Below, piece by piece: positions 1 to 64,000 of a stretch of 64,000 nucleotides of DNA (the stretch's first letter is position 1; each line of letters opens with the position of its first letter). The notes beneath the pieces were generated by a model. The model was not told the DNA's origin and ran no database searches. It worked only from the letters and a program-made list of their open reading frames with translations. Both the position numbers and the translations under genes were made by a program. The stretch covers positions 48,236 through 112,235 of the forward strand of contig NZ_CP040824.1 of NCBI RefSeq assembly GCF_005887635.2, written 5' to 3'. Source of the DNA: Paroceanicella profunda (GTDB lineage Bacteria > Pseudomonadota > Alphaproteobacteria > Rhodobacterales > Rhodobacteraceae).

Positions 1-1
1 C

Positions 2-1657
2 CGGGCCCGGCTGGCGCGCCACCTCGTCCAGCTGGACCGCTGGGCGGAGGTGAACCCCGGCGACTTCCGTGCCCGCGCCAGCCTGGTCCATGCCGAGAGC
101 GCCCGGATCTCCGGCTTCCGCGAGGAGGCGATGCGGCTCTACGACCGCGCGATCATGGACGCGCGCCGGCAGGACGCGCCCCAGGTGGAGGCACTGGCCG
201 CCGAACGCGCCGCGCAGTTCCACGCCTCCCAGGGACTGCCGGGGCTGGAGGCTGCCTGCCTGCGCGACGCGCGCGCCGCATGGGAGCGCTGGGGCGCCCT
301 CGGCAAGGTGTGGCGCATGGACGTGCAGCGGCCCGACCTCAGCCCGGACGCCGCGGAAACCGACAGCGCGCCGGTCGCCCTGCCGGGCACGGACATCGCC
401 GCCCTGCAGCGCGGCTCGCAGGCGGTGGCCGGGCCCGGCGGTTTCGCCGAGCTGGCGCCCACGCTGCTCGAACTGGTGCTCGAACATGCCGGCGCCTCGC
501 GCGCGCTGCTGTTCGTCGTCTCCGGCGCCAGCCTGCGCGTGGAGACCGAGGTGCAGGCCAGGCCCGACGGCGTGCGCACCCGGCGGATCGCCCCCGGCGA
601 CGCGCCGCCGCTGCCGTGGAACCTGGTGGAGGCCTGTGCCGCGGAGGCGAGGGTGATCCGCATCGACGACGCCCACACCCCCGGGCCCTTCGCCGCCGAC
701 CCCTACTGGAGCGCGGCCACGACCCGCGCGCTGCTGTGCCTGCCGCTGCTGCGCCGCGGGCGCACGGTGGGCGTGATCCTGCTGGAGAACGACCTCGCCG
801 CGCAGGCCTTCCCGCCGGCCCGGGTGGACCTGCTGCGCCTGCTCGCCTCGCAGGCCGCGGAGGTGATCGAGGTGGCGAGCCTGGAGGAGAAGGACGCCCT
901 GCTCAAGGAGGTCCACCACCGGGTGAAGAACAACCTGCAGCTCATCATGAGCCTGCTGAGCCTGCAGGCCGGGCGCATCGAGGACCCCGCGACGGCGATG
1001 CTCTTCGCCGATGCCCGGGACCGGGTGCGCTCCATGGCCTTCGTGCACGAGAGCCTGTACCGGCTGGGGAATTTCGCCAGCGCCCCGATGCGCCCGCAAC
1101 TGGAGGCGATCTGCGCCCAGCTCCTCCGCGCCTATGCGCCGCCCGACGGCACGGTCGACCTGCGCACGGACCTGGAGGACCTGCAGCTCGATCTCGACCG
1201 CGCGGTGCCCTGCGGGCTGATCGTGAACGAACTGGTCTCCAACGCGCTGAAGCACGCCTTCCCCGACGGGCGGCGCGGCCTCGTGCTGGTCATGCTGAAG
1301 CGGCGGGGCGCGGAGATCGCCATCACCGTGCGCGATGACGGCGCGGGGCTGGCACCGGAGGTCGACATCGCCGGGGCGCAGACGCTCGGGCTGCAACTGG
1401 TCTGCGATCTCACGGAGCAGCTGCGCGGCCGCATCGAGATCCGCCGTGGCCCCGGGGTGGCGGCGGAGCCCGCACCCGGCGGGCCCGGGGAGGACGGGCA
1501 GGGCCCCCGACCGGCTCTGCCCGCCGCCGGGGCCGTCCCGCCCCGGCCCGTGCCCCGTCCTGGCGCGCCCCCCCTTGCGGACCGGCTCCCGGGCGTGCCA
1601 CTTCGCAGCGGTACCGAGATTACCGTGACCTTTCACGCCGGAGAGCAGATGACATGA
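2..1657 (+). CDS. C-terminal part of a GAF/HisKA_2 sensor histidine kinase (5' end outside window)
   Basis: The reading frame is open from base 2, so the true start lies upstream; the GTG at 50 is only the first in-window start codon. The visible part begins with helical TPR-like sequence, then a GAF domain, then a HisKA_2 dimerisation helix with the motif EVHHRVKNNLQ (His pair near 289-290 counted from base 50), then an HATPase domain with the N-box NELVSNALKHAF. This order is known from the C-terminal ends of large multidomain kinases that start with a Ser/Thr-kinase and ATPase region, so such an N-terminus is inferred. A Pro/Gly/Ala-rich stretch of about 50 residues (about 1453-1608) splits the last HATPase strands, RIEIRRGPG and GTEITVTF. 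It overlaps the next gene by 4 bp (ATGA), pointing to co-expression. Confidence 0.85.
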   Translation, partial: RARLARHLVQLDRWAEVNPGDFRARASLVHAESARISGFREEAMRLYDRAIMDARRQDAPQVEALAAERAAQFHASQGLPGLEAACLRDARAAWERWGALGKVWRMDVQRPDLSPDAAETDSAPVALPGTDIAALQRGSQAVAGPGGFAELAPTLLELVLEHAGASRALLFVVSGASLRVETEVQARPDGVRTRRIAPGDAPPLPWNLVEACAAEARVIRIDDAHTPGPFAADPYWSAATTRALLCLPLLRRGRTVGVILLENDLAAQAFPPARVDLLRLLASQAAEVIEVASLEEKDALLKEVHHRVKNNLQLIMSLLSLQAGRIEDPATAMLFADARDRVRSMAFVHESLYRLGNFASAPMRPQLEAICAQLLRAYAPPDGTVDLRTDLEDLQLDLDRAVPCGLIVNELVSNALKHAFPDGRRGLVLVMLKRRGAEIAITVRDDGAGLAPEVDIAGAQTLGLQLVCDLTEQLRGRIEIRRGPGVAAEPAPGGPGEDGQGPRPALPAAGAVPPRPVPRPGAPPLADRLPGVPLRSGTEITVTFHAGEQMT

Positions 1658-3309
1658 CCAGCGCCCGCATCCTGATCGTGGAAGATGACCGCGTGGTGCG
1701 CCGGGACCTTCAGCAGCAGCTCTCCCGGCTCGGCCACCGGGTCGTCGGCGCCTCCGCCACGGGGGAGGAGGCGATCACCCTGGCGGCCGCCCATGCGCCG
1801 GACCTCGTGCTGATGGACATCCGGCTCGAGGGCCGGGTGGACGGTATCGAGGCCGCCCGGCAGATCCGCGATGCGCACCGGATCCCGATCATCTATCTCA
1901 CGGCCTACGCGGATGACGAAACCGTCCGCCGTGCCGCCGTCACCGAGCCGTTCGGCTATCTCCTCAAGCCCTTCGAGGAGCCGCAGATGCGCACCGTCAT
2001 CCAGATGGCGCTCTACAAGCGCGACGCGGAAGCGCGGCTGCGGCTGACCGAGCGCCGCTACGCCGCCACGCTGGCGGGCATCGGGGACGGGGTGATCTCC
2101 TGCGACGGCACGGGCCAGGTGGATTACATGAACCCGGTGGCAGAACGCCTCACCGGCTGGGTCGCCGCGGCCGCCGCCGGCCGGCCCATCGCCGAGGTGA
2201 TGCCGGTGCGCGACGCGGAAACCGGCGCCACGCTTGCCGGCCTCGCCTCCCTGGTCCTCGCCGGCTCCGCGCCGCCGGAGAGCCGTCCGCGCCCCGCTCC
2301 CGCCGGGCCCGGGCCGGCGCGGGGCGACGTTCCCCCGTTTCCGGCCGATCCCAGCCCGGCATACCTTCCCCCCGCGCCCGGCGCGGGCGCGCAGACGGGC
2401 TCCGGCGCAGCGGAGGGGGACAGGGCGCTCGAACGCAGTGTGCTGCTGCTGCCGCGCGAGGGCATGCCGGTGGCGATCGAGGAGCGCGGGGCCCCGCTGC
2501 TCGACGATCTCGGCCACCCCGCCGGGGCAGTGATCACCTTCACCGACCTCACCCAGCGCCGGCAGGTGGCCAACGCCCTGCGCCAGGCGAAGGCCGACCT
2601 CGCCCATATCTCGCGGGTCACGCTGATGGGGGAGCTGGCCGCCGCGGTGGCGCATGAGGTGAACCAGCCGCTGATGGCGATCGCGGCCAATGCCGGGGCC
2701 TGCCTGCGCTGGCTCTCCGACGACCGCCCGGCCATCGACAAGGCCCGTGTCGCCACCGAGCGCATCGTGCGTGACGCCGACCGGGCCGGCGAGGTGGTCC
2801 GCTCCATCCGCGCGCTGGCGCGGCGCACCCGCTCGCGGGCGGGCGACGTCGACCTCGGCGCCCTCGTGCGGGAGACGCTGACCCTCGTGCGGGCCGAGCT
2901 GCAGCGCGCCTCGGTGGCCACCGACCTCGCCGTCGCGCCCGGCCTGCCGGTGCTGCACGGTGACCGGGTGCAGCTTCAGCAGGTGTTCCTCAACCTCGTG
3001 GTCAACGCGATAGAGGCGATGGCCACGGTGGCCGACCGCCCGCGCGAGCTGCGCATCGAGCTGGACGCCCGCGCCGGGGAGGCGATCATCCGGGTGATCG
3101 ACAGCGGCACCGGCCTGCCGCCGGACGCGGTTCCGCAGATCTTCAACGCCTTCTTCACCACGAAGCCCGAGGGCACCGGCATGGGCCTGTCGATCAGCCG
3201 CTCCATCGTGGAGCTGCACGGCGGGCGGCTCTCGGGCTCGCCTCGCAGCCCGTTCGGGAGTATATTCGAGGTTGCGCTGCCGATCCGCCCGGGAGGCCCC
3301 GCCACATGA
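1654..3309 (+). CDS. Hybrid receiver-PAS-histidine kinase
   Basis: This 551-residue protein has an N-terminal receiver domain (about 1-125, phospho-acceptor Asp55 in LVLMDIRLEG), a PAS domain (about 130-310), a HisKA H-box AVAHEVNQPLMAIAANAG with His334, and a C-terminal HATPase with GTGMGLSISRSIVELHGG. It would autophosphorylate on His334 and probably pass phosphate to the FixJ-type regulator encoded next. The PAS domain is interrupted by about 55 Pro/Ala/Gly-rich residues (about 2262-2430). Family members normally run straight through to the block ending GAVITFTDLTQRR. No membrane segment is visible, so it is probably cytoplasmic. It overlaps the genes on both sides by 4 bp. The signal sensed is unknown. 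Confidence 0.9.
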   Translation: MTSARILIVEDDRVVRRDLQQQLSRLGHRVVGASATGEEAITLAAAHAPDLVLMDIRLEGRVDGIEAARQIRDAHRIPIIYLTAYADDETVRRAAVTEPFGYLLKPFEEPQMRTVIQMALYKRDAEARLRLTERRYAATLAGIGDGVISCDGTGQVDYMNPVAERLTGWVAAAAAGRPIAEVMPVRDAETGATLAGLASLVLAGSAPPESRPRPAPAGPGPARGDVPPFPADPSPAYLPPAPGAGAQTGSGAAEGDRALERSVLLLPREGMPVAIEERGAPLLDDLGHPAGAVITFTDLTQRRQVANALRQAKADLAHISRVTLMGELAAAVAHEVNQPLMAIAANAGACLRWLSDDRPAIDKARVATERIVRDADRAGEVVRSIRALARRTRSRAGDVDLGALVRETLTLVRAELQRASVATDLAVAPGLPVLHGDRVQLQQVFLNLVVNAIEAMATVADRPRELRIELDARAGEAIIRVIDSGTGLPPDAVPQIFNAFFTTKPEGTGMGLSISRSIVELHGGRLSGSPRSPFGSIFEVALPIRPGGPAT

Positions 3310-3938
3310 CAGCCGTTCTGACCTGGCCTGAGAGCACCGTCCTTCCCACCGTGGTGGTGATCGACGATGACGATTCCGTGCGCGAAGGGCTGGAGGCGCT
3401 GCTCGATTCCGTGGGGCTGGCCTGCGAGACCTTCGGTTCCGTGCAGGATTATCTCGCCGCCGGGCCGGAGGTGGAGCTGGGCTGCATGGTGCTCGACGTG
3501 CGCCTGCCCGGGCGCAGCGGCATCGATTTCCACGACTCGCTGGTGCGCGCGGGGGTGGACCTGCCGGTGATCTTCATCTCCGGGCATGCCGATGTGCCGA
3601 TGTCGGTGCGGGCGATGAAGGCCGGCGCCTGGGAGTTCCTCACCAAGCCGGTGCGCCACCAGGAACTGCTCGACGCGATCCACCAGGCCATCGAACACCA
3701 CCGCGCCCGGCGCCGTGGCCGCTCGCGCATGGCCAGCCTGCGCGCCCGGTTCGACAGCCTCACCCCGCGCGAGCGCGACGTGGCCGCCGGGGTGACGCGC
3801 GGCCTGCTCAACAAGCAGATCGCCGGGGAGCTGGGCCTGAGCGAGGCCACGGTGAAGCTGCACCGGGGCAACCTGATGCGCAAGATGGAGGCGGGGACGA
3901 TGATCGACCTCGTGCGCATGCTCGACCAGATCGCCTGA
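3306..3938 (+). CDS. FixJ/LuxR-family response regulator
   Basis: This 210-residue protein has an N-terminal receiver domain (Asp64 in MVLDVRLPGRSG, switch region FISGHADVPMSVRAMKAGA, conserved Lys in FLTKPV) and a C-terminal LuxR-type helix-turn-helix (about 145-205, with LTPRERDV and KQIAGELGLSEATVKLHR). That is the FixJ/NarL layout. It is the last gene of a three-gene unit, and the 4-bp overlap with the hybrid kinase suggests the kinase phosphorylates it. Its target genes cannot be read from the sequence; the YcaO gene begins about 320 bp downstream on the same strand. Confidence 0.93.
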   Translation: MTAVLTWPESTVLPTVVVIDDDDSVREGLEALLDSVGLACETFGSVQDYLAAGPEVELGCMVLDVRLPGRSGIDFHDSLVRAGVDLPVIFISGHADVPMSVRAMKAGAWEFLTKPVRHQELLDAIHQAIEHHRARRRGRSRMASLRARFDSLTPRERDVAAGVTRGLLNKQIAGELGLSEATVKLHRGNLMRKMEAGTMIDLVRMLDQIA

Positions 3939-4256
3939 GCCTTGAGCCTTGAGCCCCGGGCGCCTGCCCGCCGCATCGCCCGCGACAGCCCGCCACGCCT
4001 CTCGGGAGGCAGGGCCTGGGCCTGCGTGCAGGCCTTCGCCGTGCATTGATCCCGGGGCAGGCGCAGTCCGTCCGCGCGCCCGGAGCCGGAGCGGCGCCCC
4101 GCCCGGGCAGGGTACCGGGCCCGCGCCGCAGCCAGGGCCCCGGCCCGCCCGCGCAGCCGGCTTGCTAAGATGCGGCGCACGGGTCTATTTTCGAAAATGA
4201 CGCCCGGCAGTCCGTTTGCACACACATCGCTCCCTGCCGGCGCCCGAGGACTTGCC
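3939..4256 (+). other. Intergenic region upstream of the YcaO gene
   Basis: This 318-bp gap holds no convincing gene. Its first 220 bp are featureless GC-rich sequence. The last part contains a promoter-like stretch and a 12-bp palindrome at 4187-4198, listed separately. Confidence 0.5.
4162..4198 (+). promoter_or_regulatory. Candidate promoter with 12-bp palindrome before the YcaO gene
   Basis: ATTTTCGAAAAT at 4187-4198 is a perfect 12-bp palindrome standing out from GC-rich surroundings. A -35-like TTGCTA lies at 4162-4167 and CTATTT sits 17 bp later at 4185-4190, overlapping the palindrome. The layout suggests an operator over the -10 region; the regulator (BTAD protein, FixJ protein or another) is not known. 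It also argues against the upstream ATG at 4170 as the YcaO start. Confidence 0.4.
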
Positions 4257-5339
4257 GTGACCCGATCTATGCCAGCAGGATCGACCTATGACGCGGCGCT
4301 CGACGCGCTCGCGGCAGCCTGTGACGAGGTGTTCCTCCTGCCCAGTGCCAGCCGCGGCGTCGTGCTCGTGGGGGCCACGCTGCGCGACCCGTCCCGCTTC
4401 GGCGCCGGGCCGGAACCGCTGCACGCCGGCGGCCGGGGGCGCAGCCCGGAGGACGCCCGGCGCGGCTGCCTGGAGGAGCTGGCCGAACGCCTCATCCTGC
4501 GCGCCGCCGGGCCGGCCGCCTGGGCGCCGGCGGAGACCCGGAGAACGGCTGACGACAGGATATCGCACAGCGGCGCGGACGGGCAGGGCACCGCCGCAAC
4601 CGCAACCGCAATGCCCTGTCCGATCGCGCCAGGCGGGCTGGGCCGGGCCAGCGCCTGCGCCGCGGACCCGGACACCGCCCTGCAGCGGGCCCGGCTGGAA
4701 CTGGCCGAGCGTCGGGCCGTCGCGGCCTGGTGGTCCGGCGCGCGCTGCGCCCCCGCGCCGGCCGGCCCGGCCCAGGCTGCCCTCGCGGAGGTGTTCCCGC
4801 CCGGGCCCTTCGGCCGCCGCCGCTGGCTGCTTGACCTGTCTCCGGGCGCGGACGGCACGGTGATCGCCGCGCTCTCGACCACGTCGGGCGGGCGCGGGCT
4901 GGTGGGGGGCTTCGCCGCCGCGCACACGCCCGAGGCCGCCGCCCGCCGCGCCAGCGAGGAACTGTGCCAGATGGAAGCCGCCGCCGCGATGGCCTGGCAG
5001 CGCCGCGGCCCGGAGGGCGCCGGGGCGCTCGCTCCCGCCGACCGCCTGTGGCTCGCCCGGCTGGAGGCGCCCTGCCCGGACTGGCTGGCGCCGGATGACA
5101 CCGGCACGGCGCTGCCCGCGGAGCCGGCGTCATCCGGCGTCGTCACCCGCCATCTCGGCCTGCCGGGCTGGCCCTTCCACGTGGTGGCGCTCAGCGGGGC
5201 AGGGGGGCCGCCGGGCCCCGGCCTCGACGACACGGGAGCGGCGATCGCGGCCCGGGCGCCGGTGACGCGGGCTGTGCATGCCCCCGCCGGGGAGGCCGGG
5301 GCAGCGACCCCGCTCGGGACGTCTCGGGGGAGGCGGTGA
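4257..5339 (+). CDS. YcaO-like domain protein
   Basis: This 360-residue protein shows the three helical blocks typical of YcaO proteins: SPEDARRGCLEELAERLIL, then ALQRARLELAERRAVAAWW, then TPEAAARRASEELCQME. In the family these Glu/Arg/Gln-rich helices bind ATP and Mg, and members activate peptide backbone amides (azoline, thioamide or amidine formation) or assist RimO. No TfuA, E1-like or dehydrogenase partner is adjacent, so this is a standalone type. A GTG at 4257 behind GAGGA (4246-4250) is preferred over ATG 4170, which lies in the promoter-like region. Low-complexity sequence lies between blocks one and two and at the C-terminus. The neighbouring BTAD regulator and the convergent small protein/peroxidase pair suggest a modification pathway, but the substrate is unproven. 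Confidence 0.7.
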   Translation: MTRSMPAGSTYDAALDALAAACDEVFLLPSASRGVVLVGATLRDPSRFGAGPEPLHAGGRGRSPEDARRGCLEELAERLILRAAGPAAWAPAETRRTADDRISHSGADGQGTAATATAMPCPIAPGGLGRASACAADPDTALQRARLELAERRAVAAWWSGARCAPAPAGPAQAALAEVFPPGPFGRRRWLLDLSPGADGTVIAALSTTSGGRGLVGGFAAAHTPEAAARRASEELCQMEAAAAMAWQRRGPEGAGALAPADRLWLARLEAPCPDWLAPDDTGTALPAEPASSGVVTRHLGLPGWPFHVVALSGAGGPPGPGLDDTGAAIAARAPVTRAVHAPAGEAGAATPLGTSRGRR

Positions 5340-5551
5340 CCGCGCGCGGGGCATTCCGGACGGCGGATCGCGCCCGGTGGCGGGCGGGAGGCCGTGCCGG
5401 AAGTCCGGGAGCGGATCACCCCGGAACGCGGGACGTCGCCACCGGGGGCGAGGTGGCGCGGGCTGCGGCATGGGGGCGAATCGCATAGCGGGTCTGGAAA
5501 CCCTGCGGCGATGAAGGCAGAGTGCGAAAGGGATCAGGGGCTAACGAGACA

Positions 5552-7516
5552 ATGTGGGAATTGAGAGGGATCGGCCGCGCCGCGCTGCTGGACGGCACCG
5601 GAGCTCCGGTGACGTTGCGCAGCGAGCGCAGCCTCGCGCTGATCGCCTATCTGGCGCTCGGGCCGGCCGCGTCGATGACGCGTGAGCGGGCCTGCGGGCT
5701 GTTCTGGGGTGACCGGCCGGAGGCCGCCGCCCGCTCCTCGCTGCGCCAGCTCCTGCACCGGCTGAAGGCCGACCTTGCCGACGCGCCGGACCTTCTGGAC
5801 ATCGGCCGCGACAGCATCGCGCTGAAGGAGCCGCTGCGCACCGACCTGCACCGGCTCTGCGACGAGATCGCCGCCGGCGCCCCGCCGCAGACCCTGCCGG
5901 AGGCCGAGGCGCTGCTGCAGGGGCTCGAATCGCTCTCCGAGGAGTTCGACGCCTGGCTCGGCATCGTGCGCCAGCGCTGGGTGGAGCGGCTGCTGGGGCT
6001 GCTCTCCGCCGCGCTGAAGGTGCCCGGCCCGGTGCAGATCCACGCGGCGCGCGGCCTGTTCTCCGCCGATCCCACCCATGACGGCGCCGCGCGCATCCTG
6101 ATCCAGACCGCGCTGGACGAGGCCGCCCTGGCCGAGGCGCTGCGCGTCTACGAGCGCCACTGGGACGCGCTGGACGCGGAATGGGACCAGGAACCGGCCG
6201 CGGACCTGCAGGACCTCGTGGTGCGCGCGAAAAGCGGCGAGGTGATCTCCCGCGTCGCCCCCGCGCCGGCCCGCGCCATGCCCCGGCAGGCCCCGGCTCC
6301 GGCCGGCTTCCCGCCCGGACCGCCGGTGGACCCGGCCGCGCCGCCGATCATCGAGATCGCGCCCTTCCTGCCCGCCGGCCCCTGGACCGGCCCGTCGGAC
6401 CTGCCGAACGGCTTCCGCCTCGAACTCATCGCCGCGCTGGTGCGCTTTCGCGAATGGGCCGTGGTCGAGCAGAGCGTGGGACTGGACCCGGACTACCGCA
6501 TCTCCGGCATCTTCATGGACGTGGGCGGGCGCGTGCGCCTCACCCTCACCACCATCGAATGCCGCACCGGCGGCTATCTCTACTCCGACGCGCTGGAACT
6601 GGAGACGGACGCCTGGGCCGACATCGTCACCCGCACCATCCGCCGGGTGGCGATTTCGCTGAACATGCATGTCTCGCGCCGCCGGCTCACCGCCTGGGAC
6701 GTGGCCTCGCCGGAAAGCGCCGCGCCGGGGCGGGGCCAGGCCTATGACCTGTGGCTGCGCGGCAACGACCTGCGCAAGCGCTGGAGCGCCAGCAGCTTCG
6801 ACGAGGCGGAGGTCGCCTTCCGCCAGCTCATCAAGCTGGAGCCGGGCTACGCGGCGGCCTACAGTTCGCTCGCCGGGCTTCTGAACACGCGTCATCTCGC
6901 CGAGCCGGGGATCATGCGCAGCCCGGCCCGGGCGGCGGCCGCGCGGGAATTCGCCATGCGCGCCGTGGCGCTGGACCCGCTGGACGGGCGCAACCAGCAC
7001 GCGCTGGCCTGGTCGCACGCGCTGTGCGAGTCCCACGAACTCGCCGCCTTCCACTTCGACCTCTCGATGGAGCTGAACCCCTCCAGCCCCCGCACCCTGG
7101 TGCCGCTCGCGCATGGTTATTCCTTCCTCGGCCAGCATGACCGGGCCCTCGGCCTCGCGGCGCAGGCCATGGCGATCCATCCGCAGATGAACGGCGTGCA
7201 CTGGGGCTACCTCATGTGCATCCGCTACTTTGCGGGAGATACCACCGGCGCCCTGCAGGCCGGCGAGGCGGCGGGAGACGCGGTGTTCGACTTCCTCGCC
7301 TGGCACGCCGCCGCACTGGCGATGGACGGCGCCACCGTCGCGGCGCGCGCGAAGATGGAGCAGTTCGTCGCAGCCGCGGTGGACCGCTGGGCCGGGGACG
7401 GACCGGCGGACTGGGAGGCGATCGGCCGCTGGCTGATGCATTCCTTCCCGATCCGCCGCGCCGAGGACCTCGCCCGCCTGCGCACCGGCCTCGCCGCGGC
7501 GGGCCTGCCGGTCTGA
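5552..7516 (+). CDS. BTAD/SARP-like transcriptional regulator with TPR region
   Basis: The protein (654 residues from ATG 5552) begins with a winged-helix and bacterial transcriptional activation domain of the AfsR/SARP type (LRSERSLALIAYLALGP, RSSLRQLLHRLKADL). A Pro/Ala-rich linker (about 240-280) follows, then a middle domain (about 285-380) resembling the effector segment of CadC/adenylate-cyclase-like TPR regulators, and then TPR-like repeats to the C-terminus. A GTG at 5522 is possible, but the fold starts naturally at MWELRGIGRA. It is on the same strand as the YcaO gene, 212 bp downstream. SARP-type regulators often control specialised-metabolite genes, so it is a candidate regulator of the YcaO/peroxidase locus; this is inference. 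Confidence 0.8.
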   Translation: MWELRGIGRAALLDGTGAPVTLRSERSLALIAYLALGPAASMTRERACGLFWGDRPEAAARSSLRQLLHRLKADLADAPDLLDIGRDSIALKEPLRTDLHRLCDEIAAGAPPQTLPEAEALLQGLESLSEEFDAWLGIVRQRWVERLLGLLSAALKVPGPVQIHAARGLFSADPTHDGAARILIQTALDEAALAEALRVYERHWDALDAEWDQEPAADLQDLVVRAKSGEVISRVAPAPARAMPRQAPAPAGFPPGPPVDPAAPPIIEIAPFLPAGPWTGPSDLPNGFRLELIAALVRFREWAVVEQSVGLDPDYRISGIFMDVGGRVRLTLTTIECRTGGYLYSDALELETDAWADIVTRTIRRVAISLNMHVSRRRLTAWDVASPESAAPGRGQAYDLWLRGNDLRKRWSASSFDEAEVAFRQLIKLEPGYAAAYSSLAGLLNTRHLAEPGIMRSPARAAAAREFAMRAVALDPLDGRNQHALAWSHALCESHELAAFHFDLSMELNPSSPRTLVPLAHGYSFLGQHDRALGLAAQAMAIHPQMNGVHWGYLMCIRYFAGDTTGALQAGEAAGDAVFDFLAWHAAALAMDGATVAARAKMEQFVAAAVDRWAGDGPADWEAIGRWLMHSFPIRRAEDLARLRTGLAAAGLPV

Positions 7517-7720
7517 TCCCGCCGCGACGGCGTCCCTCCCGGCCCCCGCCCCGAAACGGCCCGCTCTCGCGCGCACAGACCCGCCGCGGCGCGCGGGACG
7601 GGATCGCCCCGACATCCCCTCGCGCCGGACGGAGGCCCGGCCGACACCGGGCGGCAAGGCGCATCGCCCCTCGGCGCCGGCCAAGTGCTCGGCATGGACC
7701 GGGCGCGCCGCCCTTCCGGA

Positions 7721-8131
7721 TCAGTCGCAGTGCTGCAGCACGTAGTCCCCGAGGCGGAAATCGTAGAAGGACATGCGCTGTTCCTTCGTCTTGGCCGGCG
7801 GCATCAGGAAGGTCATGAACTCCTGGTCCAGCGTGTAGCCGGGGTCATTCTCCACCCGGTCGAGAATGTCCTCCAGCTGCTCCTTGGCCGGCACGACGAT
7901 GTGGAACTCGTCCTCGGAGTTCTGGTGCACGATCACCTTGATCGGGCAGTGCTTGCGCTCCAGCTCGTTGCCGTCCTTGTCCTGCAGGGTGATGCCGGCC
8001 TTGTACATGTCCTTCAGCGCCCCCTTGGAATCCCCCACGGGCACCTTGTCCTTCAGCACCCATTTGCGCACGAGGGCGCCCATGGCGCGCAGGACAACCG
8101 GATCGTTCATGTTGAACACATGCGAAGGCAT
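7721..8131 (-). CDS. Small protein with NHLP-leader-like segment (unassigned)
   Basis: This 136-residue protein is less GC-biased in amino-acid use than its neighbours. It lies 15 bp downstream of the heme peroxidase gene on the same strand, with GGGAG before its ATG, so the two are almost certainly co-transcribed. Residues about 30-85 resemble by eye the nitrile-hydratase-like leader (NHLP) pattern of some RiPP precursors: an ALKDMYKAGI-type helix, then IKVIVHQNSEDEFHIVVPA, close to the usual 'V.VV..T.D..H.VLPA'. The part after VVPA is acidic and aromatic, has few Cys/Ser/Thr and ends in HCD, with no GG cleavage site, so a classical thiazole-type core is not evident. It may instead be a peroxidase partner or maturation factor. 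Confidence in the gene is high, in the function low. Confidence 0.8.
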   Translation of the reverse strand: MPSHVFNMNDPVVLRAMGALVRKWVLKDKVPVGDSKGALKDMYKAGITLQDKDGNELERKHCPIKVIVHQNSEDEFHIVVPAKEQLEDILDRVENDPGYTLDQEFMTFLMPPAKTKEQRMSFYDFRLGDYVLQHCD

Positions 8132-8146
8132 TGGAGATCTCCCGGA

Positions 8147-9649
8147 TCAGTGTGTTTGCGTGCGAAGGAAGGAAAGCAGGCCGGTCATGCGCCGCGGCGC
8201 CTCCTGGCCGAGAATGTCGCGCCACAGCGCCCGGCCGCGGGCGGTTTCCGCCTCGGACTCGATGAGCCCGGCGCCGAACACCTCGCCCACGATGGCGCTG
8301 GCCACCGGCCCGAGATGGTGCCCGCCGGCGTGCTGGGCCTCCAGCAGCACGTAGAGCGCCAGGGGCATGCGCGCGGCCAGCGCGGCGCGGTCCGCGGCGT
8401 CGAGCCCCGGCAGCCGCTCGGCGAGCAGCGCCTCGCGCGCCGCGGGCTCCAGCAGGGCCACCCCCGGCATGCGCGCGGCCACGAAGGCGTCGGTGTCGTC
8501 CATCCCGTCCGCGGCGCAGCGCACCATGTCGCGGTAGGCCAGCCCCCGGCCCACCCCGTCATCCCCGGGGAAGAACCCCTCGTCATGCAGGGTGAGGTTG
8601 ATGCCCGGCTTGATGAGATGGCTGAAGTTGCGCAACCGGCCGTCCGGGGTGCGCGGGGCGGTGTCGTCGAAGAAGAACCGGTCCCACTCCAGAGACCAGA
8701 TCCGCGCCGGCGCGGAGGGCTCCGCGGCCAGCGAGATCAGCCGCGACAGCGAGGCCGGCTTGTTCTCCGCGAACTGCGCGGAGAGCGCGTAATGCCCCCG
8801 CGCCATCGTGTGCCCCACCCGGTAGGCGGCCGAGGCGAAGGCGCGCGACACCGGCGCGTCCACCGAGCCGGAGCCGAGCAGCCGCAGCCCGTCGAAACTG
8901 GCGCGCGCGCAGGCGTCCACCACCCGGGCATGGGTGGCGTCGTCCAGCAGGCGGGCGAGGAAATCATGCAGGATGATGTCGCGGTAGGCCGCCAGCACGA
9001 TGGTGCGTGCCGTGGCCAGAACCCGGGCGCCGTCATAGCTGCCGGCGGGCTCCCGCGCCTCCACCCGGTCCACCACCGCGTTGTGCACGCAGGCGAAGAG
9101 CACCGTCACCTGCGAGATCAGGTAATGCAGGTTGTTGCGCGGATCGGCGGTGACGGCCGTCATCTCCGGCAGTTGCGCCACCAGGCGCGGCAACACGCAG
9201 AACTCCGGCCCCTGAGGGGCGGTGCTGGTCCATGCGGCGCGCGAGAGGAACGAGCGCTCGGTGTCGGGCATCGGCGCCAGCGCCAGCCGGGTGCGCGGCA
9301 TCCGGCCCGCGGGCTGGTAGAGCTCGGGGCGGATGTCCGGCCCCGGGCCGTAGAGCGAGCCGAGGTCGAGCGCCGAATTGGCGTGCTCGGGCGAGATCGG
9401 CGCCGAGGGCGCCTGGCCGGGGTCTCCCAGCCGCGGCCGCGTCACCCCGCTGAACACGAGGTCATGCGCGGCGAACTGCGCGAGATAGGTGTAGCCCGAG
9501 GGGATGCGCGGATTGTCGTCCGGGGCGTCGCGCCGCGCGTCCTTCATCGCCTCGGCCAGCCGGGCGAAGAGCGGCCGGCGGTCCTGCGTGGCGCTGCTCT
9601 CCAGCGCCCGTGCGGGCTGCGGCCCGTATAGTCGACACCCGATGGTCAT
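8147..9649 (-). CDS. Animal-type heme peroxidase family protein
   Basis: The 500-residue protein begins MTIGCRLYGPQPARAL at 9649, behind a strong GGGGGG ribosome-binding sequence; the frame stays open further upstream without another good start. Family features include YTYLAQFAAHDLVFSG (distal-His-type AQFAAHD), NSALDLGSLYGPG, RNNLHYLISQVTVLFACVHN and RVGHTMARGHYAL with the likely proximal histidine. Bacterial members of this heme-dependent peroxidase-cyclooxygenase superfamily oxidise halides, phenols or fatty acids. No signal peptide is seen, which is unusual for a secreted peroxidase. The gene is followed at 15 bp by the 136-residue NHLP-like protein and faces the YcaO/BTAD genes. The substrate is unknown. 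Confidence 0.85.
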   Translation of the reverse strand: MTIGCRLYGPQPARALESSATQDRRPLFARLAEAMKDARRDAPDDNPRIPSGYTYLAQFAAHDLVFSGVTRPRLGDPGQAPSAPISPEHANSALDLGSLYGPGPDIRPELYQPAGRMPRTRLALAPMPDTERSFLSRAAWTSTAPQGPEFCVLPRLVAQLPEMTAVTADPRNNLHYLISQVTVLFACVHNAVVDRVEAREPAGSYDGARVLATARTIVLAAYRDIILHDFLARLLDDATHARVVDACARASFDGLRLLGSGSVDAPVSRAFASAAYRVGHTMARGHYALSAQFAENKPASLSRLISLAAEPSAPARIWSLEWDRFFFDDTAPRTPDGRLRNFSHLIKPGINLTLHDEGFFPGDDGVGRGLAYRDMVRCAADGMDDTDAFVAARMPGVALLEPAAREALLAERLPGLDAADRAALAARMPLALYVLLEAQHAGGHHLGPVASAIVGEVFGAGLIESEAETARGRALWRDILGQEAPRRMTGLLSFLRTQTH

Positions 9650-9964
9650 GATGATCCCCCCTGGATCTTCGGCTGACGGGGGCGCGGACCTGCGGTGTCT
9701 TGTACTCCACCAGTCACGCGCAGGCCCTGTTCCGATTACCTGCATGAAAACACTGCGAACATCGCTAAACAACAGAATGTTTCATGGCCTGTATGTGAAT
9801 GAATGCATTGACTGGCTGATTACATCTGGACAGGGGCGCCCGAATAGTGTTGCCTGTCCCCTCCGCGCGGCAGGAGCCTGCCGCATCGGCCCTCCCCCCG
9901 TTCCGGATACCCGCCTGCCGGGGCAGGCTGCGCCGGTCACGTGCCGCGGCGGCGCGGCACGCGT
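9650..9964. other. Intergenic region upstream of the peroxidase gene
   Basis: This 315-bp stretch separates two minus-strand genes. Its central part (about 9740-9840) is much richer in A/T than its surroundings and contains the 8-bp palindrome AATGCATT at 9802-9809; it probably carries the promoter of the peroxidase operon. No clear -35/-10 pair was assigned. A plus-strand ORF from ATG 9744 runs antisense into the next gene and is judged spurious. Confidence 0.4.
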
Positions 9965-10285
9965 TCAGGCGTCGAGCAGCACGAACAGGGTTGCGGCCAT
10001 GCCGTGGATCGCGGCCACCCGGTCGAACCCGCCCTTGGCGGAGCGCATGTCCCGGGCACGGTCGCGCAGCTCGCTGCTCACCAGGTCGATCTCGTCGAGA
10101 TAGCTGAGGTTGATCTGCTCGGCCTTCGCCACTTTCGCCTGCAGCGCGGCCTTCACGGTTTCGAGCTGCCGGACGGCCTTCTGCCGCTCCGGGGCGTCGC
10201 CTGCCAGCAGGGCGAGCGCCGCCTGCACCTCGGCGATCGAGGCGATCCGCTCGGCCAGGTGCGGCTTGAAATCATGCGGGGTCAT
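9965..10285 (-). CDS. Hypothetical protein, helical/coiled-coil, 106 residues
   Basis: A GGAGAG ribosome-binding sequence precedes the ATG at 10285. The protein is charged and predicted helical, with a heptad-like middle (RQKAVRQLETVKAALQAKVA) and no membrane segment or signal peptide. It resembles no family I can name. It lies upstream of the peroxidase gene on the same strand but is separated by a 315-bp AT-richer region, so it probably has its own promoter. Codon use matches the genome, which supports a real gene. Confidence 0.65.
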   Translation of the reverse strand: MTPHDFKPHLAERIASIAEVQAALALLAGDAPERQKAVRQLETVKAALQAKVAKAEQINLSYLDEIDLVSSELRDRARDMRSAKGGFDRVAAIHGMAATLFVLLDA

Positions 10286-10537
10286 CGGGTCTCTCCATCT
10301 GTGATCCCAGTCCTTCCGGGCCTGCCCTGCGACGGCAGGAACGGGAGGGTCGGCGGGCGCTTGCGAACCAGATGTTCACAAGCGGTTAATCTGTGACCTC
10401 ACATTGATGGATGCGGCGTTATACGGGCGTTATTCACCCGTTTCGCCCGGCCGCCTGTCTGGAAATATCCGTTATTTCAATATCTTGGGTCGAAAACGCG
10501 TCGGCGTGAGGCAAGCCTCGTCATCCGGCGGAAAGTG

Positions 10538-10819
10538 TCACTGCCCGCCAAGGCATCGGAAGGCAAACTGCATGAATGTTTCGACAGTGAAGGGCGTATC
10601 CTGGAAACGTTTCTTCCTGGATGAGACGATGGAGCCGTCTTCCGCGCATTGGGAAAATGTCAGCGTGTAATTGGAGTCGGAAAAGGCAATATAGGTGAAG
10701 AAAATGGATCCTTCCCCTTCGGACGGTATTTTATCCAGTCCATCGCTTATGATGGATTCCTGATCGGAGCTCAGGAATTTCCCGGCATATGGCCCGGTCT
10801 TCTGGAAATAGATCTGCAA
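10538..10819 (-). CDS. Hypothetical protein, 93 residues, low-GC composition
   Basis: The only plausible start is TTG at 10819, behind GAGGG. The protein is rich in Ser, Phe, Lys, Asp and Ile (for example FFTYIAFSDSNYTLTFSQ), unlike the Ala/Arg/Gly-rich proteins around it, and the DNA is clearly lower in GC. It may be recently acquired or a fast-evolving beta-rich soluble protein. No family is recognised. It has two Cys and no signal peptide or membrane helix. A gap of 252 bp separates it from the 106-residue gene downstream. Confidence 0.5.
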   Translation of the reverse strand: MQIYFQKTGPYAGKFLSSDQESIISDGLDKIPSEGEGSIFFTYIAFSDSNYTLTFSQCAEDGSIVSSRKKRFQDTPFTVETFMQFAFRCLGGQ

Positions 10820-11177
10820 TTACGTCCCTCCAGCCTCCCCGGAATCAGCCACCGGCGCGGCGGTCCGCCTGTCCGGGTGTCCTCTGCGTCCGGAGCGTGG
10901 CGCCGGGCGGTATCAGGTCTCCTGTCCTGTCATGCCCCAAGGTGCGGACGCTTACAATATCGCCCGCTGCGGGATGTGCGAACCCGCACGTTTTGCCCCG
11001 CGCGGTGCCGCGAATCCGGCCCCTCCGCAGGCCTGCAGCAGGAGCCGGCCACCCGGCCCTCCGGAGAGACGCCCCCGGGTTCGCTGCCCGGAGGGCTTCG
11101 CGGAACCCGGGGACAGCGGGAACACGCCGGTTCCCGGCCCCGGGGCGCGGACGCCCGGCCGGAGGGCAGCCCGCAGG
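10820..11177. other. Intergenic stretch, nothing recognised
   Basis: These 358 bp lie between the start of the 93-residue gene and the stop of the GH9 gene, both on the minus strand. The sequence is GC-rich with no supported ORF, clear hairpin or repeat. It must hold the 93-residue gene's promoter and any GH9 terminator. Confidence 0.4.
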
Positions 11178-13898
11178 CTAGTTCAGATCATGCTCCGCGA
11201 TCAGGGCCGCGAGGGCGGAGGAGAAGCCGGCGTTGTAATCCGTCGCCACCTCGTTCGCGACATAGTCCGTCCGCAGGTCGGCGTAGGCGCCGTTCACGTC
11301 CGGCCCGCCGACCAGCGCGCCGTAGAGCGTGTGCGCGTTGGCGGCGGGGTCGGAGTCGCTGTCGGTGCCGGAGGCGCCGCGGTGGTGCGGGTTGAGCGGG
11401 TAGTCATCGCCGAAGCCGACGACATAGCTCTGCCCGTCCGGATTGTCTCCCAGCATGTAGTCGAGCTGGTCGGCGGCGAAATCCACCACCGCGTCGATGC
11501 GCGCCTGCGAGCCACCCCGCGCCTCGGTGAGGTCGGCGTATTCCATCGCCAGGAAGGCGGTGTTCGCCGCGTAGCGGTTCGAGCCCCAGGCGTCGAGCCA
11601 GGCGAGGCCACCGTTCGTGTCCGTGCCCGGGGTGCGGGGCAGGCTGTTCATCCAGTAGTCGATATGCGCGCCGAGATCGGCGTAGGCGCTGCTGCCGCCC
11701 GGGGCCGCGGCCAGCAGCGCGGCGGTGCCCATGGACTTGTTGTCCCAGGACAGCCCCCAGGTGGTACCGCTGGCGGTGTACCAGGCCTGCGCCTTGTCCA
11801 GATAGGCGGCCTCGCCGGTGGCCCGGTTCAGCCAGGCCGCGCTCCAGGCCAGTTCGTCCTGATAGCCGCTCCAGGAATTGTAGAAATCCGCGGCGTCGGG
11901 CACGGCGGCGGTGTAGCTGCCCTGATAGGCCTCGGAGAAGGCGAAGAGCTGCTTCGCGGTGTCCAGAAGCTCATCCGCATAGGCGGTGCGGCCGGCCTCG
12001 CGGAACACGATGGAGCTCGCGGCCAGCGCGGCGGCCGTCTCCGCCGTCACCTCCGTGCCGGGGGTCCGGGCCGTGACCGCATAGGCGGGGCGCGCCATGG
12101 TCATGTCCTCGGGGGCGCCCCAGTAGGCGTGATCGGCGGCGCCGTTGCCGACCTGGGCGTAGAACACGTCATCGGCCAGGGTCTCGGTGCCCTTGTCGTC
12201 ATAGGCGCGCAGGAAGTAATCGGTCACCCATGCGAGATGGGTGAGGATGTCGTCATAGGTGCCGCTCGCCTTGTAGCCCTCGGCGTAGTCCGACGCGCCC
12301 CAGGCCAGGAGCGTGGCGGAGGAGGCCATCGGCAGGCCGAACTTCACGTGATCGCCCGCGTCATACCAGCCGCCGGTGAGGTCGCGCCCGACGTCCGCGC
12401 CATCCGACAGCGCGCTGTCCCCGCGCCAGTCGACGGGGAAATCCTCCGGCAGATCCCCCGAATACTGCGCGTAGTAGAACTGCATCGACAGCCCAAGCGC
12501 CTCGCCGTAATCGGCGGCGGCGAAGGGTGAGGGCGTGCCGGGCACATGGCCCGTGCCGGGGCGGGGGTTCGGCCCGGGGCCGGACCCGGCCTCGGTGTAG
12601 ATGTCGAAATAGGGCGCGTCCGGCGCGCTGCCGGTGGCCACGAAGCCGATGGTGACGGACTGTCCCTGCGCCAGCCCCGTGGTCCAGTCCCGGCCGATGA
12701 GCGAGGGGTCGCCGTCGGCCTCCGTCCGGGCCACCGCGCCCCACACGCGGTCGATCACGAAATCCGCGTCCTCGAAGGTCAGCCGCCAGCTCTCCAGCGG
12801 CCGGCCGGTGTCGTTCGTCACCGTGAGCTCGCCTGCAAAACCGTGCGTCCAGTGGGTGGAGACGGAGACGGAGACCTCCGGCAGGGCCGCGGCCCCATCG
12901 CCGTCGGTGATGGTGAGCCGCGCGTCGGGGCTGACGAGCGCGGCGCCCTGCGCGGAGAGCAGGCGGACATGCAGGCTCTCCGTCGGCTCCGCCACCCGGT
13001 CATCGCGCAGGGGGATGTCGAGCAGGGCGCGGGTGGTGCCGGCGGGAAGGGTGACGGTGCCATGGCTCTGGCCCGCCCGGTAATCTGCCGCGTCTGCGCT
13101 GCCGCCGGGCACCACGGCCCAGCGGACGGTAACGTCCTCGGCGCGCGCCTCGCTGAGAACCACGCGCATGTGGGCGGTGCCGTCCTCCTCCGCCGCGGTG
13201 GCGCGGGCCAGGCGCAGGCCGGGCAGGTCGTCGTCGATCAGGGTGAGGAGGGCGCTGGCGGTGCCGATGCGCGCACCCGTGGCGGAGGTGAGGGTGATGC
13301 GCGCGGTCTCCGTGCCTTCCTCCAGCGCATCGTCGAGGATGCGGACAGGGAAGCTCGTCGCGGTCTGGCCGGCGGCGATGGTGAGGCTGCGCGCCCCCGG
13401 CGCCGCCCGGTCCGCCGCGCCGGCGCTGCCGCCGTCAAAGGCCCATTTCACCGTGACGTCCATGTCGCTGGCGTGGGAGAGGGTGACGCGCATCCGCGCG
13501 GTGCCGTCGCCCTCGGTGGCGGTGACGGGGTGCAGGCTCACCACCGGCAGCGGGTCCGGCACGGGCTCGGGCGGGCTTACCGGAACACCGTTCACCCGGG
13601 TTACCGCGAGGTCCTGCCGCGCGGCGTCGGCCTGGAAGCCGAAGCGCGCGGTCTCCCCGGAGGCGAGCGCGCCGTTCCAGCCCTCGTCGGCGAGGGTGTA
13701 GAGCGGGCCGCTGCGCGAGACGATCCGCGCGCCCCAGATGCTGGTGATCCCGGCGTGCAGTTCCAGCACGAGGGTCCAGTGGTCGAGCCTGCGATGGGCC
13801 TCGAACGTGGCCTGCACCGCCATGCCCGTGTCCCACGTGTCGACGTCTGCGAAGGTGACGACGCCGGGCGCGCCGCCGGAAATGACTGTATCGGCCAA
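11178..13898 (-). CDS. Multidomain GH9 glycoside hydrolase (endoglucanase type) with CBM2-like and Calx-beta domains
   Basis: The protein (906 residues) starts at TTG 13898, 8 nt after AGAGAGG; the nearby ATG at 13903 is out of frame. Visible domains are an N-terminal CBM2-like module (about 1-95), two Calx-beta repeats (about 115-330, with acidic LIDDDLPGL-type calcium turns), a second CBM2-like module (about 338-436), a Gly/Pro linker and a GH9 catalytic domain (about 456-906). GH9 signatures are present: GGWYDAGDHVKFG with the catalytic Asp near 511, the GFGDDYPLNPHHRGAS block, and NEVATDYNAGF near 882 with the acid Glu. GH9 enzymes cut beta-1,4-glucans. No Sec signal is visible, so secretion may use type I export or the enzyme may be misannotated at its start. 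It appears monocistronic. Confidence 0.92.
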   Translation of the reverse strand: MADTVISGGAPGVVTFADVDTWDTGMAVQATFEAHRRLDHWTLVLELHAGITSIWGARIVSRSGPLYTLADEGWNGALASGETARFGFQADAARQDLAVTRVNGVPVSPPEPVPDPLPVVSLHPVTATEGDGTARMRVTLSHASDMDVTVKWAFDGGSAGAADRAAPGARSLTIAAGQTATSFPVRILDDALEEGTETARITLTSATGARIGTASALLTLIDDDLPGLRLARATAAEEDGTAHMRVVLSEARAEDVTVRWAVVPGGSADAADYRAGQSHGTVTLPAGTTRALLDIPLRDDRVAEPTESLHVRLLSAQGAALVSPDARLTITDGDGAAALPEVSVSVSTHWTHGFAGELTVTNDTGRPLESWRLTFEDADFVIDRVWGAVARTEADGDPSLIGRDWTTGLAQGQSVTIGFVATGSAPDAPYFDIYTEAGSGPGPNPRPGTGHVPGTPSPFAAADYGEALGLSMQFYYAQYSGDLPEDFPVDWRGDSALSDGADVGRDLTGGWYDAGDHVKFGLPMASSATLLAWGASDYAEGYKASGTYDDILTHLAWVTDYFLRAYDDKGTETLADDVFYAQVGNGAADHAYWGAPEDMTMARPAYAVTARTPGTEVTAETAAALAASSIVFREAGRTAYADELLDTAKQLFAFSEAYQGSYTAAVPDAADFYNSWSGYQDELAWSAAWLNRATGEAAYLDKAQAWYTASGTTWGLSWDNKSMGTAALLAAAPGGSSAYADLGAHIDYWMNSLPRTPGTDTNGGLAWLDAWGSNRYAANTAFLAMEYADLTEARGGSQARIDAVVDFAADQLDYMLGDNPDGQSYVVGFGDDYPLNPHHRGASGTDSDSDPAANAHTLYGALVGGPDVNGAYADLRTDYVANEVATDYNAGFSSALAALIAEHDLN

Positions 13899-14770
13899 TG
13901 CATTTGCCTCTCTGAACGCGATCCGGGCGAAATTCCCGGCAGATCAGGAGAGGCGAAAAACTGCCCCTCACCCGCCGGATGCTACGCAAGCCCGGGGCCC
14001 TTGTCAGCAGGAGCGCCGAAGGCCGGGGCGGCGCCGGAGCCGGGCAGGCGGCGCTTGCGCACCGAAGCCGCAGGCGTGGACCGTTTCCCCCGGCGGGCCG
14101 GCGGGCACCCTCGGTCGGGCGCCGCCCGGGCGGAGCCGGGACATCCGTCCGCGCGCCACACGCCGCGTGTGCCTCTCGGCGCCATCGAGGCAGGGCGGCG
14201 GAGGCGATCCCCTTGATGCGCCTTCATAAAAGCCGTCTGCACCACGCCGGGGCCAAGGCCACGCGCATGGCCGGTTCCCGGAGGGCCCGGAGCCGCCTCC
14301 CGCGCCGGAGCGCGCTGCGCCGCTGGCCGGAACCCGCCGGGACGGTGTGCCGTCTCGCCGCCGCCCGGCCGGCCTGCCCGGGGGCGCGCGGCCCGGCCAT
14401 GGGGCATCGAAACCGCCCGGCGCGGGCGTTTCGGACCGTGGCTCCGCGCGGCGCTGCGCCAGAATGTCACGCATCGCAGACGCGAGCTGGCCTGCGCGCC
14501 GCAACCCACCGGGGCAATCCAGCGTTCGAAGCCTGTCGGGGGACGTTGCGGCGCGGTGCCGGAACCCGGCAGGATTCGTGCGGCGGATGGTATCGCGGAG
14601 GGTGTTGCCGCGACGGGCCCCCGCCCGGCGCCCGTGCCGCAGTGCACCGGCCGGGCGCGCCGGTGCGGGTCCGGCCCGGCGCGGCGGTGACCGGCGATGG
14701 CGCAGGGGTCACGCGCCATCTGGACTGGCGCGGCCGCCGGGGCGTCGCGCGGGTTGGCCTGCCCGGCGCC
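13899..14770. other. Long intergenic region, no gene recognised
   Basis: These 872 bp separate the GH9 start from the P-type ATPase stop. Long ORFs exist in several frames but consist only of Arg/Ala/Pro/Gly runs with no family resemblance, as expected by chance at this GC content. No tRNA-like fold, repeat or terminator was identified. It may be a degraded remnant. Confidence 0.45.
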
Positions 14771-17353
14771 TCAGGCCGGCCGGCGCGGCTCGGAGAAGCG
14801 GAGCAGGCGCAGGGCGTTGAGGGTTACCAGCACCGTGGCGCCGGTGTCCGCCAGAATGGCGGGCCACAGGCCGGTCACCCCCAGCAGCGTGGTCACCAGG
14901 AACACGCCCTTCAGCCCCAGCGCGATGGCGACATTCTGGTGGATGTTCGCCATCGTGGCCCGGGCGAGGCGGATCTGGATGACCACGTCGCCCACCCGGT
15001 CGCGCAGCAGGGCGCCGTCCGCGGTCTCCAGCGCCACGTCGGTGCCCGAGCCCATGGCGAGCCCCACCTGCGCGGTGGCCAGGGCGGGGGCGTCGTTGAT
15101 GCCGTCGCCCACCATCATCACTCGGGCGCCCGGCGTGGCGGCGGCGAGGTCGCGGATCGCGGTGACCTTGTCTTGCGGCAGGAGGCCGGCGCGGGCGGCG
15201 AGGCCGATGCGCTGCGCGATGGCCTGCGCGGTGCGGGGGGTGTCGCCGCTCAGCATCACCGGGGTGATGCCCATGCGCCGCAGGTCGGCGACGGCGGTGG
15301 CGGCGTCGGCGCGGGGCTCGTCACGCAGGGCGATCAGCCCGGCGAGGCGGCTCTGCGTGAACACCGCGACCACGGTGGCGCCCGTCTCCTCCGTGGCGGA
15401 GATCCAGGCGCGGGTGGCGGGGTCGACGAGGCCGTGCTGCGCGGCGAGGTCGGGGGACCCCACGGTCCAGTCCTGCCCGTCGATGGTGGCGCGCGCACCC
15501 CGGCCGGGCAGGGCGGCGGCGCCGGTGGCGGGAGGGAGGACGCAGCCTTCCGCCTCGGCGCGCGCCAGAATGGCCCGGCCGAGCGGGTGGCTCGCGCCGG
15601 CCTCCACCGCGGCGGCGGTGGCGAGCAGCCCGGTTTCCTCCTGCGCGATGCCGCGCAGTGCGACGATGCGCGGCCGGCCCTCGGTGAGGGTACCGGTCTT
15701 GTCGAAGGCCACGCAAGTGACCCCCGCCGTGGCCTCCAGCACCGCGCCGCCCTTCAACAGCAGCCCGTGCCGCGCGCCGGTGGAGAGCGCCGAGGCGATG
15801 GAGGCGGGCACCGAGATCACCAGCGCGCAGGGGCAGCCGATCAGCAACAGCGCGAGGCCGCGGTAGACCCATGTCTCCCAGGGCGCCCCGGCCAGCAGCG
15901 GCGGCAGCACCGCGACCAGCAGCGCCGCGCCCACGACGGCGGGCATGTAGACGCGGCTGAACCGGTCGATGAACCGCTCGGTGGGGGCGCGGGCGCTGCC
16001 TGCCTCCTCCACCAGCCGCAGGATGCGCGAGATCGTGTTGTCCTCGAAGGACGTGCTCACCCGGATGCGCAGCTCCGCGCCGGTGTTGATCGCCCCGGCG
16101 AAGACCGTGTCTCCGGGGGAGACGGGGCGCGGCAGGCTTTCGCCGGTGACCGGGCTCTCGTCCACCGCGGAGATGCCGGTGGCCACCGTGCCGTCGGCGG
16201 GGATCCGGTCTCCGGGGCGGACCTGAACGAGATGGCCGATGGCGAGGCTCTCCGCCGGCAGGTCTCGGATCGTGCTGCCGACGACGACACGCGCGGTCCT
16301 GGGCACCAGCGCGGCGAGCGCGCGGATGCCGCTGCGCGCCCGCCCGGCGGCGAGACCTTCCAGCGTCTCCCCGAGTGCGAAGAGGAACACCACCAGCGCC
16401 GCCTCCTGCGCGGCGCCGATGACCAGGGCACCGGTGGCCGCGATGGTCATCAGCATCTCGATGGTGAAGGGCATCCGGGCCGCCGCCATCTGCCCGGCGC
16501 GCCGGGCCACGGGAGCGAGCCCGATCAGCGTGGCGAGCATGAAACCCGCCTGTGCCACCCTGCCGCCCACGGCGAGATCCACCGCCCAGGCCAGCGCCAG
16601 CAGCGCCCCGGTGCCCAGCAGCAGCCGCGCCTTCGGCGTGCTGTGCCTGGCCGGATCGGCGTCCGGGCCTGCGGGCGCGGCCGATGCGCCGGGCGCTCCG
16701 GCGGGGCTGTCCCCTGCTGTTGCTGCGGGAGCGGGCGGAGGCATGGCGAGGCCGGTCTCCGCAGGGGCTGTGCCGCGGGTGTCCGCCGGGGCACCGGCGT
16801 GGCCGCGCGCATGCGCGCCCGGCTGTCGGCCTGGGTGGGCAAGGGCGGGACCCTGCGCGACCGTGCCGGCGGGTGTCTCCCCGGCGGCATGGGGATCATG
16901 GTGCGCAGGCCCGGCCGGCTGGCCGGTTGCAGGGGCGGGGGCGGGGCGCTGCGCAGGCGCGGGCTTCCGGCCCGCGTCAGGCGGAACCGAAGGGCCGGGC
17001 CCGGAGGCATGGCCCTGCGTGGCGACGGGGGGTGCGGGCTGCGGGTCCGGCAGGGCGGCGGCGTGGTCCGGGCCGGAGGGGGCGGCATCCGCCGGCATCA
17101 CGAAGCCGCGCGCCGGCTTCTGCGGGGCCGCGCCGCGCGGGCCGATGCCGTAGCCGAGACGGCGCACGGCGCGTTCCACGCCTGCGCGCGGGGTGAGAGT
17201 TTCGTCGAGGGTGAGGCTCAGGCGCTCGGCCATCAGCGCCACGTCCACGGCGCCGACGCCCGGCAGCGCCGCCACCGCCCCGCGCACCTTCGCCGCGCAG
17301 GCCCCGCAATCCATCCCCGTCACCCGCCATTCGTGCTGGCTTTCCCGTGTCAT
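14771..17353 (-). CDS. Heavy-metal-translocating P1B-type ATPase (Zn/Cd/Pb exporter)
   Basis: The protein (860 residues) starts at ATG 17353, 8 nt after AGGAGG; earlier in-frame codons lie over the promoter. It has an N-terminal heavy-metal-associated domain (GMDCGACAAKV, about 8-68), a 170-residue Pro/Ala/Gly-rich linker with nine His (about 71-240), membrane segments, the transmembrane metal motif CPC near 506-508, the phosphorylation motif DKTGTLTEG near 550 and the hinge MVGDGINDAPALA. The CPC motif and the divergent CadR-like regulator fit export of Zn, Cd or Pb. The linker is much longer than in typical ZntA/CadA proteins and may add metal binding. Transcription probably starts from the MerR-type promoter at 17395-17425. 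Confidence 0.93.
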   Translation of the reverse strand: MTRESQHEWRVTGMDCGACAAKVRGAVAALPGVGAVDVALMAERLSLTLDETLTPRAGVERAVRRLGYGIGPRGAAPQKPARGFVMPADAAPSGPDHAAALPDPQPAPPVATQGHASGPGPSVPPDAGRKPAPAQRPAPAPATGQPAGPAHHDPHAAGETPAGTVAQGPALAHPGRQPGAHARGHAGAPADTRGTAPAETGLAMPPPAPAATAGDSPAGAPGASAAPAGPDADPARHSTPKARLLLGTGALLALAWAVDLAVGGRVAQAGFMLATLIGLAPVARRAGQMAAARMPFTIEMLMTIAATGALVIGAAQEAALVVFLFALGETLEGLAAGRARSGIRALAALVPRTARVVVGSTIRDLPAESLAIGHLVQVRPGDRIPADGTVATGISAVDESPVTGESLPRPVSPGDTVFAGAINTGAELRIRVSTSFEDNTISRILRLVEEAGSARAPTERFIDRFSRVYMPAVVGAALLVAVLPPLLAGAPWETWVYRGLALLLIGCPCALVISVPASIASALSTGARHGLLLKGGAVLEATAGVTCVAFDKTGTLTEGRPRIVALRGIAQEETGLLATAAAVEAGASHPLGRAILARAEAEGCVLPPATGAAALPGRGARATIDGQDWTVGSPDLAAQHGLVDPATRAWISATEETGATVVAVFTQSRLAGLIALRDEPRADAATAVADLRRMGITPVMLSGDTPRTAQAIAQRIGLAARAGLLPQDKVTAIRDLAAATPGARVMMVGDGINDAPALATAQVGLAMGSGTDVALETADGALLRDRVGDVVIQIRLARATMANIHQNVAIALGLKGVFLVTTLLGVTGLWPAILADTGATVLVTLNALRLLRFSEPRRPA

Positions 17354-17394
17354 CCCTGGGCCTCCTGTGTCGCTGTTCCGGCTCGACTCACGCA

Positions 17395-17425
17395 CAGATG
17401 GGAGCTACAGCCACTGTAGGTTCAA
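17395..17425 (-). promoter_or_regulatory. MerR-type promoter/operator with 19-bp spacer
   Basis: On the minus strand a -35 TTGAAC (17420-17425) and a -10 CATCTG (17395-17400) are separated by exactly 19 bp (17401-17419). The spacer holds the perfect dyad CTACAG-TGG-CTGTAG (17405-17419). Over-long spacers with a central dyad are the hallmark of promoters untwisted by MerR-family activators, and the sequence resembles known CadR/PbrR/ZntR operators. It drives the metal ATPase gene and lies next to the divergent regulator gene. Confidence 0.85.
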
Positions 17426-17477
17426 GGGGTGCCGCGGGGTTTTTCCGCGCCCCGCTGCAAACAGGAGGAGGGCGGCC

Positions 17478-17906
17478 ATGCACACGATCGGCACGCTGGC
17501 GCGGCGCACGGGCACCCGGGTGCAGACCATCCGCTACTACGAGCAGGTGGGGCTGATGCCCGAACCGGGGCGGACCGCGGGCGGCCAGCGGCGCTATGGC
17601 GACGGGGATCTCGACCGGCTGTCCTTCATCCGCCACGCCCGGCAGCTGGGCTTTTCGCTGGAGGCGATCCGCGAGCTGATCGACCTCGCCGACCATCCGG
17701 GCCGCGATTGTTCGGACGTGGATTCCATCGCGCGGCGGCAGTTGCGCGAGGTCGAGCGCCGCCTGGCGCGCCTCGAGGCCCTGCGGCTGGAACTGCAGCG
17801 GATGGTGCGGGAGTGCCACGGCGGCTCGACCTCCGACTGCCGCGTGCTGGAAGTGCTGCGCGACCATTCCGAATGCCTGACCGACCATGAGCCCGGAACG
17901 CTCTGA
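17478..17906 (+). CDS. cadR: MerR-family metal-responsive regulator (CadR/PbrR type)
   Basis: ATG 17478 follows AGGAGG. The protein (142 residues) has the N-terminal MerR winged helix (IGTLARRTGTRVQTIRYYEQ), the GGQRRYGDGDLDRLSFI block and a long dimerisation helix. The metal loop carries Cys78, Cys113 and Cys121 (ECHGGSTSDC) plus a C-terminal Cys133. That Cys pattern matches Cd/Pb/Zn sensors rather than Cu (CueR) or Hg sensors. It is divergent from the P-type ATPase and almost certainly controls it through the 17395-17425 promoter. The exact metal cannot be settled from sequence alone. Confidence 0.88.
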   Translation: MHTIGTLARRTGTRVQTIRYYEQVGLMPEPGRTAGGQRRYGDGDLDRLSFIRHARQLGFSLEAIRELIDLADHPGRDCSDVDSIARRQLREVERRLARLEALRLELQRMVRECHGGSTSDCRVLEVLRDHSECLTDHEPGTL

Positions 17907-18320
17907 CCGGCGCGCGGCGGAGTGAGGATGCCTGCAGGGCGCGCGGGCATCTGCCTCTCCGCGCAGTGGGGCGAAGCCTGACGCAGCCGGGGGCACGAGG
18001 CGGCGCGGCCCCACGCCGGGTATGTCGCAGGCGCGGACACCGGCGAACCGGTGGCGGGGCGGAACCGGCCTGGTCCGCGAGGTGCAGAGGGTCCTGCACC
18101 GCAGGGCTTGCCGCACCGGTGCAGTGCCGGTCTCCCGCGCGCGGGACGGCGCCGCCGGCGCGGGCAGTCCGGTCAAGATCCGGACAGATCGCGGACTCTC
18201 TTGATCTTCGCGCGGTTGTGATAAGTATTGCCCGGTAACGTCCTCAATTTGCATTTTACACCAGGAAATAACCGCATAATATGTTTGATAGGGGCGGTTA
18301 ACTATTAAGAAAAGTGAATC
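17907..18320 (+). other. Intergenic region with AT-rich leader before the Crp/Fnr gene
   Basis: This 414-bp gap is GC-rich up to about 18200. It then becomes strikingly AT-rich (about 18205-18320), with CATAAT at 18275-18280 as a possible -10 element. The AT-rich part is the likely promoter of the Crp/Fnr-type gene. No gene was found. Confidence 0.45.
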
Positions 18321-19007
18321 ATGACGATGAGGGATCTTGATGCCGCCCTGGCCTTCGCCGCGACGCGGGGCTGGTTTTCGACGCTTGCCGCGGATACCCG
18401 CGAAAAACTCTCCGGAATCGCGCGTTTGCAACGGTTTGCGGCCCGCGAGATCGTCTTCAGCTTCGGCGATCCCGCGGATGGGGTGTTCGGCCTCGTCGAG
18501 GGATCGTTCGAGATCACCATCCCCCGGGCGGACGGTCTCGGGATCTCCGCCTACAGGGCCGACCCGGGGCATTGGATCGGCGACCCGGTGCGGTTCGACG
18601 GGCAGACCCGGCTGGTCACCCTCATCGCCGCCGGGCCCGCGCGCGCGCTGTTCCTGCCGGACCCAGACCTGCGCGCCCTGCTGGCCGATGACCCGGACCT
18701 GCTCGGGGAATTCTGCAGGCTGAACCACCTGAACACCGCGCTGGCGCTGCGGTTGCTTGCCAACCTCGTCAGCCCGCCTTCGGAGGCCCGGATTGCCCTG
18801 CACCTGCTGATGCAGGACGAGGCGCGGGCGCCGGGCGCGCGCGACATCGGGCTGTCGCAGGGCAGGCTCGCCGAGGGCGTGGCCCTGTCCGCCCCGACCG
18901 TGGAGCGGGTGCTCCGGCGGATGCAGGAGAAGGGCATGATCGATCTGTGCTGTGGCCGCATCCGGATCCTCGACCGCGACGCGCTGCGCGCACTCAGCGG
19001 GCGCTGA
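18321..19007 (+). CDS. Crp/Fnr-family transcriptional regulator
   Basis: This 228-residue protein has an N-terminal cyclic-nucleotide-binding-like beta-roll (LQRFAAREIVFSFGDPADGV, about 25-120) and a C-terminal Crp-type winged helix (DIGLSQGRLAEGVALSAPTV, about 170-225). No Cys cluster of the Fnr type is present, and the cAMP-contact Arg/Ser pair is not evident, so the effector is unknown. It is alone in its transcription unit and converges with the LysR gene 46 bp away. An AT-rich promoter region precedes it. Confidence 0.88.
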   Translation: MTMRDLDAALAFAATRGWFSTLAADTREKLSGIARLQRFAAREIVFSFGDPADGVFGLVEGSFEITIPRADGLGISAYRADPGHWIGDPVRFDGQTRLVTLIAAGPARALFLPDPDLRALLADDPDLLGEFCRLNHLNTALALRLLANLVSPPSEARIALHLLMQDEARAPGARDIGLSQGRLAEGVALSAPTVERVLRRMQEKGMIDLCCGRIRILDRDALRALSGR

Positions 19008-19053
19008 GCCGGGGCGCCGCCGGGGTGCCGCCCAGGCCGGTGTGCGCCCGGCG

Positions 19054-19947
19054 TCACGCGTCCCAGCAGGGCGGGTCGCCGATCTGGCGTCGCAGGCTTT
19101 CGTAGAGCGCGTGCACCCGGGCGGAGGAGGTGCGCTGCAACGGGTAGCACAGGAAGAGCTCGGCGCCTTCGGCCTGTGATCCGATGTCGATCTGCACCAG
19201 TCGCCCCGCCGCCACGTCCTCATAGGTGAAGAAGGTGGGCAACAGGGCGATGCCGTGGCCCGCCAGCGTGGCGTGGCGCATGAACAGGCCGTTGTTCACG
19301 CGCAGGCAGCTCCGGGGCCGGACCACCGTCCAGCCCGCCTCGCCGGAGAAGCGCCAGTCCCCGTCGCGGTTGCTGTAGAGGATGCCGCAATGTGCCTGCA
19401 GGTCGGCGGGGCTGCGTGGGGTGCCGGAGCGCTCCAGATAGGCCGGCGCGGCGACGAGGGTGCGCCGGGTGACTGCAAGGCGCCGGGCGACCAGCCGGGT
19501 GTCGAGCACCGGCCCGTGCCGGATCACCGCGTCGTAGCCGTCGGCGGCCACGTCGACGAAGCGGTCGTCGAGGTCCAGCGTGAGGTCGATCTCCGGGTGG
19601 TCTGCCAGGAAGGCGCAGATCGCGGTGCTCAGGTGGAGCACGCCGAAGCTCACCGGGGCCGACAGGCGCAACGGCCCGGCGATGGACCCGCTGCGCTCCG
19701 TGATCTCGGCGGCGGCCTCGGCCACCTCGGCCAGGATGCGCCGGGCGCGGGGCAGGAAGCTCTCGCCGTCGGAGGTCAGCGACAGCCGGCGCGTGGTGCG
19801 CTGGACCAGCCGCGCGCCGAGCGTGCGTTCCAGTTCCACGAGGCGCTCGCTGACGACCGACTTGGCCAGGCCCAGCCGGCGCGCCGCCCCGCTGATCGAC
19901 CCGGCCTCGATCGTCGCGACGAAGGCTGAAATCCCGTCGAGCTTCAC
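19054..19947 (-). CDS. LysR-family transcriptional regulator
   Basis: The 297-residue protein begins with GTG 19947, behind AAGG. It has the N-terminal LysR winged helix (GAARRLGLAKSVVSERLVELERTLGARLVQRTTRRLSLT) and a substrate-binding effector domain (about 90-295, with LRLSAPVSFGVLHL at its start). It is divergent from the secreted alpha/beta hydrolase gene, with 116 bp between the starts. LysR proteins usually regulate the divergent neighbour, so the hydrolase is its likely target. The inducer is unknown. Confidence 0.92.
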   Translation of the reverse strand: MKLDGISAFVATIEAGSISGAARRLGLAKSVVSERLVELERTLGARLVQRTTRRLSLTSDGESFLPRARRILAEVAEAAAEITERSGSIAGPLRLSAPVSFGVLHLSTAICAFLADHPEIDLTLDLDDRFVDVAADGYDAVIRHGPVLDTRLVARRLAVTRRTLVAAPAYLERSGTPRSPADLQAHCGILYSNRDGDWRFSGEAGWTVVRPRSCLRVNNGLFMRHATLAGHGIALLPTFFTYEDVAAGRLVQIDIGSQAEGAELFLCYPLQRTSSARVHALYESLRRQIGDPPCWDA

Positions 19948-20063
19948 CGTCGTTCGCCTTTTCCGAAAAGCAGTTCTGGCCTTTCCCGGCTAGTGGGAAC
20001 GATGGCGCGTGCGCATCTTCGTGTCGAGCGATTTGGCGCTTTGGCTGCAAAGGAGGCTACACC

Positions 20064-20978
20064 ATGCTTCGACCCCTCATGTTCACCCTGGGCCTCGCGG
20101 CCGCGGCACCCGCACTGGCGCAGGTCCGGCCGTTTCCGCCCAGCTTCGACGCGCGTGACATCGCCACGAACGCAACGACGCTGCATGTGCGCGTCGGCGG
20201 CAGCGGCCCGGCGGTGGTGCTGCTGCACGGCTATGGCGAGACCGGCGACATGTGGTCCCCGCTCGCGGAGGACCTCGCCCGTGACCACACCGTGATCGTG
20301 CCCGATCTGCGCGGGCTCGGCCTGTCGGCCCGCCCGGCGGGCGGCTACGACAAGAAGACCCAGGGCGAGGACATCGCCGGCGTGCTGGACGCGCTCGGCG
20401 TCGGCGAGGTGGATCTCGTCGCGCATGACATCGGCAACATGGTGGGCTTCGCCTTCGCGGCGGAGCACCGCGACCGGGTGAAGCGCCTGGTGCTGATGGA
20501 CGCGCCGCTGCCCGGAGTGGGCCCCTGGGAGGAGATCCTGAAGAACCCGCTCCTGTGGCACTTCCGCTTCGGCGGGCCGGACATGGAGCGGCTGGTGGCG
20601 GGGCGTGAGCGCATCTACCTTGACCGGTTCTGGAACGAGTTCTCCGCCACGCCGGCGAAGTTCACCGAAGCCTCGCGCGAGCATTACGCCGCGCTCTACG
20701 CGCTGCCCGGGGCCATGCACGCGGGGTTCGAGCAGTTCAAGGCCTTCGACCAGGACGCGCTGGACAACCAGGCCTTCCTGGCTGAGGGCAAGCTCGCCAT
20801 GCCGGTGCTGGCGGTGGGCGGAGACCATTCCTTCGGCTCCGGAATGGCGGATGTCGTGCGGTTCGCGGCGACGGACGTGCAGGGTCTGGTGATCGGAGAC
20901 GCCGGCCACTGGCTGATGGAAGAGCAGCCCGACGCCACGGTCGCGGCCGTCCGGGCCTTCCTGGACGAGGCCCGCTGA
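20064..20978 (+). CDS. Secreted alpha/beta hydrolase (epoxide hydrolase/dehalogenase-like)
   Basis: A strong AGGAGG precedes ATG 20064. The 304-residue protein begins with a cleavable signal peptide (MLRPLMFTLGLAAAAPALAQ, likely cut after ALA), followed by an alpha/beta hydrolase fold. VVLLHGYGETGDMW gives the HG oxyanion region. The nucleophile elbow VAHDIGNMVG has an Asp nucleophile, as in epoxide hydrolases and haloalkane/fluoroacetate dehalogenases rather than Ser esterases. GDAGHWLMEEQPD holds the catalytic His. Periplasmic location is unusual for that subgroup. It is divergent from the LysR gene, its likely regulator. The substrate is not known. Confidence 0.88.
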   Translation: MLRPLMFTLGLAAAAPALAQVRPFPPSFDARDIATNATTLHVRVGGSGPAVVLLHGYGETGDMWSPLAEDLARDHTVIVPDLRGLGLSARPAGGYDKKTQGEDIAGVLDALGVGEVDLVAHDIGNMVGFAFAAEHRDRVKRLVLMDAPLPGVGPWEEILKNPLLWHFRFGGPDMERLVAGRERIYLDRFWNEFSATPAKFTEASREHYAALYALPGAMHAGFEQFKAFDQDALDNQAFLAEGKLAMPVLAVGGDHSFGSGMADVVRFAATDVQGLVIGDAGHWLMEEQPDATVAAVRAFLDEAR

Positions 20979-21480
20979 CGCGCGCCCACCCGCACCGGGC
21001 AGCACCTTCCCGCCTCGGCGCGGCGGCCGGCAAGGGCGCCGCGCCGAAGGGCGGGTTCGCCGGGGGTGTCCGGCGCGGTGAGGGGCGCCGCGCCGATGGG
21101 CGGACTTGCCGAGGGTGTCCGGTGCGGACAGGGGCCGGCGTGCCGCGCTGCGCCTGCGTGCCCGGCCCCCTTGCGCCCGGACCCGGCCTGACACTGATCA
21201 GGTTGACGGTCCGGGAGGCGGCGGGCATTTCCGCCCCGCCGGCACCGCTCCGCCGGCACCGCCCCGCACGGCGGCGCGCGGTGCCTGGGCTGCCGCTCCC
21301 CCCCGGCCGGGCGGCTCTGCTCCGTGCGCGACGGTGCGGGCATCGACGGGTTGCCCGCTTCCTTCCGGCGGGGCGAACCTGCTCTGCGCGCGGCGGGGCA
21401 GGCGTGGCGAGCCGGACCGGCCGTCCTCGGTTCGCGGAGGGGCCCGCCGCGCGCGGGGGGCCGGAGGGGTGCGGCGGGCG
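20979..21480. other. Intergenic region with a 49-bp imperfect tandem duplication
   Basis: This 502-bp GC-rich stretch lies between the convergent hydrolase and MarR genes. The only structure found is the two-copy 49-bp repeat at 21034-21131. No gene was found. Confidence 0.45.
21034..21131. repeat. 49-bp imperfect tandem repeat, 2 copies
   Basis: Copy one (21034-21082) and copy two (21083-21131) both begin GGGCGCCGCGCCGA and share GGGTGTCCGG in the second half, with about eight scattered differences. The divergence implies an old duplication. It lies in non-coding DNA between convergent genes, and no function is evident. Confidence 0.75.
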
Positions 21481-22146
21481 TCAGCCGTCGCCGATGGCGT
21501 CGATCCGTGCGCCCCAGAGGTCGATGAAACACTCGAACTGCTCGGCGAAACTGGCAACCATTTCCGGGGGCCAGCCGTCCAGCGCCTCGCCGATGAGCCG
21601 GTGTTTCACGCTGCGCATCTCGGCATGCAGGCGCTCGCCCAGTTCGGTGCGCACCACCAGGCTGGAGCGCGCGTCGCTGGGCGAGGCCACGCGGGCCAGC
21701 AGGCCGCGCGCCACCATTTCCGAGATCAGCCGGCTGGCGCGCGACGGGTCGATGCGCATCGCCCGCGCCACCGCGCCGACCGTGGTTCCCGGGCAGTCCG
21801 TGGCGGCTTCCGGGCCGGCAGGCGCCGAAAGCCCGGCCCCGCCGGGCGCAATGCCCGCACCCTCGGCGGAGACCGCCGCGCCGCCCCCGCCGGCGGCCGG
21901 GGGTGTCGCGCCGTCGAACGGGGCCGCAACGGGCGCCGCTGCGCTGTCCGGTGAGGCGGTCGCCCCGGGGTCGCAGCCCGGCACCAGGGTGAGCACGTCG
22001 ATGAAGGAGAGCTCGGCGCCGGGGGCAACGTTGGCGATCGCGACCCGGCTGATCACCCGCCGCCCCGTGAGCACGCGCAGGCGCCCCAGTGCGCGCGAGA
22101 TGCGGTGGATGTCGGGTTCGGCAGGGGCTGGCGTGTCACGCGTCAT
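21481..22146 (-). CDS. MarR-family regulator with low-complexity insertion
   Basis: This 221-residue protein has the MarR winged helix TTVGAVARAMRIDPSRASRLISEMVARGLLARVASPSDARS and flanking dimerisation helices. About 60 Ala/Gly/Pro-rich residues (about 57-118; 21793-21978) are inserted between helix two and the recognition helices, where family members have only a few residues. The conserved parts on both sides are intact, so the fold is probably retained with an exposed loop. It is divergent from the DHA2-family efflux pump gene, a classical MarR-pump pairing. A dyad over the pump promoter at 22410-22430 is the likely operator. Confidence 0.85.
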   Translation of the reverse strand: MTRDTPAPAEPDIHRISRALGRLRVLTGRRVISRVAIANVAPGAELSFIDVLTLVPGCDPGATASPDSAAAPVAAPFDGATPPAAGGGGAAVSAEGAGIAPGGAGLSAPAGPEAATDCPGTTVGAVARAMRIDPSRASRLISEMVARGLLARVASPSDARSSLVVRTELGERLHAEMRSVKHRLIGEALDGWPPEMVASFAEQFECFIDLWGARIDAIGDG

Positions 22147-22279
22147 GAAGCGGAGGGCTTTCGTCGGGATGTCCCGCAGTGCGGGGGGCAGGGAACGGGC
22201 GGCGCCGGCCGGGGCGGGCGGACAGCCCGGGCGAAGGCAGGAGCGGAAGCGGCAAGGGCGGGGTGGTGGCGGCCCGGGC

Positions 22280-22341
22280 GGGCGAAGTCAGGTTGGACGG
22301 CGGCATGGACGGGCGAAGGCGGGTTGGGAGGCGGTATGGGC
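22280..22341. repeat. 31-bp imperfect tandem repeat, 2 copies
   Basis: Copies at 22280-22310 and 22311-22341 both begin GGGCGAAG and end near CGGYATGG, differing at about six positions. They lie upstream of the MFS promoter. No role is evident. Confidence 0.65.
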
Positions 22342-22401
22342 GGGAGGGCGGCGGCCGGAACGCCGGTGGCGCGGCGCGGACGAAAGGGTGGATATGTGCT
22401 G

Positions 22402-22432
22402 TTGACATTTATATGCTGTCCGCACATATATT
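22402..22432 (+). promoter_or_regulatory. Promoter with 6-bp-arm dyad for the MFS pump (candidate MarR operator)
   Basis: TTGACA at 22402-22407 and TATATT at 22427-22432 form a promoter-like pair with a 19-bp spacer. The dyad TATATG (22410-22415) / CATATA (22425-22430), with 9 bp between the arms, lies inside it. A further ATATGTGCTG copy lies just upstream at 22392. Binding by the divergently encoded MarR protein would occlude the promoter. AT-rich islands in this genome generally mark regulatory DNA. Confidence 0.65.
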
Positions 22433-22478
22433 GCAAGCTTCCCGGAGGCCCAGGGCCGGACCGGCAGCGACCAGCCTT

Positions 22479-22518
22479 CGACCTCCCGACCTCCCGACCT
22501 CCCGACCTCCCGACCTCT
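22479..22518. repeat. 8-bp tandem repeat (CGACCTCC) x 5
   Basis: Five consecutive octamers, the last ending in CT instead of CC, lie 25 bp before the MFS start codon in the presumed 5' leader. Slippage here would change leader length but not a reading frame. CT-rich leader sequence replaces a normal Shine-Dalgarno in this gene. Confidence 0.8.
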
Positions 22519-22543
22519 CCGCACCCTTCTCCCGGATCCCCCC

Positions 22544-24094
22544 ATGCTGCCCCACCCCTCTCCCGAAACCCCGACGGGGCTCACGCGTCGCCGCCGTCTG
22601 GTGGTGTTCTGTTTCCTGATGATGGCGTTGCTGATGGCGACGCTGGACAACATGATCGTCTCCACCGCGCTGCCGACGATCGTGAGCGAATTCGGCAGCA
22701 TCGAACGCTTCGGCTGGGTGGGGGCGGGCTACCTTCTGGCGCAGAGCGCGATCATGCCGGTTTACGGCAAGCTGGGAGACCTGTTCGGGCGCAAGTACGT
22801 GATGATGTTCGCGGTTGCGCTGTTCGTGGTCGGCTCGCTCGCCTGCGGGATGGCCTGGTCGATGGACAGCCTGATCGCGGCGCGGGTGCTCCAGGGGCTG
22901 GGCGGCGGCGGCCTCATGGTGTCGATCTTCTCGATCAATGCCGATCTGTTCGAACCGCGCGAGCGCGCGACCTACCAGAGCTTCTCTAGCCTGGTGCTGA
23001 TGGCCTCCGGCTCCATCGGGCCCACGCTGGGCGGCACGATGAGCCAGATGTTCGGCTGGCGCTCGATCTTCCTGATCAACCTGCCCATCGGCATCGTGGT
23101 GCTGATCGCGCTGTTCGTGCTGCTGGAGAACCGCCGGCCGCAGCGCCAGCCCAGGATCGACTTCGCCGGCGCCGCCACACTGGCGCTCGCCATCGGCGCC
23201 ACGGTGCTCTGGGCCGACGGCTCGCAGCTCTTCGGCGGGTTGTTCGGCGCGACGGGCCTCGGGGTGCTTGCGCTGGCCGTGGTCTCGGCGGTGCTCTGGG
23301 TGCGCATCGAGCGGCGGGCGCCGGAGCCGGTCGTGCCGCTGCGGCTGTTCGCGGACCCCACGTTTCCGCTGCTGCTGGTGGTGGCACTCGCCTCCGGCGG
23401 GGTGGCGATCGGGCTGGTGAACTTCCACGGGCTGTTCCTGCAGATGACCACGGGCCTCTCGCCCGCCCATGCCGGGCTGTTCTTCATCGCGGTGACCGGG
23501 GGGATTGCCGCTGGCTCGCTCAGCGCGGGGCGAGTGGTGGCGCGCACCGGGCGCTACAAGCCGGTGCTGGTGGCCGGACTGTGCCTGTCGGTGGGAATGC
23601 TGCTGATGCTGTCGCAGATGCATGCCGGCACGCCGCTGTGGCTGGTGGCGGTGGCCTTCGCCGGGCAGGGGCTGGCGGTGGGGATGGGCCAGCAGGCGCC
23701 GGTGATCGGCGTGCAGCTCGCCGCGCCGCAGCGCGACATCGGCGCGGCGACCGGCGCGGTGACGCTGTGCCGGATGGCCGGGGCGTCGCTGGCGATCTCG
23801 GTGTTCGGCGCCATCATCTCGGCCCGGCTGGCGGGCAGCGACATCGTGGTGCCGGGCGTGGCCGAGCCGGCGGGCATCGCGCCCGACCTGCTCGCCACCC
23901 TGCCCGAGAGCAGCCGCGCGGCAGTGGGGCTGCTGTTCTCCGACGCGTTCACCTGGCTCTACATGGCGGCGGCGGGTGTCGCGGCCATCGGCCTCGTGGC
24001 GGCGCTGATGCTGCGGCCGGTGCTGATGCCGGTGCACGGCGCTGCCGTGGCGCCGCCCCGGCCGGCCGGCAACTGCCCCCATCCGGCGGAGTGA
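22544..24094 (+). CDS. MFS efflux transporter, DHA2 (EmrB/QacA) family
   Basis: This 516-residue, 14-helix-type transporter shows LMATLDNMIVSTALPTI (motif D1 of DHA2), GKLGDLFGRKYVMMF (motif A), RVLQGLGGGGLMV (motif B) and GSIGPTLGGTMSQMFGWR (motif C). Members export drugs and toxic organics using the proton gradient. The first 15 residues are cytoplasmic. There is no good Shine-Dalgarno before ATG 22544, only C/T-rich repeats. The divergent MarR gene is its likely repressor. The substrate is unknown. Confidence 0.93.
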   Translation: MLPHPSPETPTGLTRRRRLVVFCFLMMALLMATLDNMIVSTALPTIVSEFGSIERFGWVGAGYLLAQSAIMPVYGKLGDLFGRKYVMMFAVALFVVGSLACGMAWSMDSLIAARVLQGLGGGGLMVSIFSINADLFEPRERATYQSFSSLVLMASGSIGPTLGGTMSQMFGWRSIFLINLPIGIVVLIALFVLLENRRPQRQPRIDFAGAATLALAIGATVLWADGSQLFGGLFGATGLGVLALAVVSAVLWVRIERRAPEPVVPLRLFADPTFPLLLVVALASGGVAIGLVNFHGLFLQMTTGLSPAHAGLFFIAVTGGIAAGSLSAGRVVARTGRYKPVLVAGLCLSVGMLLMLSQMHAGTPLWLVAVAFAGQGLAVGMGQQAPVIGVQLAAPQRDIGAATGAVTLCRMAGASLAISVFGAIISARLAGSDIVVPGVAEPAGIAPDLLATLPESSRAAVGLLFSDAFTWLYMAAAGVAAIGLVAALMLRPVLMPVHGAAVAPPRPAGNCPHPAE

Positions 24095-24681
24095 GCCCGG
24101 GAGACCTCGCGGCCTCTGGCGGTGACGCGAGGGGCTCGCAGCGGGGCGCAACCTCTCCCCACGCCCCGCGGAAGCCCCCCCTTCGGCAAGCCGCGCCATG
24201 GGCAAATCTGCGGGCGAACAGGCCGCGCCGGGCTTCGGCGTTGGAAAACGGGACGCAATCCCGTAGCAGCCGCTCCGTTGCGCCCTCCGGGTTGCCGTTC
24301 AGGCGCACGTGGTCCGGGCCCGCGACGCGGATGGTGCGCCGACGGCGGCACCTCCCGCTCCGCGGAGCGCCCGCGTCCGCATGTCCCCGCGGAAGGGGCT
24401 GGCCGCTACGGAGCCGGGCACAGCCGCGGTGCCGCGACCGCCCGGGATGTCGGGGTGCCACCCGACGGAGAGGCATCGCGCCGCCATGGGGGCCGGCGCG
24501 GTGGCGGAGGAAGCGCGTGGCGCGGGCGCCGCCCGCTGCGCTGTCCGCATTGCGGTCGCCCGGTGCCGGGCGAGGCGCTGTTAACTTGGAATTAAGTGTA
24601 AAAGCAGCAGGTTTCCGGCTGGGGGCGACGGCGGTGATGCGGGTCGCGCCGCGTCAGGGCGGCGGATGATGGGAGTCTGCG
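24095..24681. other. Intergenic region between MFS and radC genes
   Basis: These 587 bp contain no supported ORF. A weak inverted repeat CCTCGCG/CGCGAGG (24105-24111 and 24126-24132) just after the MFS stop could act as a terminator. A short AT-richer stretch (about 24580-24610) may be the radC promoter. Confidence 0.4.
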
Positions 24682-25635
24682 ATGAGCGGCCGGTTCTCTG
24701 AAAACATGGCAGGCGGCGATCCGCTTGCGCACGGATCCACGGCAATGGCGGGCCCGGCGCGGCGGCGCTCTGCCCCGGCCGAGCTTTCCGCGGAGGCGTT
24801 GCGCGGGCTCGATGACCTCGACGCACGGCTGCCACCCTCGGGAGTTCGGGCGCGGCCCGCTTTCGAGAAACCGGCCCGTGGCGTCCCCGCCGGCCCTCCG
24901 GACCGCCTGTCGCCGGAAGCGGCCGCGGGCGGCGGGCTGATCGAAGGTGCCGACGGCACGCAGCGTCCGCATTACTGGGGCCACCGCGAGCGGCTGCGCA
25001 CCCGATTCCTGACCGGCGGGCACGCGGCGATGCCCGATTACGAGCTGCTGGAACTGCTGCTGTTCAACGCCATCCCGAAGATCGACGTGAAACCGCTGGC
25101 CAAGCGCCTGCTGGCGGAATTCGGAGACCTTACCGGCGTCATCGCGGCGTCCGAATACCGGGTGCTCCAGGTGTCGGGCGCGGACCGCTGGGTGTTCCTG
25201 CAACTGCGCCTGGCGGAGGCCTTCGGCCACCGGATGGCGCAGGTGAAGGTGATGAACCGGGAGGTGGTGTCCTCCTGGGAAGCGCTGATCGCCTACTGCC
25301 GCACGGCGATGGCGCACCGGGACATCGAGCAGTTCCGCATTCTGTTCCTCGACCAGAAGAACTGCCTGATCGCCGACGAGACCCAGGCCATGGGCACGGT
25401 CGATCACGTTCCGGTCTACCCGCGGGAGGTGGCCAAGCGGGCGCTGGAGCTGGCGGCCTCGGCGGTGATCCTCGTCCATAACCACCCCTCGGGGGACCCG
25501 ACGCCGAGCGAGGCGGATGTCGACATGACCCAGCGGATCATGGATGCCTGCAGCGCGATCGAGGTGAGCCTCTACGACCACGTGGTGATCGGGAAGACCG
25601 GCGAGACCTCGTTCCGCACACGCGGGCTGATCTGA
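24682..25635 (+). CDS. radC: RadC family (UPF0758) JAB/MPN-domain protein
   Basis: The protein (317 residues) starts at ATG 24682, behind GGGAG. After about 95 residues of low-complexity N-terminus it has the helix-hairpin-helix-like segment (MPDYELLELLLFNAIPKIDV) and the JAMM metal motif HNHPSGDPTPSEAD (His266, His268, Asp and Ser conserved). RadC was named for DNA repair, but its true role is unresolved; homologues may be metal-dependent hydrolases. Family members are usually about 220-250 residues, so the N-terminal extension accounts for the extra length. It is flanked by long gaps and appears monocistronic. Confidence 0.93.
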   Translation: MSGRFSENMAGGDPLAHGSTAMAGPARRRSAPAELSAEALRGLDDLDARLPPSGVRARPAFEKPARGVPAGPPDRLSPEAAAGGGLIEGADGTQRPHYWGHRERLRTRFLTGGHAAMPDYELLELLLFNAIPKIDVKPLAKRLLAEFGDLTGVIAASEYRVLQVSGADRWVFLQLRLAEAFGHRMAQVKVMNREVVSSWEALIAYCRTAMAHRDIEQFRILFLDQKNCLIADETQAMGTVDHVPVYPREVAKRALELAASAVILVHNHPSGDPTPSEADVDMTQRIMDACSAIEVSLYDHVVIGKTGETSFRTRGLI

Positions 25636-26157
25636 GGCGCGCGCCCCCCTCCCCGCCCGGGGCCCTGCCGCAGCGCGAAGCCGGGCGCCGGATGCGGCCC
25701 CGTCGGGCCGACATAAAATACCCCGCCCGGTGCGGTGATGCGGGCGCAAGAAGCGCAGGCGTTGCAGAGCGCGCGCGCCCGGCCGCGTGCAGGCAGTGAC
25801 GCGGGCCGGCACCGAACTCTCCCCGCGCGCCCGGACCGGCCCCGGGCATCTCCCTGACCGGCTGGCCGTCACCAGCCCTGACAGCACGGGCCGGGCCGTG
25901 AACGCGCTGTCAGGCCGGTGGCGGAAGGACGGCGCGCCTGCCTCCGCCTGGTGACGCTGCTGGCGCGCGGCGCCGATGGTGCGCGGAGCGGAGGCACCAA
26001 GGGGCGCGCAGGGCGAGGCGATCCGAAGGGTGGCGGACCCAGGGGGCGCGCATGATCCTGCCGACGGGCGCCCGAGCCTTCATTCCAGCGACCTCATTGT
26101 TGCTGCCTGACGGGTGGGCTGCGGTGCGCCGGGGGAAGTGCCGCGCAGCGGGGGGCG
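25636..26157. other. Intergenic region, nothing recognised
   Basis: These 522 bp lie between the convergent radC and Lrp-type genes. The sequence is GC-rich with no supported ORF, RNA or repeat. Terminators are expected but not distinct. Confidence 0.4.
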
Positions 26158-26634
26158 TCAGAAGGGCAGCGGAGCTGCTTCCTTAACTTCCTTGATGACG
26201 AAGAAGGTGCGGATCTGCCGCACGCCGGGCAGGGCGATGAGCTGCTGGCCGTGCAGGCGGTTGAAATCCTTCATCCCGCTCACCCGGATCTTCAGCAGAT
26301 AATCGAAATCTCCGGCCACGAGGTTGCACTCCAGCACCGTCTTCATGCGCATGGCCGCGGCCTCGAAGGCCGCGAAGCTCTCCGGCGTGGAATGGTCCAG
26401 CACCGCGCCGACCATCACCAGCGCGCCGAGGCCCACCGGCTCGGGGTCGATGCGGGCATGCACACCGGTCACCACCCCGCTTTCGAACAGCCGCTGCGTG
26501 CGCCGGTGACAGGTGGCCGCGCTCACGTTCACCCGCTGCGCCAGCTCGGCGTTGGTGAGCCGCCCGTCCGCCTGCAGGGCGCGCAGGATGGCGAGATCGA
26601 TTCGGTCCAGATCCGGCTTGGAAGGATCTTCCAT
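26158..26634 (-). CDS. acdR: Lrp/AsnC-family regulator (AcdR-like)
   Basis: The start is taken as ATG 26634, in preference to TTG 26637. The 158-residue protein has the AsnC winged helix ([36 protein letters not shown]) and the C-terminal RAM ligand-binding domain ([33 protein letters not shown]). It is divergent from the ACC deaminase gene. In pseudomonads and other bacteria an Lrp-type protein (AcdR) divergent from acdS activates it in response to ACC, so the same role is inferred. Three regularly spaced CATATG sites in the shared promoter region fit Lrp-type multimer binding. Confidence 0.88.
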
Positions 26635-26664
26635 CAATCACCCCAAAAATGTGCACTGTCATGG

Positions 26665-26731
26665 CATATGGCTGCCAAAGCTTCGGAAATGGAAGCATAT
26701 GACGGGCAAATTGGAAAGCACCTTTCATATG
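26665..26731. promoter_or_regulatory. Three phased CATATG sites between acdR and acdS
   Basis: CATATG occurs at 26665-26670, 26696-26701 and 26726-26731, so the sites are 31 and 30 bp apart, about three helical turns each. The first and third extend to CATATGGCT. Lrp-family octamers wrap DNA at phased sites, so these are candidate AcdR sites. The region is AT-rich relative to the genome. Confidence 0.6.
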
Positions 26732-26773
26732 GCTCTTGCTACGCTTCGGCAGATCGCAACCAGGAGACGCCGC

Positions 26774-27793
26774 ATGTCGCTGCTCGAGAAATTCGACCGT
26801 TATCCCCTCACCTTCGGGCCGACGCCCATCGAACACCTGCCCCGGCTCTCCGAGGCCCTCGGCGGCAAGGTGGAATTCTATGCCAAGCGCGAGGATTGCA
26901 ACTCCGGCCTCGCCATGGGCGGCAACAAGCTGCGCAAGCTCGAATACATCGTGCCCGATGCGCTGAAGGAAGGCGCGGACACGCTGGTCTCCATCGGCGG
27001 CGTGCAGTCCAACCATACCCGCATGGTCGCGGCCACCGCGGCCAAGATCGGCATGAAATGCGTCGTGGTGCAGGAGAAATGGGTGCCGCATTACGATGCC
27101 GTCTATGACCGCGTCGGCAACATCCTGATGACCCGGCTGATGGGCGCGGATTCGCGGCTGGTGGACGACGGGTTCGACATCGGCATCCGCCAGAGCTGGG
27201 AGAACGCCATCCAGTCCGTGAAGGACGCGGGCGGCAAGCCCTACGCCATTCCCGCCGGCGCCTCGGTGCACAAGTACGGCGCGCTCGGCTACATCGGCTT
27301 CGCCGAGGAAGTGGCGCAGCAGGAGGCCGAACTGGGCTTCAAATTCGACTACATCGTGGTCTGCGTGGTGACCGGCTCCACCCAGGGCGGGATGATCGTG
27401 GGCTTCGCCGCGCAGGACCGCGCGGACCGGGTGATCGGCATCGACGCCTCCTTTACCCCGGTCCAGACCCGCGCTCAGGTGCGCTCCATCGTGGACAACA
27501 CCGCCGAGCTGGTGGGCCTGGGCCGCGCCGTCCGCGAGGACGAGATCGTCATCAACGAGGATTACGCCTACCCCGCCTATGGCGTGCCCTCGCAGGAGAC
27601 GAACGACGCCATCCGCCTCGCCGCGCGCACCGAGGCGATGATCACCGACCCGGTGTACGAGGGCAAGTCCATGCAGGGCATGATCGACCTCACCCGGAAG
27701 GGTTTCTTTCCCGAGGGCTCGAAAGTGCTTTACGCTCACCTCGGCGGCGCCCCGGCGCTGAACGGCTACAGCTACTACTACAAGGAGGGCTGA
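26774..27793 (+). CDS. acdS: 1-aminocyclopropane-1-carboxylate (ACC) deaminase
   Basis: ATG 26774 gives 339 residues, the usual AcdS length (337-339), with GGAG just upstream. This PLP enzyme converts ACC, the ethylene precursor of plants, to 2-oxobutanoate and ammonia. The PLP lysine is in [14 protein letters not shown] (Lys52) and the conserved Ser79 in [10 protein letters not shown]. The Tyr-Glu pair in [12 protein letters not shown] and the Leu in [12 protein letters not shown] distinguish AcdS from D-cysteine desulfhydrases. Small departures from the Pseudomonas pattern (LRKLEY for [15 protein letters not shown] for SDHPLGGLG) are noted. It is divergent from acdR and 67 bp upstream of an E1-like gene on the same strand. 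Confidence 0.93.
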
Positions 27794-27860
27794 GCCCGCC
27801 CGACTGCGCATCCGCAGCGCCCCGCCCGGGGGCGCCGCGCCCCCCAGGGAGCCCCGTGAC

Positions 27861-30251
27861 ATGACCGATGACGCCGCCCGCCTGAAGACCGTCGAACAGC
27901 GCCTGCTCTGGCTGTCGCACTGGATGATCCATCACGCGAACCATGTCCGTCCGAAGGTGGACGGCATCAAGGTGGGCGGGCACCAGGCCAGCTCGGCCTC
28001 CATGGTCTCGATCATCACCGCGCTCTACTTCTCGGCCCTGCGGCCGGAGGACCGGGTGGCGGTGAAGCCGCATGCCTCGCCGGTCTTCCACGCCATGCAG
28101 TACCTGATGGGGAACCTCCCGCGCGAGAAGATGGAGGCCTTCCGCGGCTTCGGGGGCGTGCAGAGCTATCCCTCGCGCACCAAGGACGTGGACGACGTGG
28201 ATTTCTCCACCGGCTCCGTCGGGCTCGGGGTGGCGATGACCTCCTTCGCCTCGCTGGTGCAGGATTACGTGGCCGCCAAGGGCTGGGGCGGGCTGGAGCG
28301 GCTGGGCCGCATGGTGGCGCTGGTGGGCGACGCCGAGCTGGACGAGGGCAATGTCTACGAGACCCTGCAGGAGGGCTGGAAGCACGATCTGCGCAACGTT
28401 TGGTGGGTGATCGACTACAATCGCCAGTCGCTGGACGGCATCGTGCGCGAGGGGCTGTTCGGGCGCATCGTGAAGATCTTCGAGGCCTTCGGCTGGGACG
28501 TGGTGCGGGTGAAATACGGCGCCCTGCAGCGCGCCGCATTCCTGGAGCCCGGCGGCGAGAAGCTGCGGGACTGGATCGACCGCTGCCCGAACCAGGAGTA
28601 TTCCGCCCTCACCTACATGGGCGGCGCAAAGTGGCGCGAGCGGCTGATGGAGGATCTCGGCGACCAGGGCGACGTGACCGCGCTGCTGGACCGGCGCTCG
28701 GACGCGGAGCTCTCGGCCCTGATGGAGACCCTCGGCGGCAATTGCGTGGAGACGCTGGCCTCCGTGTTCGCGGCGGTGGAGCATGACCGGCCGACGTGCT
28801 TTCTCGCCTACACCATCAAGGGCTGGGGCACGCCCATAGCCGGGCACAAGGACAACCACGGCGGGCTGATGACCAGGGACCAGTTCGCCGGCTGGCAGCG
28901 CCACATGGGCGTGCCGGAGGGCGCGGAATGGGAGCCGATGGCCGGCGTGCAGGACCCGGAGGGCCTCTCGGCCTTCCTCGCGCGGGTGCCGTTCTTCGCC
29001 GAGGGCCCGCGGCGGCTGGGCGATGCGCGGATCGCCGTGCCCGCGCTGCCCGCGCCGTCGGACGCGGTGGTCTCCACCCAGATGGCCTTCGGCAAGATCC
29101 TCGACCGGCTGGCGCGCGGCGACAGCACGCTGGCCGAGCGCCTGCTCACCACCTCGCCGGACGTGACGGGCACCACCGGGCTCGGCCCCTGGGTAAACCG
29201 GCGCCAGCTCTTCGCGCGCACGCCGCGCGCCGATGCCTTCGCCACCCACCGCATCCCCTCCACCGCGAAATGGGCCTTCGCGCCGGAGGGCCAGCACCTG
29301 GAGCTGGGCATCGCGGAGATGAACCTCTTCCTGCTGCTGGGGGCGGCGGGCCTGTCGCACAGCCTGTTCGGCAAGCGGTTGCTGCCGGTGGGCACGGTGT
29401 ATGACCCGTTCGTGAACCGTGGCCTCGATGCGCTGAACTACGCCTGCTACCAGGACGCGCGCTTCATGATCGTCGGCACGCCCTCGGGCGTCACGCTGGC
29501 GCCGGAGGGCGGCGCGCACCAGTCCGTCGGCACGCCGCTGATCGGCATGAGCCAGGACGGGCTGGCCGCCTTCGAGCCCGCCTTCGCCGATGAACTGGCC
29601 GTCATCATGGCCTGGGCCTTCGACTACATGCAGCGCGACGGTGAGGGCGACCCGGACGAGCGCACCTGGCTGCGCGACGAGACCGGAGGCTCCGTCTACC
29701 TGCGCCTCACCACCAAGCCGCTGGAGCAGCCCGGGCAGCGGGTGGACGATGCGTTCCGCCAGGGTGCCATCGACGGGGCCTACTGGCTGCGCCGGCCGGG
29801 GCCGAACTGCTCGATCGTCATCGCCTACCAGGGCGCGGTGGCCGACGAGGCCATCGCCGCCGCCGGGATGATCGGCGAGGTGCGGCGCGACATCGGCGTG
29901 CTGGCCGTCACCTCCGCCGACCGGCTGAACGCCGGCTGGACCGCGGCGCAGCGCGCCCGGGCCCGCGGTGTCACCGCCGCCCGCGCGCATGTGGAAACCC
30001 TGCTGGAGCCGCTGCCGCGCGAGTGCACCCTGGTCACGGTGATCGACGGCCACCCGGCCACGCTCTCCTGGCTCGGGTCGGTGGCGGGCCATCGCACGCT
30101 GGCGCACGGGGTGGAGCATTTCGGCCAGACCGGCACGATCGGCGACCTCTACCGTCATTACGGGCTGGACCGCTACGCGCTGGCCAATTCCGTGAGCGCC
30201 CTCACCGAGGGCCGCCGCGCCGCCCGCTGGTCCACCGCCCCGAGCGACTGA
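27861..30251 (+). CDS. Thiamine-diphosphate enzyme, homodimeric pyruvate dehydrogenase E1/transketolase-like
   Basis: The protein (796 residues) starts at ATG 27861, behind GGGAG. The diphosphate-binding motif is GDAELDEGNVYETLQEG (from about residue 156), followed by the VIDYNRQSLDG segment characteristic of AceE-type homodimeric E1 proteins. The C-terminal half has the pyrimidine and transketolase-C domains (GQHLELGIAEMNLFLLLGAAG, GTPSGVTLAPEGGAHQS). E. coli AceE is about 90 residues longer. No E2 or E3 gene is nearby. Because it follows acdS on the same strand, it may decarboxylate the 2-oxobutanoate product; this is inference, and it could equally be a general pyruvate dehydrogenase E1 paralogue. 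Confidence 0.82.
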   Translation: MTDDAARLKTVEQRLLWLSHWMIHHANHVRPKVDGIKVGGHQASSASMVSIITALYFSALRPEDRVAVKPHASPVFHAMQYLMGNLPREKMEAFRGFGGVQSYPSRTKDVDDVDFSTGSVGLGVAMTSFASLVQDYVAAKGWGGLERLGRMVALVGDAELDEGNVYETLQEGWKHDLRNVWWVIDYNRQSLDGIVREGLFGRIVKIFEAFGWDVVRVKYGALQRAAFLEPGGEKLRDWIDRCPNQEYSALTYMGGAKWRERLMEDLGDQGDVTALLDRRSDAELSALMETLGGNCVETLASVFAAVEHDRPTCFLAYTIKGWGTPIAGHKDNHGGLMTRDQFAGWQRHMGVPEGAEWEPMAGVQDPEGLSAFLARVPFFAEGPRRLGDARIAVPALPAPSDAVVSTQMAFGKILDRLARGDSTLAERLLTTSPDVTGTTGLGPWVNRRQLFARTPRADAFATHRIPSTAKWAFAPEGQHLELGIAEMNLFLLLGAAGLSHSLFGKRLLPVGTVYDPFVNRGLDALNYACYQDARFMIVGTPSGVTLAPEGGAHQSVGTPLIGMSQDGLAAFEPAFADELAVIMAWAFDYMQRDGEGDPDERTWLRDETGGSVYLRLTTKPLEQPGQRVDDAFRQGAIDGAYWLRRPGPNCSIVIAYQGAVADEAIAAAGMIGEVRRDIGVLAVTSADRLNAGWTAAQRARARGVTAARAHVETLLEPLPRECTLVTVIDGHPATLSWLGSVAGHRTLAHGVEHFGQTGTIGDLYRHYGLDRYALANSVSALTEGRRAARWSTAPSD

Positions 30252-30300
30252 CCGCGCGCGCCGCGCACGCGGCAATCCACGCGCCAGTGCAGGGGGCAGC

Positions 30301-30329
30301 CCGCGCCGCCCGGTCCCCGGGCGGCGCGG
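30301..30329. terminator. Perfect 13-bp hairpin between convergent genes
   Basis: CCGCGCCGCCCGG (30301-30313) and its exact complement (30317-30329) flank a 3-nt loop. It lies between the E1-like gene and the amidase gene, which converge, so it can act as a terminator in both directions. No T-tract follows, as is common in very GC-rich genomes. Confidence 0.65.
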
Positions 30330-30405
30330 TGCCGTGCCGAGCGGGAGGGACCCTCATAGCAGCCTCTCCGGCGCCCGGGGGAGCGGGCTTTCCGGCTCCG
30401 GCCGG

Positions 30406-31917
30406 TCACTCGAAGTTGAGAAACCCTTCGGCGGCGGAGATCGGCGGGGCGGCGCGCAGGGCGGCGAGATCGGGCCCGCGCGGGGCGAGGTCCGGCAGGC
30501 CGGCGATCACCGCCTCAAGCTCAGCGGCCACGGCCAGCACGCCGAGATCGTCGTTCCGGCGGCCGACGATCTGCAGGCCGAAGGGCATGCCGTTCGCGTC
30601 CCGCCCGCAGGGAATGGTGATCGAGGGGTGCCCCGGAATGGTCGAGGCATAGGCCATCGCCAGCCAGTGATAGTAGCTCAGCGTCGGCGTGCCGTCGATT
30701 TCCGTCGGGTAGAGCTCGCGCCAGGGCCGCGGGCTGAGGGTGACGGCGGGCGAGATCAGGTAGGGCGTGGTCTCGAAGAAGCGCTGCCAGTTGCGGTAGT
30801 AGACCCCCTGCAGGGAGAGCGCCTGCGCCACGTCCTCCGCGGAGTAGCGCCGGCCTTCGGCCACGTTCTCGGTGACATTGGGGCCGACGCGGCCGGGCTG
30901 CGTGTCCACCAGCTCCGCGTGCTTGCCCAGGAACTGCACCGCGCGCAGCACGGAGAAGATCCGGTCCGCGTGGGTGCAGTCCGGCGTGGCCTCCTCGATT
31001 CCGGCGAAGGCGGGGGCGATCTGCGGCAGGATGCGGCGGAACTGCGCGCGCACCAGGGCCTCGGTGGGGGCGAAGCCGAAATCCTCCGTCGCGGCGATGC
31101 GCAGGCTCGAGAGGTCGCGGCGCGGCAGGGCGGCAAAGGCCGTGGGCTGCCACGGGGTGCGGCCGTCGAGCACCGGGGTGGAGGGGTCGGCCCGGTCCGG
31201 GCGGGCGAGGACGCTGAGCATCAGCCCGGCATCGGCCACCGAGCGGGCCATCGGGCCGGAGGTGGGCATGGGCAGCAGCGCCATCGGGCGCGTGTCGCCG
31301 GGCACCACGCCGGGGGAGGGGCGGAAGCCCACCACGCCGCAATAGGCCGCCGGGTTGCGCAGGCTGCCGCCGGTGTCCGAGCCGGTGGCGAGCGGCGCGT
31401 ATCCGCAGGCCAGCGCCACCGCGGAGCCGCCAGAGGAGCCCGCGCAGGTGCGCGTGAGGTCATGCGGGTTCGGGGTCACCCCGTAGACGCGGTTGCGGGT
31501 GTTGCCGCCGGCGCTCCACTCGGGGTTGTTGGTCTTGCCGATCGGGGTGGCCCCGGCGGCGCGCATCGCGGCCACGATGGCGTCGTCCTTCACCGCGATG
31601 TTGTCGCGGAAGATCTCCGAGCCGTAGGTGGTGGGCAGGCCGGCGACGTCGATCATGTCCTTCACGCCGAAGGGCAGGCCGTGCAGGGCGCCGAGCGGCG
31701 CACCGGACATCACCGCCGCTTCCGCCGCCCGTGCGCCGGCGCGCAGCCCGTCGAAGTTCCGCGCCACGACGGCGTTCACCGCGTGGTCCAGCGCCTCCAC
31801 CCGGGCGATGCAGGCCTCCGCCAGCTCCACCGGCGAGAGGGCCTTGCGCGCGATCAGGCGGCGGGCGTCCAGGGCGCCGAGGTCGGCCGGGTCGGAGGGG
31901 GGAGAGGAGGAGGTCAT
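30406..31917 (-). CDS. Amidase-signature family hydrolase
   Basis: This 503-residue protein carries the amidase-signature catalytic triad. The lysine is in LPFGVKDMIDVAG, the first serine in CAGSSGGSAVALACG and the nucleophilic serine in GSDTGGSLRNPAAYCG. Family enzymes hydrolyse amides to acid and ammonia. It is the last gene of the minus-strand peptide/D-amino-acid cluster, starting 3 nt after the D-serine dehydratase stop, so it is translated from the same message. The substrate is probably a small or N-acylated amide imported by the ABC system; this is inference. Confidence 0.9.
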   Translation of the reverse strand: MTSSSPPSDPADLGALDARRLIARKALSPVELAEACIARVEALDHAVNAVVARNFDGLRAGARAAEAAVMSGAPLGALHGLPFGVKDMIDVAGLPTTYGSEIFRDNIAVKDDAIVAAMRAAGATPIGKTNNPEWSAGGNTRNRVYGVTPNPHDLTRTCAGSSGGSAVALACGYAPLATGSDTGGSLRNPAAYCGVVGFRPSPGVVPGDTRPMALLPMPTSGPMARSVADAGLMLSVLARPDRADPSTPVLDGRTPWQPTAFAALPRRDLSSLRIAATEDFGFAPTEALVRAQFRRILPQIAPAFAGIEEATPDCTHADRIFSVLRAVQFLGKHAELVDTQPGRVGPNVTENVAEGRRYSAEDVAQALSLQGVYYRNWQRFFETTPYLISPAVTLSPRPWRELYPTEIDGTPTLSYYHWLAMAYASTIPGHPSITIPCGRDANGMPFGLQIVGRRNDDLGVLAVAAELEAVIAGLPDLAPRGPDLAALRAAPPISAAEGFLNFE

Positions 31918-31920
31918 CGG

Positions 31921-33243
31921 TCAGGTCCTGCTGAAGTCGAGGGAGGTGCCGAGCGCGCGCCCGGCGTCGAGGAAGCCGCGGAACCGGGCGTCCGGCACGA
32001 AGCTGCCGCCGGTGGCCCAGACGACATGCACCGCCTGTGCGGCGCGCTCCGGCGGCAGGTGGCGGGCGCGGAAGCCGGCGCCCTGCGGGCTGAGCGCGGT
32101 GAAGTGCGGCCCGGCGAAGCCCGCGGCCGCGGAGGGTTCCAGCCGCAGCCCGGCGGTGTCATGCGCGAGGGCGAGGCTGCGCAGCAGGTCGTCGTCGCCC
32201 ACCGTGAACACCCCGGCGAGCCGGCGGGTCATCCGCCGCGCCACGAGGGCGGACATGGTGGCGACGGCCATGCCGTCGGCCTCGGTGCGGTTGCTCAGGC
32301 CGAGGTCGTAGACCGAGCTGGGCACCTCCACCCCGCGCGCCATCTGCACGAGGGCGGAGGGGGACTGCACCGGCTCCACGAAGAACGGGTGCACATCCGG
32401 CCCGAACATGCCCCGCGCCCCCCAGGCCACGCCGCCCGGCGCGCCGCCGATGCCGCAGGGCAGGTAGAGCAGCAGCGGGCGCTCCGGGCCGATCGTCAGG
32501 CCCAGGGCGTCGAGCTGGCCGGCAAGCTCGCGCGCCGCGGCGCTGTAGCCGCGAAACAGCAGCTCGGAATCCTCGTCATCGACGAAGGCGGACAGCGGGT
32601 CGGCCTCCGAGGCCGCCCGGGCCGCGGCAACGGCGGAAGTGTAGTCGGCCGCGTGGCGGACCACCTCCACCCCCAGGGCGCGCAGGCGCTCCACTTTCCA
32701 GGCCTTCGCGTCGGCGGACATGTGGACCACGGCGCGGTATCCCAGCGCGCGCGCCGCGATGCCGACGCTGAGGCCGAGGTTTCCCGTGGACCCCACCGCG
32801 ACGGAGCGCGCCGCGAAGAAGGCGCGCGCCTGCGGGGAGAGCAGGGCGGCCGGGCTCTCCCCCGGGCGGAGCAGACCGGCGGCGCGGGCCTGGGCGATGG
32901 CGGTCATCACCACCTCGAACACCCCGCCGCGCGCCTTCACCGAGCCTGCCACCGGCAGCGCATGGTCGGCCTTGAGCAGCAGCGGCCCGACGGCCGGGGT
33001 GTCATAGCCCAGCGGCGCGCGCAGGGCGCCGATGTCGATGAGATCGGAGGTGATGGTCCCCGCCGGCCCCAGCTCGGGGAACAGCGCGGCGAGCAGTGGT
33101 GCGATGGCCTGCCAGTCGGCCACGGCGGTGGCGAGGCCGGCGGCGGCCTCCGGGTCCGGCTCCGGCGCATAGTCCGGGTTGGTCCAGAGCGTGGGCTGGC
33201 CGGCGCGGACGCGGGCGAGGACGGGTGTCTCCGGCGCGGTCAT
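31921..33243 (-). CDS. dsdA: D-serine ammonia-lyase (D-serine dehydratase)
   Basis: ATG 33243 gives 440 residues, the usual DsdA length. The PLP lysine is in LPVAGSVKARGG (Lys103). Other DsdA hallmarks are SVAVGSTGNLGLSVGI, VHMSADAKAWK, LYLPCGIGGAPGGVAWG and the VWATGG block near the end. The enzyme turns D-serine into pyruvate and ammonia. Its start overlaps the TauE/SafE stop by 4 bp (ATGA) and the amidase follows after 3 nt, so the three are coupled. A DsdA without DsdC or DsdX nearby, inside a peptide-import operon, suggests D-serine is released from an imported peptide or amide. Confidence 0.92.
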   Translation of the reverse strand: MTAPETPVLARVRAGQPTLWTNPDYAPEPDPEAAAGLATAVADWQAIAPLLAALFPELGPAGTITSDLIDIGALRAPLGYDTPAVGPLLLKADHALPVAGSVKARGGVFEVVMTAIAQARAAGLLRPGESPAALLSPQARAFFAARSVAVGSTGNLGLSVGIAARALGYRAVVHMSADAKAWKVERLRALGVEVVRHAADYTSAVAAARAASEADPLSAFVDDEDSELLFRGYSAAARELAGQLDALGLTIGPERPLLLYLPCGIGGAPGGVAWGARGMFGPDVHPFFVEPVQSPSALVQMARGVEVPSSVYDLGLSNRTEADGMAVATMSALVARRMTRRLAGVFTVGDDDLLRSLALAHDTAGLRLEPSAAAGFAGPHFTALSPQGAGFRARHLPPERAAQAVHVVWATGGSFVPDARFRGFLDAGRALGTSLDFSRT

Positions 33244-34055
33244 GACATCAGGCCCTTGCGCAGCATGTTCCCGGCCAGCAGCAGCAGCGTGCAGGCGAAG
33301 ACGATGCGCAGCTGCGCCGGCGAAAGCCGGTGCGCCAGCCGCACGCCCAGCGGCACGGTGAGCAGCGAGGTGAACATGATGAGCACCACGGCCGGAAGGT
33401 TCACGTAGCCCACGGTGAAGGGCGGCTTGCCCGCCACGTGCCAGCCGGTGAGCAGGAAGGTGAGGAAGGCGGGCACCGAGATCAGCAGGCCGAAGCCCGG
33501 CGAGGTGGCCACCGCCCGATGCGGCGAGATGTTGTAGGCGGTGAGCAGCGGCACGGTGAAGGAGCCGCCGCCGATGCCCATGAGCGCGGAGAGAAAGCCG
33601 ATGGTGCCGCCGTAGAGCGCGCTGAGCATACGGCCCGGCGGGGTGTCGGAGATGCGCCAGTGCCGCCGGCCGAAGGCCATGTAGAGCCCCAGCGTCACGC
33701 CGATGCATCCGAAGACCAGCTGCAGCTCGGCCGAGCGCAGCGCCGCGGCCGCGAACACGCCGCCCACGGCGCCGAGCGCGATGAACGGCCCCCAGCCGCG
33801 GATCAGCGCCACGCTCACCGCACCGCGCTTGTGATGGGCCAGAACGGAGCGCAGCGAGGTGAAGATGATCGTGCCCGTGGAGGTGGCCACGCAGATCTGC
33901 ATGAGCTGGGCCGGGTGATAGCCGAGCGCGCCGAACACGTAGAGGAACGCCGGAACGAGGATGATCCCCCCGCCGACGCCCAGCAGCCCGGAGATGATGC
34001 CCGCCACCGCGCCCGATGCGGTGATGAGCGCGAGCAGGGTCAGTATGTCGGACAT
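33240..34055 (-). CDS. TauE/SafE-family membrane transporter
   Basis: This 271-residue integral membrane protein has about eight helices and two family repeats (GIISGLLGVGGGIILVPAFL and IGFLSALMGIGGGSFTVPLL). TauE/SafE proteins are proposed exporters or importers of sulfite, sulfoacetate and other organosulfur or small organic anions. It overlaps dsdA by 4 bp and starts 3 nt after the M20 peptidase stop, so it belongs to the peptide/D-serine operon. Its substrate is unknown, perhaps an acid product or a sulfonated amino-acid derivative. Confidence 0.9.
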   Translation of the reverse strand: MSDILTLLALITASGAVAGIISGLLGVGGGIILVPAFLYVFGALGYHPAQLMQICVATSTGTIIFTSLRSVLAHHKRGAVSVALIRGWGPFIALGAVGGVFAAAALRSAELQLVFGCIGVTLGLYMAFGRRHWRISDTPPGRMLSALYGGTIGFLSALMGIGGGSFTVPLLTAYNISPHRAVATSPGFGLLISVPAFLTFLLTGWHVAGKPPFTVGYVNLPAVVLIMFTSLLTVPLGVRLAHRLSPAQLRIVFACTLLLLAGNMLRKGLMS

Positions 34056-34058
34056 GGA

Positions 34059-35453
34059 TCAGGCGTCCTTGCCCGGCAGGTCCGTGGCGGCGGCGATGTC
34101 GGCGAAGAGGCCGGTCATGCCCAGCAGGGCCTGGCGGGCCAGCGGCTTGAGGATGTGCTCGTCCGGCGCGTGCTGCGAGCAGCCGGCATAGCTGTGCGGC
34201 ACCCAGATCGTCGGCAGGCCCAGCACGTCGGCGAAGCAGTCATTGGGCAGCGAGCCGCCGAGGTTGGGCAGCAGGTGCGGCGCGAGGCCGGTGGTCTGCT
34301 CCAGCGACCGGGAGGTGAAGCGCACCCAGGGGTGGTCCGGGTCCAGCCGGGTGGCGGGGAAGCTGCCGCGGTTCGCCGGGACGATCTTCACCCTGTCGAA
34401 GCCCTCGGCGTCCAGGTGACGGCGCAGGGCGGGCAGGATGTCCTCCACCGGCGTGCCGACCACGTGGCGGAGCTGGCAGGTGGCGCGGGCCCGGCCGGCG
34501 ATGGCGTTCACCGGGGCCGCGGGCACGCCGGAGGTCATCGCGAGCACGGCGAAACTGTTCCAGCCGAACACGCGCTCGGCGGGGGTGAGGCTCTCCTCGC
34601 CCCAGTCCGCGTCGAGCGGGATGCCGGCTTCCACCGGCGGCAGCACCGCGAGCACCTCGCGGATGCGCGGGGTCAGGCTGTCGGGGCGCCACTCGGGCAC
34701 GCGGATCTGGCCGCGCCGGTCGGTGATGCTGGCCAGCGCATGGGCGAGGATGATCGCCGGGTCCGCCAGCAGCCCGCCGAAGTTGCCGGAGTGGTGCGCG
34801 CCCTCGCGCAGCTCCACCACCAGGTCGAACATCACGCCGCCGCGCGAGCCGGTGAAGATCGTCGGCCGTGCGGGGGAGAGGCGCGGGCCGTCCGAGGCGA
34901 TGAACACGTCCGCCGCCAGCAGCGCCCGCTGCGCCTCGCAGAAGGCCTTGAGCCCGGGGGAGCCGGATTCCTCGCCCATCTCGATCAGCACCTTGGCGTT
35001 GAAGCCCAGGCGCCCGTTCGCCTCGATCAGCGCCGCCCAGGCGCGCAGGTTGATCAGGTGCTGGCTCTTGTTGTCCGCGGTGCCGCGGCCGTAGAGCCGC
35101 TCGCCCTCCTCGATCAGCTCGAAGGGGGCGAGGCCCGCGCGCCACTGGTCGGTCTGGGCGCGGATCACGTCGCCGTGGCCGTAGCTCAGCACCGTGGGCA
35201 GGGCGGGGTCCTCGATGCGTTCGGCGGTGAGGATGGGGCCGGCGCCGGCGGGGTTCTCGTGAAGCTGCGTGGTGAACCCCATGCCGGTGAGCATCGGGAT
35301 CATCGCCTGCGTGAGATAGTCCATCAGGTGCGGCGCGCCATGGGCCTCCTGGCTCTCGGTCGGGAAGGCCACCAGCCGGGCGAGGTCGGCCTGGAAGCCG
35401 CCCTTGTCGAAATATTCCGCGCTGACCTTCAGCGCCGCGTCACGTGTGCTCAT
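34059..35453 (-). CDS. M20-family metallopeptidase (dipeptidase-like)
   Basis: ATG 35453 follows GAGGCAGAG. The protein (464 residues) carries M20 metal and catalytic motifs: [10 protein letters not shown] (first His/Asp), [18 protein letters not shown] (bridging Asp), [17 protein letters not shown] (general-base Glu and metal Glu), a lid domain, and [14 protein letters not shown] (C-terminal metal His). M20 enzymes cleave dipeptides or N-acyl amino acids using two Zn ions. It is probably cytoplasmic. A 301-bp gap separates it from the ABC ATPase gene upstream, unusually long within an operon. Confidence 0.92.
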
Positions 35454-35754
35454 CTCTGCCTCGTCGGTGTCTGTCTCTGGATGGTCCGCGCCGGAGGGCG
35501 GGCCGGAAGGGGCCGGCCCGCGCGGGCGCGCGGGCGGGGTCCGGGGCCGGTGCCCGGGGTGGGGCGGGGCCGGCCCGGTCGCGGATGCGCTCAGGTGCCG
35601 GGCTGCGGCCCGGTTTCGCCCGGGCGGCGCCCGCTGGTGCCGGGCCGGGCGTGCGGGCGCCGTGCGGTGCCCGGGCAGGCCCGGGCGCGCAGGGCTGCGG
35701 CGCAGCGCCCGGCGGGTGCACCGGTGCGCGGGGCCGCGCCGGGGCCGGCGCGTC
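35454..35754 (-). other. GC-rich gap inside the peptide/D-serine cluster
   Basis: This 301-bp gap lies between the ABC ATPase stop and the M20 start. It is extremely GC-rich, contains the palindrome GGGCCGGCCC twice and many short inverted repeats, and has no supported gene. It could hold an attenuator or internal promoter separating the transporter from the enzymes; no clear element was assigned. Confidence 0.4.
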
Positions 35755-37422
35755 TCATGCGAGGCTGCGCGCGCCGGGCGCGAGGTCCGGCGCGGGGGGC
35801 AGCTTCGAGGTGTCGGGCACCACCCAGCCCTGGCCGGGCTGGGCGTCCAGCAGCTTGCGGGTGTAGGGGTGCGAGGGCGCGCCGAACACCGCGTCCACCG
35901 AGCCGCGCTCCACGATCTCGCCGTCCTGCATCACGATGAGATTGTCGCAGACCTGGGCGGCCACGCGCAGGTCATGCGTGATGAACAGCACGGTGAGGCC
36001 CATGCGGTCCCGGATCTCGTTCAGCAGCTTCAGCACCTCCTTCTGCACCGAGACGTCGAGGGCGGAGACCGCCTCGTCCGCGATCAGCACCTTGGGCCCG
36101 ACCATCAGGGCGCGGGCGATGCAGATTCGCTGGCGCTGGCCGCCGGAGAACTGGTTCGGGTAGCGGTTCAGCACCTCCGGGTCCAGCCGCACGATGCGCA
36201 TCAGCTCGCGCGCGCGCTCCATCGCCTCGGCCCGGTTCTCGCCGAAATTCACCGGGCCCTCGACGAGCTGGTCCCCGATGGTCCGGCGCGGGTTGAGCGA
36301 GCCGTACGGGTCCTGGAACACGATCTGGATCTGCTTGCGGAAGCGGTGCAGCGCGCGGCGGGAATAGGCGGCGATGTCATCCGCCCCCACCCAGACCGAG
36401 CCGCTGTCCGGGTCTTCCAGCCGGATCAGGCATTTGACCAGGGTGGACTTGCCCGAGCCGCTCTCGCCCACGATGCCCAGCGTCTCGCCGCGGCGCACGG
36501 AGAAGCGGATGTCGCGGCAGGCCGCCACGGTGCGCGAGGCGCGGAACATCGTGCCCTTCACGTGGTAGGTCTTGTTCAGCCCCTCCACGCGCAGCACTTC
36601 CGGGCGGCCGTCGAGGCTGGCATGCACCGCGCGGGTGCGGCGCGGCACCGCGTCGATCAGCAGGCGGGTATAGGGGTGGCGGGGGCGGTTGAGCACCTCC
36701 TCCGCCGTGCCCTGCTCCACGATGCGGCCGTGCTGCATCACCACCACGCGGTCGGCGATCTCGGCGACCACGTCGAAGTCATGGGTCACGAACATGATGC
36801 CGGCGGAGTGCTTCTCCCGCAGCTCCTTGAGCAGGTGCAGGATCTGCGCCTGGGTGGAGAGGTCCAGCGCCGTGGTCGGCTCGTCGGCGATCAGCAGCGC
36901 CGGGTCGAGGGCGAGTGCCATCGCGATCACGATGCGCTGGCGCTGGCCGCCCGAGAGCTGGTGCGGGTAGGAGGAATAGATGCGCTCCGGCTCCGGCAGG
37001 CGCACCTCCTCGAGCAGGCGCATGGTGCGGGCGCGCCGCTCGGCCCGGGGCAGGTCGGTATGGCTCTCGAACATCTCCTCGATCTGATCGCCGACCGTGT
37101 AGCACGGGTTCAGCGCCGACATCGGCTCCTGGAAGATCATCGCCATGCGCGATCCGCGCAGCTTCGCATGGGCGCCGGGCGAGAGCTTCAGCAGGTCGCG
37201 GCCCTCGAAGATCACCTCTCCGGCGGAGGGGGTGAGCGCGCGCGGCAGCAGGCCCATCGTGGTGAAGGCGGTGATGGACTTGCCGGAGCCGCTCTCGCCC
37301 ACGATGCAGACGATCTCGCGCGGCTGGATCTCCAGCGTGAGGCCCTCCACCGCATGGGCACGGTCGGCGCGCGGCGGCAGGTCCACGGTGAGGCCGCGGA
37401 TCGACAGGATCGGATCGGTCAT
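35755..37422 (-). CDS. Fused double ABC ATPase of a peptide/glutathione-type importer (DppD-DppF fusion)
   Basis: The start is ATG 37422, overlapping the permease stop by one base (TGATG). The protein (555 residues) has two complete ABC domains. Each has a Walker A GESGSGKS, a signature (LSGGQRQR in the first, FSGGQRQR in the second) and a Walker B ([12 protein letters not shown] and [12 protein letters not shown]). Each ends with an oligopeptide-binding-type C-terminal extension ([24 protein letters not shown]). This matches fused GsiA-type proteins that power dipeptide, oligopeptide or glutathione import. It works with the two permeases and the binding protein upstream in the same operon. 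Confidence 0.93.
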
Positions 37423-38336
37423 CAGTTGCGGCCCTCCGGGGCGGTGACATCGCGCACGCCGTCGCCCAGCATGTTGATCGACAGGACGAGGAAGAACAGC
37501 GCCACGCCGGGAATGGTGATCATCCAGGGCTCGAACAGCAGCATGGTCCTGCCCTCCGAGATCATCAGCCCCCAGGAGGGGGTGGGCGGCTGCACGCCCA
37601 GCCCGAGGAAGGAGAGCGCCGCCTCCAGGATGATGGCGTGCGCCATCTCCAGCGTGAAGATCACGATGAGGTGGTTCATCACGTTGGGCAGGATGTCCTT
37701 CCACAGCACCCGGGGCAGGGAGGCGCCCAGTACCTCCGCTGCGGCCACGTATTCGAGCTTGCGCACCTGCATCGTCGCGGCGCGCAGCACCACGGCGAAG
37801 CGGTCCCACAGCAGGAGGCCCAGCACCAGGATCACCACGGTGAGCGAGCCGCCGAACAGCGCCACCACTGCCAGCGCCACCAGCACCACCGGCATGGCGA
37901 GGCGGACGTTGATGAGGAAGGTGACCGCGAGGTCGACCTTGCCGCCGAAATACCCGGCCAGGATGCCCAGAACGGAGCCGATGAGCGCCGAGATCACGGC
38001 CGCGAACAGCCCGATCATCAGCGAGATGCGCGCTCCATAGGCCAGCCGGGCCCAGAAGTCGCGCCCCAGCGCGTCGGTGCCCAGCCAGTGTTCCTCCGCT
38101 CCGCCGAGGAACACCGGCGGCTTCATCCGCGCCAGCAGGCTCTGGTCGTAGGGGCTGTAGATGGTCAGCAGCGGCGCGAAGACCGCCACCACCACGATGA
38201 CCAGCATCACGGCAAGGCCGAACAGCAGCCCGCGGTGGCGCAGCGCGCGGCGCAGCATCGCCTGACGCGGGGAGAGCGGCGCCGGGGCCGCGGCCGCCGC
38301 GGGGCCGGGGGCGGGGGCGAGGGTTGTATCCGTCAT
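37422..38336 (-). CDS. Peptide ABC transporter permease (DppC-like)
   Basis: The 304-residue protein starts at ATG 38336. After a Pro/Ala-rich N-terminus it has one membrane helix, the OppC N-terminal motif LLARMKPPVF...HWLGTDALGRD and a binding-protein-dependent permease domain with the EAA loop (YVAAAEVLGASLPRVLWKDILPN in part). It pairs with the DppB-like permease, whose gene ends 11 nt upstream of its start, to form the membrane channel. Confidence 0.92.
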   Translation of the reverse strand: MTDTTLAPAPGPAAAAAPAPLSPRQAMLRRALRHRGLLFGLAVMLVIVVVAVFAPLLTIYSPYDQSLLARMKPPVFLGGAEEHWLGTDALGRDFWARLAYGARISLMIGLFAAVISALIGSVLGILAGYFGGKVDLAVTFLINVRLAMPVVLVALAVVALFGGSLTVVILVLGLLLWDRFAVVLRAATMQVRKLEYVAAAEVLGASLPRVLWKDILPNVMNHLIVIFTLEMAHAIILEAALSFLGLGVQPPTPSWGLMISEGRTMLLFEPWMITIPGVALFFLVLSINMLGDGVRDVTAPEGRN

Positions 38337-38347
38337 GGTGCTCTCCC

Positions 38348-39265
38348 TCAGCCCACGCGCAGGCGCGGGTCCATCCACGCGTTCAACACATCGGCAAAGA
38401 AGGTGAAAAGGATGTAGAACAGCGAGAAGATGAGGATCAGCGCCTGCATCACCGGAAGGTCGTTGCGACCGATCGATTCCCAGGCGAGGAAGCCCGCCCC
38501 GTGCAGCGCGAAGATCGACTCGACCACGATGGAGCCGCCGAGCATGAAGCCCATCTGCACCGCCGCCAGCGAGATCACCGGGATGATCGCATTGCGCAGC
38601 GCGTGTTTGAACAGCACCTTGCGGCCGCTCAGCCCCTTGGCCCGGGCGGTGCGGATGTAATCCGCCGAGAGCACCTCCAGCATGCCCGCGCGGGTGAGGC
38701 GCATGATGGCCGGGGTGGCGTAGTAGCCCAGCACCACGGTGGGCAGGATGAAATGCTTCCAGGTGGTCGAGCCGGAGGCCGGCACCAGCCCGAGGTTGAT
38801 CGAGAAGACCACGATCAGGATGAGCCCGAACCAGAACGACGGGATCGCCTGCCCCACCACCGAGATGAACAGCGCCGCGCGGTCGATCAGCGAATTCGGG
38901 CGCATGGCCGCGGCCACGCCCATCGGGATGGCGAGCAGCAGCGCGAAACTGATGGCGAGCACGCCCAGCAGCATGGTCACGCCCAGGCGGTCGGACACGA
39001 GATCGGCCACCGGCAGGTCGAAGTACCACGAGCGCCCGAGGTCGCCCGAGAGCGCGCCGCCCAGCCAGGCGCCGTATTGCACCAGCAGCGGGCGGTCGAA
39101 GCCGTAGCGTGCGGTGATGGCGTCCACGTCCTGCTGCGAGGCGTTCTCGCCGGCGATGGCGACAGCCGGGTCGCCCGCCATGTAGAGCAGCCCGAAGCTG
39201 ATCGCCGACACGGTGAGTGCCACGCAGATCGCCAGCACCAGCCGCTTGAGGATGAATAGAAACAT
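38348..39265 (-). CDS. Peptide ABC transporter permease (DppB-like)
   Basis: ATG 39265 is chosen because MFLFILKRLVLAICVALTV is the typical start of DppB proteins; the longer ORF adds an unrelated leader. The protein (305 residues) has about six helices, a periplasmic loop after helix one (ENASQQDVDAITARYGFDRP) and an EAA-type loop (YIRTARAKGLSGRKVLFKHA). It lies between the binding-protein gene (73 nt upstream) and the DppC-like gene. Confidence 0.92.
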   Translation of the reverse strand: MFLFILKRLVLAICVALTVSAISFGLLYMAGDPAVAIAGENASQQDVDAITARYGFDRPLLVQYGAWLGGALSGDLGRSWYFDLPVADLVSDRLGVTMLLGVLAISFALLLAIPMGVAAAMRPNSLIDRAALFISVVGQAIPSFWFGLILIVVFSINLGLVPASGSTTWKHFILPTVVLGYYATPAIMRLTRAGMLEVLSADYIRTARAKGLSGRKVLFKHALRNAIIPVISLAAVQMGFMLGGSIVVESIFALHGAGFLAWESIGRNDLPVMQALILIFSLFYILFTFFADVLNAWMDPRLRVG

Positions 39266-39338
39266 GTCCTGGGTCCTGCCTGCCCGTGAGGGGAGAAGAG
39301 GCCCGGGCCGGAGCGTGCCGGCCCGGGCGAAGGGCTGC

Positions 39339-40859
39339 CTACTTCCAGTCGAAGGCGTAGAAGCGGACGATCTCGTCATCCGTGGGGGTGTAGGCCACGT
39401 CCGGGCCCAGCACGTAGTTCACGTTGTAGGTGAACAGCGGCACCCAGTAGGCCTCGTCCACGATCTTGGTGAGCACCTGCTTGTAGAGGGCCTTGCGCTT
39501 CTCGCGGTCGGTGGTGGAATCCGCCTCGCCGATCCACTTGATGATCTCCGGGTCCTGGGCGTCATCGCGGTCCGAGCCGGTGAAGAACTCGCCGGTGCTC
39601 GCGGAGGCATCGGCCACCGAGTTCGAGCCCCAGGTGAGGAAGGAGAGCGGCACCTCACCCTTCATGCGCTTCTCGCGCAGGGCGGAATACTGCATGTAGA
39701 CGAGGTTGGTCTTGATGCCCACGGCCTCCAGATAGCCCATCATCGCCTCGGCGTAGGGCCGGTCGCGGTAGGCGTAGAAGTCGATGGTGAAGCCGTCCGG
39801 GTAGCCGGCCTCGGCCAGCAGGGCCTTCGCCTTCTCCGGGTCGTAGTCATAGGTGGGCAGGTCCTGCGCGCAGGCGAACTGCACCGGGGCGCAGGCGCTG
39901 TCGATCACCTTGGAGGAGCCCTTGACCAGCGCGTCCAGGATGGTCTGCCGGTCGATGGCATGGTAGATCGCCTGGCGGACCTTCTCCTTGGTCATCGGGC
40001 CCTCCGGGTCCGCGCGGCCGGCGGCGTCCATGGTGAGGTAGCCGATGCGCATGGCCGGGGCATTCACCACCGTGTAGGCGTCCATCTGCCCCAGCTTCTC
40101 GGCCTGGTCGGCGGGCACGTTCCACAGGAAGTCCAGCGTGCCGTTGAAGAATTCGGCGATCTGGGTGTTCACGTCGGGAATGGTGCGGATGTCGACCTTC
40201 GCGATTGCCGAATGGCCCTTCGGCCCGTCGAAGTAATCGTCGTTGCGCTCCAGCGTGTAGTGCTTGCCGGGCTCAAGCTCGGTGATCTTCATCGGGCCGG
40301 TGCCGACGGGCTTCATGCCCATGCCGGTGGGGCCGACCTCGGCATAGTATTCGTCCGGGTACATCGCCAGCGGGCCGGCGAGATACTCCTCCGCCGCCGG
40401 GAAGGGCGCCTTGAGGATGATGCGGACGGTGTAATCGTCGATCTTCTCGGCATGGTCCATCCAGCCCACGGTGGCGGTGTTCTTCACACCGTTCTCGGGG
40501 TTGGTGACGAAACCCACGGTGTAGACCACGTCATCGGCGGTGAACGGCTCGCCGTTGTGGAATTTCACGCCCTGGCGGAGCTTGAATTCCATCGTGACAT
40601 CGTCGATCCAGGTCCACTCCGTGGCCAGGTTGCCCTCGTACTCGCCGGTCTCCGGGTTGCGGTAGAGCAGGCCGTCCCACACGGCGTGGTCCATCAGCAG
40701 GCCTTCGCGCGCGGTGTTGAAGTAGACGTCGACGGTCTCGAGTTCCTTGCTGAAGGCCAGGTTGAGCGTATCGCTTGCCTTGTCGGCCAGCGCGGTGGTG
40801 GCCGTGCCCAACGACAGGGCGGTCAGGGCGGTGCTCAAGAGCAGAGCAGACGGTTTCAT
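39339..40859 (-). CDS. Peptide ABC transporter substrate-binding protein (SBP family 5)
   Basis: ATG 40859 begins a clear Sec signal peptide (MKPSALLLSTALTALSLG, cut near TALA). The protein (506 residues) is an extracytoplasmic solute-binding protein of family 5 (DppA/OppA), with MEFKLRQGVKFHNGEPFTA and VRQAIYHAIDRQTI as family blocks. It delivers peptides, opines or similar ligands to the permeases encoded downstream. It is the first gene of the minus-strand cluster and is divergent from a GntR regulator, which probably controls it. The ligand is unknown; the operon's D-serine dehydratase and amidase point to D-serine-containing or amidated compounds. Confidence 0.92.
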   Translation of the reverse strand: MKPSALLLSTALTALSLGTATTALADKASDTLNLAFSKELETVDVYFNTAREGLLMDHAVWDGLLYRNPETGEYEGNLATEWTWIDDVTMEFKLRQGVKFHNGEPFTADDVVYTVGFVTNPENGVKNTATVGWMDHAEKIDDYTVRIILKAPFPAAEEYLAGPLAMYPDEYYAEVGPTGMGMKPVGTGPMKITELEPGKHYTLERNDDYFDGPKGHSAIAKVDIRTIPDVNTQIAEFFNGTLDFLWNVPADQAEKLGQMDAYTVVNAPAMRIGYLTMDAAGRADPEGPMTKEKVRQAIYHAIDRQTILDALVKGSSKVIDSACAPVQFACAQDLPTYDYDPEKAKALLAEAGYPDGFTIDFYAYRDRPYAEAMMGYLEAVGIKTNLVYMQYSALREKRMKGEVPLSFLTWGSNSVADASASTGEFFTGSDRDDAQDPEIIKWIGEADSTTDREKRKALYKQVLTKIVDEAYWVPLFTYNVNYVLGPDVAYTPTDDEIVRFYAFDWK

Positions 40860-40924
40860 GGCAAATTTCCCTCGCTGTTGCAGTAACTTACGTGGTGTTG
40901 GGCGTTGCATTTCGGTTTTTATTT

Positions 40925-40934
40925 TTGTACACAA
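40925..40934. promoter_or_regulatory. Candidate GntR operator TTGTACACAA
   Basis: TTGT-AC-ACAA lies in the AT-rich divergent promoter between the binding-protein gene and the GntR gene, and a related TTGTAT half-site lies about 20 bp further on. FadR/FCD-type GntR proteins bind TTGTNNACAA-like dyads, so autoregulation and control of the ABC operon are likely. Confidence 0.5.
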
Positions 40935-40973
40935 TTCTCACCTGATTGTATCTTGTCAATGGGGCAAGGCCAG

Positions 40974-41645
40974 ATGAGCAGCAAATTGAAACCCGCAGAC
41001 CGTATCCGCACGGAAATTGAGCAGAGAATTGCGGCAGGTGATTATCTCGACGGCGAAAAGCTCAACGAGGTTGCCTTGGCCGAACAGTTCGCCGTGTCGC
41101 GCACGCCGTTGCGCGAGGCGCTCCAGGCCTTGCGGGCGGTGGGGCTGGTGGAGCTGATTCCGAACCGCGGCGCCTTCGTGCGCCGGCCCTCGATGACGCG
41201 GCTGGTGGAGATGTTCGAGATGATGGCCCAGATGGAGGGCTGGTGCGTGAAGCTGGCCACCCGGCGGGTGACGGCGGCGCAGCGGCTCTACATGGGCCAG
41301 GCGGCGCGGGACTGCGAGAGCGCGCTGGCCGCCGGGCAGATCGACGCCTATTACGCCGCGAACAACCGGCTGCACCACATGATCTACCAGGCCTCCGGAA
41401 ACGCCTTCCTGGCCGAGGAGACCGAGAACCTGTACCGCCGGCTGGACCCGTTCCGCCGCCGCCAGCTGGACATGGTCGGCCGGCTGGAGCAGTCCATGAG
41501 CGAGCACACCGCCATCCTGGAGGCAATGGACCTCGGCGACGAGGACCGCGCGTCCGAGCTGATGCGCCTGCATGTCAACACGTTGGGCGCCACTTATTCC
41601 GACTACCTCACCCTGATGGAAGGCCGCCGCAGCTCCGCCGGCTGA
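40974..41645 (+). CDS. GntR-family regulator, FCD (FadR) subfamily
   Basis: ATG 40974, behind AAGG, is preferred to the ATG at 40959. The 223-residue protein has the GntR winged helix (LNEVALAEQFAVSRTPLREALQALRAVGLVELI in part) and an FCD effector domain with metal-ligand histidines (NNRLHHMIYQASGN, EHTAILEAMDLGDE, RLHVNT). FCD regulators respond to organic acids or amino-acid derivatives. It is divergent from the peptide/D-serine operon and is its likely repressor. Confidence 0.92.
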   Translation: MSSKLKPADRIRTEIEQRIAAGDYLDGEKLNEVALAEQFAVSRTPLREALQALRAVGLVELIPNRGAFVRRPSMTRLVEMFEMMAQMEGWCVKLATRRVTAAQRLYMGQAARDCESALAAGQIDAYYAANNRLHHMIYQASGNAFLAEETENLYRRLDPFRRRQLDMVGRLEQSMSEHTAILEAMDLGDEDRASELMRLHVNTLGATYSDYLTLMEGRRSSAG

Positions 41646-42818
41646 GCCGCCGCGCACAAGCCCGCCTCCCCGGGGGAAACCGCACATCGTGGCCGCCCCC
41701 GGCTGCCCGCAGCGCGGCCGTTCCGGGGCGTCTTCGCGCCCGGGTCCGCGCCGTCCGGGGCGCAGAGCGGTGCACCCATGAGGTGCATGTCAGATTATCT
41801 GTATGATAAGATTGCGAGATTCACCTATATCGCGGGATTTATCCGAAAAATTGCACTTTAAAATTTCAAAAAAGTAATGAATTTAATATAATATTACGCG
41901 ATTGAATTTTTATTGATCATGTTTTATCGAATAATATTCGCCTACTAATAAAATTTAACGCAAATAATTTTCTCATGATCTCGGTATCATTCGTATATCG
42001 ATCCGGTATTCTTGTGCCCGATGCATCGGGAGCGCAGTTCGATGCCGCTCCGTCCGGACGCCTGCGACCGGTTGCCGATCCCGCGAGCCTCGGCGCCGAG
42101 GGGACCGCCAGCTAAACCGGGCTCACGCTGGAGGAGGCCGCGGACACCATCCACGCCGCCGAGTGCGTGGACTGGATCGCGGTCTCGGCGGGGGAGTACG
42201 AGGACATCGTCGCCGGGTTCACCGGCTCCACCGTCACGCAGCGCAACAGCGCGCCGAGCTGCCCGGACAGCATCGACGGCCCGGATGCCCCGCATTTCCT
42301 CGCCTGGATGCAGTCGATGGGCGGCGGCGACACCTCCGCCCTACGGGTGCGCGACCTCGACAGCGATGCCGCCACGCTCTTCGTGCAGGAAGGCAGTCGA
42401 GCGACGCCGAGAACGGCCATGCGAATAAGAACATCGGCTGGCTGGCCATGACGACGATTTCCTCTTCGCCTGATCCGCGCGCCCGGGGCCACCCCCCTCT
42501 ACCGCGCGCCCTCTCCCCGTCCACCGGCGCACACCCCGCTCGACGCCCCGCCCCCGCCGAGGCCCGGGAACAGCACCCGCCCCGCAAAGCGCCCCCTTCC
42601 CGGCGAGGCCGCTGCGGGGCCCTCCCTCCCGGCCCCGCGCGCGCCACCGCCCGGGGGCGTTCCGCGTGGCGGGCCCACGGGGTCGCACCGTTCCGGGCAT
42701 GCCGGCAAGGCGGAACCGCCCCAGCGCCGCCCGCACCGGCAGCCTCCGTCGCGGCCCGGCCTTGGCCTTCAGCGCCCGCGGCTGTATCAAGGCGCATCCC
42801 GCCACCGGAGAAGCCTGA
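41646..42818. other. Long accessory-looking intergenic region with AT-rich island
   Basis: This 1.17-kb region lies between the GntR and tex genes. The centre (about 41790-42010) is extremely AT-rich compared with the genome. It is followed by a broken ORF (41975-42451), a perfect 14-bp palindrome CCCGATGCATCGGG at 42017-42030, and then ordinary GC-rich sequence up to tex. The composition suggests foreign DNA or a remnant. Confidence 0.6.
41975..42451 (+). pseudogene. Broken ORF with an in-frame TAA, unknown family
   Basis: One frame runs from ATG 41975 (MISVSFVYRSGILVPDASG) to a TAA at 42113-42115. It continues in the same frame as TGLTLEEAADTIHAAECVDW and on to 42451 with good coding character (DIVAGFTGSTVTQRNSAPSC, FLAWMQSMGGGDTSALRVRD). 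No Shine-Dalgarno precedes the ATG. The second part could also start at GTG 42167. No family is recognised. An in-frame stop in an otherwise coding-like frame next to an AT-rich island suggests a decayed, horizontally acquired gene. Two unrelated small genes or chance remain possible. Confidence 0.4.
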
Positions 42819-45158
<2,340 letters not shown>

Positions 45159-45735
45159 CCGCGCCGCATCCGCCGCCTCGGGAGCCATGGCGACACCGCT
45201 CCGCCGGCACCGCGCTCACCGCCGTCGCGGAACCCTGCCGCCGCGTTGCAGGCCGCTGCAGCCGCCTCGCGCGGCGGCAGTTCCGCACACCGCCGCAGGC
45301 GCTCCGCCCAGCACCCGTGGACGCGCCGCACTGCGGTCGTGTCGCACCCCGGTCGCGCTGCATGTCGGCCCCGTTGCACTGCCACCGCTTCGCGATCGGA
45401 GCCCCGGGGGCGCGGCGCCGATCGGCCTCACCCGACGCGCGGTGTGCCGCGGCCCGAGCGGCGCCGTTTCCCCACTGCGGCGGGAGCACGGACGGCCTCC
45501 CCGGCAGAGAGCTCTGGCCCGGGTCCGGTCGGGGGCCTTGCCAATGCGCCCGGTCCGGGCCCTGCGCACATGTCCCGCGCCGGGGCAGCGCGCCCCGGAC
45601 GGGCCTGCGCCTGTCTTCCGCCGGATGTGGGAGCCCGGCGCGCGGCGGGGAAAATCGCCCGCGCTCATGTTTCGGTAACCTTGATCGCTATGCTGGTGGG
45701 GGAGGCGGCCGGGGGCGGGTGCGGAGTTGGTCGAG
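45159..45735. other. Intergenic region, nothing recognised
   Basis: This 577-bp GC-rich stretch follows tex. ORFs in several frames are Arg/Pro/Ala-rich with no family resemblance. A short AT-richer segment at about 45670-45700 may be the promoter of the following gene pair. Confidence 0.4.
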
Positions 45736-46155
45736 ATGCTGCACACGCTCAGGCTGCTGGCGCCGGCGCTGATTCCCTCCTGGCGGTTCTTCAGGGAGGT
45801 CGCGCCGTCGCCGCGCATCGAATATGCCCTCGTCGCGCAGCCTGACCAGCCGCCGCCGGGCTGGGCCCCGGCGCGGCCCCGGCCCGGGCATCTCCCGGTC
45901 TCGCGGATGCTGCTGCGGCTGTTCTGGAACCCGGGGTGGAACGAGACGCTCTACCTCGTCACCCTCTCCGAACGCCTCGCCGTCGCGCCCACCGCGCAGG
46001 ACGCGGAGGAGATCGGCCGCCGCATCCTTCGCGATCTCGGCCCGGGGGAGGGATACCTGCGCTTCCGCCTCGTCTTCCTGCGCCGGGAGGGCGGGGGCAT
46101 CACCCGCTCCGTCGCCTATCTCTCCGCGCCGATCGCCCGGACGCCGGGCGCATGA
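45736..46155 (+). CDS. Small hypothetical protein paired with HTTM-like membrane protein
   Basis: ATG 45736 follows GGAG at nine bases; TTG 45727 is an alternative start. The 139-residue protein has no signal peptide or transmembrane helix. It contains LRLLAPALIPSWRFFREVAPSPRIEYAL near the start and RMLLRLFWNPGWNETLYLVTLSERLA in the middle (quoted in parts). It overlaps the next gene by 4 bp (ATGA), so the two products probably work together, perhaps as a peripheral partner of the membrane protein. I do not recognise a characterised function. Confidence 0.7.
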   Translation: MLHTLRLLAPALIPSWRFFREVAPSPRIEYALVAQPDQPPPGWAPARPRPGHLPVSRMLLRLFWNPGWNETLYLVTLSERLAVAPTAQDAEEIGRRILRDLGPGEGYLRFRLVFLRREGGGITRSVAYLSAPIARTPGA

Positions 46156-46835
46156 GCTTCGAGACCGCCCTGCGCGTCACCGAAGTGCTGATGGCGCTGT
46201 GCTTCCTGCAGCAGGGCGCGGAGCACATGACCGGGCTGCCGCGCGAGCGCCGGCTGTTCGCCCTGCGCAGCCTGCTCTGCCTGCCGCTGCTGGCCGGAAC
46301 GGGCACGGCCTGGGCCCTGCCGGCGCTGCTGGGCGTGTCCCTGCTGATCCTCGCCCGCTTCCGCGGCCCCTACAACGGCGGGAGCGACCGGATGGGCCTG
46401 CTCATGCTCACCTGCCTGTGTGCCGCGCGGCTCGCCCCCGGGCCCACCCTCGCGGAAACCGCCTTCGCCTATCTCGCCGTGCAGCTCGTGCTGTCCTACG
46501 TCGTCTCCGGCCAGGTGAAGGTGGTCAACCCGGACTGGCGGCGCGGCGTGGTGCTGGTCGACGTGTTCCGCTTCTCGGCCTATCCGGTGTCGGAGAGCCT
46601 GCGCGGCTGGGCCGACCGGCCCCGGCTGCTGCTGGCCATGTCCTGGGCGGTGATGGGGCTGGAACTGGCCTTTCCGCTGTCGCTCCTGCACCCCGTGGCG
46701 CTGGCCTGTGCACTGGTGCTCACCGCGGCCTTTCACCTCGGCAACGCCTGCCTGTTCGGGCTGAACCGCTTCTTCTGGATCTGGCTGGCGGCCTATCCCT
46801 CCCTGCTGTGGTTCCAGCAGCGGGTGTTCGGGTGA
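46152..46835 (+). CDS. HTTM-like (vitamin K-dependent carboxylase-related) membrane protein
   Basis: The 227-residue integral membrane protein has about six helices. The segments RFRGPYNGGSDRMGLLML and LVLSYVVSGQVKVVNPDWR resemble the HTTM domain found in bacterial relatives of vitamin K-dependent gamma-carboxylase; the catalytic Lys region of true carboxylases is not evident. It is translationally coupled to the 139-residue protein before it. Small HTTM/DoxX-like proteins have mostly unknown roles. Confidence 0.72.
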   Translation: MSFETALRVTEVLMALCFLQQGAEHMTGLPRERRLFALRSLLCLPLLAGTGTAWALPALLGVSLLILARFRGPYNGGSDRMGLLMLTCLCAARLAPGPTLAETAFAYLAVQLVLSYVVSGQVKVVNPDWRRGVVLVDVFRFSAYPVSESLRGWADRPRLLLAMSWAVMGLELAFPLSLLHPVALACALVLTAAFHLGNACLFGLNRFFWIWLAAYPSLLWFQQRVFG

Positions 46836-47126
46836 GCGCCCCGCCGCAGCCCCGGCCCCCGCCTCCACCTCCGCCGCGCGCTGGCGCCAGCGCCCGTCGC
46901 GCGGGCCCCCGCCATGCCTCTCCCCCTCCGGCACGCAGAGACCGGACAGGAGCGGGCGGGAGAAGGCCGCATAGCGGGCCGTGGCCCCGCCGGCCTCCGC
47001 GCCTCGGGCGGGGAAGGCGGAAGCGGGCACCAAATGGTGTCTATGGCACGTCCGGGTGCCGTCTGGCACATCGGCGCCGGGGGGCTTAGCTGTGCCGCAA
47101 CGACCTGCACAGTGAAGGAGACAGTC

Positions 47127-48188
47127 ATGGAACGAACCGCCCTCGTCGTCGGCGCCAGCGGCATCATCGGCAGCGCCACCGCGGCCCAACTGGTGGCGGA
47201 GGGCTGGCCGGTTGCCGGCCTCGCGCGCCGCCCGGTGCCCCGGCCCGGCGTGACCCCGGTCGCCGCCGACCTGCAGGACCCGGCCAGCCTCGCGGCGGCG
47301 CTCGGCGGCATGGCGCCCACGCACCTGTTCCTCACCACCTGGGCCCGGCAGGCCACCGAGGCCGAGAACATCCGTGTGAACGGCACGATGATCCGCAACC
47401 TGCTCGACGCGCTGCGCCCGGCCGGCAGCCTGCAGCATGTGGCCCTCGTCACCGGGCTGAAGCACTACCTCGGACCCTTCGAGGCCTATGGCAGGGGCGT
47501 GCTGCCCGAGACCCCGTTCCGCGAGACGCAGCCGCGCCTCGACGTGGAGAACTTCTACTACGCCCAGGAGGATGCCGTGTTCGAGGCCGCCGCCCGCGAC
47601 GGCTTCGGCTGGAGCGTGCACCGCCCGCACACCGTGATCGGCAAGGCGGTGGGCAACGCGATGAACATGGGCACCACCCTCGCGGTGCAGGCCAGCCTGT
47701 GCCGGGAAACCGGCCGGCCGTTCCTGTTCCCCGGCTCCGCCGCGCAATGGACCGGGCTCACCGACATGACCGACGCGCGCCAGCTTGCCCGCCACCTGCT
47801 CTGGGCCGCCACCACCCCGGCCGCGCGCGACCAGGCCTTCAACGTGGTGAACGGCGACGTGTTCCGCTGGAGCTGGATGTGGGAGCGGATCGCCGGCTGG
47901 TTCGGCATCGACCCGGTGCCCTTCGACGGCACCGTCCGCCCGCTGGAATCGCAGATGGCCGACGACGCCCCGCTCTGGCGCGAGATCGCCACGAAGCACG
48001 GCCTGGCGGAGCCCGAGCTGGCCCGCCTGGCCTCGCCCTGGCACACGGACGCGGACCTGGGCCGGCCCATCGAGGTGGTGACGGACATGTCCAAGAGCCG
48101 CCGCATGGGCTTCGCCGGCTATCAGGCCACCGATGACGCTTTCTTCGACCTGTTCACCCGCCTGCGCGCGGACCGGCTGATCCCCTGA
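47127..48188 (+). CDS. NAD(P)-dependent short-chain reductase, PRISE (progesterone 5-beta-reductase/iridoid synthase-like) family
   Basis: ATG 47127 follows AAGGAG. The 353-residue extended-SDR protein starts with the nucleotide-binding VVGASGIIGSATAAQL. Further PRISE-type features are VALVTGLKHYLGPFEAYG (family Lys), NFYYAQEDAVFEAA with the catalytic Tyr, and WSVHRPHTVIGKAVGNAMN. PRISE enzymes reduce activated C=C bonds of enones using NAD(P)H. The gene stands alone between gaps of 291 and 393 bp. The physiological substrate is unknown. Confidence 0.85.
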   Translation: MERTALVVGASGIIGSATAAQLVAEGWPVAGLARRPVPRPGVTPVAADLQDPASLAAALGGMAPTHLFLTTWARQATEAENIRVNGTMIRNLLDALRPAGSLQHVALVTGLKHYLGPFEAYGRGVLPETPFRETQPRLDVENFYYAQEDAVFEAAARDGFGWSVHRPHTVIGKAVGNAMNMGTTLAVQASLCRETGRPFLFPGSAAQWTGLTDMTDARQLARHLLWAATTPAARDQAFNVVNGDVFRWSWMWERIAGWFGIDPVPFDGTVRPLESQMADDAPLWREIATKHGLAEPELARLASPWHTDADLGRPIEVVTDMSKSRRMGFAGYQATDDAFFDLFTRLRADRLIP

Positions 48189-48581
48189 TCCGGTCCGTCC
48201 CGGCCGGGCATCTCGCAGCCCGTCGGGCGAGTCGGCGAGAAGGTCCGGACCTGCGCTCCTCCCACGCCCCGGGCCGCTGTCGCGCGGGGCCCCTGCGCCC
48301 TCGCGCGCTTCCCGCCGCACCGAACACGCAAAGGTGCGCGGGTCGTGAGAACGTCACGTTTCGCAGTGTGAACAGGGTGATAGCGGGCCGCTGCCGGGGC
48401 GGAGCCGCGCCCCGGGGCGAAATCGCCGCTGCGCGCGTGCGCGATGCCTGCTTTACTCCGCGGCCACCGCCGCAGCGCGGGCCCTGGCCGCACCGGTCGA
48501 AGGCGTGCCCCGCCCGGACCCGGCCCGGCCGGGGCGCACGACAGAAGGCCGGACACCCGGCCGGAGCCCGGAGACATCGAC
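48189..48581. other. Intergenic region, nothing recognised
   Basis: These 393 bp precede the PQQ-type dehydrogenase gene. A small inverted repeat (CGTGA/TCACG, around 48344-48358) is the only structure noticed. No gene was found. Confidence 0.35.
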
Positions 48582-49883
48582 ATGCTGGCGACCCACAGGG
48601 CGCTCTGCGCCATCACCCTCCTCCTCACCGCCTGCAGCGGCGCCGGCCGCGAAGGGGGCCCCATGGGCGTCGGGCCGGACCCGACCCTGCCCGAGCCGCG
48701 GACCAGCCTCGTGCCCACGCTCAACATCGCCCCGGCCACCGGCTGGCCCGAGGGCACCGCGCCGACCCCCGCCGAGGGCCTCACCGTACAGGCCTTCGCC
48801 ACCGGGCTGGACCATCCGCGCTGGCTCCACGTCCTGCCCAACGGCGACGTTCTGGTTGCGGAGAGCAACAAGCAGCCCGCCGCGCCCTCCGGCCTGCGCT
48901 CCCTCGTGGAGGAGCAGCTGATGGCCGCCGCCGGCGCCGGGAGCCCCAGCGCCGACCGCATCACCCTGCTGCGCGACGCGGACCATGACGGCATCGCCGA
49001 GACCCGCACCATCCTGCGCGACGGGCTCACCTCGCCCTTCGGCATGGCGCTGGTGGGCGACACGCTCTACGTGGCGGACACGGACGCGCTGCTGGCCTTC
49101 CCCTACACCGAGGGCGCCACGCGGATCGACGCGCCGGCCACGCAGGTCGTCGCGCTGCCCTCCGGGCCGCCGAACCGGCACTGGACCAAGGGGCTCACCG
49201 CCGGGCCGGACGGCCTGCTCTACGTCTCCATCGGTTCGAACAGCGACCACGGGGAGGGCGGCATGGCGGCGGAAGCCGGGCGCGCCGCGATCTGGCAGGT
49301 GGACCCGGCCGCGGCGTCCGCGCGCCCCTTCGCCACCGGGCTGCGCAACCCCGTGGGCCTCGGCTTCGAGCCCGACAGCGGCGCGCTCTGGGTCGTGGTG
49401 AACGAGCGCGACGAGCTGGGCGACGACCTGGTGCCCGACTATCTCACCTCCGTGCCCGACGGCGCGAACTTCGGCTGGCCCTGGCTCTACTACGGCACCC
49501 GTCCGGACCCGCGCGTGGACCAGGACGCCCCGGGCCGCGTGACCAGCGCCCGCATGCCGGATTATGCGCTGGGGTCACATGTCGCCCCGCTGGGCCTGAG
49601 CTTCGCGCAGGGTGCCCGGCTGGGCCCGCGCTTCGCGCAAGGCGCCTTCATCGGCGAGCACGGATCTTGGAACCGGCGCCCCGCCAGCGGCTACGCCGTG
49701 GTGTTCGTGCCCTTCGTCGACGGCCGGCCGGCGGGACACCCGGTCGACGTGCTCACCGGCTTCCGCTCACCGCAAGGTGACGCCCGGGGCCGCCCGGTCG
49801 GCGTCGCCGTCGCCGCCGACGGCGCGCTGCTGGTCGCCGACGACGTGGGCAACACCATCTGGCGGGTGACCGCCGCGAAGTAG
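48582..49883 (+). CDS. PQQ-dependent sugar (sorbosone-type) dehydrogenase, lipoprotein
   Basis: ATG 48582 starts a lipoprotein signal (LCAITLLLTACSG, lipobox LTAC with Cys18 or close to it). The 433-residue protein has a beta-propeller of the soluble glucose/sorbosone dehydrogenase type: GLDHPRWLHVLPNGDVLVAE, GLTSPFGMALVGDTLYVADT, HWTKGLTAGPDGLLYVSIGS, FATGLRNPVGLGFEP and GEHGSWNRRPASGY. Members oxidise aldoses or sorbosone in the periplasm with PQQ. No PQQ synthesis gene is in the window. It ends just before the 14-bp tandem repeat and the long hairpin. Confidence 0.88.
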   Translation: MLATHRALCAITLLLTACSGAGREGGPMGVGPDPTLPEPRTSLVPTLNIAPATGWPEGTAPTPAEGLTVQAFATGLDHPRWLHVLPNGDVLVAESNKQPAAPSGLRSLVEEQLMAAAGAGSPSADRITLLRDADHDGIAETRTILRDGLTSPFGMALVGDTLYVADTDALLAFPYTEGATRIDAPATQVVALPSGPPNRHWTKGLTAGPDGLLYVSIGSNSDHGEGGMAAEAGRAAIWQVDPAAASARPFATGLRNPVGLGFEPDSGALWVVVNERDELGDDLVPDYLTSVPDGANFGWPWLYYGTRPDPRVDQDAPGRVTSARMPDYALGSHVAPLGLSFAQGARLGPRFAQGAFIGEHGSWNRRPASGYAVVFVPFVDGRPAGHPVDVLTGFRSPQGDARGRPVGVAVAADGALLVADDVGNTIWRVTAAK

Positions 49884-49907
49884 CGGCCCGGCACCGGGGA
49901 TCCCCCC

Positions 49908-50055
49908 GCGCGGCCTGTCCTGCGCGGCCTGTGCTGCGCGGCCTGTGCTGCGCGGCCTGTGCTGCGCGGCCTGTGCTGCGCGGCCTGTGCTGCGCGGCCT
50001 GTGCTGCGCGGCCTGTGCTGCGCGGCCTGTGCTGCGCGGCCTGTGCTGCGCGGCC
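49908..50055. repeat. 14-bp tandem repeat (GCGCGGCCTGTGCT) x 10 plus partial copy
   Basis: Ten contiguous copies span 49908-50047, followed by an 8-nt partial copy. The first differs at one base (TCCT for TGCT) and the others are identical, implying recent expansion. It lies between the convergent sugar dehydrogenase and queE genes and runs into the long hairpin, whose left arm begins with the partial copy. ORFs across it give Leu-Cys-Ala repeats and are not considered genes. Confidence 0.95.
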
Positions 50056-50095
50056 ACCCTCGGGAGGGCCTGCAGCCCCCCGAGGGTGGCCGCGC
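50048..50095. terminator. Very long perfect hairpin between convergent genes
   Basis: The left arm 50048-50064 and right arm 50079-50095 are perfectly complementary over 17 bp. A bulged A (50065) and a further GGGC/GCCC 4-bp stem close on the loop CTGCA. Placed between the convergent sugar dehydrogenase and queE genes, it should terminate both transcripts. No T-tract is present. Confidence 0.8.
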
Positions 50096-50121
50096 AAGCA
50101 AGCGGAGGCGGGGGCGCCCGG

Positions 50122-50829
50122 TCAGACGCCCCGGCGGTTGCCCCAGATCAGGACGTGCAGTTGCGGCAGGATGCGGGGGGTGAACCAGCCGCGCCCGGTG
50201 GTGCGCTCCACCAGCCACAGAAGCCGGTCGGCCAGGGCCTGGGGGTCCACCGGCCGGTCCGGGTCCACCTCCGGGTTGCCGGGCTGAAGGTAGAGCGGCA
50301 GGCCGGGGTGGCGCGCGGCCGCGTCGCGGGCCCAGGCGAGGTCGGCCTCGTCGAAGATCACGATCTTCATCACGGTCTGCCCGGCGGGCGCCCCGGCCGC
50401 GACACAGGCGGCGAAGGCGTCCCAGTCCACCCGCTGGCCGCTGGAGGGCGGCTTCGGCGACAGGACCAGCGTGGCGAGATCGCCGAACCACGGGCGGGCC
50501 ACGGAGCCCTGCGTTTCGCAGGCGAAACGATAGCCCCGCGCCCGGCCGAGGGAGATCAGCGGGCCGAAATCCTGGATGGCCGGGTTGCCGCCGGAGAGCG
50601 ACACCGTGAGCGGCTGGCCGCCGGAGAGGCGTTCCACCTCGGCAAGGGCCGCGTCCGCCGTCATCGGTGCCCAGGTGCTGCGGAAGGCGCTGTCGACCGC
50701 ATGCAGGCTGTCACACCAGCTGCAGCGGTAGTCGCAGCCGCCGGCGCGCACGAACACCGTCGGCTCGCCGATCAGCGCGCCCTCGCCCTGGATGGTGGGG
50801 CCGAAGATCTCGGCGATGCGCAGGGTCAT
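50122..50829 (-). CDS. queE: 7-carboxy-7-deazaguanine synthase (radical SAM)
   Basis: ATG 50829 overlaps the queD stop by 4 bp. The 235-residue radical SAM enzyme has the CX3CX2C cluster motif [10 protein letters not shown] (Cys32, Cys36, Cys39), [20 protein letters not shown] at the start and [14 protein letters not shown] for SAM binding. It converts 6-carboxytetrahydropterin to 7-carboxy-7-deazaguanine, the third step to preQ0 and queuosine. It is the last gene of queC-queD-queE. Confidence 0.95.
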
Positions 50830-51179
50830 GGCCGGTACTCGGCCCAGGTCTTCGGCGTTTCCGACACTTTCACCGCGGCGGTCTCCGGCCAGCGGGCCCG
50901 GCACCACTCGTAGAAGTGCAGAGCCAGGCGCTCGGCCGTCGAATGCCCGTCCAGCACGTCGGTGAGGTGCCGGTGGTCGAAGCGATCGTCGATATAGGCC
51001 TTCAGCGGCTTCAGGTCATGATAGTCACGCACGAATCCGTCGGCGGAAAGCTCCGCCGCCACCAGCTCCACCACCACGATGTAATTGTGCCCGTGCAGCC
51101 GGGCGCACTGGTGGTCGGGCGCCAGATGCGCGAGCTGGTGGGAGGCGGAGAAGTGGAATTCCTTTGAGATCCGGAACAT
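50826..51179 (-). CDS. queD: 6-carboxytetrahydropterin synthase
   Basis: The 117-residue protein starts at ATG 51179, which shares one base with the queC stop (TGATG). Zinc ligands are in [12 protein letters not shown] and [13 protein letters not shown], with the catalytic Cys in [10 protein letters not shown] and an Asp-His pair in DDRFDHRHL. It converts dihydroneopterin triphosphate to 6-carboxytetrahydropterin, the substrate of QueE. It is the middle gene of the operon. Confidence 0.95.
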
Positions 51180-51880
51180 CAGCGGCCCTCCCGGCCCGCG
51201 ACGGCGGCGATCCAGAACTCCGGGTCGTCGTAGACCGTCGGGTCCGCCACGCCGGCGATGTGGAAGGCCTCGCGCCGTTCCACGCAGGTGCCGCAGCGCC
51301 CGCAATGCCGCGCGCCGCCCTTGTAGCAGGACCAGGTCTCGGCGAAGGGCGTGCCGTGGCGCGCGCCTTCGGTGACGATATCGGCCTTGGTGCGGTGCAC
51401 GAAGGGGGTGGAGAGGCGCACGTCGGCATAGCCGTCCAGCGCCGCGCGCTGCATGCGATCGAAGGCCTCGGTGAAGGCGGGGCGGCAGTCGGGGTAGATG
51501 AAATGGTCGCCGCCGTGCACGGCGGTGGCCACCAGCGCATCCCCCTCCGCCGCCGCCACCCCGAAGGCGATGGCCAGCATGATGGCGTTGCGGTTGGGCA
51601 CCACGGTGATGCGCATGGTCTCTTCGGCGTAATGGCCGTCCGGCACGTCGATGTCATCGGTCAGCGCCGAGCCGGTGAGGGCGGCGCCGATGGCGCGCAT
51701 GTCGATGACGTGGTGCGGCACGCCCAGGCGCGTGGCGGTGGCGGCGGCGAAGCCCAGTTCCTTGGCGTGGCGCTGGCCGTAGTCGAAGGAGACCAGCCGC
51801 GAGAGCCGGCCCTCCGCCGCGACCATCTGCGCGAGCGAAACGGAATCGAGCCCGCCGGAGCAGACAACTGTCGTTTTCAT
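51179..51880 (-). CDS. queC: 7-cyano-7-deazaguanine (preQ0) synthase
   Basis: The 233-residue protein starts at ATG 51880. The ATP pyrophosphatase loop is SGGLDS (residues 8-13). The C-terminal zinc site is given by Cys residues in WSCYKGGARHCGRCGTCVER. QueC converts the carboxylate made by QueE to the nitrile preQ0 using ATP and ammonia. It is the first gene of queCDE; an 18-copy hexamer repeat lies about 180 bp upstream. No queF or folE is in the window, so preQ0 may serve queuosine through genes elsewhere or another 7-deazapurine use. Confidence 0.95.
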   Translation of the reverse strand: MKTTVVCSGGLDSVSLAQMVAAEGRLSRLVSFDYGQRHAKELGFAAATATRLGVPHHVIDMRAIGAALTGSALTDDIDVPDGHYAEETMRITVVPNRNAIMLAIAFGVAAAEGDALVATAVHGGDHFIYPDCRPAFTEAFDRMQRAALDGYADVRLSTPFVHRTKADIVTEGARHGTPFAETWSCYKGGARHCGRCGTCVERREAFHIAGVADPTVYDDPEFWIAAVAGREGR

Positions 51881-52061
51881 TCTGAACCCTTGTTTTGATG
51901 ACCGGGTAGGCTGCGACCGGTTGGGGAGGGCAGATACGCGCGTTCCGCCGCGGGTGCAACCGCTGTCCGCGCCGCCCCGGCCCCGAAGCCGCGGGGCAGG
52001 GCCACCCGGGGCGGCGCCGGGCCCGGGGTCTGCGCGTCAAGACGGGCGGGGCGGGGGCTTC

Positions 52062-52170
<109 letters not shown>

Positions 52171-52385
52171 AATTCGTGGAGAGTGTGGGGGGGGCGCGTC
52201 AAGGCGGGATCGCATCGCCGCCTCGGCTGGCCCTGCCCTTCGGATCCGGGGCCGGCGCGACGAGCGCCGCGGTGCAGGGCGCGCCTTACGCACTGGGCCC
52301 GAACGGGGCGGATGACGCGGCCCCGGAGCCCACCGGTTGACGGGCCGTGCCGCCCCGGCCGCAGGGGCCGGGCGGGCCGGGATAG

Positions 52386-52422
52386 CAGGGGCAGGGGCGC
52401 GGCGCCCGCGCTCCTGCCCCTG
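52386..52422 (-). terminator. Terminator hairpin after the RraA-like gene
   Basis: CAGGGGCAGG (52386-52395) pairs exactly with CCTGCCCCTG (52413-52422), and an inner GCGCG/CGCGC stem extends it after one mismatch. It begins 7 bases past the RraA stop in the direction of transcription, so it should end the minus-strand sugar-acid operon. Confidence 0.8.
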
Positions 52423-52428
52423 TCGGAT

Positions 52429-53139
52429 TCAGCGGTTCTGCGTCTTGCGCCAGGCCTCGAAGGCCTCGCGAGTCTCGTCCTTCGTGCAGGGGTAGAGGCC
52501 GATGATCCCGGCGCCGCCCTTCACCTGCTCGACGACGAAATCCTCGTAGACGGTCATCTCCGTCGCCTCGGCGGCCACCTCGTCGGCGATGCCGGCGGGG
52601 ATGACGATCACGCAATCCGCATCGCCCACGATGATGTCACCCGGGAACACCGGGGCATCGCCGCAGCCGATGGGCTCGTTGATGGCGATGGCCTCGTTGT
52701 TGGTGAGGTTGGTCGGCGAGGAGGGGCGGGTGTGATAGGCCGGCATCTCCAGCCCGGCGATGGTGGCCGCGTCGCGGAAGCCGCCATCGGTCACCACGCC
52801 GGCGCCGCCGCGCATCATCAGCCGGGTGACGAGAATGTCCCCGGCGGAGGCGGCATCGGCCTGCTTGCGGCTGTCCATCACCAGCACGTGGCCGGCGGGG
52901 CAGGTCTCGATGGCCACGCGCTGCGGGTGCTCGGGGTTGCGGAACACGGTGAGGCTGTTGCGGTCCTCGCGGGCGGGGATGTAGCGCAGGGTGAAGGCCG
53001 GGCCCACCATGTTGCGCCCCTTCCAGCCCAGCGGCTTCACGCCCTGGATCACCTGGTGGCGCAGGCCGCGCTTGAACAGGGCGGTGGCGAGGGTCGCCAC
53101 CGACACCTCCATCAGCATTTCGCGGGTAGCTTCATTCAT
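52429..53139 (-). CDS. RraA-family aldolase/demethylmenaquinone-methyltransferase-like protein
   Basis: ATG 53139 follows GAGGAG. The 236-residue protein has the RraA fold with [20 protein letters not shown] (the Gly-Gly-x-Arg-Asp substrate/metal site) and [18 protein letters not shown]. Family members include RNase E inhibitors and divalent-metal-dependent 4-hydroxy-4-methyl-2-oxoglutarate or 2-keto-3-deoxy sugar-acid aldolases. Its place in an operon with a DHDPS-family enzyme and an IlvD/Edd dehydratase favours an aldolase role in sugar-acid breakdown. Confidence 0.88.
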
Positions 53140-53226
53140 CGGATCGGTCTCCTCGGGTCGCCCGCGGGCGCGGCGCGCCCCGGGTCGGGTCCGGACGGGT
53201 GGCGGACGAACCGCCGGGACAGGCGG

Positions 53227-54126
53227 TCAGGCCAGCGCGCTGGCCTTCAGGAAAGCGTCGAGCCGGCCCTGCTGGGCGTCGGTGAGCGGCCAGGCCGAGG
53301 GCGGGCGCGTGGGGCCGCAATCCTGCCCCGTGGCCAGCAGCGCGGCCTTCACGCCGGTGACATTGGTGCCGTTGAGCTCTTCGGCGCGGATGTCCTCGAA
53401 GGCGCGCATGCCGGCGATGAGCGTGTTGGCGGAGGCGTAATCCCCCGCCTCCAGCGCCGCGTGGATGGCCACGGAACGCTCCGGCCAGACGTTGATCAGC
53501 CCGGAGGTGAAGCCCCGCGCCCCCACGGCGTAGAGCGGCGGGGCCCAGACCTCGGCGAGCCCGCCGACCCAGACGATGGAGGGGTCGCAGGCGGCCTTTG
53601 CCTCGGCGAGCTTCAGCGGGTTGGGCGTGGCCCATTTCACCCCGCGCACGCCGGGCAGGGCGCAGAGATCGGCGATGGCGCGGGTGCCGATCGCGTCGTT
53701 GCGCAAATACAGCATCACCGGCAGGCCGCCGCCGGCCTCGTGCACCGCCTGCACGTAGTCGAGCGTGCCGCGCGGCGAGACGAACGGGTCCGGCGGCTGG
53801 TGGATCATCAGGGCCGTCGCCCCCGCCTCGGCCGAGGCGCGGGCGAGGCGGCAGGCATCACGGATGCCGCGGCCCACGCCGGCCAGCACCGGGGCGCGGC
53901 CGTCCACCAGGGCCACCACCTCGCGGACCATGGTGCAGGCCTCCTCGGTGGTGAGGGCGTAGAACTCGCCGGTGTTTCCGTTGACCACCGGCATGTGCAC
54001 CCCGGCGGCCAGCGCGCGGTCGATGATCGGGGCGAGCCGCGCAGGCGCGATCTCGCCTTCCGCGTCATAGGGCGTCACGAGGATGCCGGAAATGCCGGTG
54101 AGGGCGGTGTCGAGGTCGAGCGCCAT
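53227..54126 (-). CDS. Dihydrodipicolinate synthase/N-acetylneuraminate lyase family enzyme
   Basis: ATG 54126 follows GGGAGG. The 299-residue TIM barrel has the Schiff-base Lys164 in [10 protein letters not shown], Tyr140 in VMLYLRND and the [10 protein letters not shown] loop. Family members cleave or dehydrate 2-keto-3-deoxy acids, or make dihydrodipicolinate. Next to an IlvD/Edd dehydratase it is most likely a 2-keto-3-deoxy sugar-acid aldolase or dehydratase rather than DapA. The gap to the dehydratase gene is 44 bp. Confidence 0.9.
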
Positions 54127-54170
54127 GGGGGCCTCCCTGCAGGTGGGCGTAGGGGCGGGTGAGCGGGGGG

Positions 54171-55913
54171 TCAGAAGATGTCGGGCTCGCCTGCGGCGGG
54201 GCCGAAGCCGCGTTCGAGATAGTCGAAGTCGCAGCCCTTGTCGGCCTGGGTGACATGTTGCGAGAACATCCAGCCCCAGCCCCGGGCGAAGCGCGGCTCG
54301 GGCGGCACGCGGGCTTCGCGACGGCGGGCGATCTCGGCCTCGTCCACCAGCATGTCGAGCCGACGCGCCGGCAGGTCCATGCGCACGATGTCGCCGGTCC
54401 TGAGCAGCGCCAGCGGCCCGCCGATATAGGCCTCGGGCGCCACATGCAGCACGCACGCGCCGTAGGATGTGCCCGACATCCGCGCGTCCGAAATCCGCAG
54501 CATGTCGCGATGTCCCTGCTTGATCAGCGCCTTGGGGATGGGGAGCATGCCCCATTCCGGCATGCCCGGCCCCCCCTGCGGCCCGGCGTTGCGCAGCACC
54601 AGCACGTGGTCGGGGGTGACCTCGAGGTTTTCGTCGTCGATGGCCTTCTTCATCTCCGGGTAGCTGTCGAACACCAGCGCCGGGCCCTCGTGCACGTGGA
54701 ACTTCGGGTCGCAGGCGGCGGGCTTGATCACCGCGCCGTCGGGGCAGAGGTTGCCGCGCAGCAGCGCCAGCGAGCCTTCGTGGTAGACCGGGTTGGAGAG
54801 CGGGCGGATCACGTCGTCATTGTAGACCACGGCGCCTTCGAGGTTCTCGCCCATGGTCTTTCCGGTGACGGTGAGGCAGGAGGTGTCGAGCCGCGCCTCC
54901 ATCTGCTTCATCAGCGCGCGCAGGCCGCCGGCGTAGAAGAAATCCTCCATCAGGTAGTCCTTGCCCGAGGGGCGGACATTGGCGATGAGCGGCGTCGTGC
55001 GGCCCAGCTCGTCGAGGTCGTCGAGGGTGAAGTCCACGCCCGCGCGCCGGGCCATGGCGATGAGATGGACCACCGCATTGGTGGAGCAGCCGGTGGCCAT
55101 GGCGATGATGGCGGCGTTGCGCACCGCGCCCGCCGTCACGATCCTGTCCGGGGTGAGGTCGGTCCAGACCATGTCGACGATGCGGCGGCCACACTCCGCG
55201 GACATGCGCTGATGCCCGGCATCGGCCGCCGGGATGGACGAGGCGCCGGGCAGGGTGAGGCCCATCGCGTCGGTGATCGCGGTCATGGTCGAGGCGGTGC
55301 CCATGGTCATGCAGGTGCCCACCGAGCGGGCGATGCCGCCCTGGATGCCCAGCCATTCGTCATCCGAGATGTTGCCGGCGCGGCGCTCGTCCCAGTATTT
55401 CCACGCGTCCGAGCCCGAGCCGAGGATGCGCCCGGCGTAATGCCCGCGCAGCATCGGGCCGGCGGGCAGGTAGATCATCGGCACGCCGGCGGTGAGCGCG
55501 CCCATCACCAGGCCGGGGGTGGTCTTGTCGCAGCCGCCCATCAGCACCACGCCGTCGAGCGGGTGCGAGCGGATCATCTCCTCCGTCTCCATCGCCAGCA
55601 TGTTGCGGTAGAGCATGGAGGTGGGCTTGGTGAAGCTCTCGTCCACCGAGAGCGAGGGCAGTTCCACCGGAAAGCCGCCCGCCTGCAGCACGCCGCGCTT
55701 CACGTCCTGCGCGCGCTCTCGGAAATGCCCGTGGCAGGAGTTCAGCTCCGACCAGGTGTTGAGGATGCCGATCACCGGCCTGTCGCGGAAATCCTCCTCG
55801 GCATAGCCGAGCTGCATCATGCGCGAACGGTGCCCGAAACTGCGCAGGTCATCGGGGCCGAACCAGCGCGCGGAACGCAGATCCTTCGGGCTTTTGCGGG
55901 TATTGGCGGCCAT
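54171..55913 (-). CDS. IlvD/Edd-family sugar-acid dehydratase
   Basis: ATG 55913 follows GGAGGAGAGG. The protein (580 residues) has Fe-S cysteines in MGGCDKTTPG and VGTCMTMGTAST, and a third candidate in ATGCSTNAVVH. The ILNTWSELNSCHGHF start and DARMSGTSYG near the end place it in the pentonate/hexonate subgroup (arabonate, xylonate, fuconate or galactonate dehydratases) rather than dihydroxyacid dehydratase. It forms a 2-keto-3-deoxy acid that the downstream enzymes could use. It is divergent from the TTT transporter and has a LacI-type operator in its promoter. Confidence 0.9.
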   Translation of the reverse strand: MAANTRKSPKDLRSARWFGPDDLRSFGHRSRMMQLGYAEEDFRDRPVIGILNTWSELNSCHGHFRERAQDVKRGVLQAGGFPVELPSLSVDESFTKPTSMLYRNMLAMETEEMIRSHPLDGVVLMGGCDKTTPGLVMGALTAGVPMIYLPAGPMLRGHYAGRILGSGSDAWKYWDERRAGNISDDEWLGIQGGIARSVGTCMTMGTASTMTAITDAMGLTLPGASSIPAADAGHQRMSAECGRRIVDMVWTDLTPDRIVTAGAVRNAAIIAMATGCSTNAVVHLIAMARRAGVDFTLDDLDELGRTTPLIANVRPSGKDYLMEDFFYAGGLRALMKQMEARLDTSCLTVTGKTMGENLEGAVVYNDDVIRPLSNPVYHEGSLALLRGNLCPDGAVIKPAACDPKFHVHEGPALVFDSYPEMKKAIDDENLEVTPDHVLVLRNAGPQGGPGMPEWGMLPIPKALIKQGHRDMLRISDARMSGTSYGACVLHVAPEAYIGGPLALLRTGDIVRMDLPARRLDMLVDEAEIARRREARVPPEPRFARGWGWMFSQHVTQADKGCDFDYLERGFGPAAGEPDIF

Positions 55914-55946
55914 TCGAGTTGCCTCTCCTCCGATATCTCTTGCTTC

Positions 55947-55977
55947 ATGTATGCGCAATCATCTGCCGGGATGTCAA
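55947..55977 (-). promoter_or_regulatory. Promoter and LacI-type operator for the sugar-acid operon
   Basis: On the minus strand TTGACA (complement of 55972-55977) is followed 18 bp later by CATACA. ATGTATGCGCAATCAT at 55947-55962 overlaps the -10 and matches the operator at 56056-56073 in its first ten bases. Binding here would block the dehydratase operon. Confidence 0.65.
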
Positions 55978-56024
55978 TCAGGCCATGCGAAATTATCGTC
56001 AGGACGCGGGGTGGCGGGGAATCC

Positions 56025-56073
56025 TTGACAGGCTTCGCCGGCCCGTGCTCTTGTCTATGTATGCGCTTACATA
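56025..56073 (+). promoter_or_regulatory. Promoter and LacI-type operator for the TTT transporter operon
   Basis: TTGACA lies at 56025-56030. TATGTATGCGCTTACATA at 56056-56073 is a palindrome with a single mismatched base pair and a central GCGC, close to the classical TGTAAGCGCTTACA LacI/GalR operator. The likely repressor is the LacI-family protein encoded at the end of the same operon. The -10 is not distinct. Confidence 0.75.
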
Positions 56074-56143
56074 AGGCGCCTCCGGACGGAGTGACGCCGG
56101 TTGCAATAACCAGCCGCGGGAGCGGTCGAAGGGAGGAAGAAGA

Positions 56144-57192
56144 ATGAAACTTGCACGCAGAACGTTTCTTGCGGCCGCGTCGGCGGCTGCGCTGCTGGCC
56201 CAGCCGCTGGTGGCCGATGCCCAGTCCCTGCCGCGCAACATGCGCATGGTGATCGGCTCCACCTCGACGGGCGGCGACACCTACCAGAATTCCGCCATCG
56301 TGGCGGACGCGCTCTCCGAGAAGCTGGGCATCAACATCAAGGTCGATGCGGTGGGCGCCACGGAGGCCTTCAAGGCGCTGGCGCGCGACCGGCGCGGCAC
56401 CACCATCATGGTGTTCCACGACCAGTCCTACCTGGCCAATCTCTACGGGGTGACCGGCTACGGAGACCCGTTCGAGGAGTTCGTCGTCGGGCCCACGCTG
56501 GCGATCAACCCGGGCAACGCCTATCTGGTGCCGGCCGATTCGCCCTATCACTCGATGGAGGACATTCTGGCCGCGGCCGAGGCCGGCACCCGGGTGCGCG
56601 TGGCCATCCAGCCCGGCGGCGTGTCCGAGATCGGCTTCTCCGCGCTGAAGAACGCCGCGCGGCTGCGCGCGCCCGGCTCGGAGGAGAACATCGTGCCGGT
56701 GAACACCGGCTCGCAGTCCGACAAGAACCAGGCGATGTGGGATGATCTCGCCGACGTGATCAACGGCTCCATCCAGGCCAACGAGCAGTTCACCCAGCTG
56801 CCCCCGACGACGCGAAGGCGATGCGCTTCGTCTGGATCACCGCGCGACCCGAGACGCTGGAGCAGGCGCCGGAGGCCGGCATGGGCGGCACCAGCCGCGA
56901 CGACATGCTGAAATACGCCAGCCCGAAGACCAGCGTGACCCTCGACGGCGAGACGGACTTCACCTTCGACAAGGAATTCTTCCTGCTGTTCAACAAGGAC
57001 ATGGACCCGGAGGCGATGGCGGCCATCGATACGGCGCTTTCCGAGATCTATGCCGACGGCACGGTGGAGACGCGCCAGAAGGAAGCCTTCTTCATTCCCG
57101 ACTACCTGCCGGCGGAGAAGGCCCGGGCGCACCTGCGCGAGAAGCGCGACACCTACGAGAAGGTGATCTCGGAAATCTCCGGCAAGAGCTGA
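56144..57192 (+). CDS. tctC: TTT-family transporter substrate-binding protein (TctC-like), frameshifted in this sequence
   Basis: ATG 56144 follows GGAGG. A signal peptide with an RR-TFLAA twin-arginine-like start is followed by an extracytoplasmic receptor of the Bug/TctC family (GATEAFKALARDRRGTTIMV, RVRVAIQPGGVSEIGFSAL). The frame breaks at 56801-56807, where one G appears to be missing. The rest (AMRFVWITARPETLEQAPEA to the end ISEISGKS) continues in another frame to 57192. Restoring one base gives a full-length protein, so a sequence error is likely. TctC delivers a carboxylate, here probably a sugar acid, to TctAB. Confidence 0.85.
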
Positions 57193-57259
57193 GCGCCGGG
57201 CGCACCATCCTCCGGCCCGCCCGCACCGGGCGGGCCCCCAGTTTCCGGGAGGCAGCCGC

Positions 57260-57678
57260 ATGGGCGATCTCACCCACGTGACCATCGCATTCGAAACCTC
57301 GCATCTCGTGTTTCCGACCCTCATCGCGGGGTTCTGGTTCTGCTGGGCCTCGCGATCCTGCTGCGGGACAGGGCCCGCATCGCGGCGTCCGGGGCCGCCT
57401 GGCGGCAGACGTTCGCGGCGATGGACAAGCCGCGCTTCCTCGGCACCATCGCGCTCACCCTGGTGTATTTCTCCGCCATGGTGCCGGTGGGCGACCTCTG
57501 GCCGAACACCGGGCTGGGCTTCCTGATCTGCTCCATTCCCTATGTCGCGGGCACGGGCCTGTTGTTCATGCATGACCGCTCCTGGCGCCAGGCGGTGCCG
57601 CTGGCCATCGTCGCGCTGGCCGGGCCCACCTTCGTGTGGTGGCTGTTCACCTATCCGCTGTTCCTGACCCTGCCCTGA
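57260..57678 (+). CDS. tctB: TTT-family small permease subunit (TctB-like), frameshifted in this sequence
   Basis: ATG 57260 follows GGGAGG. The start MGDLTHVTIAFETSHLVFPT and the end (LVYFSAMVPVGDLWPNTGLG, to FTYPLFLTLP) are in different frames. A missing G in the run at 57327-57331 would join them through LIAGVLVLLGLAILLRDRA. The restored protein has about four helices, as expected for TctB. It lies between tctC and tctA, with 9 bp to tctA. Confidence 0.8.
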
Positions 57679-57687
57679 GAGGCCGAC

Positions 57688-59174
57688 ATGTTCGAATTCA
57701 TCACGCCGCTCTTCGTGTCGCTGATCCTTGGCGGCACGCTGGTGGGCATCATCTTCGGCGCCATTCCGGGCATGACGGCGACGATGGCCGTGGCCATCTC
57801 GCTGCCGCTCACCTATTCGCTGGGGCTGGAGAACGGGCTGGCGCTGCTGCTCGGGCTTTACGTGGGCGGGATCTCGGGCGGGCTGGTGCCGGCCATCCTG
57901 CTCGGCATTCCCGGCACGCCCAGTTCCATCACCACCACCTTCGACGGCTACCCGATGGCACAGCGCGGCGAGGGCGAGGCGGCGCTGCGCATCGGCATCA
58001 TCTCCTCCTTCGTGGGCGGGATCATCAGCCTCGCGGTGCTGTGGCTCTTCGCGCCCACGCTGGCGGATTTCGCCATCAAGTTCTCCTACGTGGAGAAGTT
58101 CCTCATCATCCTCTTCGCGCTCACGGTGATGGCGGCGCTGTCCTCGGACATGCTGCTGGGCATCTTCTCCGGGGTGCTGGGCATCTTCGTGAGCCTGATC
58201 GGCGTCTATGACGTCTCCGACGGCGGCAACGGCAAGCTGCGCCTGGTGCCGCCGGGCTGGGAGTACTGGCTGGACAGCGGCTTCTCCCTGCTGCCGGTGC
58301 TGATCGGGCTGTTCGGCCTCGCCGCCATCCTGGAGCAGGCGGAGCTGGGCGTGCCGCGCGGGCATTCCGCGAAGGACATCAAGGTGGGCAGGCATTCCGC
58401 CTTCTCCTTCTCGGTGTTCCGCGGCCAGGCGGTGAACCTGGTGCGTTCCAGCGCCATCGGCACCTTCGTGGGCATCCTGCCGGGGGTGGGGGGCTCTGCC
58501 GCCTCGATCATCGCCTACACCAACGCGAAGACCTTCTCGCGCCACCCCGAGCGCTTCGGCAAGGGCGAGCCGGCGGGCATCATCGCCTCGGAATCGGGCA
58601 ACAACGGCCTCACCGGCGGGGCGCTGGTGCCGCTGCTGTCGCTCGGTATCCCGGGCGATTCGACCACCGCGCTGCTGATCGGAGCCTTCACCCTGCAGGG
58701 GGTGCAGGTCGGCCCTGTTCATCGGCAACAACCCGGGCACCTGGAACGCGATGATCGTGGCCATGCTGATCGCCAACGTGGCGATGCTGGTGATGATGTA
58801 TGTGGCGATCCGCTGGTTCGCGCGGTGGTCACCATTCCCAAGCACATCCTGTTCCCGGTGATCCTGATGATGTGCGTGATCGGGGCCTACACCATCAACT
58901 ACGGCATCATGTTCGATGTCTGGACGCTGGCCATCTTCGGCTGTTCGGCTGGCTGGCGGTGAAGCTGCGGCTGGAGATCGCGCCCTTCATCATCGGCTTC
59001 ATCCTGGGGCCCTCGGCGGAGATCTACTTCGTCAAGAGCCTCGAGAGCTTCGGCGACGTGACGATCTTCTTCACCAAGAGCTGGATCGCGGTGCTGCTGT
59101 GGGCGCTGATCCTGGGGTCGGTCGTGCTCTCGGTGCTGCTGGCACGCAAGGCGCGGCGCGGGGAGGGCTCTTGA
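57688..59174 (+). CDS. tctA: TTT-family large permease subunit (TctA-like), with several frameshifts in this sequence
   Basis: ATG 57688 follows GAGAGG. The first 340 codons are intact and show TctA signatures: GIIFGAIPGMTATMAVAISL, AILLGIPGTPSSITTTFDGY and GALVPLLSLGIPGDSTTALL. The protein then changes frame at about 58714 (two bases missing), 58823-58826 (one G) and 58940 (one C), with coherent TctA sequence in each segment (GTWNAMIVAMLIANVAML, VVTIPKHILFPVILMMC, LRLEIAPFIIGFILGPSAE). It ends at 59174. The restored product is about 490 residues with 10-12 helices. Confidence 0.85.
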
Positions 59175-59194
59175 ACTCCCCCCGCGCGGGCAGG

Positions 59195-60249
59195 ATGATG
59201 GCCGGGATGGACACGAAGGACGATCAGCACAGGCCGCCGGCGCCCAGGCGCAGCGCCTCCCGGGGCGTGACGATGGAGGCCGTGGGCCGGCTGGCCGGCG
59301 TGTCGCAGGTGACGGTATCGCGCGCGCTGAGCGACCCCGCCAAGGTCTCGCCCGCCACGATGGCGCGGATCCGCGAGGCGATCGAGCTCACCGGCTACGT
59401 GCCGAATGCGCTGGCGGGGCGCTGGCCTCCAACCGCTCGAAGCTGGTCTCCGCGCTGGTGCCCTCCATCACCAACGTGGTCTACTCCTCGATGATCCAGG
59501 CCTTCGCCGCGGGCATGCGCGACAGCGGCTACCAGATCATGCTGTCGGAGACGGGCTTCACCCCGACGGAGGAGGAGGAGCTGGTCGCCGCCCATCTCTC
59601 GCGCCGGCCGGACGCGATGCTGCTCACCGGCATCCACCATTCCGCCCGCACGCGGCGGATGCTGCTCGGCGCCTCCATCCCGGTGGTCGAGGTGTGGGAC
59701 ATCACCGATTCCCCCATCGACCTCTGCGTGGGCTTCTCCCACATCGAGACCGGCCGCGCGGTGGCGGATTTCGCCTACGAGGCCGGCCACAGGCGAGCCG
59801 GCGTGGTCTCGGCCGGCGACGAGCGCGCCCGCCGCCGCATCGACGCCTTCTCCGAGCGCTTCACCCAGCGCAGCGGCGTGGCGGTGGGCCAGGCGCTGTT
59901 CCCGGCGCAGGCCAGCCTGGAATGCGGCCGCAACGGGCTGTCCCGGCTGATCGACGAGCAGGGGCTGCGCGACGGCCTGGTGTTCTGCAGCTCCGACCTG
60001 CTGGCGCATGGCGTGCTGATCGAGGCGCAGGCCCGCGGCCTGTCCGTGCCCGGCGAGATCGCGGTAATCGGCTTCGGCGACCAGGATTTCGGCGCCTGGA
60101 CCACCCCCGCCATCACCACGGTGCGGGTGGACCGCGCCGCCTTCGGCCACGCCGCCGCCCAGGCGCTGCTGCACCGGTTCGAGGGCCGCACCGACGGGGC
60201 CAGCGTGATCGACCTCGGCTTCGAGATCGTGCGGCGCGGCTCCGCCTGA
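59195..60249 (+). CDS. LacI-family transcriptional regulator, frameshifted in this sequence
   Basis: ATG 59195 (or 59207) starts just after tctA. The N-terminal LacI helix-turn-helix (TMEAVGRLAGVSQVTVSRAL) is in one frame. The effector domain (PSITNVVYSSMIQAFAAGMR, SIPVVEVWDITDSPIDLCVG, FGDQDFGAWTTPAITTVRVD) is in the next, joined if one G is restored in the run at 59415-59419. It probably binds the two palindromes at 55947-55962 and 56056-56073 and represses both divergent operons until a sugar acid or derivative is present. Confidence 0.88.
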
Positions 60250-60832
60250 GCCCCTCCCGGCCGCCGGGACGATCGCGTCCCCGACCCCACAACCGCCTGA
60301 CGCCCTGACCGCTGCGCCCTCCGGTGCGCACGGCTTGCCGCCTGCCCCTCGCACGTCCGGGCCCTCGCGCCCCGACCCGCTTCAGGCGGCCGGACCGGCG
60401 CGTGGCCGCGCGCCGCGCTCTTCGCGTCGGATGCCGCCCCGATCCCGACGCAGGGGACGTCTGCGGCAAACCGGAGCCGGTGGGTCTTCCCGATACCGGC
60501 ATGGATGCCCGGGCGGCGGGCGTCTCCGCAGCCCGCCGCCCCGCGCGCCTGAGCCGCCCGGCGCCTGCGCCCGGGGGGCCGCATCACGCCGGACCCGGAG
60601 CAACCTTCTCCCATGCCGGCCCGGATGCAGCGGGGCCCAATATCTCCGCTGCGTCGCCCGTTTGCGGGGCGCGGGCCCCGCTCTGCGTCATCGGTTCATC
60701 GCGTTACCGCGTCGTCGTGCGGCCGGGCCACCGGGCCGGCGGATCAGCGGGTCGGCTGCCGGGCGGGGCGAAATTGTCGCCGGCCGTCATTTTCCAGTTG
60801 CGTGAATCGCATAAAGTACGAACTATATTTTT
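60250..60832. other. Intergenic region upstream of the hydantoinase genes
   Basis: These 583 bp are GC-rich with no supported gene up to about 60790. The last 40 bp before the hyuA start are AT-rich (AACTATATTTTTATG) and probably carry the promoter. No operator could be assigned. Undetected base losses like those in the flanking genes may be present. Confidence 0.4.
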
Positions 60833-62902
60833 ATGTACAGACTTTCAGTTGATATCGGCGGAACGTTCACGGACGTGGTGCTGGAAGGCCCACGATCGCA
60901 TCGCTCAAGACGCTGACCACGCCCGACGCGCCGGAAATCGGCGCGATGACGGGCATTGCGGAGCTGCTCGACAGCGAGGGCCTCCGCCTGACCGATGTCT
61001 CTGCCGTGATCCACGGCACGACGCTCGCCACCAACGCGCTGATCGAACGCCGGGGGGCGAAGACCGCCTTCATCACCACCGAGGGGTTCCGGGACATCCT
61101 GGAAATGGCCTACGAGAAGCGCTTCGACCAGTATGACACCGACCTGCAGCTGCCCGTGCCGCTGGTGCCGCGCGACCTGCGGCTGACGGTGCGCGAGCGG
61201 ATGGACGCCGCCGGAGCCCCGCTCATCGCGCCCTCGCAGGCGCAGATGGACGCGCTCGCCTCGCGGCTGATCGCCGAGGGTGTGGAGGCGGTGGCCATCG
61301 GGTTCCTGCATGTCTGCGCCAACCCCGCGCATGAGCTGCTGGTGGCACAGTGGCTGCGCGCGCGCCTGCCGGAGCATGTCACCATCTGCCTGAGCTCCGA
61401 GGTCTCCCCCGAGATCCGCGAATACGAGCGCTTCTCCACCGTCTGCGCCAATGCATATGTACGGCCGCTGATGTCGCGCTACCTGCACCGGTTCGCCAGC
61501 GGGCTGCGCGGGCAGGGCTTTGCCGGGGAGTTCCTGCTGATGCTCTCCGGCGGCGGGCTCACCACGCTGGAACAGGCGGCGAAAACCCCCATCCGGCTGG
61601 TGGAATCCGGGCCGGCCGGGGCGTGGCCCTCGGGGTGCGCGTCTCGCGCGAGACCGGGTGCGAGCGGCTGCTGGCCTTCGACATGGGCGGGACGACGGCG
61701 AAGATCTGCTTTCTGGAGCACGGCGTTCCGGCCACGGCGCGGCGCTTCGAAGTGGCCCGGGCCTGGCGCGACATGAAGGGCAGCGGCCTGCGGTGGCGTG
61801 CCCACCACGGAGCTGGTGGAAATCGGCGCCGGCGGCGGCTCCATCGCGCGGCGTGACGACATGGGCCGGCTGGCCGTGGGGCCGAAGAGCGCGAGCTCGG
61901 TGCCCGGCCCCGCCTCCTACGGCCGGGGCGGCACGGCCCCCACCATCACCGACGCGAACGTGGTGCTGGGCAAGCTGCGCCCGGAGGGCTTCGCCGGCGG
62001 CAGCTTCGCGCTGCGCCCGGACCTCGCCGCGCAGGCGGTGGAGCGGGACGTGGCAGCCCCGCTGGGCCTGAGCAGCACCGCCTGGGCGGCGGCCGGCATC
62101 GTGGAGATCGGCGAGGAGGCGATGGCGAATGCCGCGCGGGTTCATGCCATCGAGCAGGGCAAGGATGTCACCCGCTACCACCTGATGGCCTCGGGCGGCG
62201 CCGGGCCGCTCCACGCGGTGCGCATCGCCGAGAAGCTGGGCATCACCCGGGTGATCATTCCCGCCGACGCTGGCGTGGGCTCGGCCGTGGGCTTCCTCTC
62301 CGCCCCGGTGGCCTATGAGGTGGCGCGCACCGTGCTCACGCTCACCGAGCGTGTGGACCTTCCCGCCCTCGCCGCCCTGCAGGACGCGATGGCGCAAGAG
62401 GCGACCGGCGTGGTGGGCCCCGCGCTGGCACCGGGCGCGCCGGTGCACATCTCCCTCGCCGCCGAGCTGCAGTACCAGGGCCAGGGCCACGCGGTGCGCG
62501 TGCCGCTCGCCTCCCCGCTGCGCTCCGGAGAGGACATCGCGCGGATGACCGCCGCCTTCCACGCCGCCTACCGCACCATCTACGGCACCGACATGCCGGC
62601 GAACCCGGTGGAACTGGTGGCCCTCAGCCTCACCGCGCAGGGCGACGCCCCGCCGATGCGCGCGGTGCCGCCCGCGCCGCCGGCGCGGCGGGCCGGGCGG
62701 CGGCCCATGTGCAGGTGTTCGACCCCGCCGTGGGTGCGGACGTGGCCTTCGGCCTCCATGCCCGCGACGCGCTGCCCGCGGGCGCGCGCTTCGACGGCCC
62801 TTCCTGGTTCAGGAGGCCCAGACCACCACCTACGCGCCCGCGGGCTGGTCCGCCGAGGTCCACCCCCGGCCACCTGATCCTGACACGGGAGAGCGGGCAT
62901 GA
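60833..62902 (+). CDS. hyuA: Hydantoinase/oxoprolinase family subunit A, with several frameshifts in this sequence
   Basis: ATG 60833 begins MYRLSVDIGGTFTDVVLEG, the N-terminal signature of the HyuA/AcxA/5-oxoprolinase A family. Later blocks are SAVIHGTTLATNALIERRGA, LLAFDMGGTTAKICFLE, VEIGAGGGSIARRDDMGRLA and ASGGAGPLHAVRIAEKLGI. The frame changes at 60888-60891, 61618-61621, about 61785-61798 (two bases), 62697-62702 and 62804-62807, mostly single missing bases in G/C runs. The last frame ends in a TGA overlapping the hyuB ATG. The enzyme family hydrolyses or carboxylates cyclic amides, oxoproline or ketones with ATP. The substrate is unknown. Confidence 0.85.
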
Positions 62903-64000
62903 GCCTGGAGAACGGCGCCCTCGGGGATGCGGAGGTCATCGCCCTCAACGTGATGTGGAACCGGCTGATCTCGGTGTGCGAGGAACAGGCCAACGCGCTG
63001 CTGCGCGTCGCCTTCGGCGCCATCGTGCGCGAGGCGGGGGACCTTTCGGCCGGCGTGTTCGACGCCGGGGGCCGCATGATGGCCCAGGCCGTCACCGGCA
63101 CCCCGGGCCATGTGAACACCATGGCCCGTTCGGTGAACGCCATGCTCGCCCATGTGCCGGCGCGGACGCTGGCAGAGGGCGACGTGCTGGTCACCAACGA
63201 CCCCTGGCTGGGCGCGGGGCATGTGTTCGACTTCGTCGTCGTCACCCCGGTGTTCCGCGGCGGGCGGATCGTCGCCTATCTCGCCTCCACCTGCCACGTG
63301 GTGGACGTGGCGGGCTGGGCTGGTCGGCGGAGGCGCGCTCGTGTTCGAGGAGGGCGTGGTCATCCCCGTCACCCGGCTGCGCAAGGCCGTGCTCAACGAC
63401 GAGCTGCTCGACATCGTCGCCACCAATTCCCGCGTCCCGCGCGAGGCGCGCGGCACATCATCTCGCTGATGGCCTGCAACGACGAGGGCGCCCGCCGCCT
63501 CACCGACCTGATGGACGAATACGCCATCGCCGGGCTGGAGCGGCTGGCCGGCTTCATCTTCGAGCGCTCGCGCGGCGCGATGCTGGACGCGGTGGCCGCG
63601 GTGCCGGAGGGGGTGTACGAGAACACCATCCGGCTGGACGGCTACGACGCCCCCCTCACCCTGCGCGCCCGGATGACCGTGGGCGGCGGGCGCATCGCCG
63701 CGATCTCGCCGGCTCGGACCGCGCGCTCGACAAGGGCGTGAACTGCCCGCTGGTCTACTCGCAGGCCTATGCCTCCTTCGGGATCAAGGCGCTGGTGCGC
63801 CGCATGTGCCACAACCACGCCTCGCTGGGCTGATCGAGATCACCGCGCCGCCGGGGCTGGTGTGAGCGCCGAGCGCCCGCGCCCGGTCACCGCGCGCCAC
63901 GTGGTGGGCCAGGCCTGCGGACCTGATGCTGGGCTGCCTCGCCCGGCCTTGCCCGGCCGGGTGCTGGCGGAGAGCGCGGGTGCGCTCTGGGTGCTGGCGA
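62899..64000 (+). CDS. hyuB: Hydantoinase/oxoprolinase family subunit B, frameshifted, cut by the window end
   Basis: ATG 62899 overlaps the hyuA stop. The start shows HyuB features (NVMWNRLISVCEEQANALLR, MAQAVTGTPGHVNTMARSVN, DVLVTNDPWLGAGHVFDFVV). Frames change near 63312-63320, 63340, 63453, 63707, 63830 and probably 63918 and 63946, each explained by one or two lost bases. Matching family sequence continues (VFEEGVVIPVTRLRKAVLND, IISLMACNDEGARRLTDLMD, VNCPLVYSQAYASFGIKALV). The C-terminal half lies beyond the window. It works with subunit A. Confidence 0.83.

Follow-up and report, generated by a model that had tools for sequence, protein, structure and literature searches.

The locus analysed here is probably a copy of a RiPP-like module of four genes that recurs across genomes; a small protein of 136 residues would be the substrate of a standalone YcaO enzyme, and its penultimate cysteine the site of modification. 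It lies in a stretch of 64,000 nucleotides from Paroceanicella profunda, hereafter the window, and comprises the following features:

4257..5339, + strand: standalone YcaO-family ATP-dependent enzyme (PF02624), 360 aa when read from ATG 4257, within an open frame that begins upstream
5522..7516, + strand: SARP-like regulator with BTAD and TPR regions, matching a winged-helix family weakly; the BTAD match is sub-threshold
7721..8131, - strand: small protein of 136 aa, the proposed substrate, with a leader-like domain and a C-terminal motif; relatives or Cys-X proteins lie beside YcaO or peroxidase genes elsewhere
7724..7756, - strand: C-terminal motif RLGDYVLQHCD, the proposed core, with Cys at -2; conserved tail of the assembled small proteins
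8147..9649, - strand: animal-type haem peroxidase (PF03098), 500 aa

All four open reading frames described in an earlier note on this DNA were recovered at these positions, as was the gap of 15 bases (8132-8146) that it had reported between the stop of the peroxidase gene and the ATG of the gene for the 136-residue protein.

The YcaO protein scores 47.7 bits against PF02624 (cut-off 25.7), and a profile of 14 aligned YcaOs matches TruD (E 3.1e-26) and LynD (E 4.3e-25); E74, E77, E148 and R152 are invariant in all 14 and align to Glu and Arg residues of TruD, so that a YcaO with the ATP-binding motifs expected of a TOMM D protein is present. In the case of the peroxidase, the window protein belongs to PF03098 by its profile match (55.7 bits, cut-off 25) and by the haem-pocket His, while the orthologues in loci L046 (16.7) and L061 (23.3) stay under the cut-off. 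The haem-pocket motifs Gln-x3-His-Asp and Arg-x2-His are invariant in the 13 aligned peroxidases and are shared with lactoperoxidase and myeloperoxidase, which the 13-sequence profile matches at E 4.5e-11 and 7.2e-10, respectively; unlike these two enzymes, the module peroxidase is tied to a peptide module. Where mammalian peroxidases read Arg-Glu-His-Asn at the distal Arg, a residue with a role in those enzymes, the window enzyme reads Cys-Val-His-Asn, and the Arg is not conserved among the 13 aligned sequences.

The regulator of the window reaches 18.4 bits against BTAD, under the cut-off of 22.1, and the domain is assigned by way of its orthologues in L049 (31.6 bits) and L061 (39.2 bits), which score above it; the Phaeobacter orthologue is annotated as 'BTAD domain-containing putative transcriptional regulator'. 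Matches to the winged-helix family Trans_reg_C are all under the cut-off of 26.2 (12.3 bits in the window, 19.5 in L049 and 23.4 in L061). The BTAD profile built in this analysis matches at 17/17 module loci. A BTAD match is not confined to the module, being seen near other peroxidases or YcaOs as well, and this counts against the module reading.

The grouping of the four genes is confirmed, and is firmer than the earlier note supposed. Among 295 genomes of the window's family there are 43 YcaO places, 17 of which have both a peroxidase and a BTAD match within the same 19-20 kb. Each of these 17 also has a small protein whose last two residues are Cys-X; five of them contributed sequences to the profiles and 12 did not. 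A search with the tail motif in 84,980 species returned 11 loci, with a YcaO at 11/11 and a peroxidase and a BTAD match at 10/11 each. The genome-neighbourhood check that the earlier note had proposed thus bears out the co-occurrence of YcaO, regulator, small protein and peroxidase, which recur together far more often than chance would bring about. The linkage is seen in many Alphaproteobacteria, among them Phaeobacter inhibens (in strain P78 the small protein, YcaO and peroxidase genes are PhaeoP78_RS17515-RS17525), Paracoccus denitrificans (HAMBI_2443), Mesorhizobium huakuii and Bradyrhizobium. The module accounts for 17 of the 43 YcaO places found in the family, yet databases do not link its four genes.

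At E values up to 10 the small protein matches nothing in Pfam or NCBIfam. Aligned with two relatives, it finds 67 proteins in the database, itself among them, and the 30 small proteins that were assembled share a median identity of 16% and a tail of the form [VLIF]-[GA]-x-[YIF]-x4-C-x. All 30/30 carry Cys at -2 together with either Gly or Ala at -9, a count in which 13 tails had been chosen in part for the terminal Cys; as background, Cys stands at -2 in 15/454 open frames outside the blocks. The conserved core, which holds a single conserved Cys and few Ser/Thr residues and in this differs from typical azoline substrates, suggests a fixed function (i.e. a cofactor, a redox or metal-binding peptide, or a signal) rather than a hypervariable antibiotic.

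The earlier note had proposed that the locus could be one RiPP-like unit in which the small protein is modified and the peroxidase assists, and this fits the conserved linkage; that the YcaO acts on the 136-residue protein is what we infer from it. The small protein would be recognised through its N-terminal part, a leader-like domain, and modified in its C-terminal stretch, the core. The YcaO would spend ATP on the backbone amide adjoining the penultimate Cys, most likely yielding a thiazoline and less likely a thioamide. Working with the small protein, the haem peroxidase would then oxidise the Cys-derived group, thereby doing the work that an FMN dehydrogenase does in classical azole pathways, and the BTAD/TPR regulator would switch the module on. 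A PxPxP C-terminus is a hallmark of TOMM YcaOs. Since it is found in 0/14 aligned YcaOs (last 40 residues checked), and since no partner C protein was seen among 11 window proteins (50 to 17395) compared with Pfam, azoline formation by the module YcaO is a guess. These 11 proteins include no FMN dehydrogenase either.

The arrangement of the genes bears on what the small protein does. It could also be a subunit or activator of the peroxidase, with a YcaO-made group in its tail working in the active site and no peptide being released, a maturation that would stand nearer to the YcaO thioamidation of methyl-CoM reductase than to a RiPP. We consider this unlikely, though it has several observations on its side: the small protein adjoins the peroxidase or even shares an open frame with it (L050/L058, L057), the core is conserved instead of hypervariable, and L047 has tail and peroxidase matches without a YcaO or BTAD within 20 kb, both of the latter being found on another contig (L051) of the same genome (G342). 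In addition, no fifth gene family occurs in more than three of the 15 loci compared, whose neighbours were profile-scanned in part, so that nothing points to a protease or exporter of its own. Against it, L052 and L053 combine a YcaO, a BTAD match and a tail-like protein with no peroxidase match in 20 kb, and in L086 and L179 the small protein lies on the strand opposite to the YcaO-peroxidase pair. In the preferred reading, i.e. a RiPP-like module, the lack of a recurrent fifth gene means that the product may remain intracellular, or that general machinery may trim and export it. The opposite-strand arrangement, which had been counted as a weak point, is true of some copies only: in L046, L055 and L198 (Phaeobacter inhibens) YcaO, peroxidase and small protein genes adjoin on one strand, which favours the module reading, as does the shared open frame of peroxidase and small protein noted above. 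Against the module reading stand the incomplete copies: besides L047, L052 and L053 these are L059, which has only the end of a peroxidase and no BTAD match, and L070, where peroxidase and YcaO lie at a contig end and no tail or BTAD was found.

In a tree of 27 module YcaOs and 25 others a single branch separates the two sets (support 95/88), and the labels change once along it, where shuffling gives 17.6 changes on average; judged by this tree, the module YcaOs are a lineage apart from the other sampled YcaOs. Such a separation speaks against mere linkage of stress or redox genes, in which the YcaO would act on another protein and the small protein would only bind the peroxidase, and so does the Cys-X end, kept in every assembled protein at so low an identity. 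PMC13063428 deals with a thioamide that is related to YcaO and sits on an ordinary protein, the ribosomal uL16; this lends that explanation some credit, and we nevertheless hold it to be quite improbable. An anti-phage or toxin-like defence module is more improbable still, to the point of being a marginal option: the patchy spread (the window's YcaO is matched in 7/394 family genomes) and the carriage on plasmids would suit it, whereas a comparison of the four window proteins with the PADLOC models gave no match at E values up to 0.01. The window's peroxidase is matched in 50/394 family genomes.

The earlier note had called the small protein NHLP-like, and the profile searches did not bear this out: NCBIfam and Pfam gave no match to NHLP (TIGR03793) or nitrile hydratase alpha at E values up to 10, and NHLP likewise went unmatched for nine further small proteins of the module or module-like kind. 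The note would have given up the idea had NHLP profile similarity and co-occurrence both been lacking; the former is indeed absent, which counts against the module reading, and the latter is strong. An NHLP-like frame beside another YcaO (L054:7971-8240) matches TIGR03793 at E 0.0017 with 18.2 bits, below the cut-off of 50.9. A weak profile-profile similarity to nitrile hydratase alpha was obtained with hhalign (E 3.5e-4, probability 37%), the score of 29.9 comparing with at most 26.2 in 150 column shuffles and with 10.4 and 9.0 in reversed controls. In a PDB profile search nitrile hydratase alpha appears only at E 0.56-1.4, behind ORC6 (E 0.0028) and mitochondrial uL4 (E 0.0054), which we took as chance matches, and an AlphaFold model of the small protein gave no fold match, nitrile hydratase included. 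NHLP precursors are described in PMC4603692 as resembling nitrile hydratase alpha and as having hypervariable cores; the module protein may share with such TIGR03793-type precursors a weak similarity to the alpha subunit, and differs from them in its conserved core and in the lack of an NHLP profile match.

Standalone-YcaO RiPPs have a small precursor gene nearby, and in trifolitoxin a Cys lies near the C-terminus. The locus agrees with what is generally expected of a RiPP, in that a small-protein gene lies beside a modifying-enzyme gene and is conserved together with it. According to PMC4603692, bottromycin and trifolitoxin involve a YcaO without a partner C protein, as the module does; unlike in those two, the companions of the YcaO in the module are a haem peroxidase of the animal type and a BTAD regulator, and its small proteins are ~120-248 aa with the Cys exactly at -2. 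No TfuA match was found among the 11 window proteins compared with Pfam. Thioamidation of McrA and uL16 offers a possible parallel, in which the YcaO works on the backbone of a protein and not on that of a short peptide; the module differs in that its YcaO is linked with a peroxidase and with a small partner protein dedicated to it.

No description of a YcaO-peroxidase module was found in the open literature, most subscription papers lying outside the search, and this agrees with the earlier note, which knew of no described system with these four parts. To our knowledge, animal-type haem peroxidases occur in many bacteria and mostly have no known role. A YcaO and a protein with a fixed C-terminal Cys now give one lineage of them a testable job. 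It is possible, though we would not count on it, that the module represents a new class of peptide-derived redox cofactor, in which YcaO and haem peroxidase turn the penultimate Cys of a dedicated carrier protein into a new sulfur heterocycle or crosslink. An animal-type haem peroxidase would then be a dedicated RiPP maturase, with its substrate in the same reading frame in some species, and we know of no earlier pathway with such a maturase. As Phaeobacter inhibens and Paracoccus denitrificans are among the carriers, the chemistry is directly testable. In some genomes the module is carried on plasmids, and in two annotated plasmid copies its genes stand under separate or hypothetical names.

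The four genes described in the earlier note were all found in the window at the positions assigned to them, and the 15-base gap between the gene for the 136-residue protein and the peroxidase gene is borne out by the coordinates:

4257-5339, + strand, YcaO protein (passes the Pfam cut-off; the only YcaO in the Paroceanicella profunda genome)
5522-7516, + strand, BTAD/TPR regulator (BTAD below the cut-off in the window, above it in orthologues)
7721-8131, - strand, 136-residue small protein (zero matches in Pfam and NCBIfam)
8147-9649, - strand, haem peroxidase (passes the Pfam cut-off)

This module is real and recurrent; there is direct support for the linkage of its genes, for the Cys-X end of its small protein, for the conserved catalytic motifs of its enzymes and, as far as the tree goes, for a separate lineage of module YcaOs. 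By gene content it looks like a RiPP system, and we found no published description of it in the open-access library that was searched. A second genome of the genus (G001) gave neither a YcaO nor a peroxidase match.

Direct searches with the 136-residue protein recovered only the protein itself (one match among 13 candidates; one of 61 genomes), and within the Rhodobacteraceae the window's YcaO and peroxidase were matched in 7 and 50 of 394 genomes, respectively. A sensitive scan of the loci collected by then (L-numbers denote loci in compared genomes) yielded two weak matches, both at the expected place: one (E 0.009) comes immediately after the L014 peroxidase, and the other (E 0.35) forms the end of the L023 peroxidase frame itself. 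Both terminate in R-V-G-D-Y-T-[LI]-x-x-C-[RK]. The alignment of these two with the window's protein, used as the next query, matched 6 of the 394 family genomes and retrieved 67 database proteins (the window's own counted) among 777 candidates, none of the 67 with a precomputed Pfam domain. Counted from the C-terminus, the Cys stands at -2 in 62 of them and at -3 in three, one has Ser instead and one has a longer C-terminus. Most of the longer small proteins (P0004-P0023) have a second stretch close to the N-terminus, Y[AT][LM]DC, that resembles the C-terminal GDYTLxYC.

A search with the tail motif, covering 84,980 species, gave 11 loci with 11 confirmed relatives (four in Bradyrhizobium, three in Gemmobacter, two in Rhodobacteraceae and two in further Alphaproteobacteria), two of which (L058 and L065) are not independent of earlier matches in genomes G155 and G259. 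Within 8 kb of the tail, YcaO was present at all 11 and a peroxidase and a BTAD regulator each at 10; the exception, L059, has YcaO and tail with the peroxidase reduced to its end. The co-occurrence of YcaO with the small-protein family across alphaproteobacterial genomes, which the earlier note had proposed as a check, was indeed observed, at 11 of 11 tail loci and in 17 of 43 YcaO neighbourhoods.

The latter count derives from the YcaO side: PF02624 occurs at 43 places in 40 of 295 family genomes, and all 43 neighbourhoods (mostly 19-20 kb, some shortened by contig ends) were inspected. Peroxidase and BTAD matches both lie beside YcaO in 17 and not both in 26. BTAD alone is not diagnostic, because seven of these 26 carry it without a peroxidase, with scores of 69-272 bits versus at least 371 bits in the 17. 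The search profiles were derived from eight loci, five of them among the 17 (L048, L049, L050, L055 and the window's L056), and the other 12 are independent of the profile-building set. A small protein with a Cys-X end adjoins these genes at all 17 loci, recognized via the tail profile in four cases, via position in L055 and via inspection for a terminal Cys in 12; since these 12 were chosen partly by the Cys, the background was counted: outside the blocks, a Cys occupies -2 in 15 of 454 open frames. The annotated Phaeobacter gene immediately 3' of the peroxidase, which was not motif-selected, ends in MCD.

As a control starting from the peroxidase, 20 of the 26 loci (out of 30) that are neither the window nor known tail carriers were taken, in stretches of 5-19 kb. 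YcaO was found in three and BTAD in six (four without YcaO). Two of the three YcaO-bearing loci, L085 and L086, contain the complete module, although their tails have diverged; in the third, L070, the peroxidase lies at a contig end and neither tail nor BTAD was found there. Nine plasmid records with a related peroxidase were examined, and the module was present in three and absent from six. In a Spirosoma plasmid (L196:8749-12148) genes for a YegP-family protein and for a ThiF adenylyltransferase come after the related peroxidase, and in a Rhizobium sophoriradicis plasmid (L200:8788-18849) the surroundings of the related peroxidase include a Dyp-type peroxidase, a C25 peptidase, a ferritin-like protein and a radical SAM protein. 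Partial sets occur as well: in L052 and L053 a tail-like protein (..LGDYTVRQCL and ..LAGYSCAQCT) accompanies YcaO and BTAD, with no peroxidase match within 20 kb. In L047 a tail-like protein (10463-10963, + strand; ..VADYCILNCA) adjoins a peroxidase match, and the 20 kb around them contain neither YcaO nor BTAD; in that genome YcaO and a BTAD match sit on a separate contig (L051). The Cys-X proteins at L052:13011-13538 and L053:12372-12986 neighbour an RTX-repeat protein and a murein-endopeptidase-like protein.

The order of the genes varies. In the window, YcaO and BTAD converge on the small protein and peroxidase; in L046 and L055 YcaO, peroxidase and small protein run in the same direction with BTAD opposed, and this one-strand order is also found in Phaeobacter inhibens (plasmid pP78_a), with overlaps of a few bases between genes, and in Paracoccus denitrificans, where a second, weaker YcaO match (L199:13734-15296, - strand; 51 bits) adjoins the module. 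A Mesorhizobium huakuii plasmid has a peroxidase (annotated as peroxidase family), then the small protein (..RLGDYVMSRCK) and an opposed BTAD match, both annotated as hypothetical, and a YcaO (annotated as YcaO-like). In L086 and L179 YcaO and peroxidase form a pair that runs opposite to the small protein. The peroxidase-tail frame of L057 is continuous and may represent either a fusion or an internal start, both being possible because a G-rich stretch precedes an internal ATG.

The motif was tabulated over the last 13 positions of 30 small proteins, which are 120-248 residues long (some of them trimmed out of longer frames) and share a median pairwise identity of 16%. All 30 have Cys at -2 with exactly one residue beyond it, Gly or Ala at -9 and Val, Leu, Ile or Phe at -10, and 25 have Tyr at -7 (Ile in four, Phe in one). 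Thirteen of the 30 (the 12 picked by inspection and L199) were accepted partly by the Cys; the other motif positions played no part in selection. The AlphaFold model of the window's protein has a helix over residues 116-132, which includes the front of the motif, and places Cys 135 in a looser end (pLDDT about 62). Because the distance from Cys to carboxylate is fixed, the motif suggests that YcaO and peroxidase read the C-terminus of the small protein.

On the enzyme side, 14 aligned YcaOs all share E74, E77, E148, R152 and E240, numbered as in the window's protein; the first four align with Glu/Arg of the comparison protein TruD, and E240 lies opposite a Gly. Likewise, Q58, H62, D63, R277 and H280 are invariant over 13 aligned peroxidases. 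In a tree of 52 YcaOs (27 from modules, including L052 and L053, and 25 others, all of these 25 from the one family sampled; L192, a sub-threshold place, was omitted) a single branch divides module from other YcaOs, with support 95/88 and presence in 92% of 200 bootstrap trees. The labels change once on this tree, versus a mean of 17.6 times when shuffled, and none of 500 shuffles reached so low a count; the program flagged long branches, the window's YcaO among them. Unlike classical azoline RiPP systems, the module has no C protein that we saw, and none of the 14 aligned YcaOs has a PxPxP end.

The earlier note's proposal that the 136-residue protein is NHLP-like gained no support from a search with the profile for nitrile-hydratase-related leader precursors, which gave no match, and in this the small protein differs from NHLP precursors. 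Compared profile to profile with 20 nitrile hydratase alpha sequences, the small protein gave E 3.5e-4 and a probability of 37%; the score of 29.9 exceeded all 150 column shuffles (at most 26.2), and reversed controls were also lower. In a PDB profile search the unrelated ORC6 and mitochondrial uL4 outrank the nitrile hydratase rows. We regard the link to nitrile hydratase alpha as weak and unproven. Just upstream of a non-module YcaO lies an NHLP-like small ORF with a Cys-Cys end (L054:7971-8240, + strand), with TIGR03793 at E 0.0017 and NHase_alpha at E 0.002, each below cut-off.

In the reading that we propose, the small protein would be the substrate and its penultimate Cys the site, on which YcaO would act first and the peroxidase would then carry out an oxidation. 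Further partners were sought by clustering every open frame of at least 60 residues from 15 loci, which returned BTAD in 14, peroxidase/tail in 13 and YcaO in eight, with a separate YcaO cluster in three Gemmobacter loci. A further cluster, present at 11 loci, seems to be largely made up of frames read from the opposite strand of these same genes. All other clusters reach no more than three loci each (many of them the three Gemmobacter loci, a few linking distant loci), and therefore no fifth gene is general to the module; a subset of loci may have one.

The module's neighbour in the window is a gene for a GH9 cellulase that has CBM2 and Calx-beta domains (11178-13898, - strand), and the window also encodes a P-type ATPase carrying a heavy-metal-associated (HMA) domain (14771-17395, - strand). 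Upstream (50-3938, + strand) lie three signalling genes, for a HisKA_2/GAF kinase, a response-regulator/PAS/histidine-kinase hybrid and a LuxR-type response regulator.
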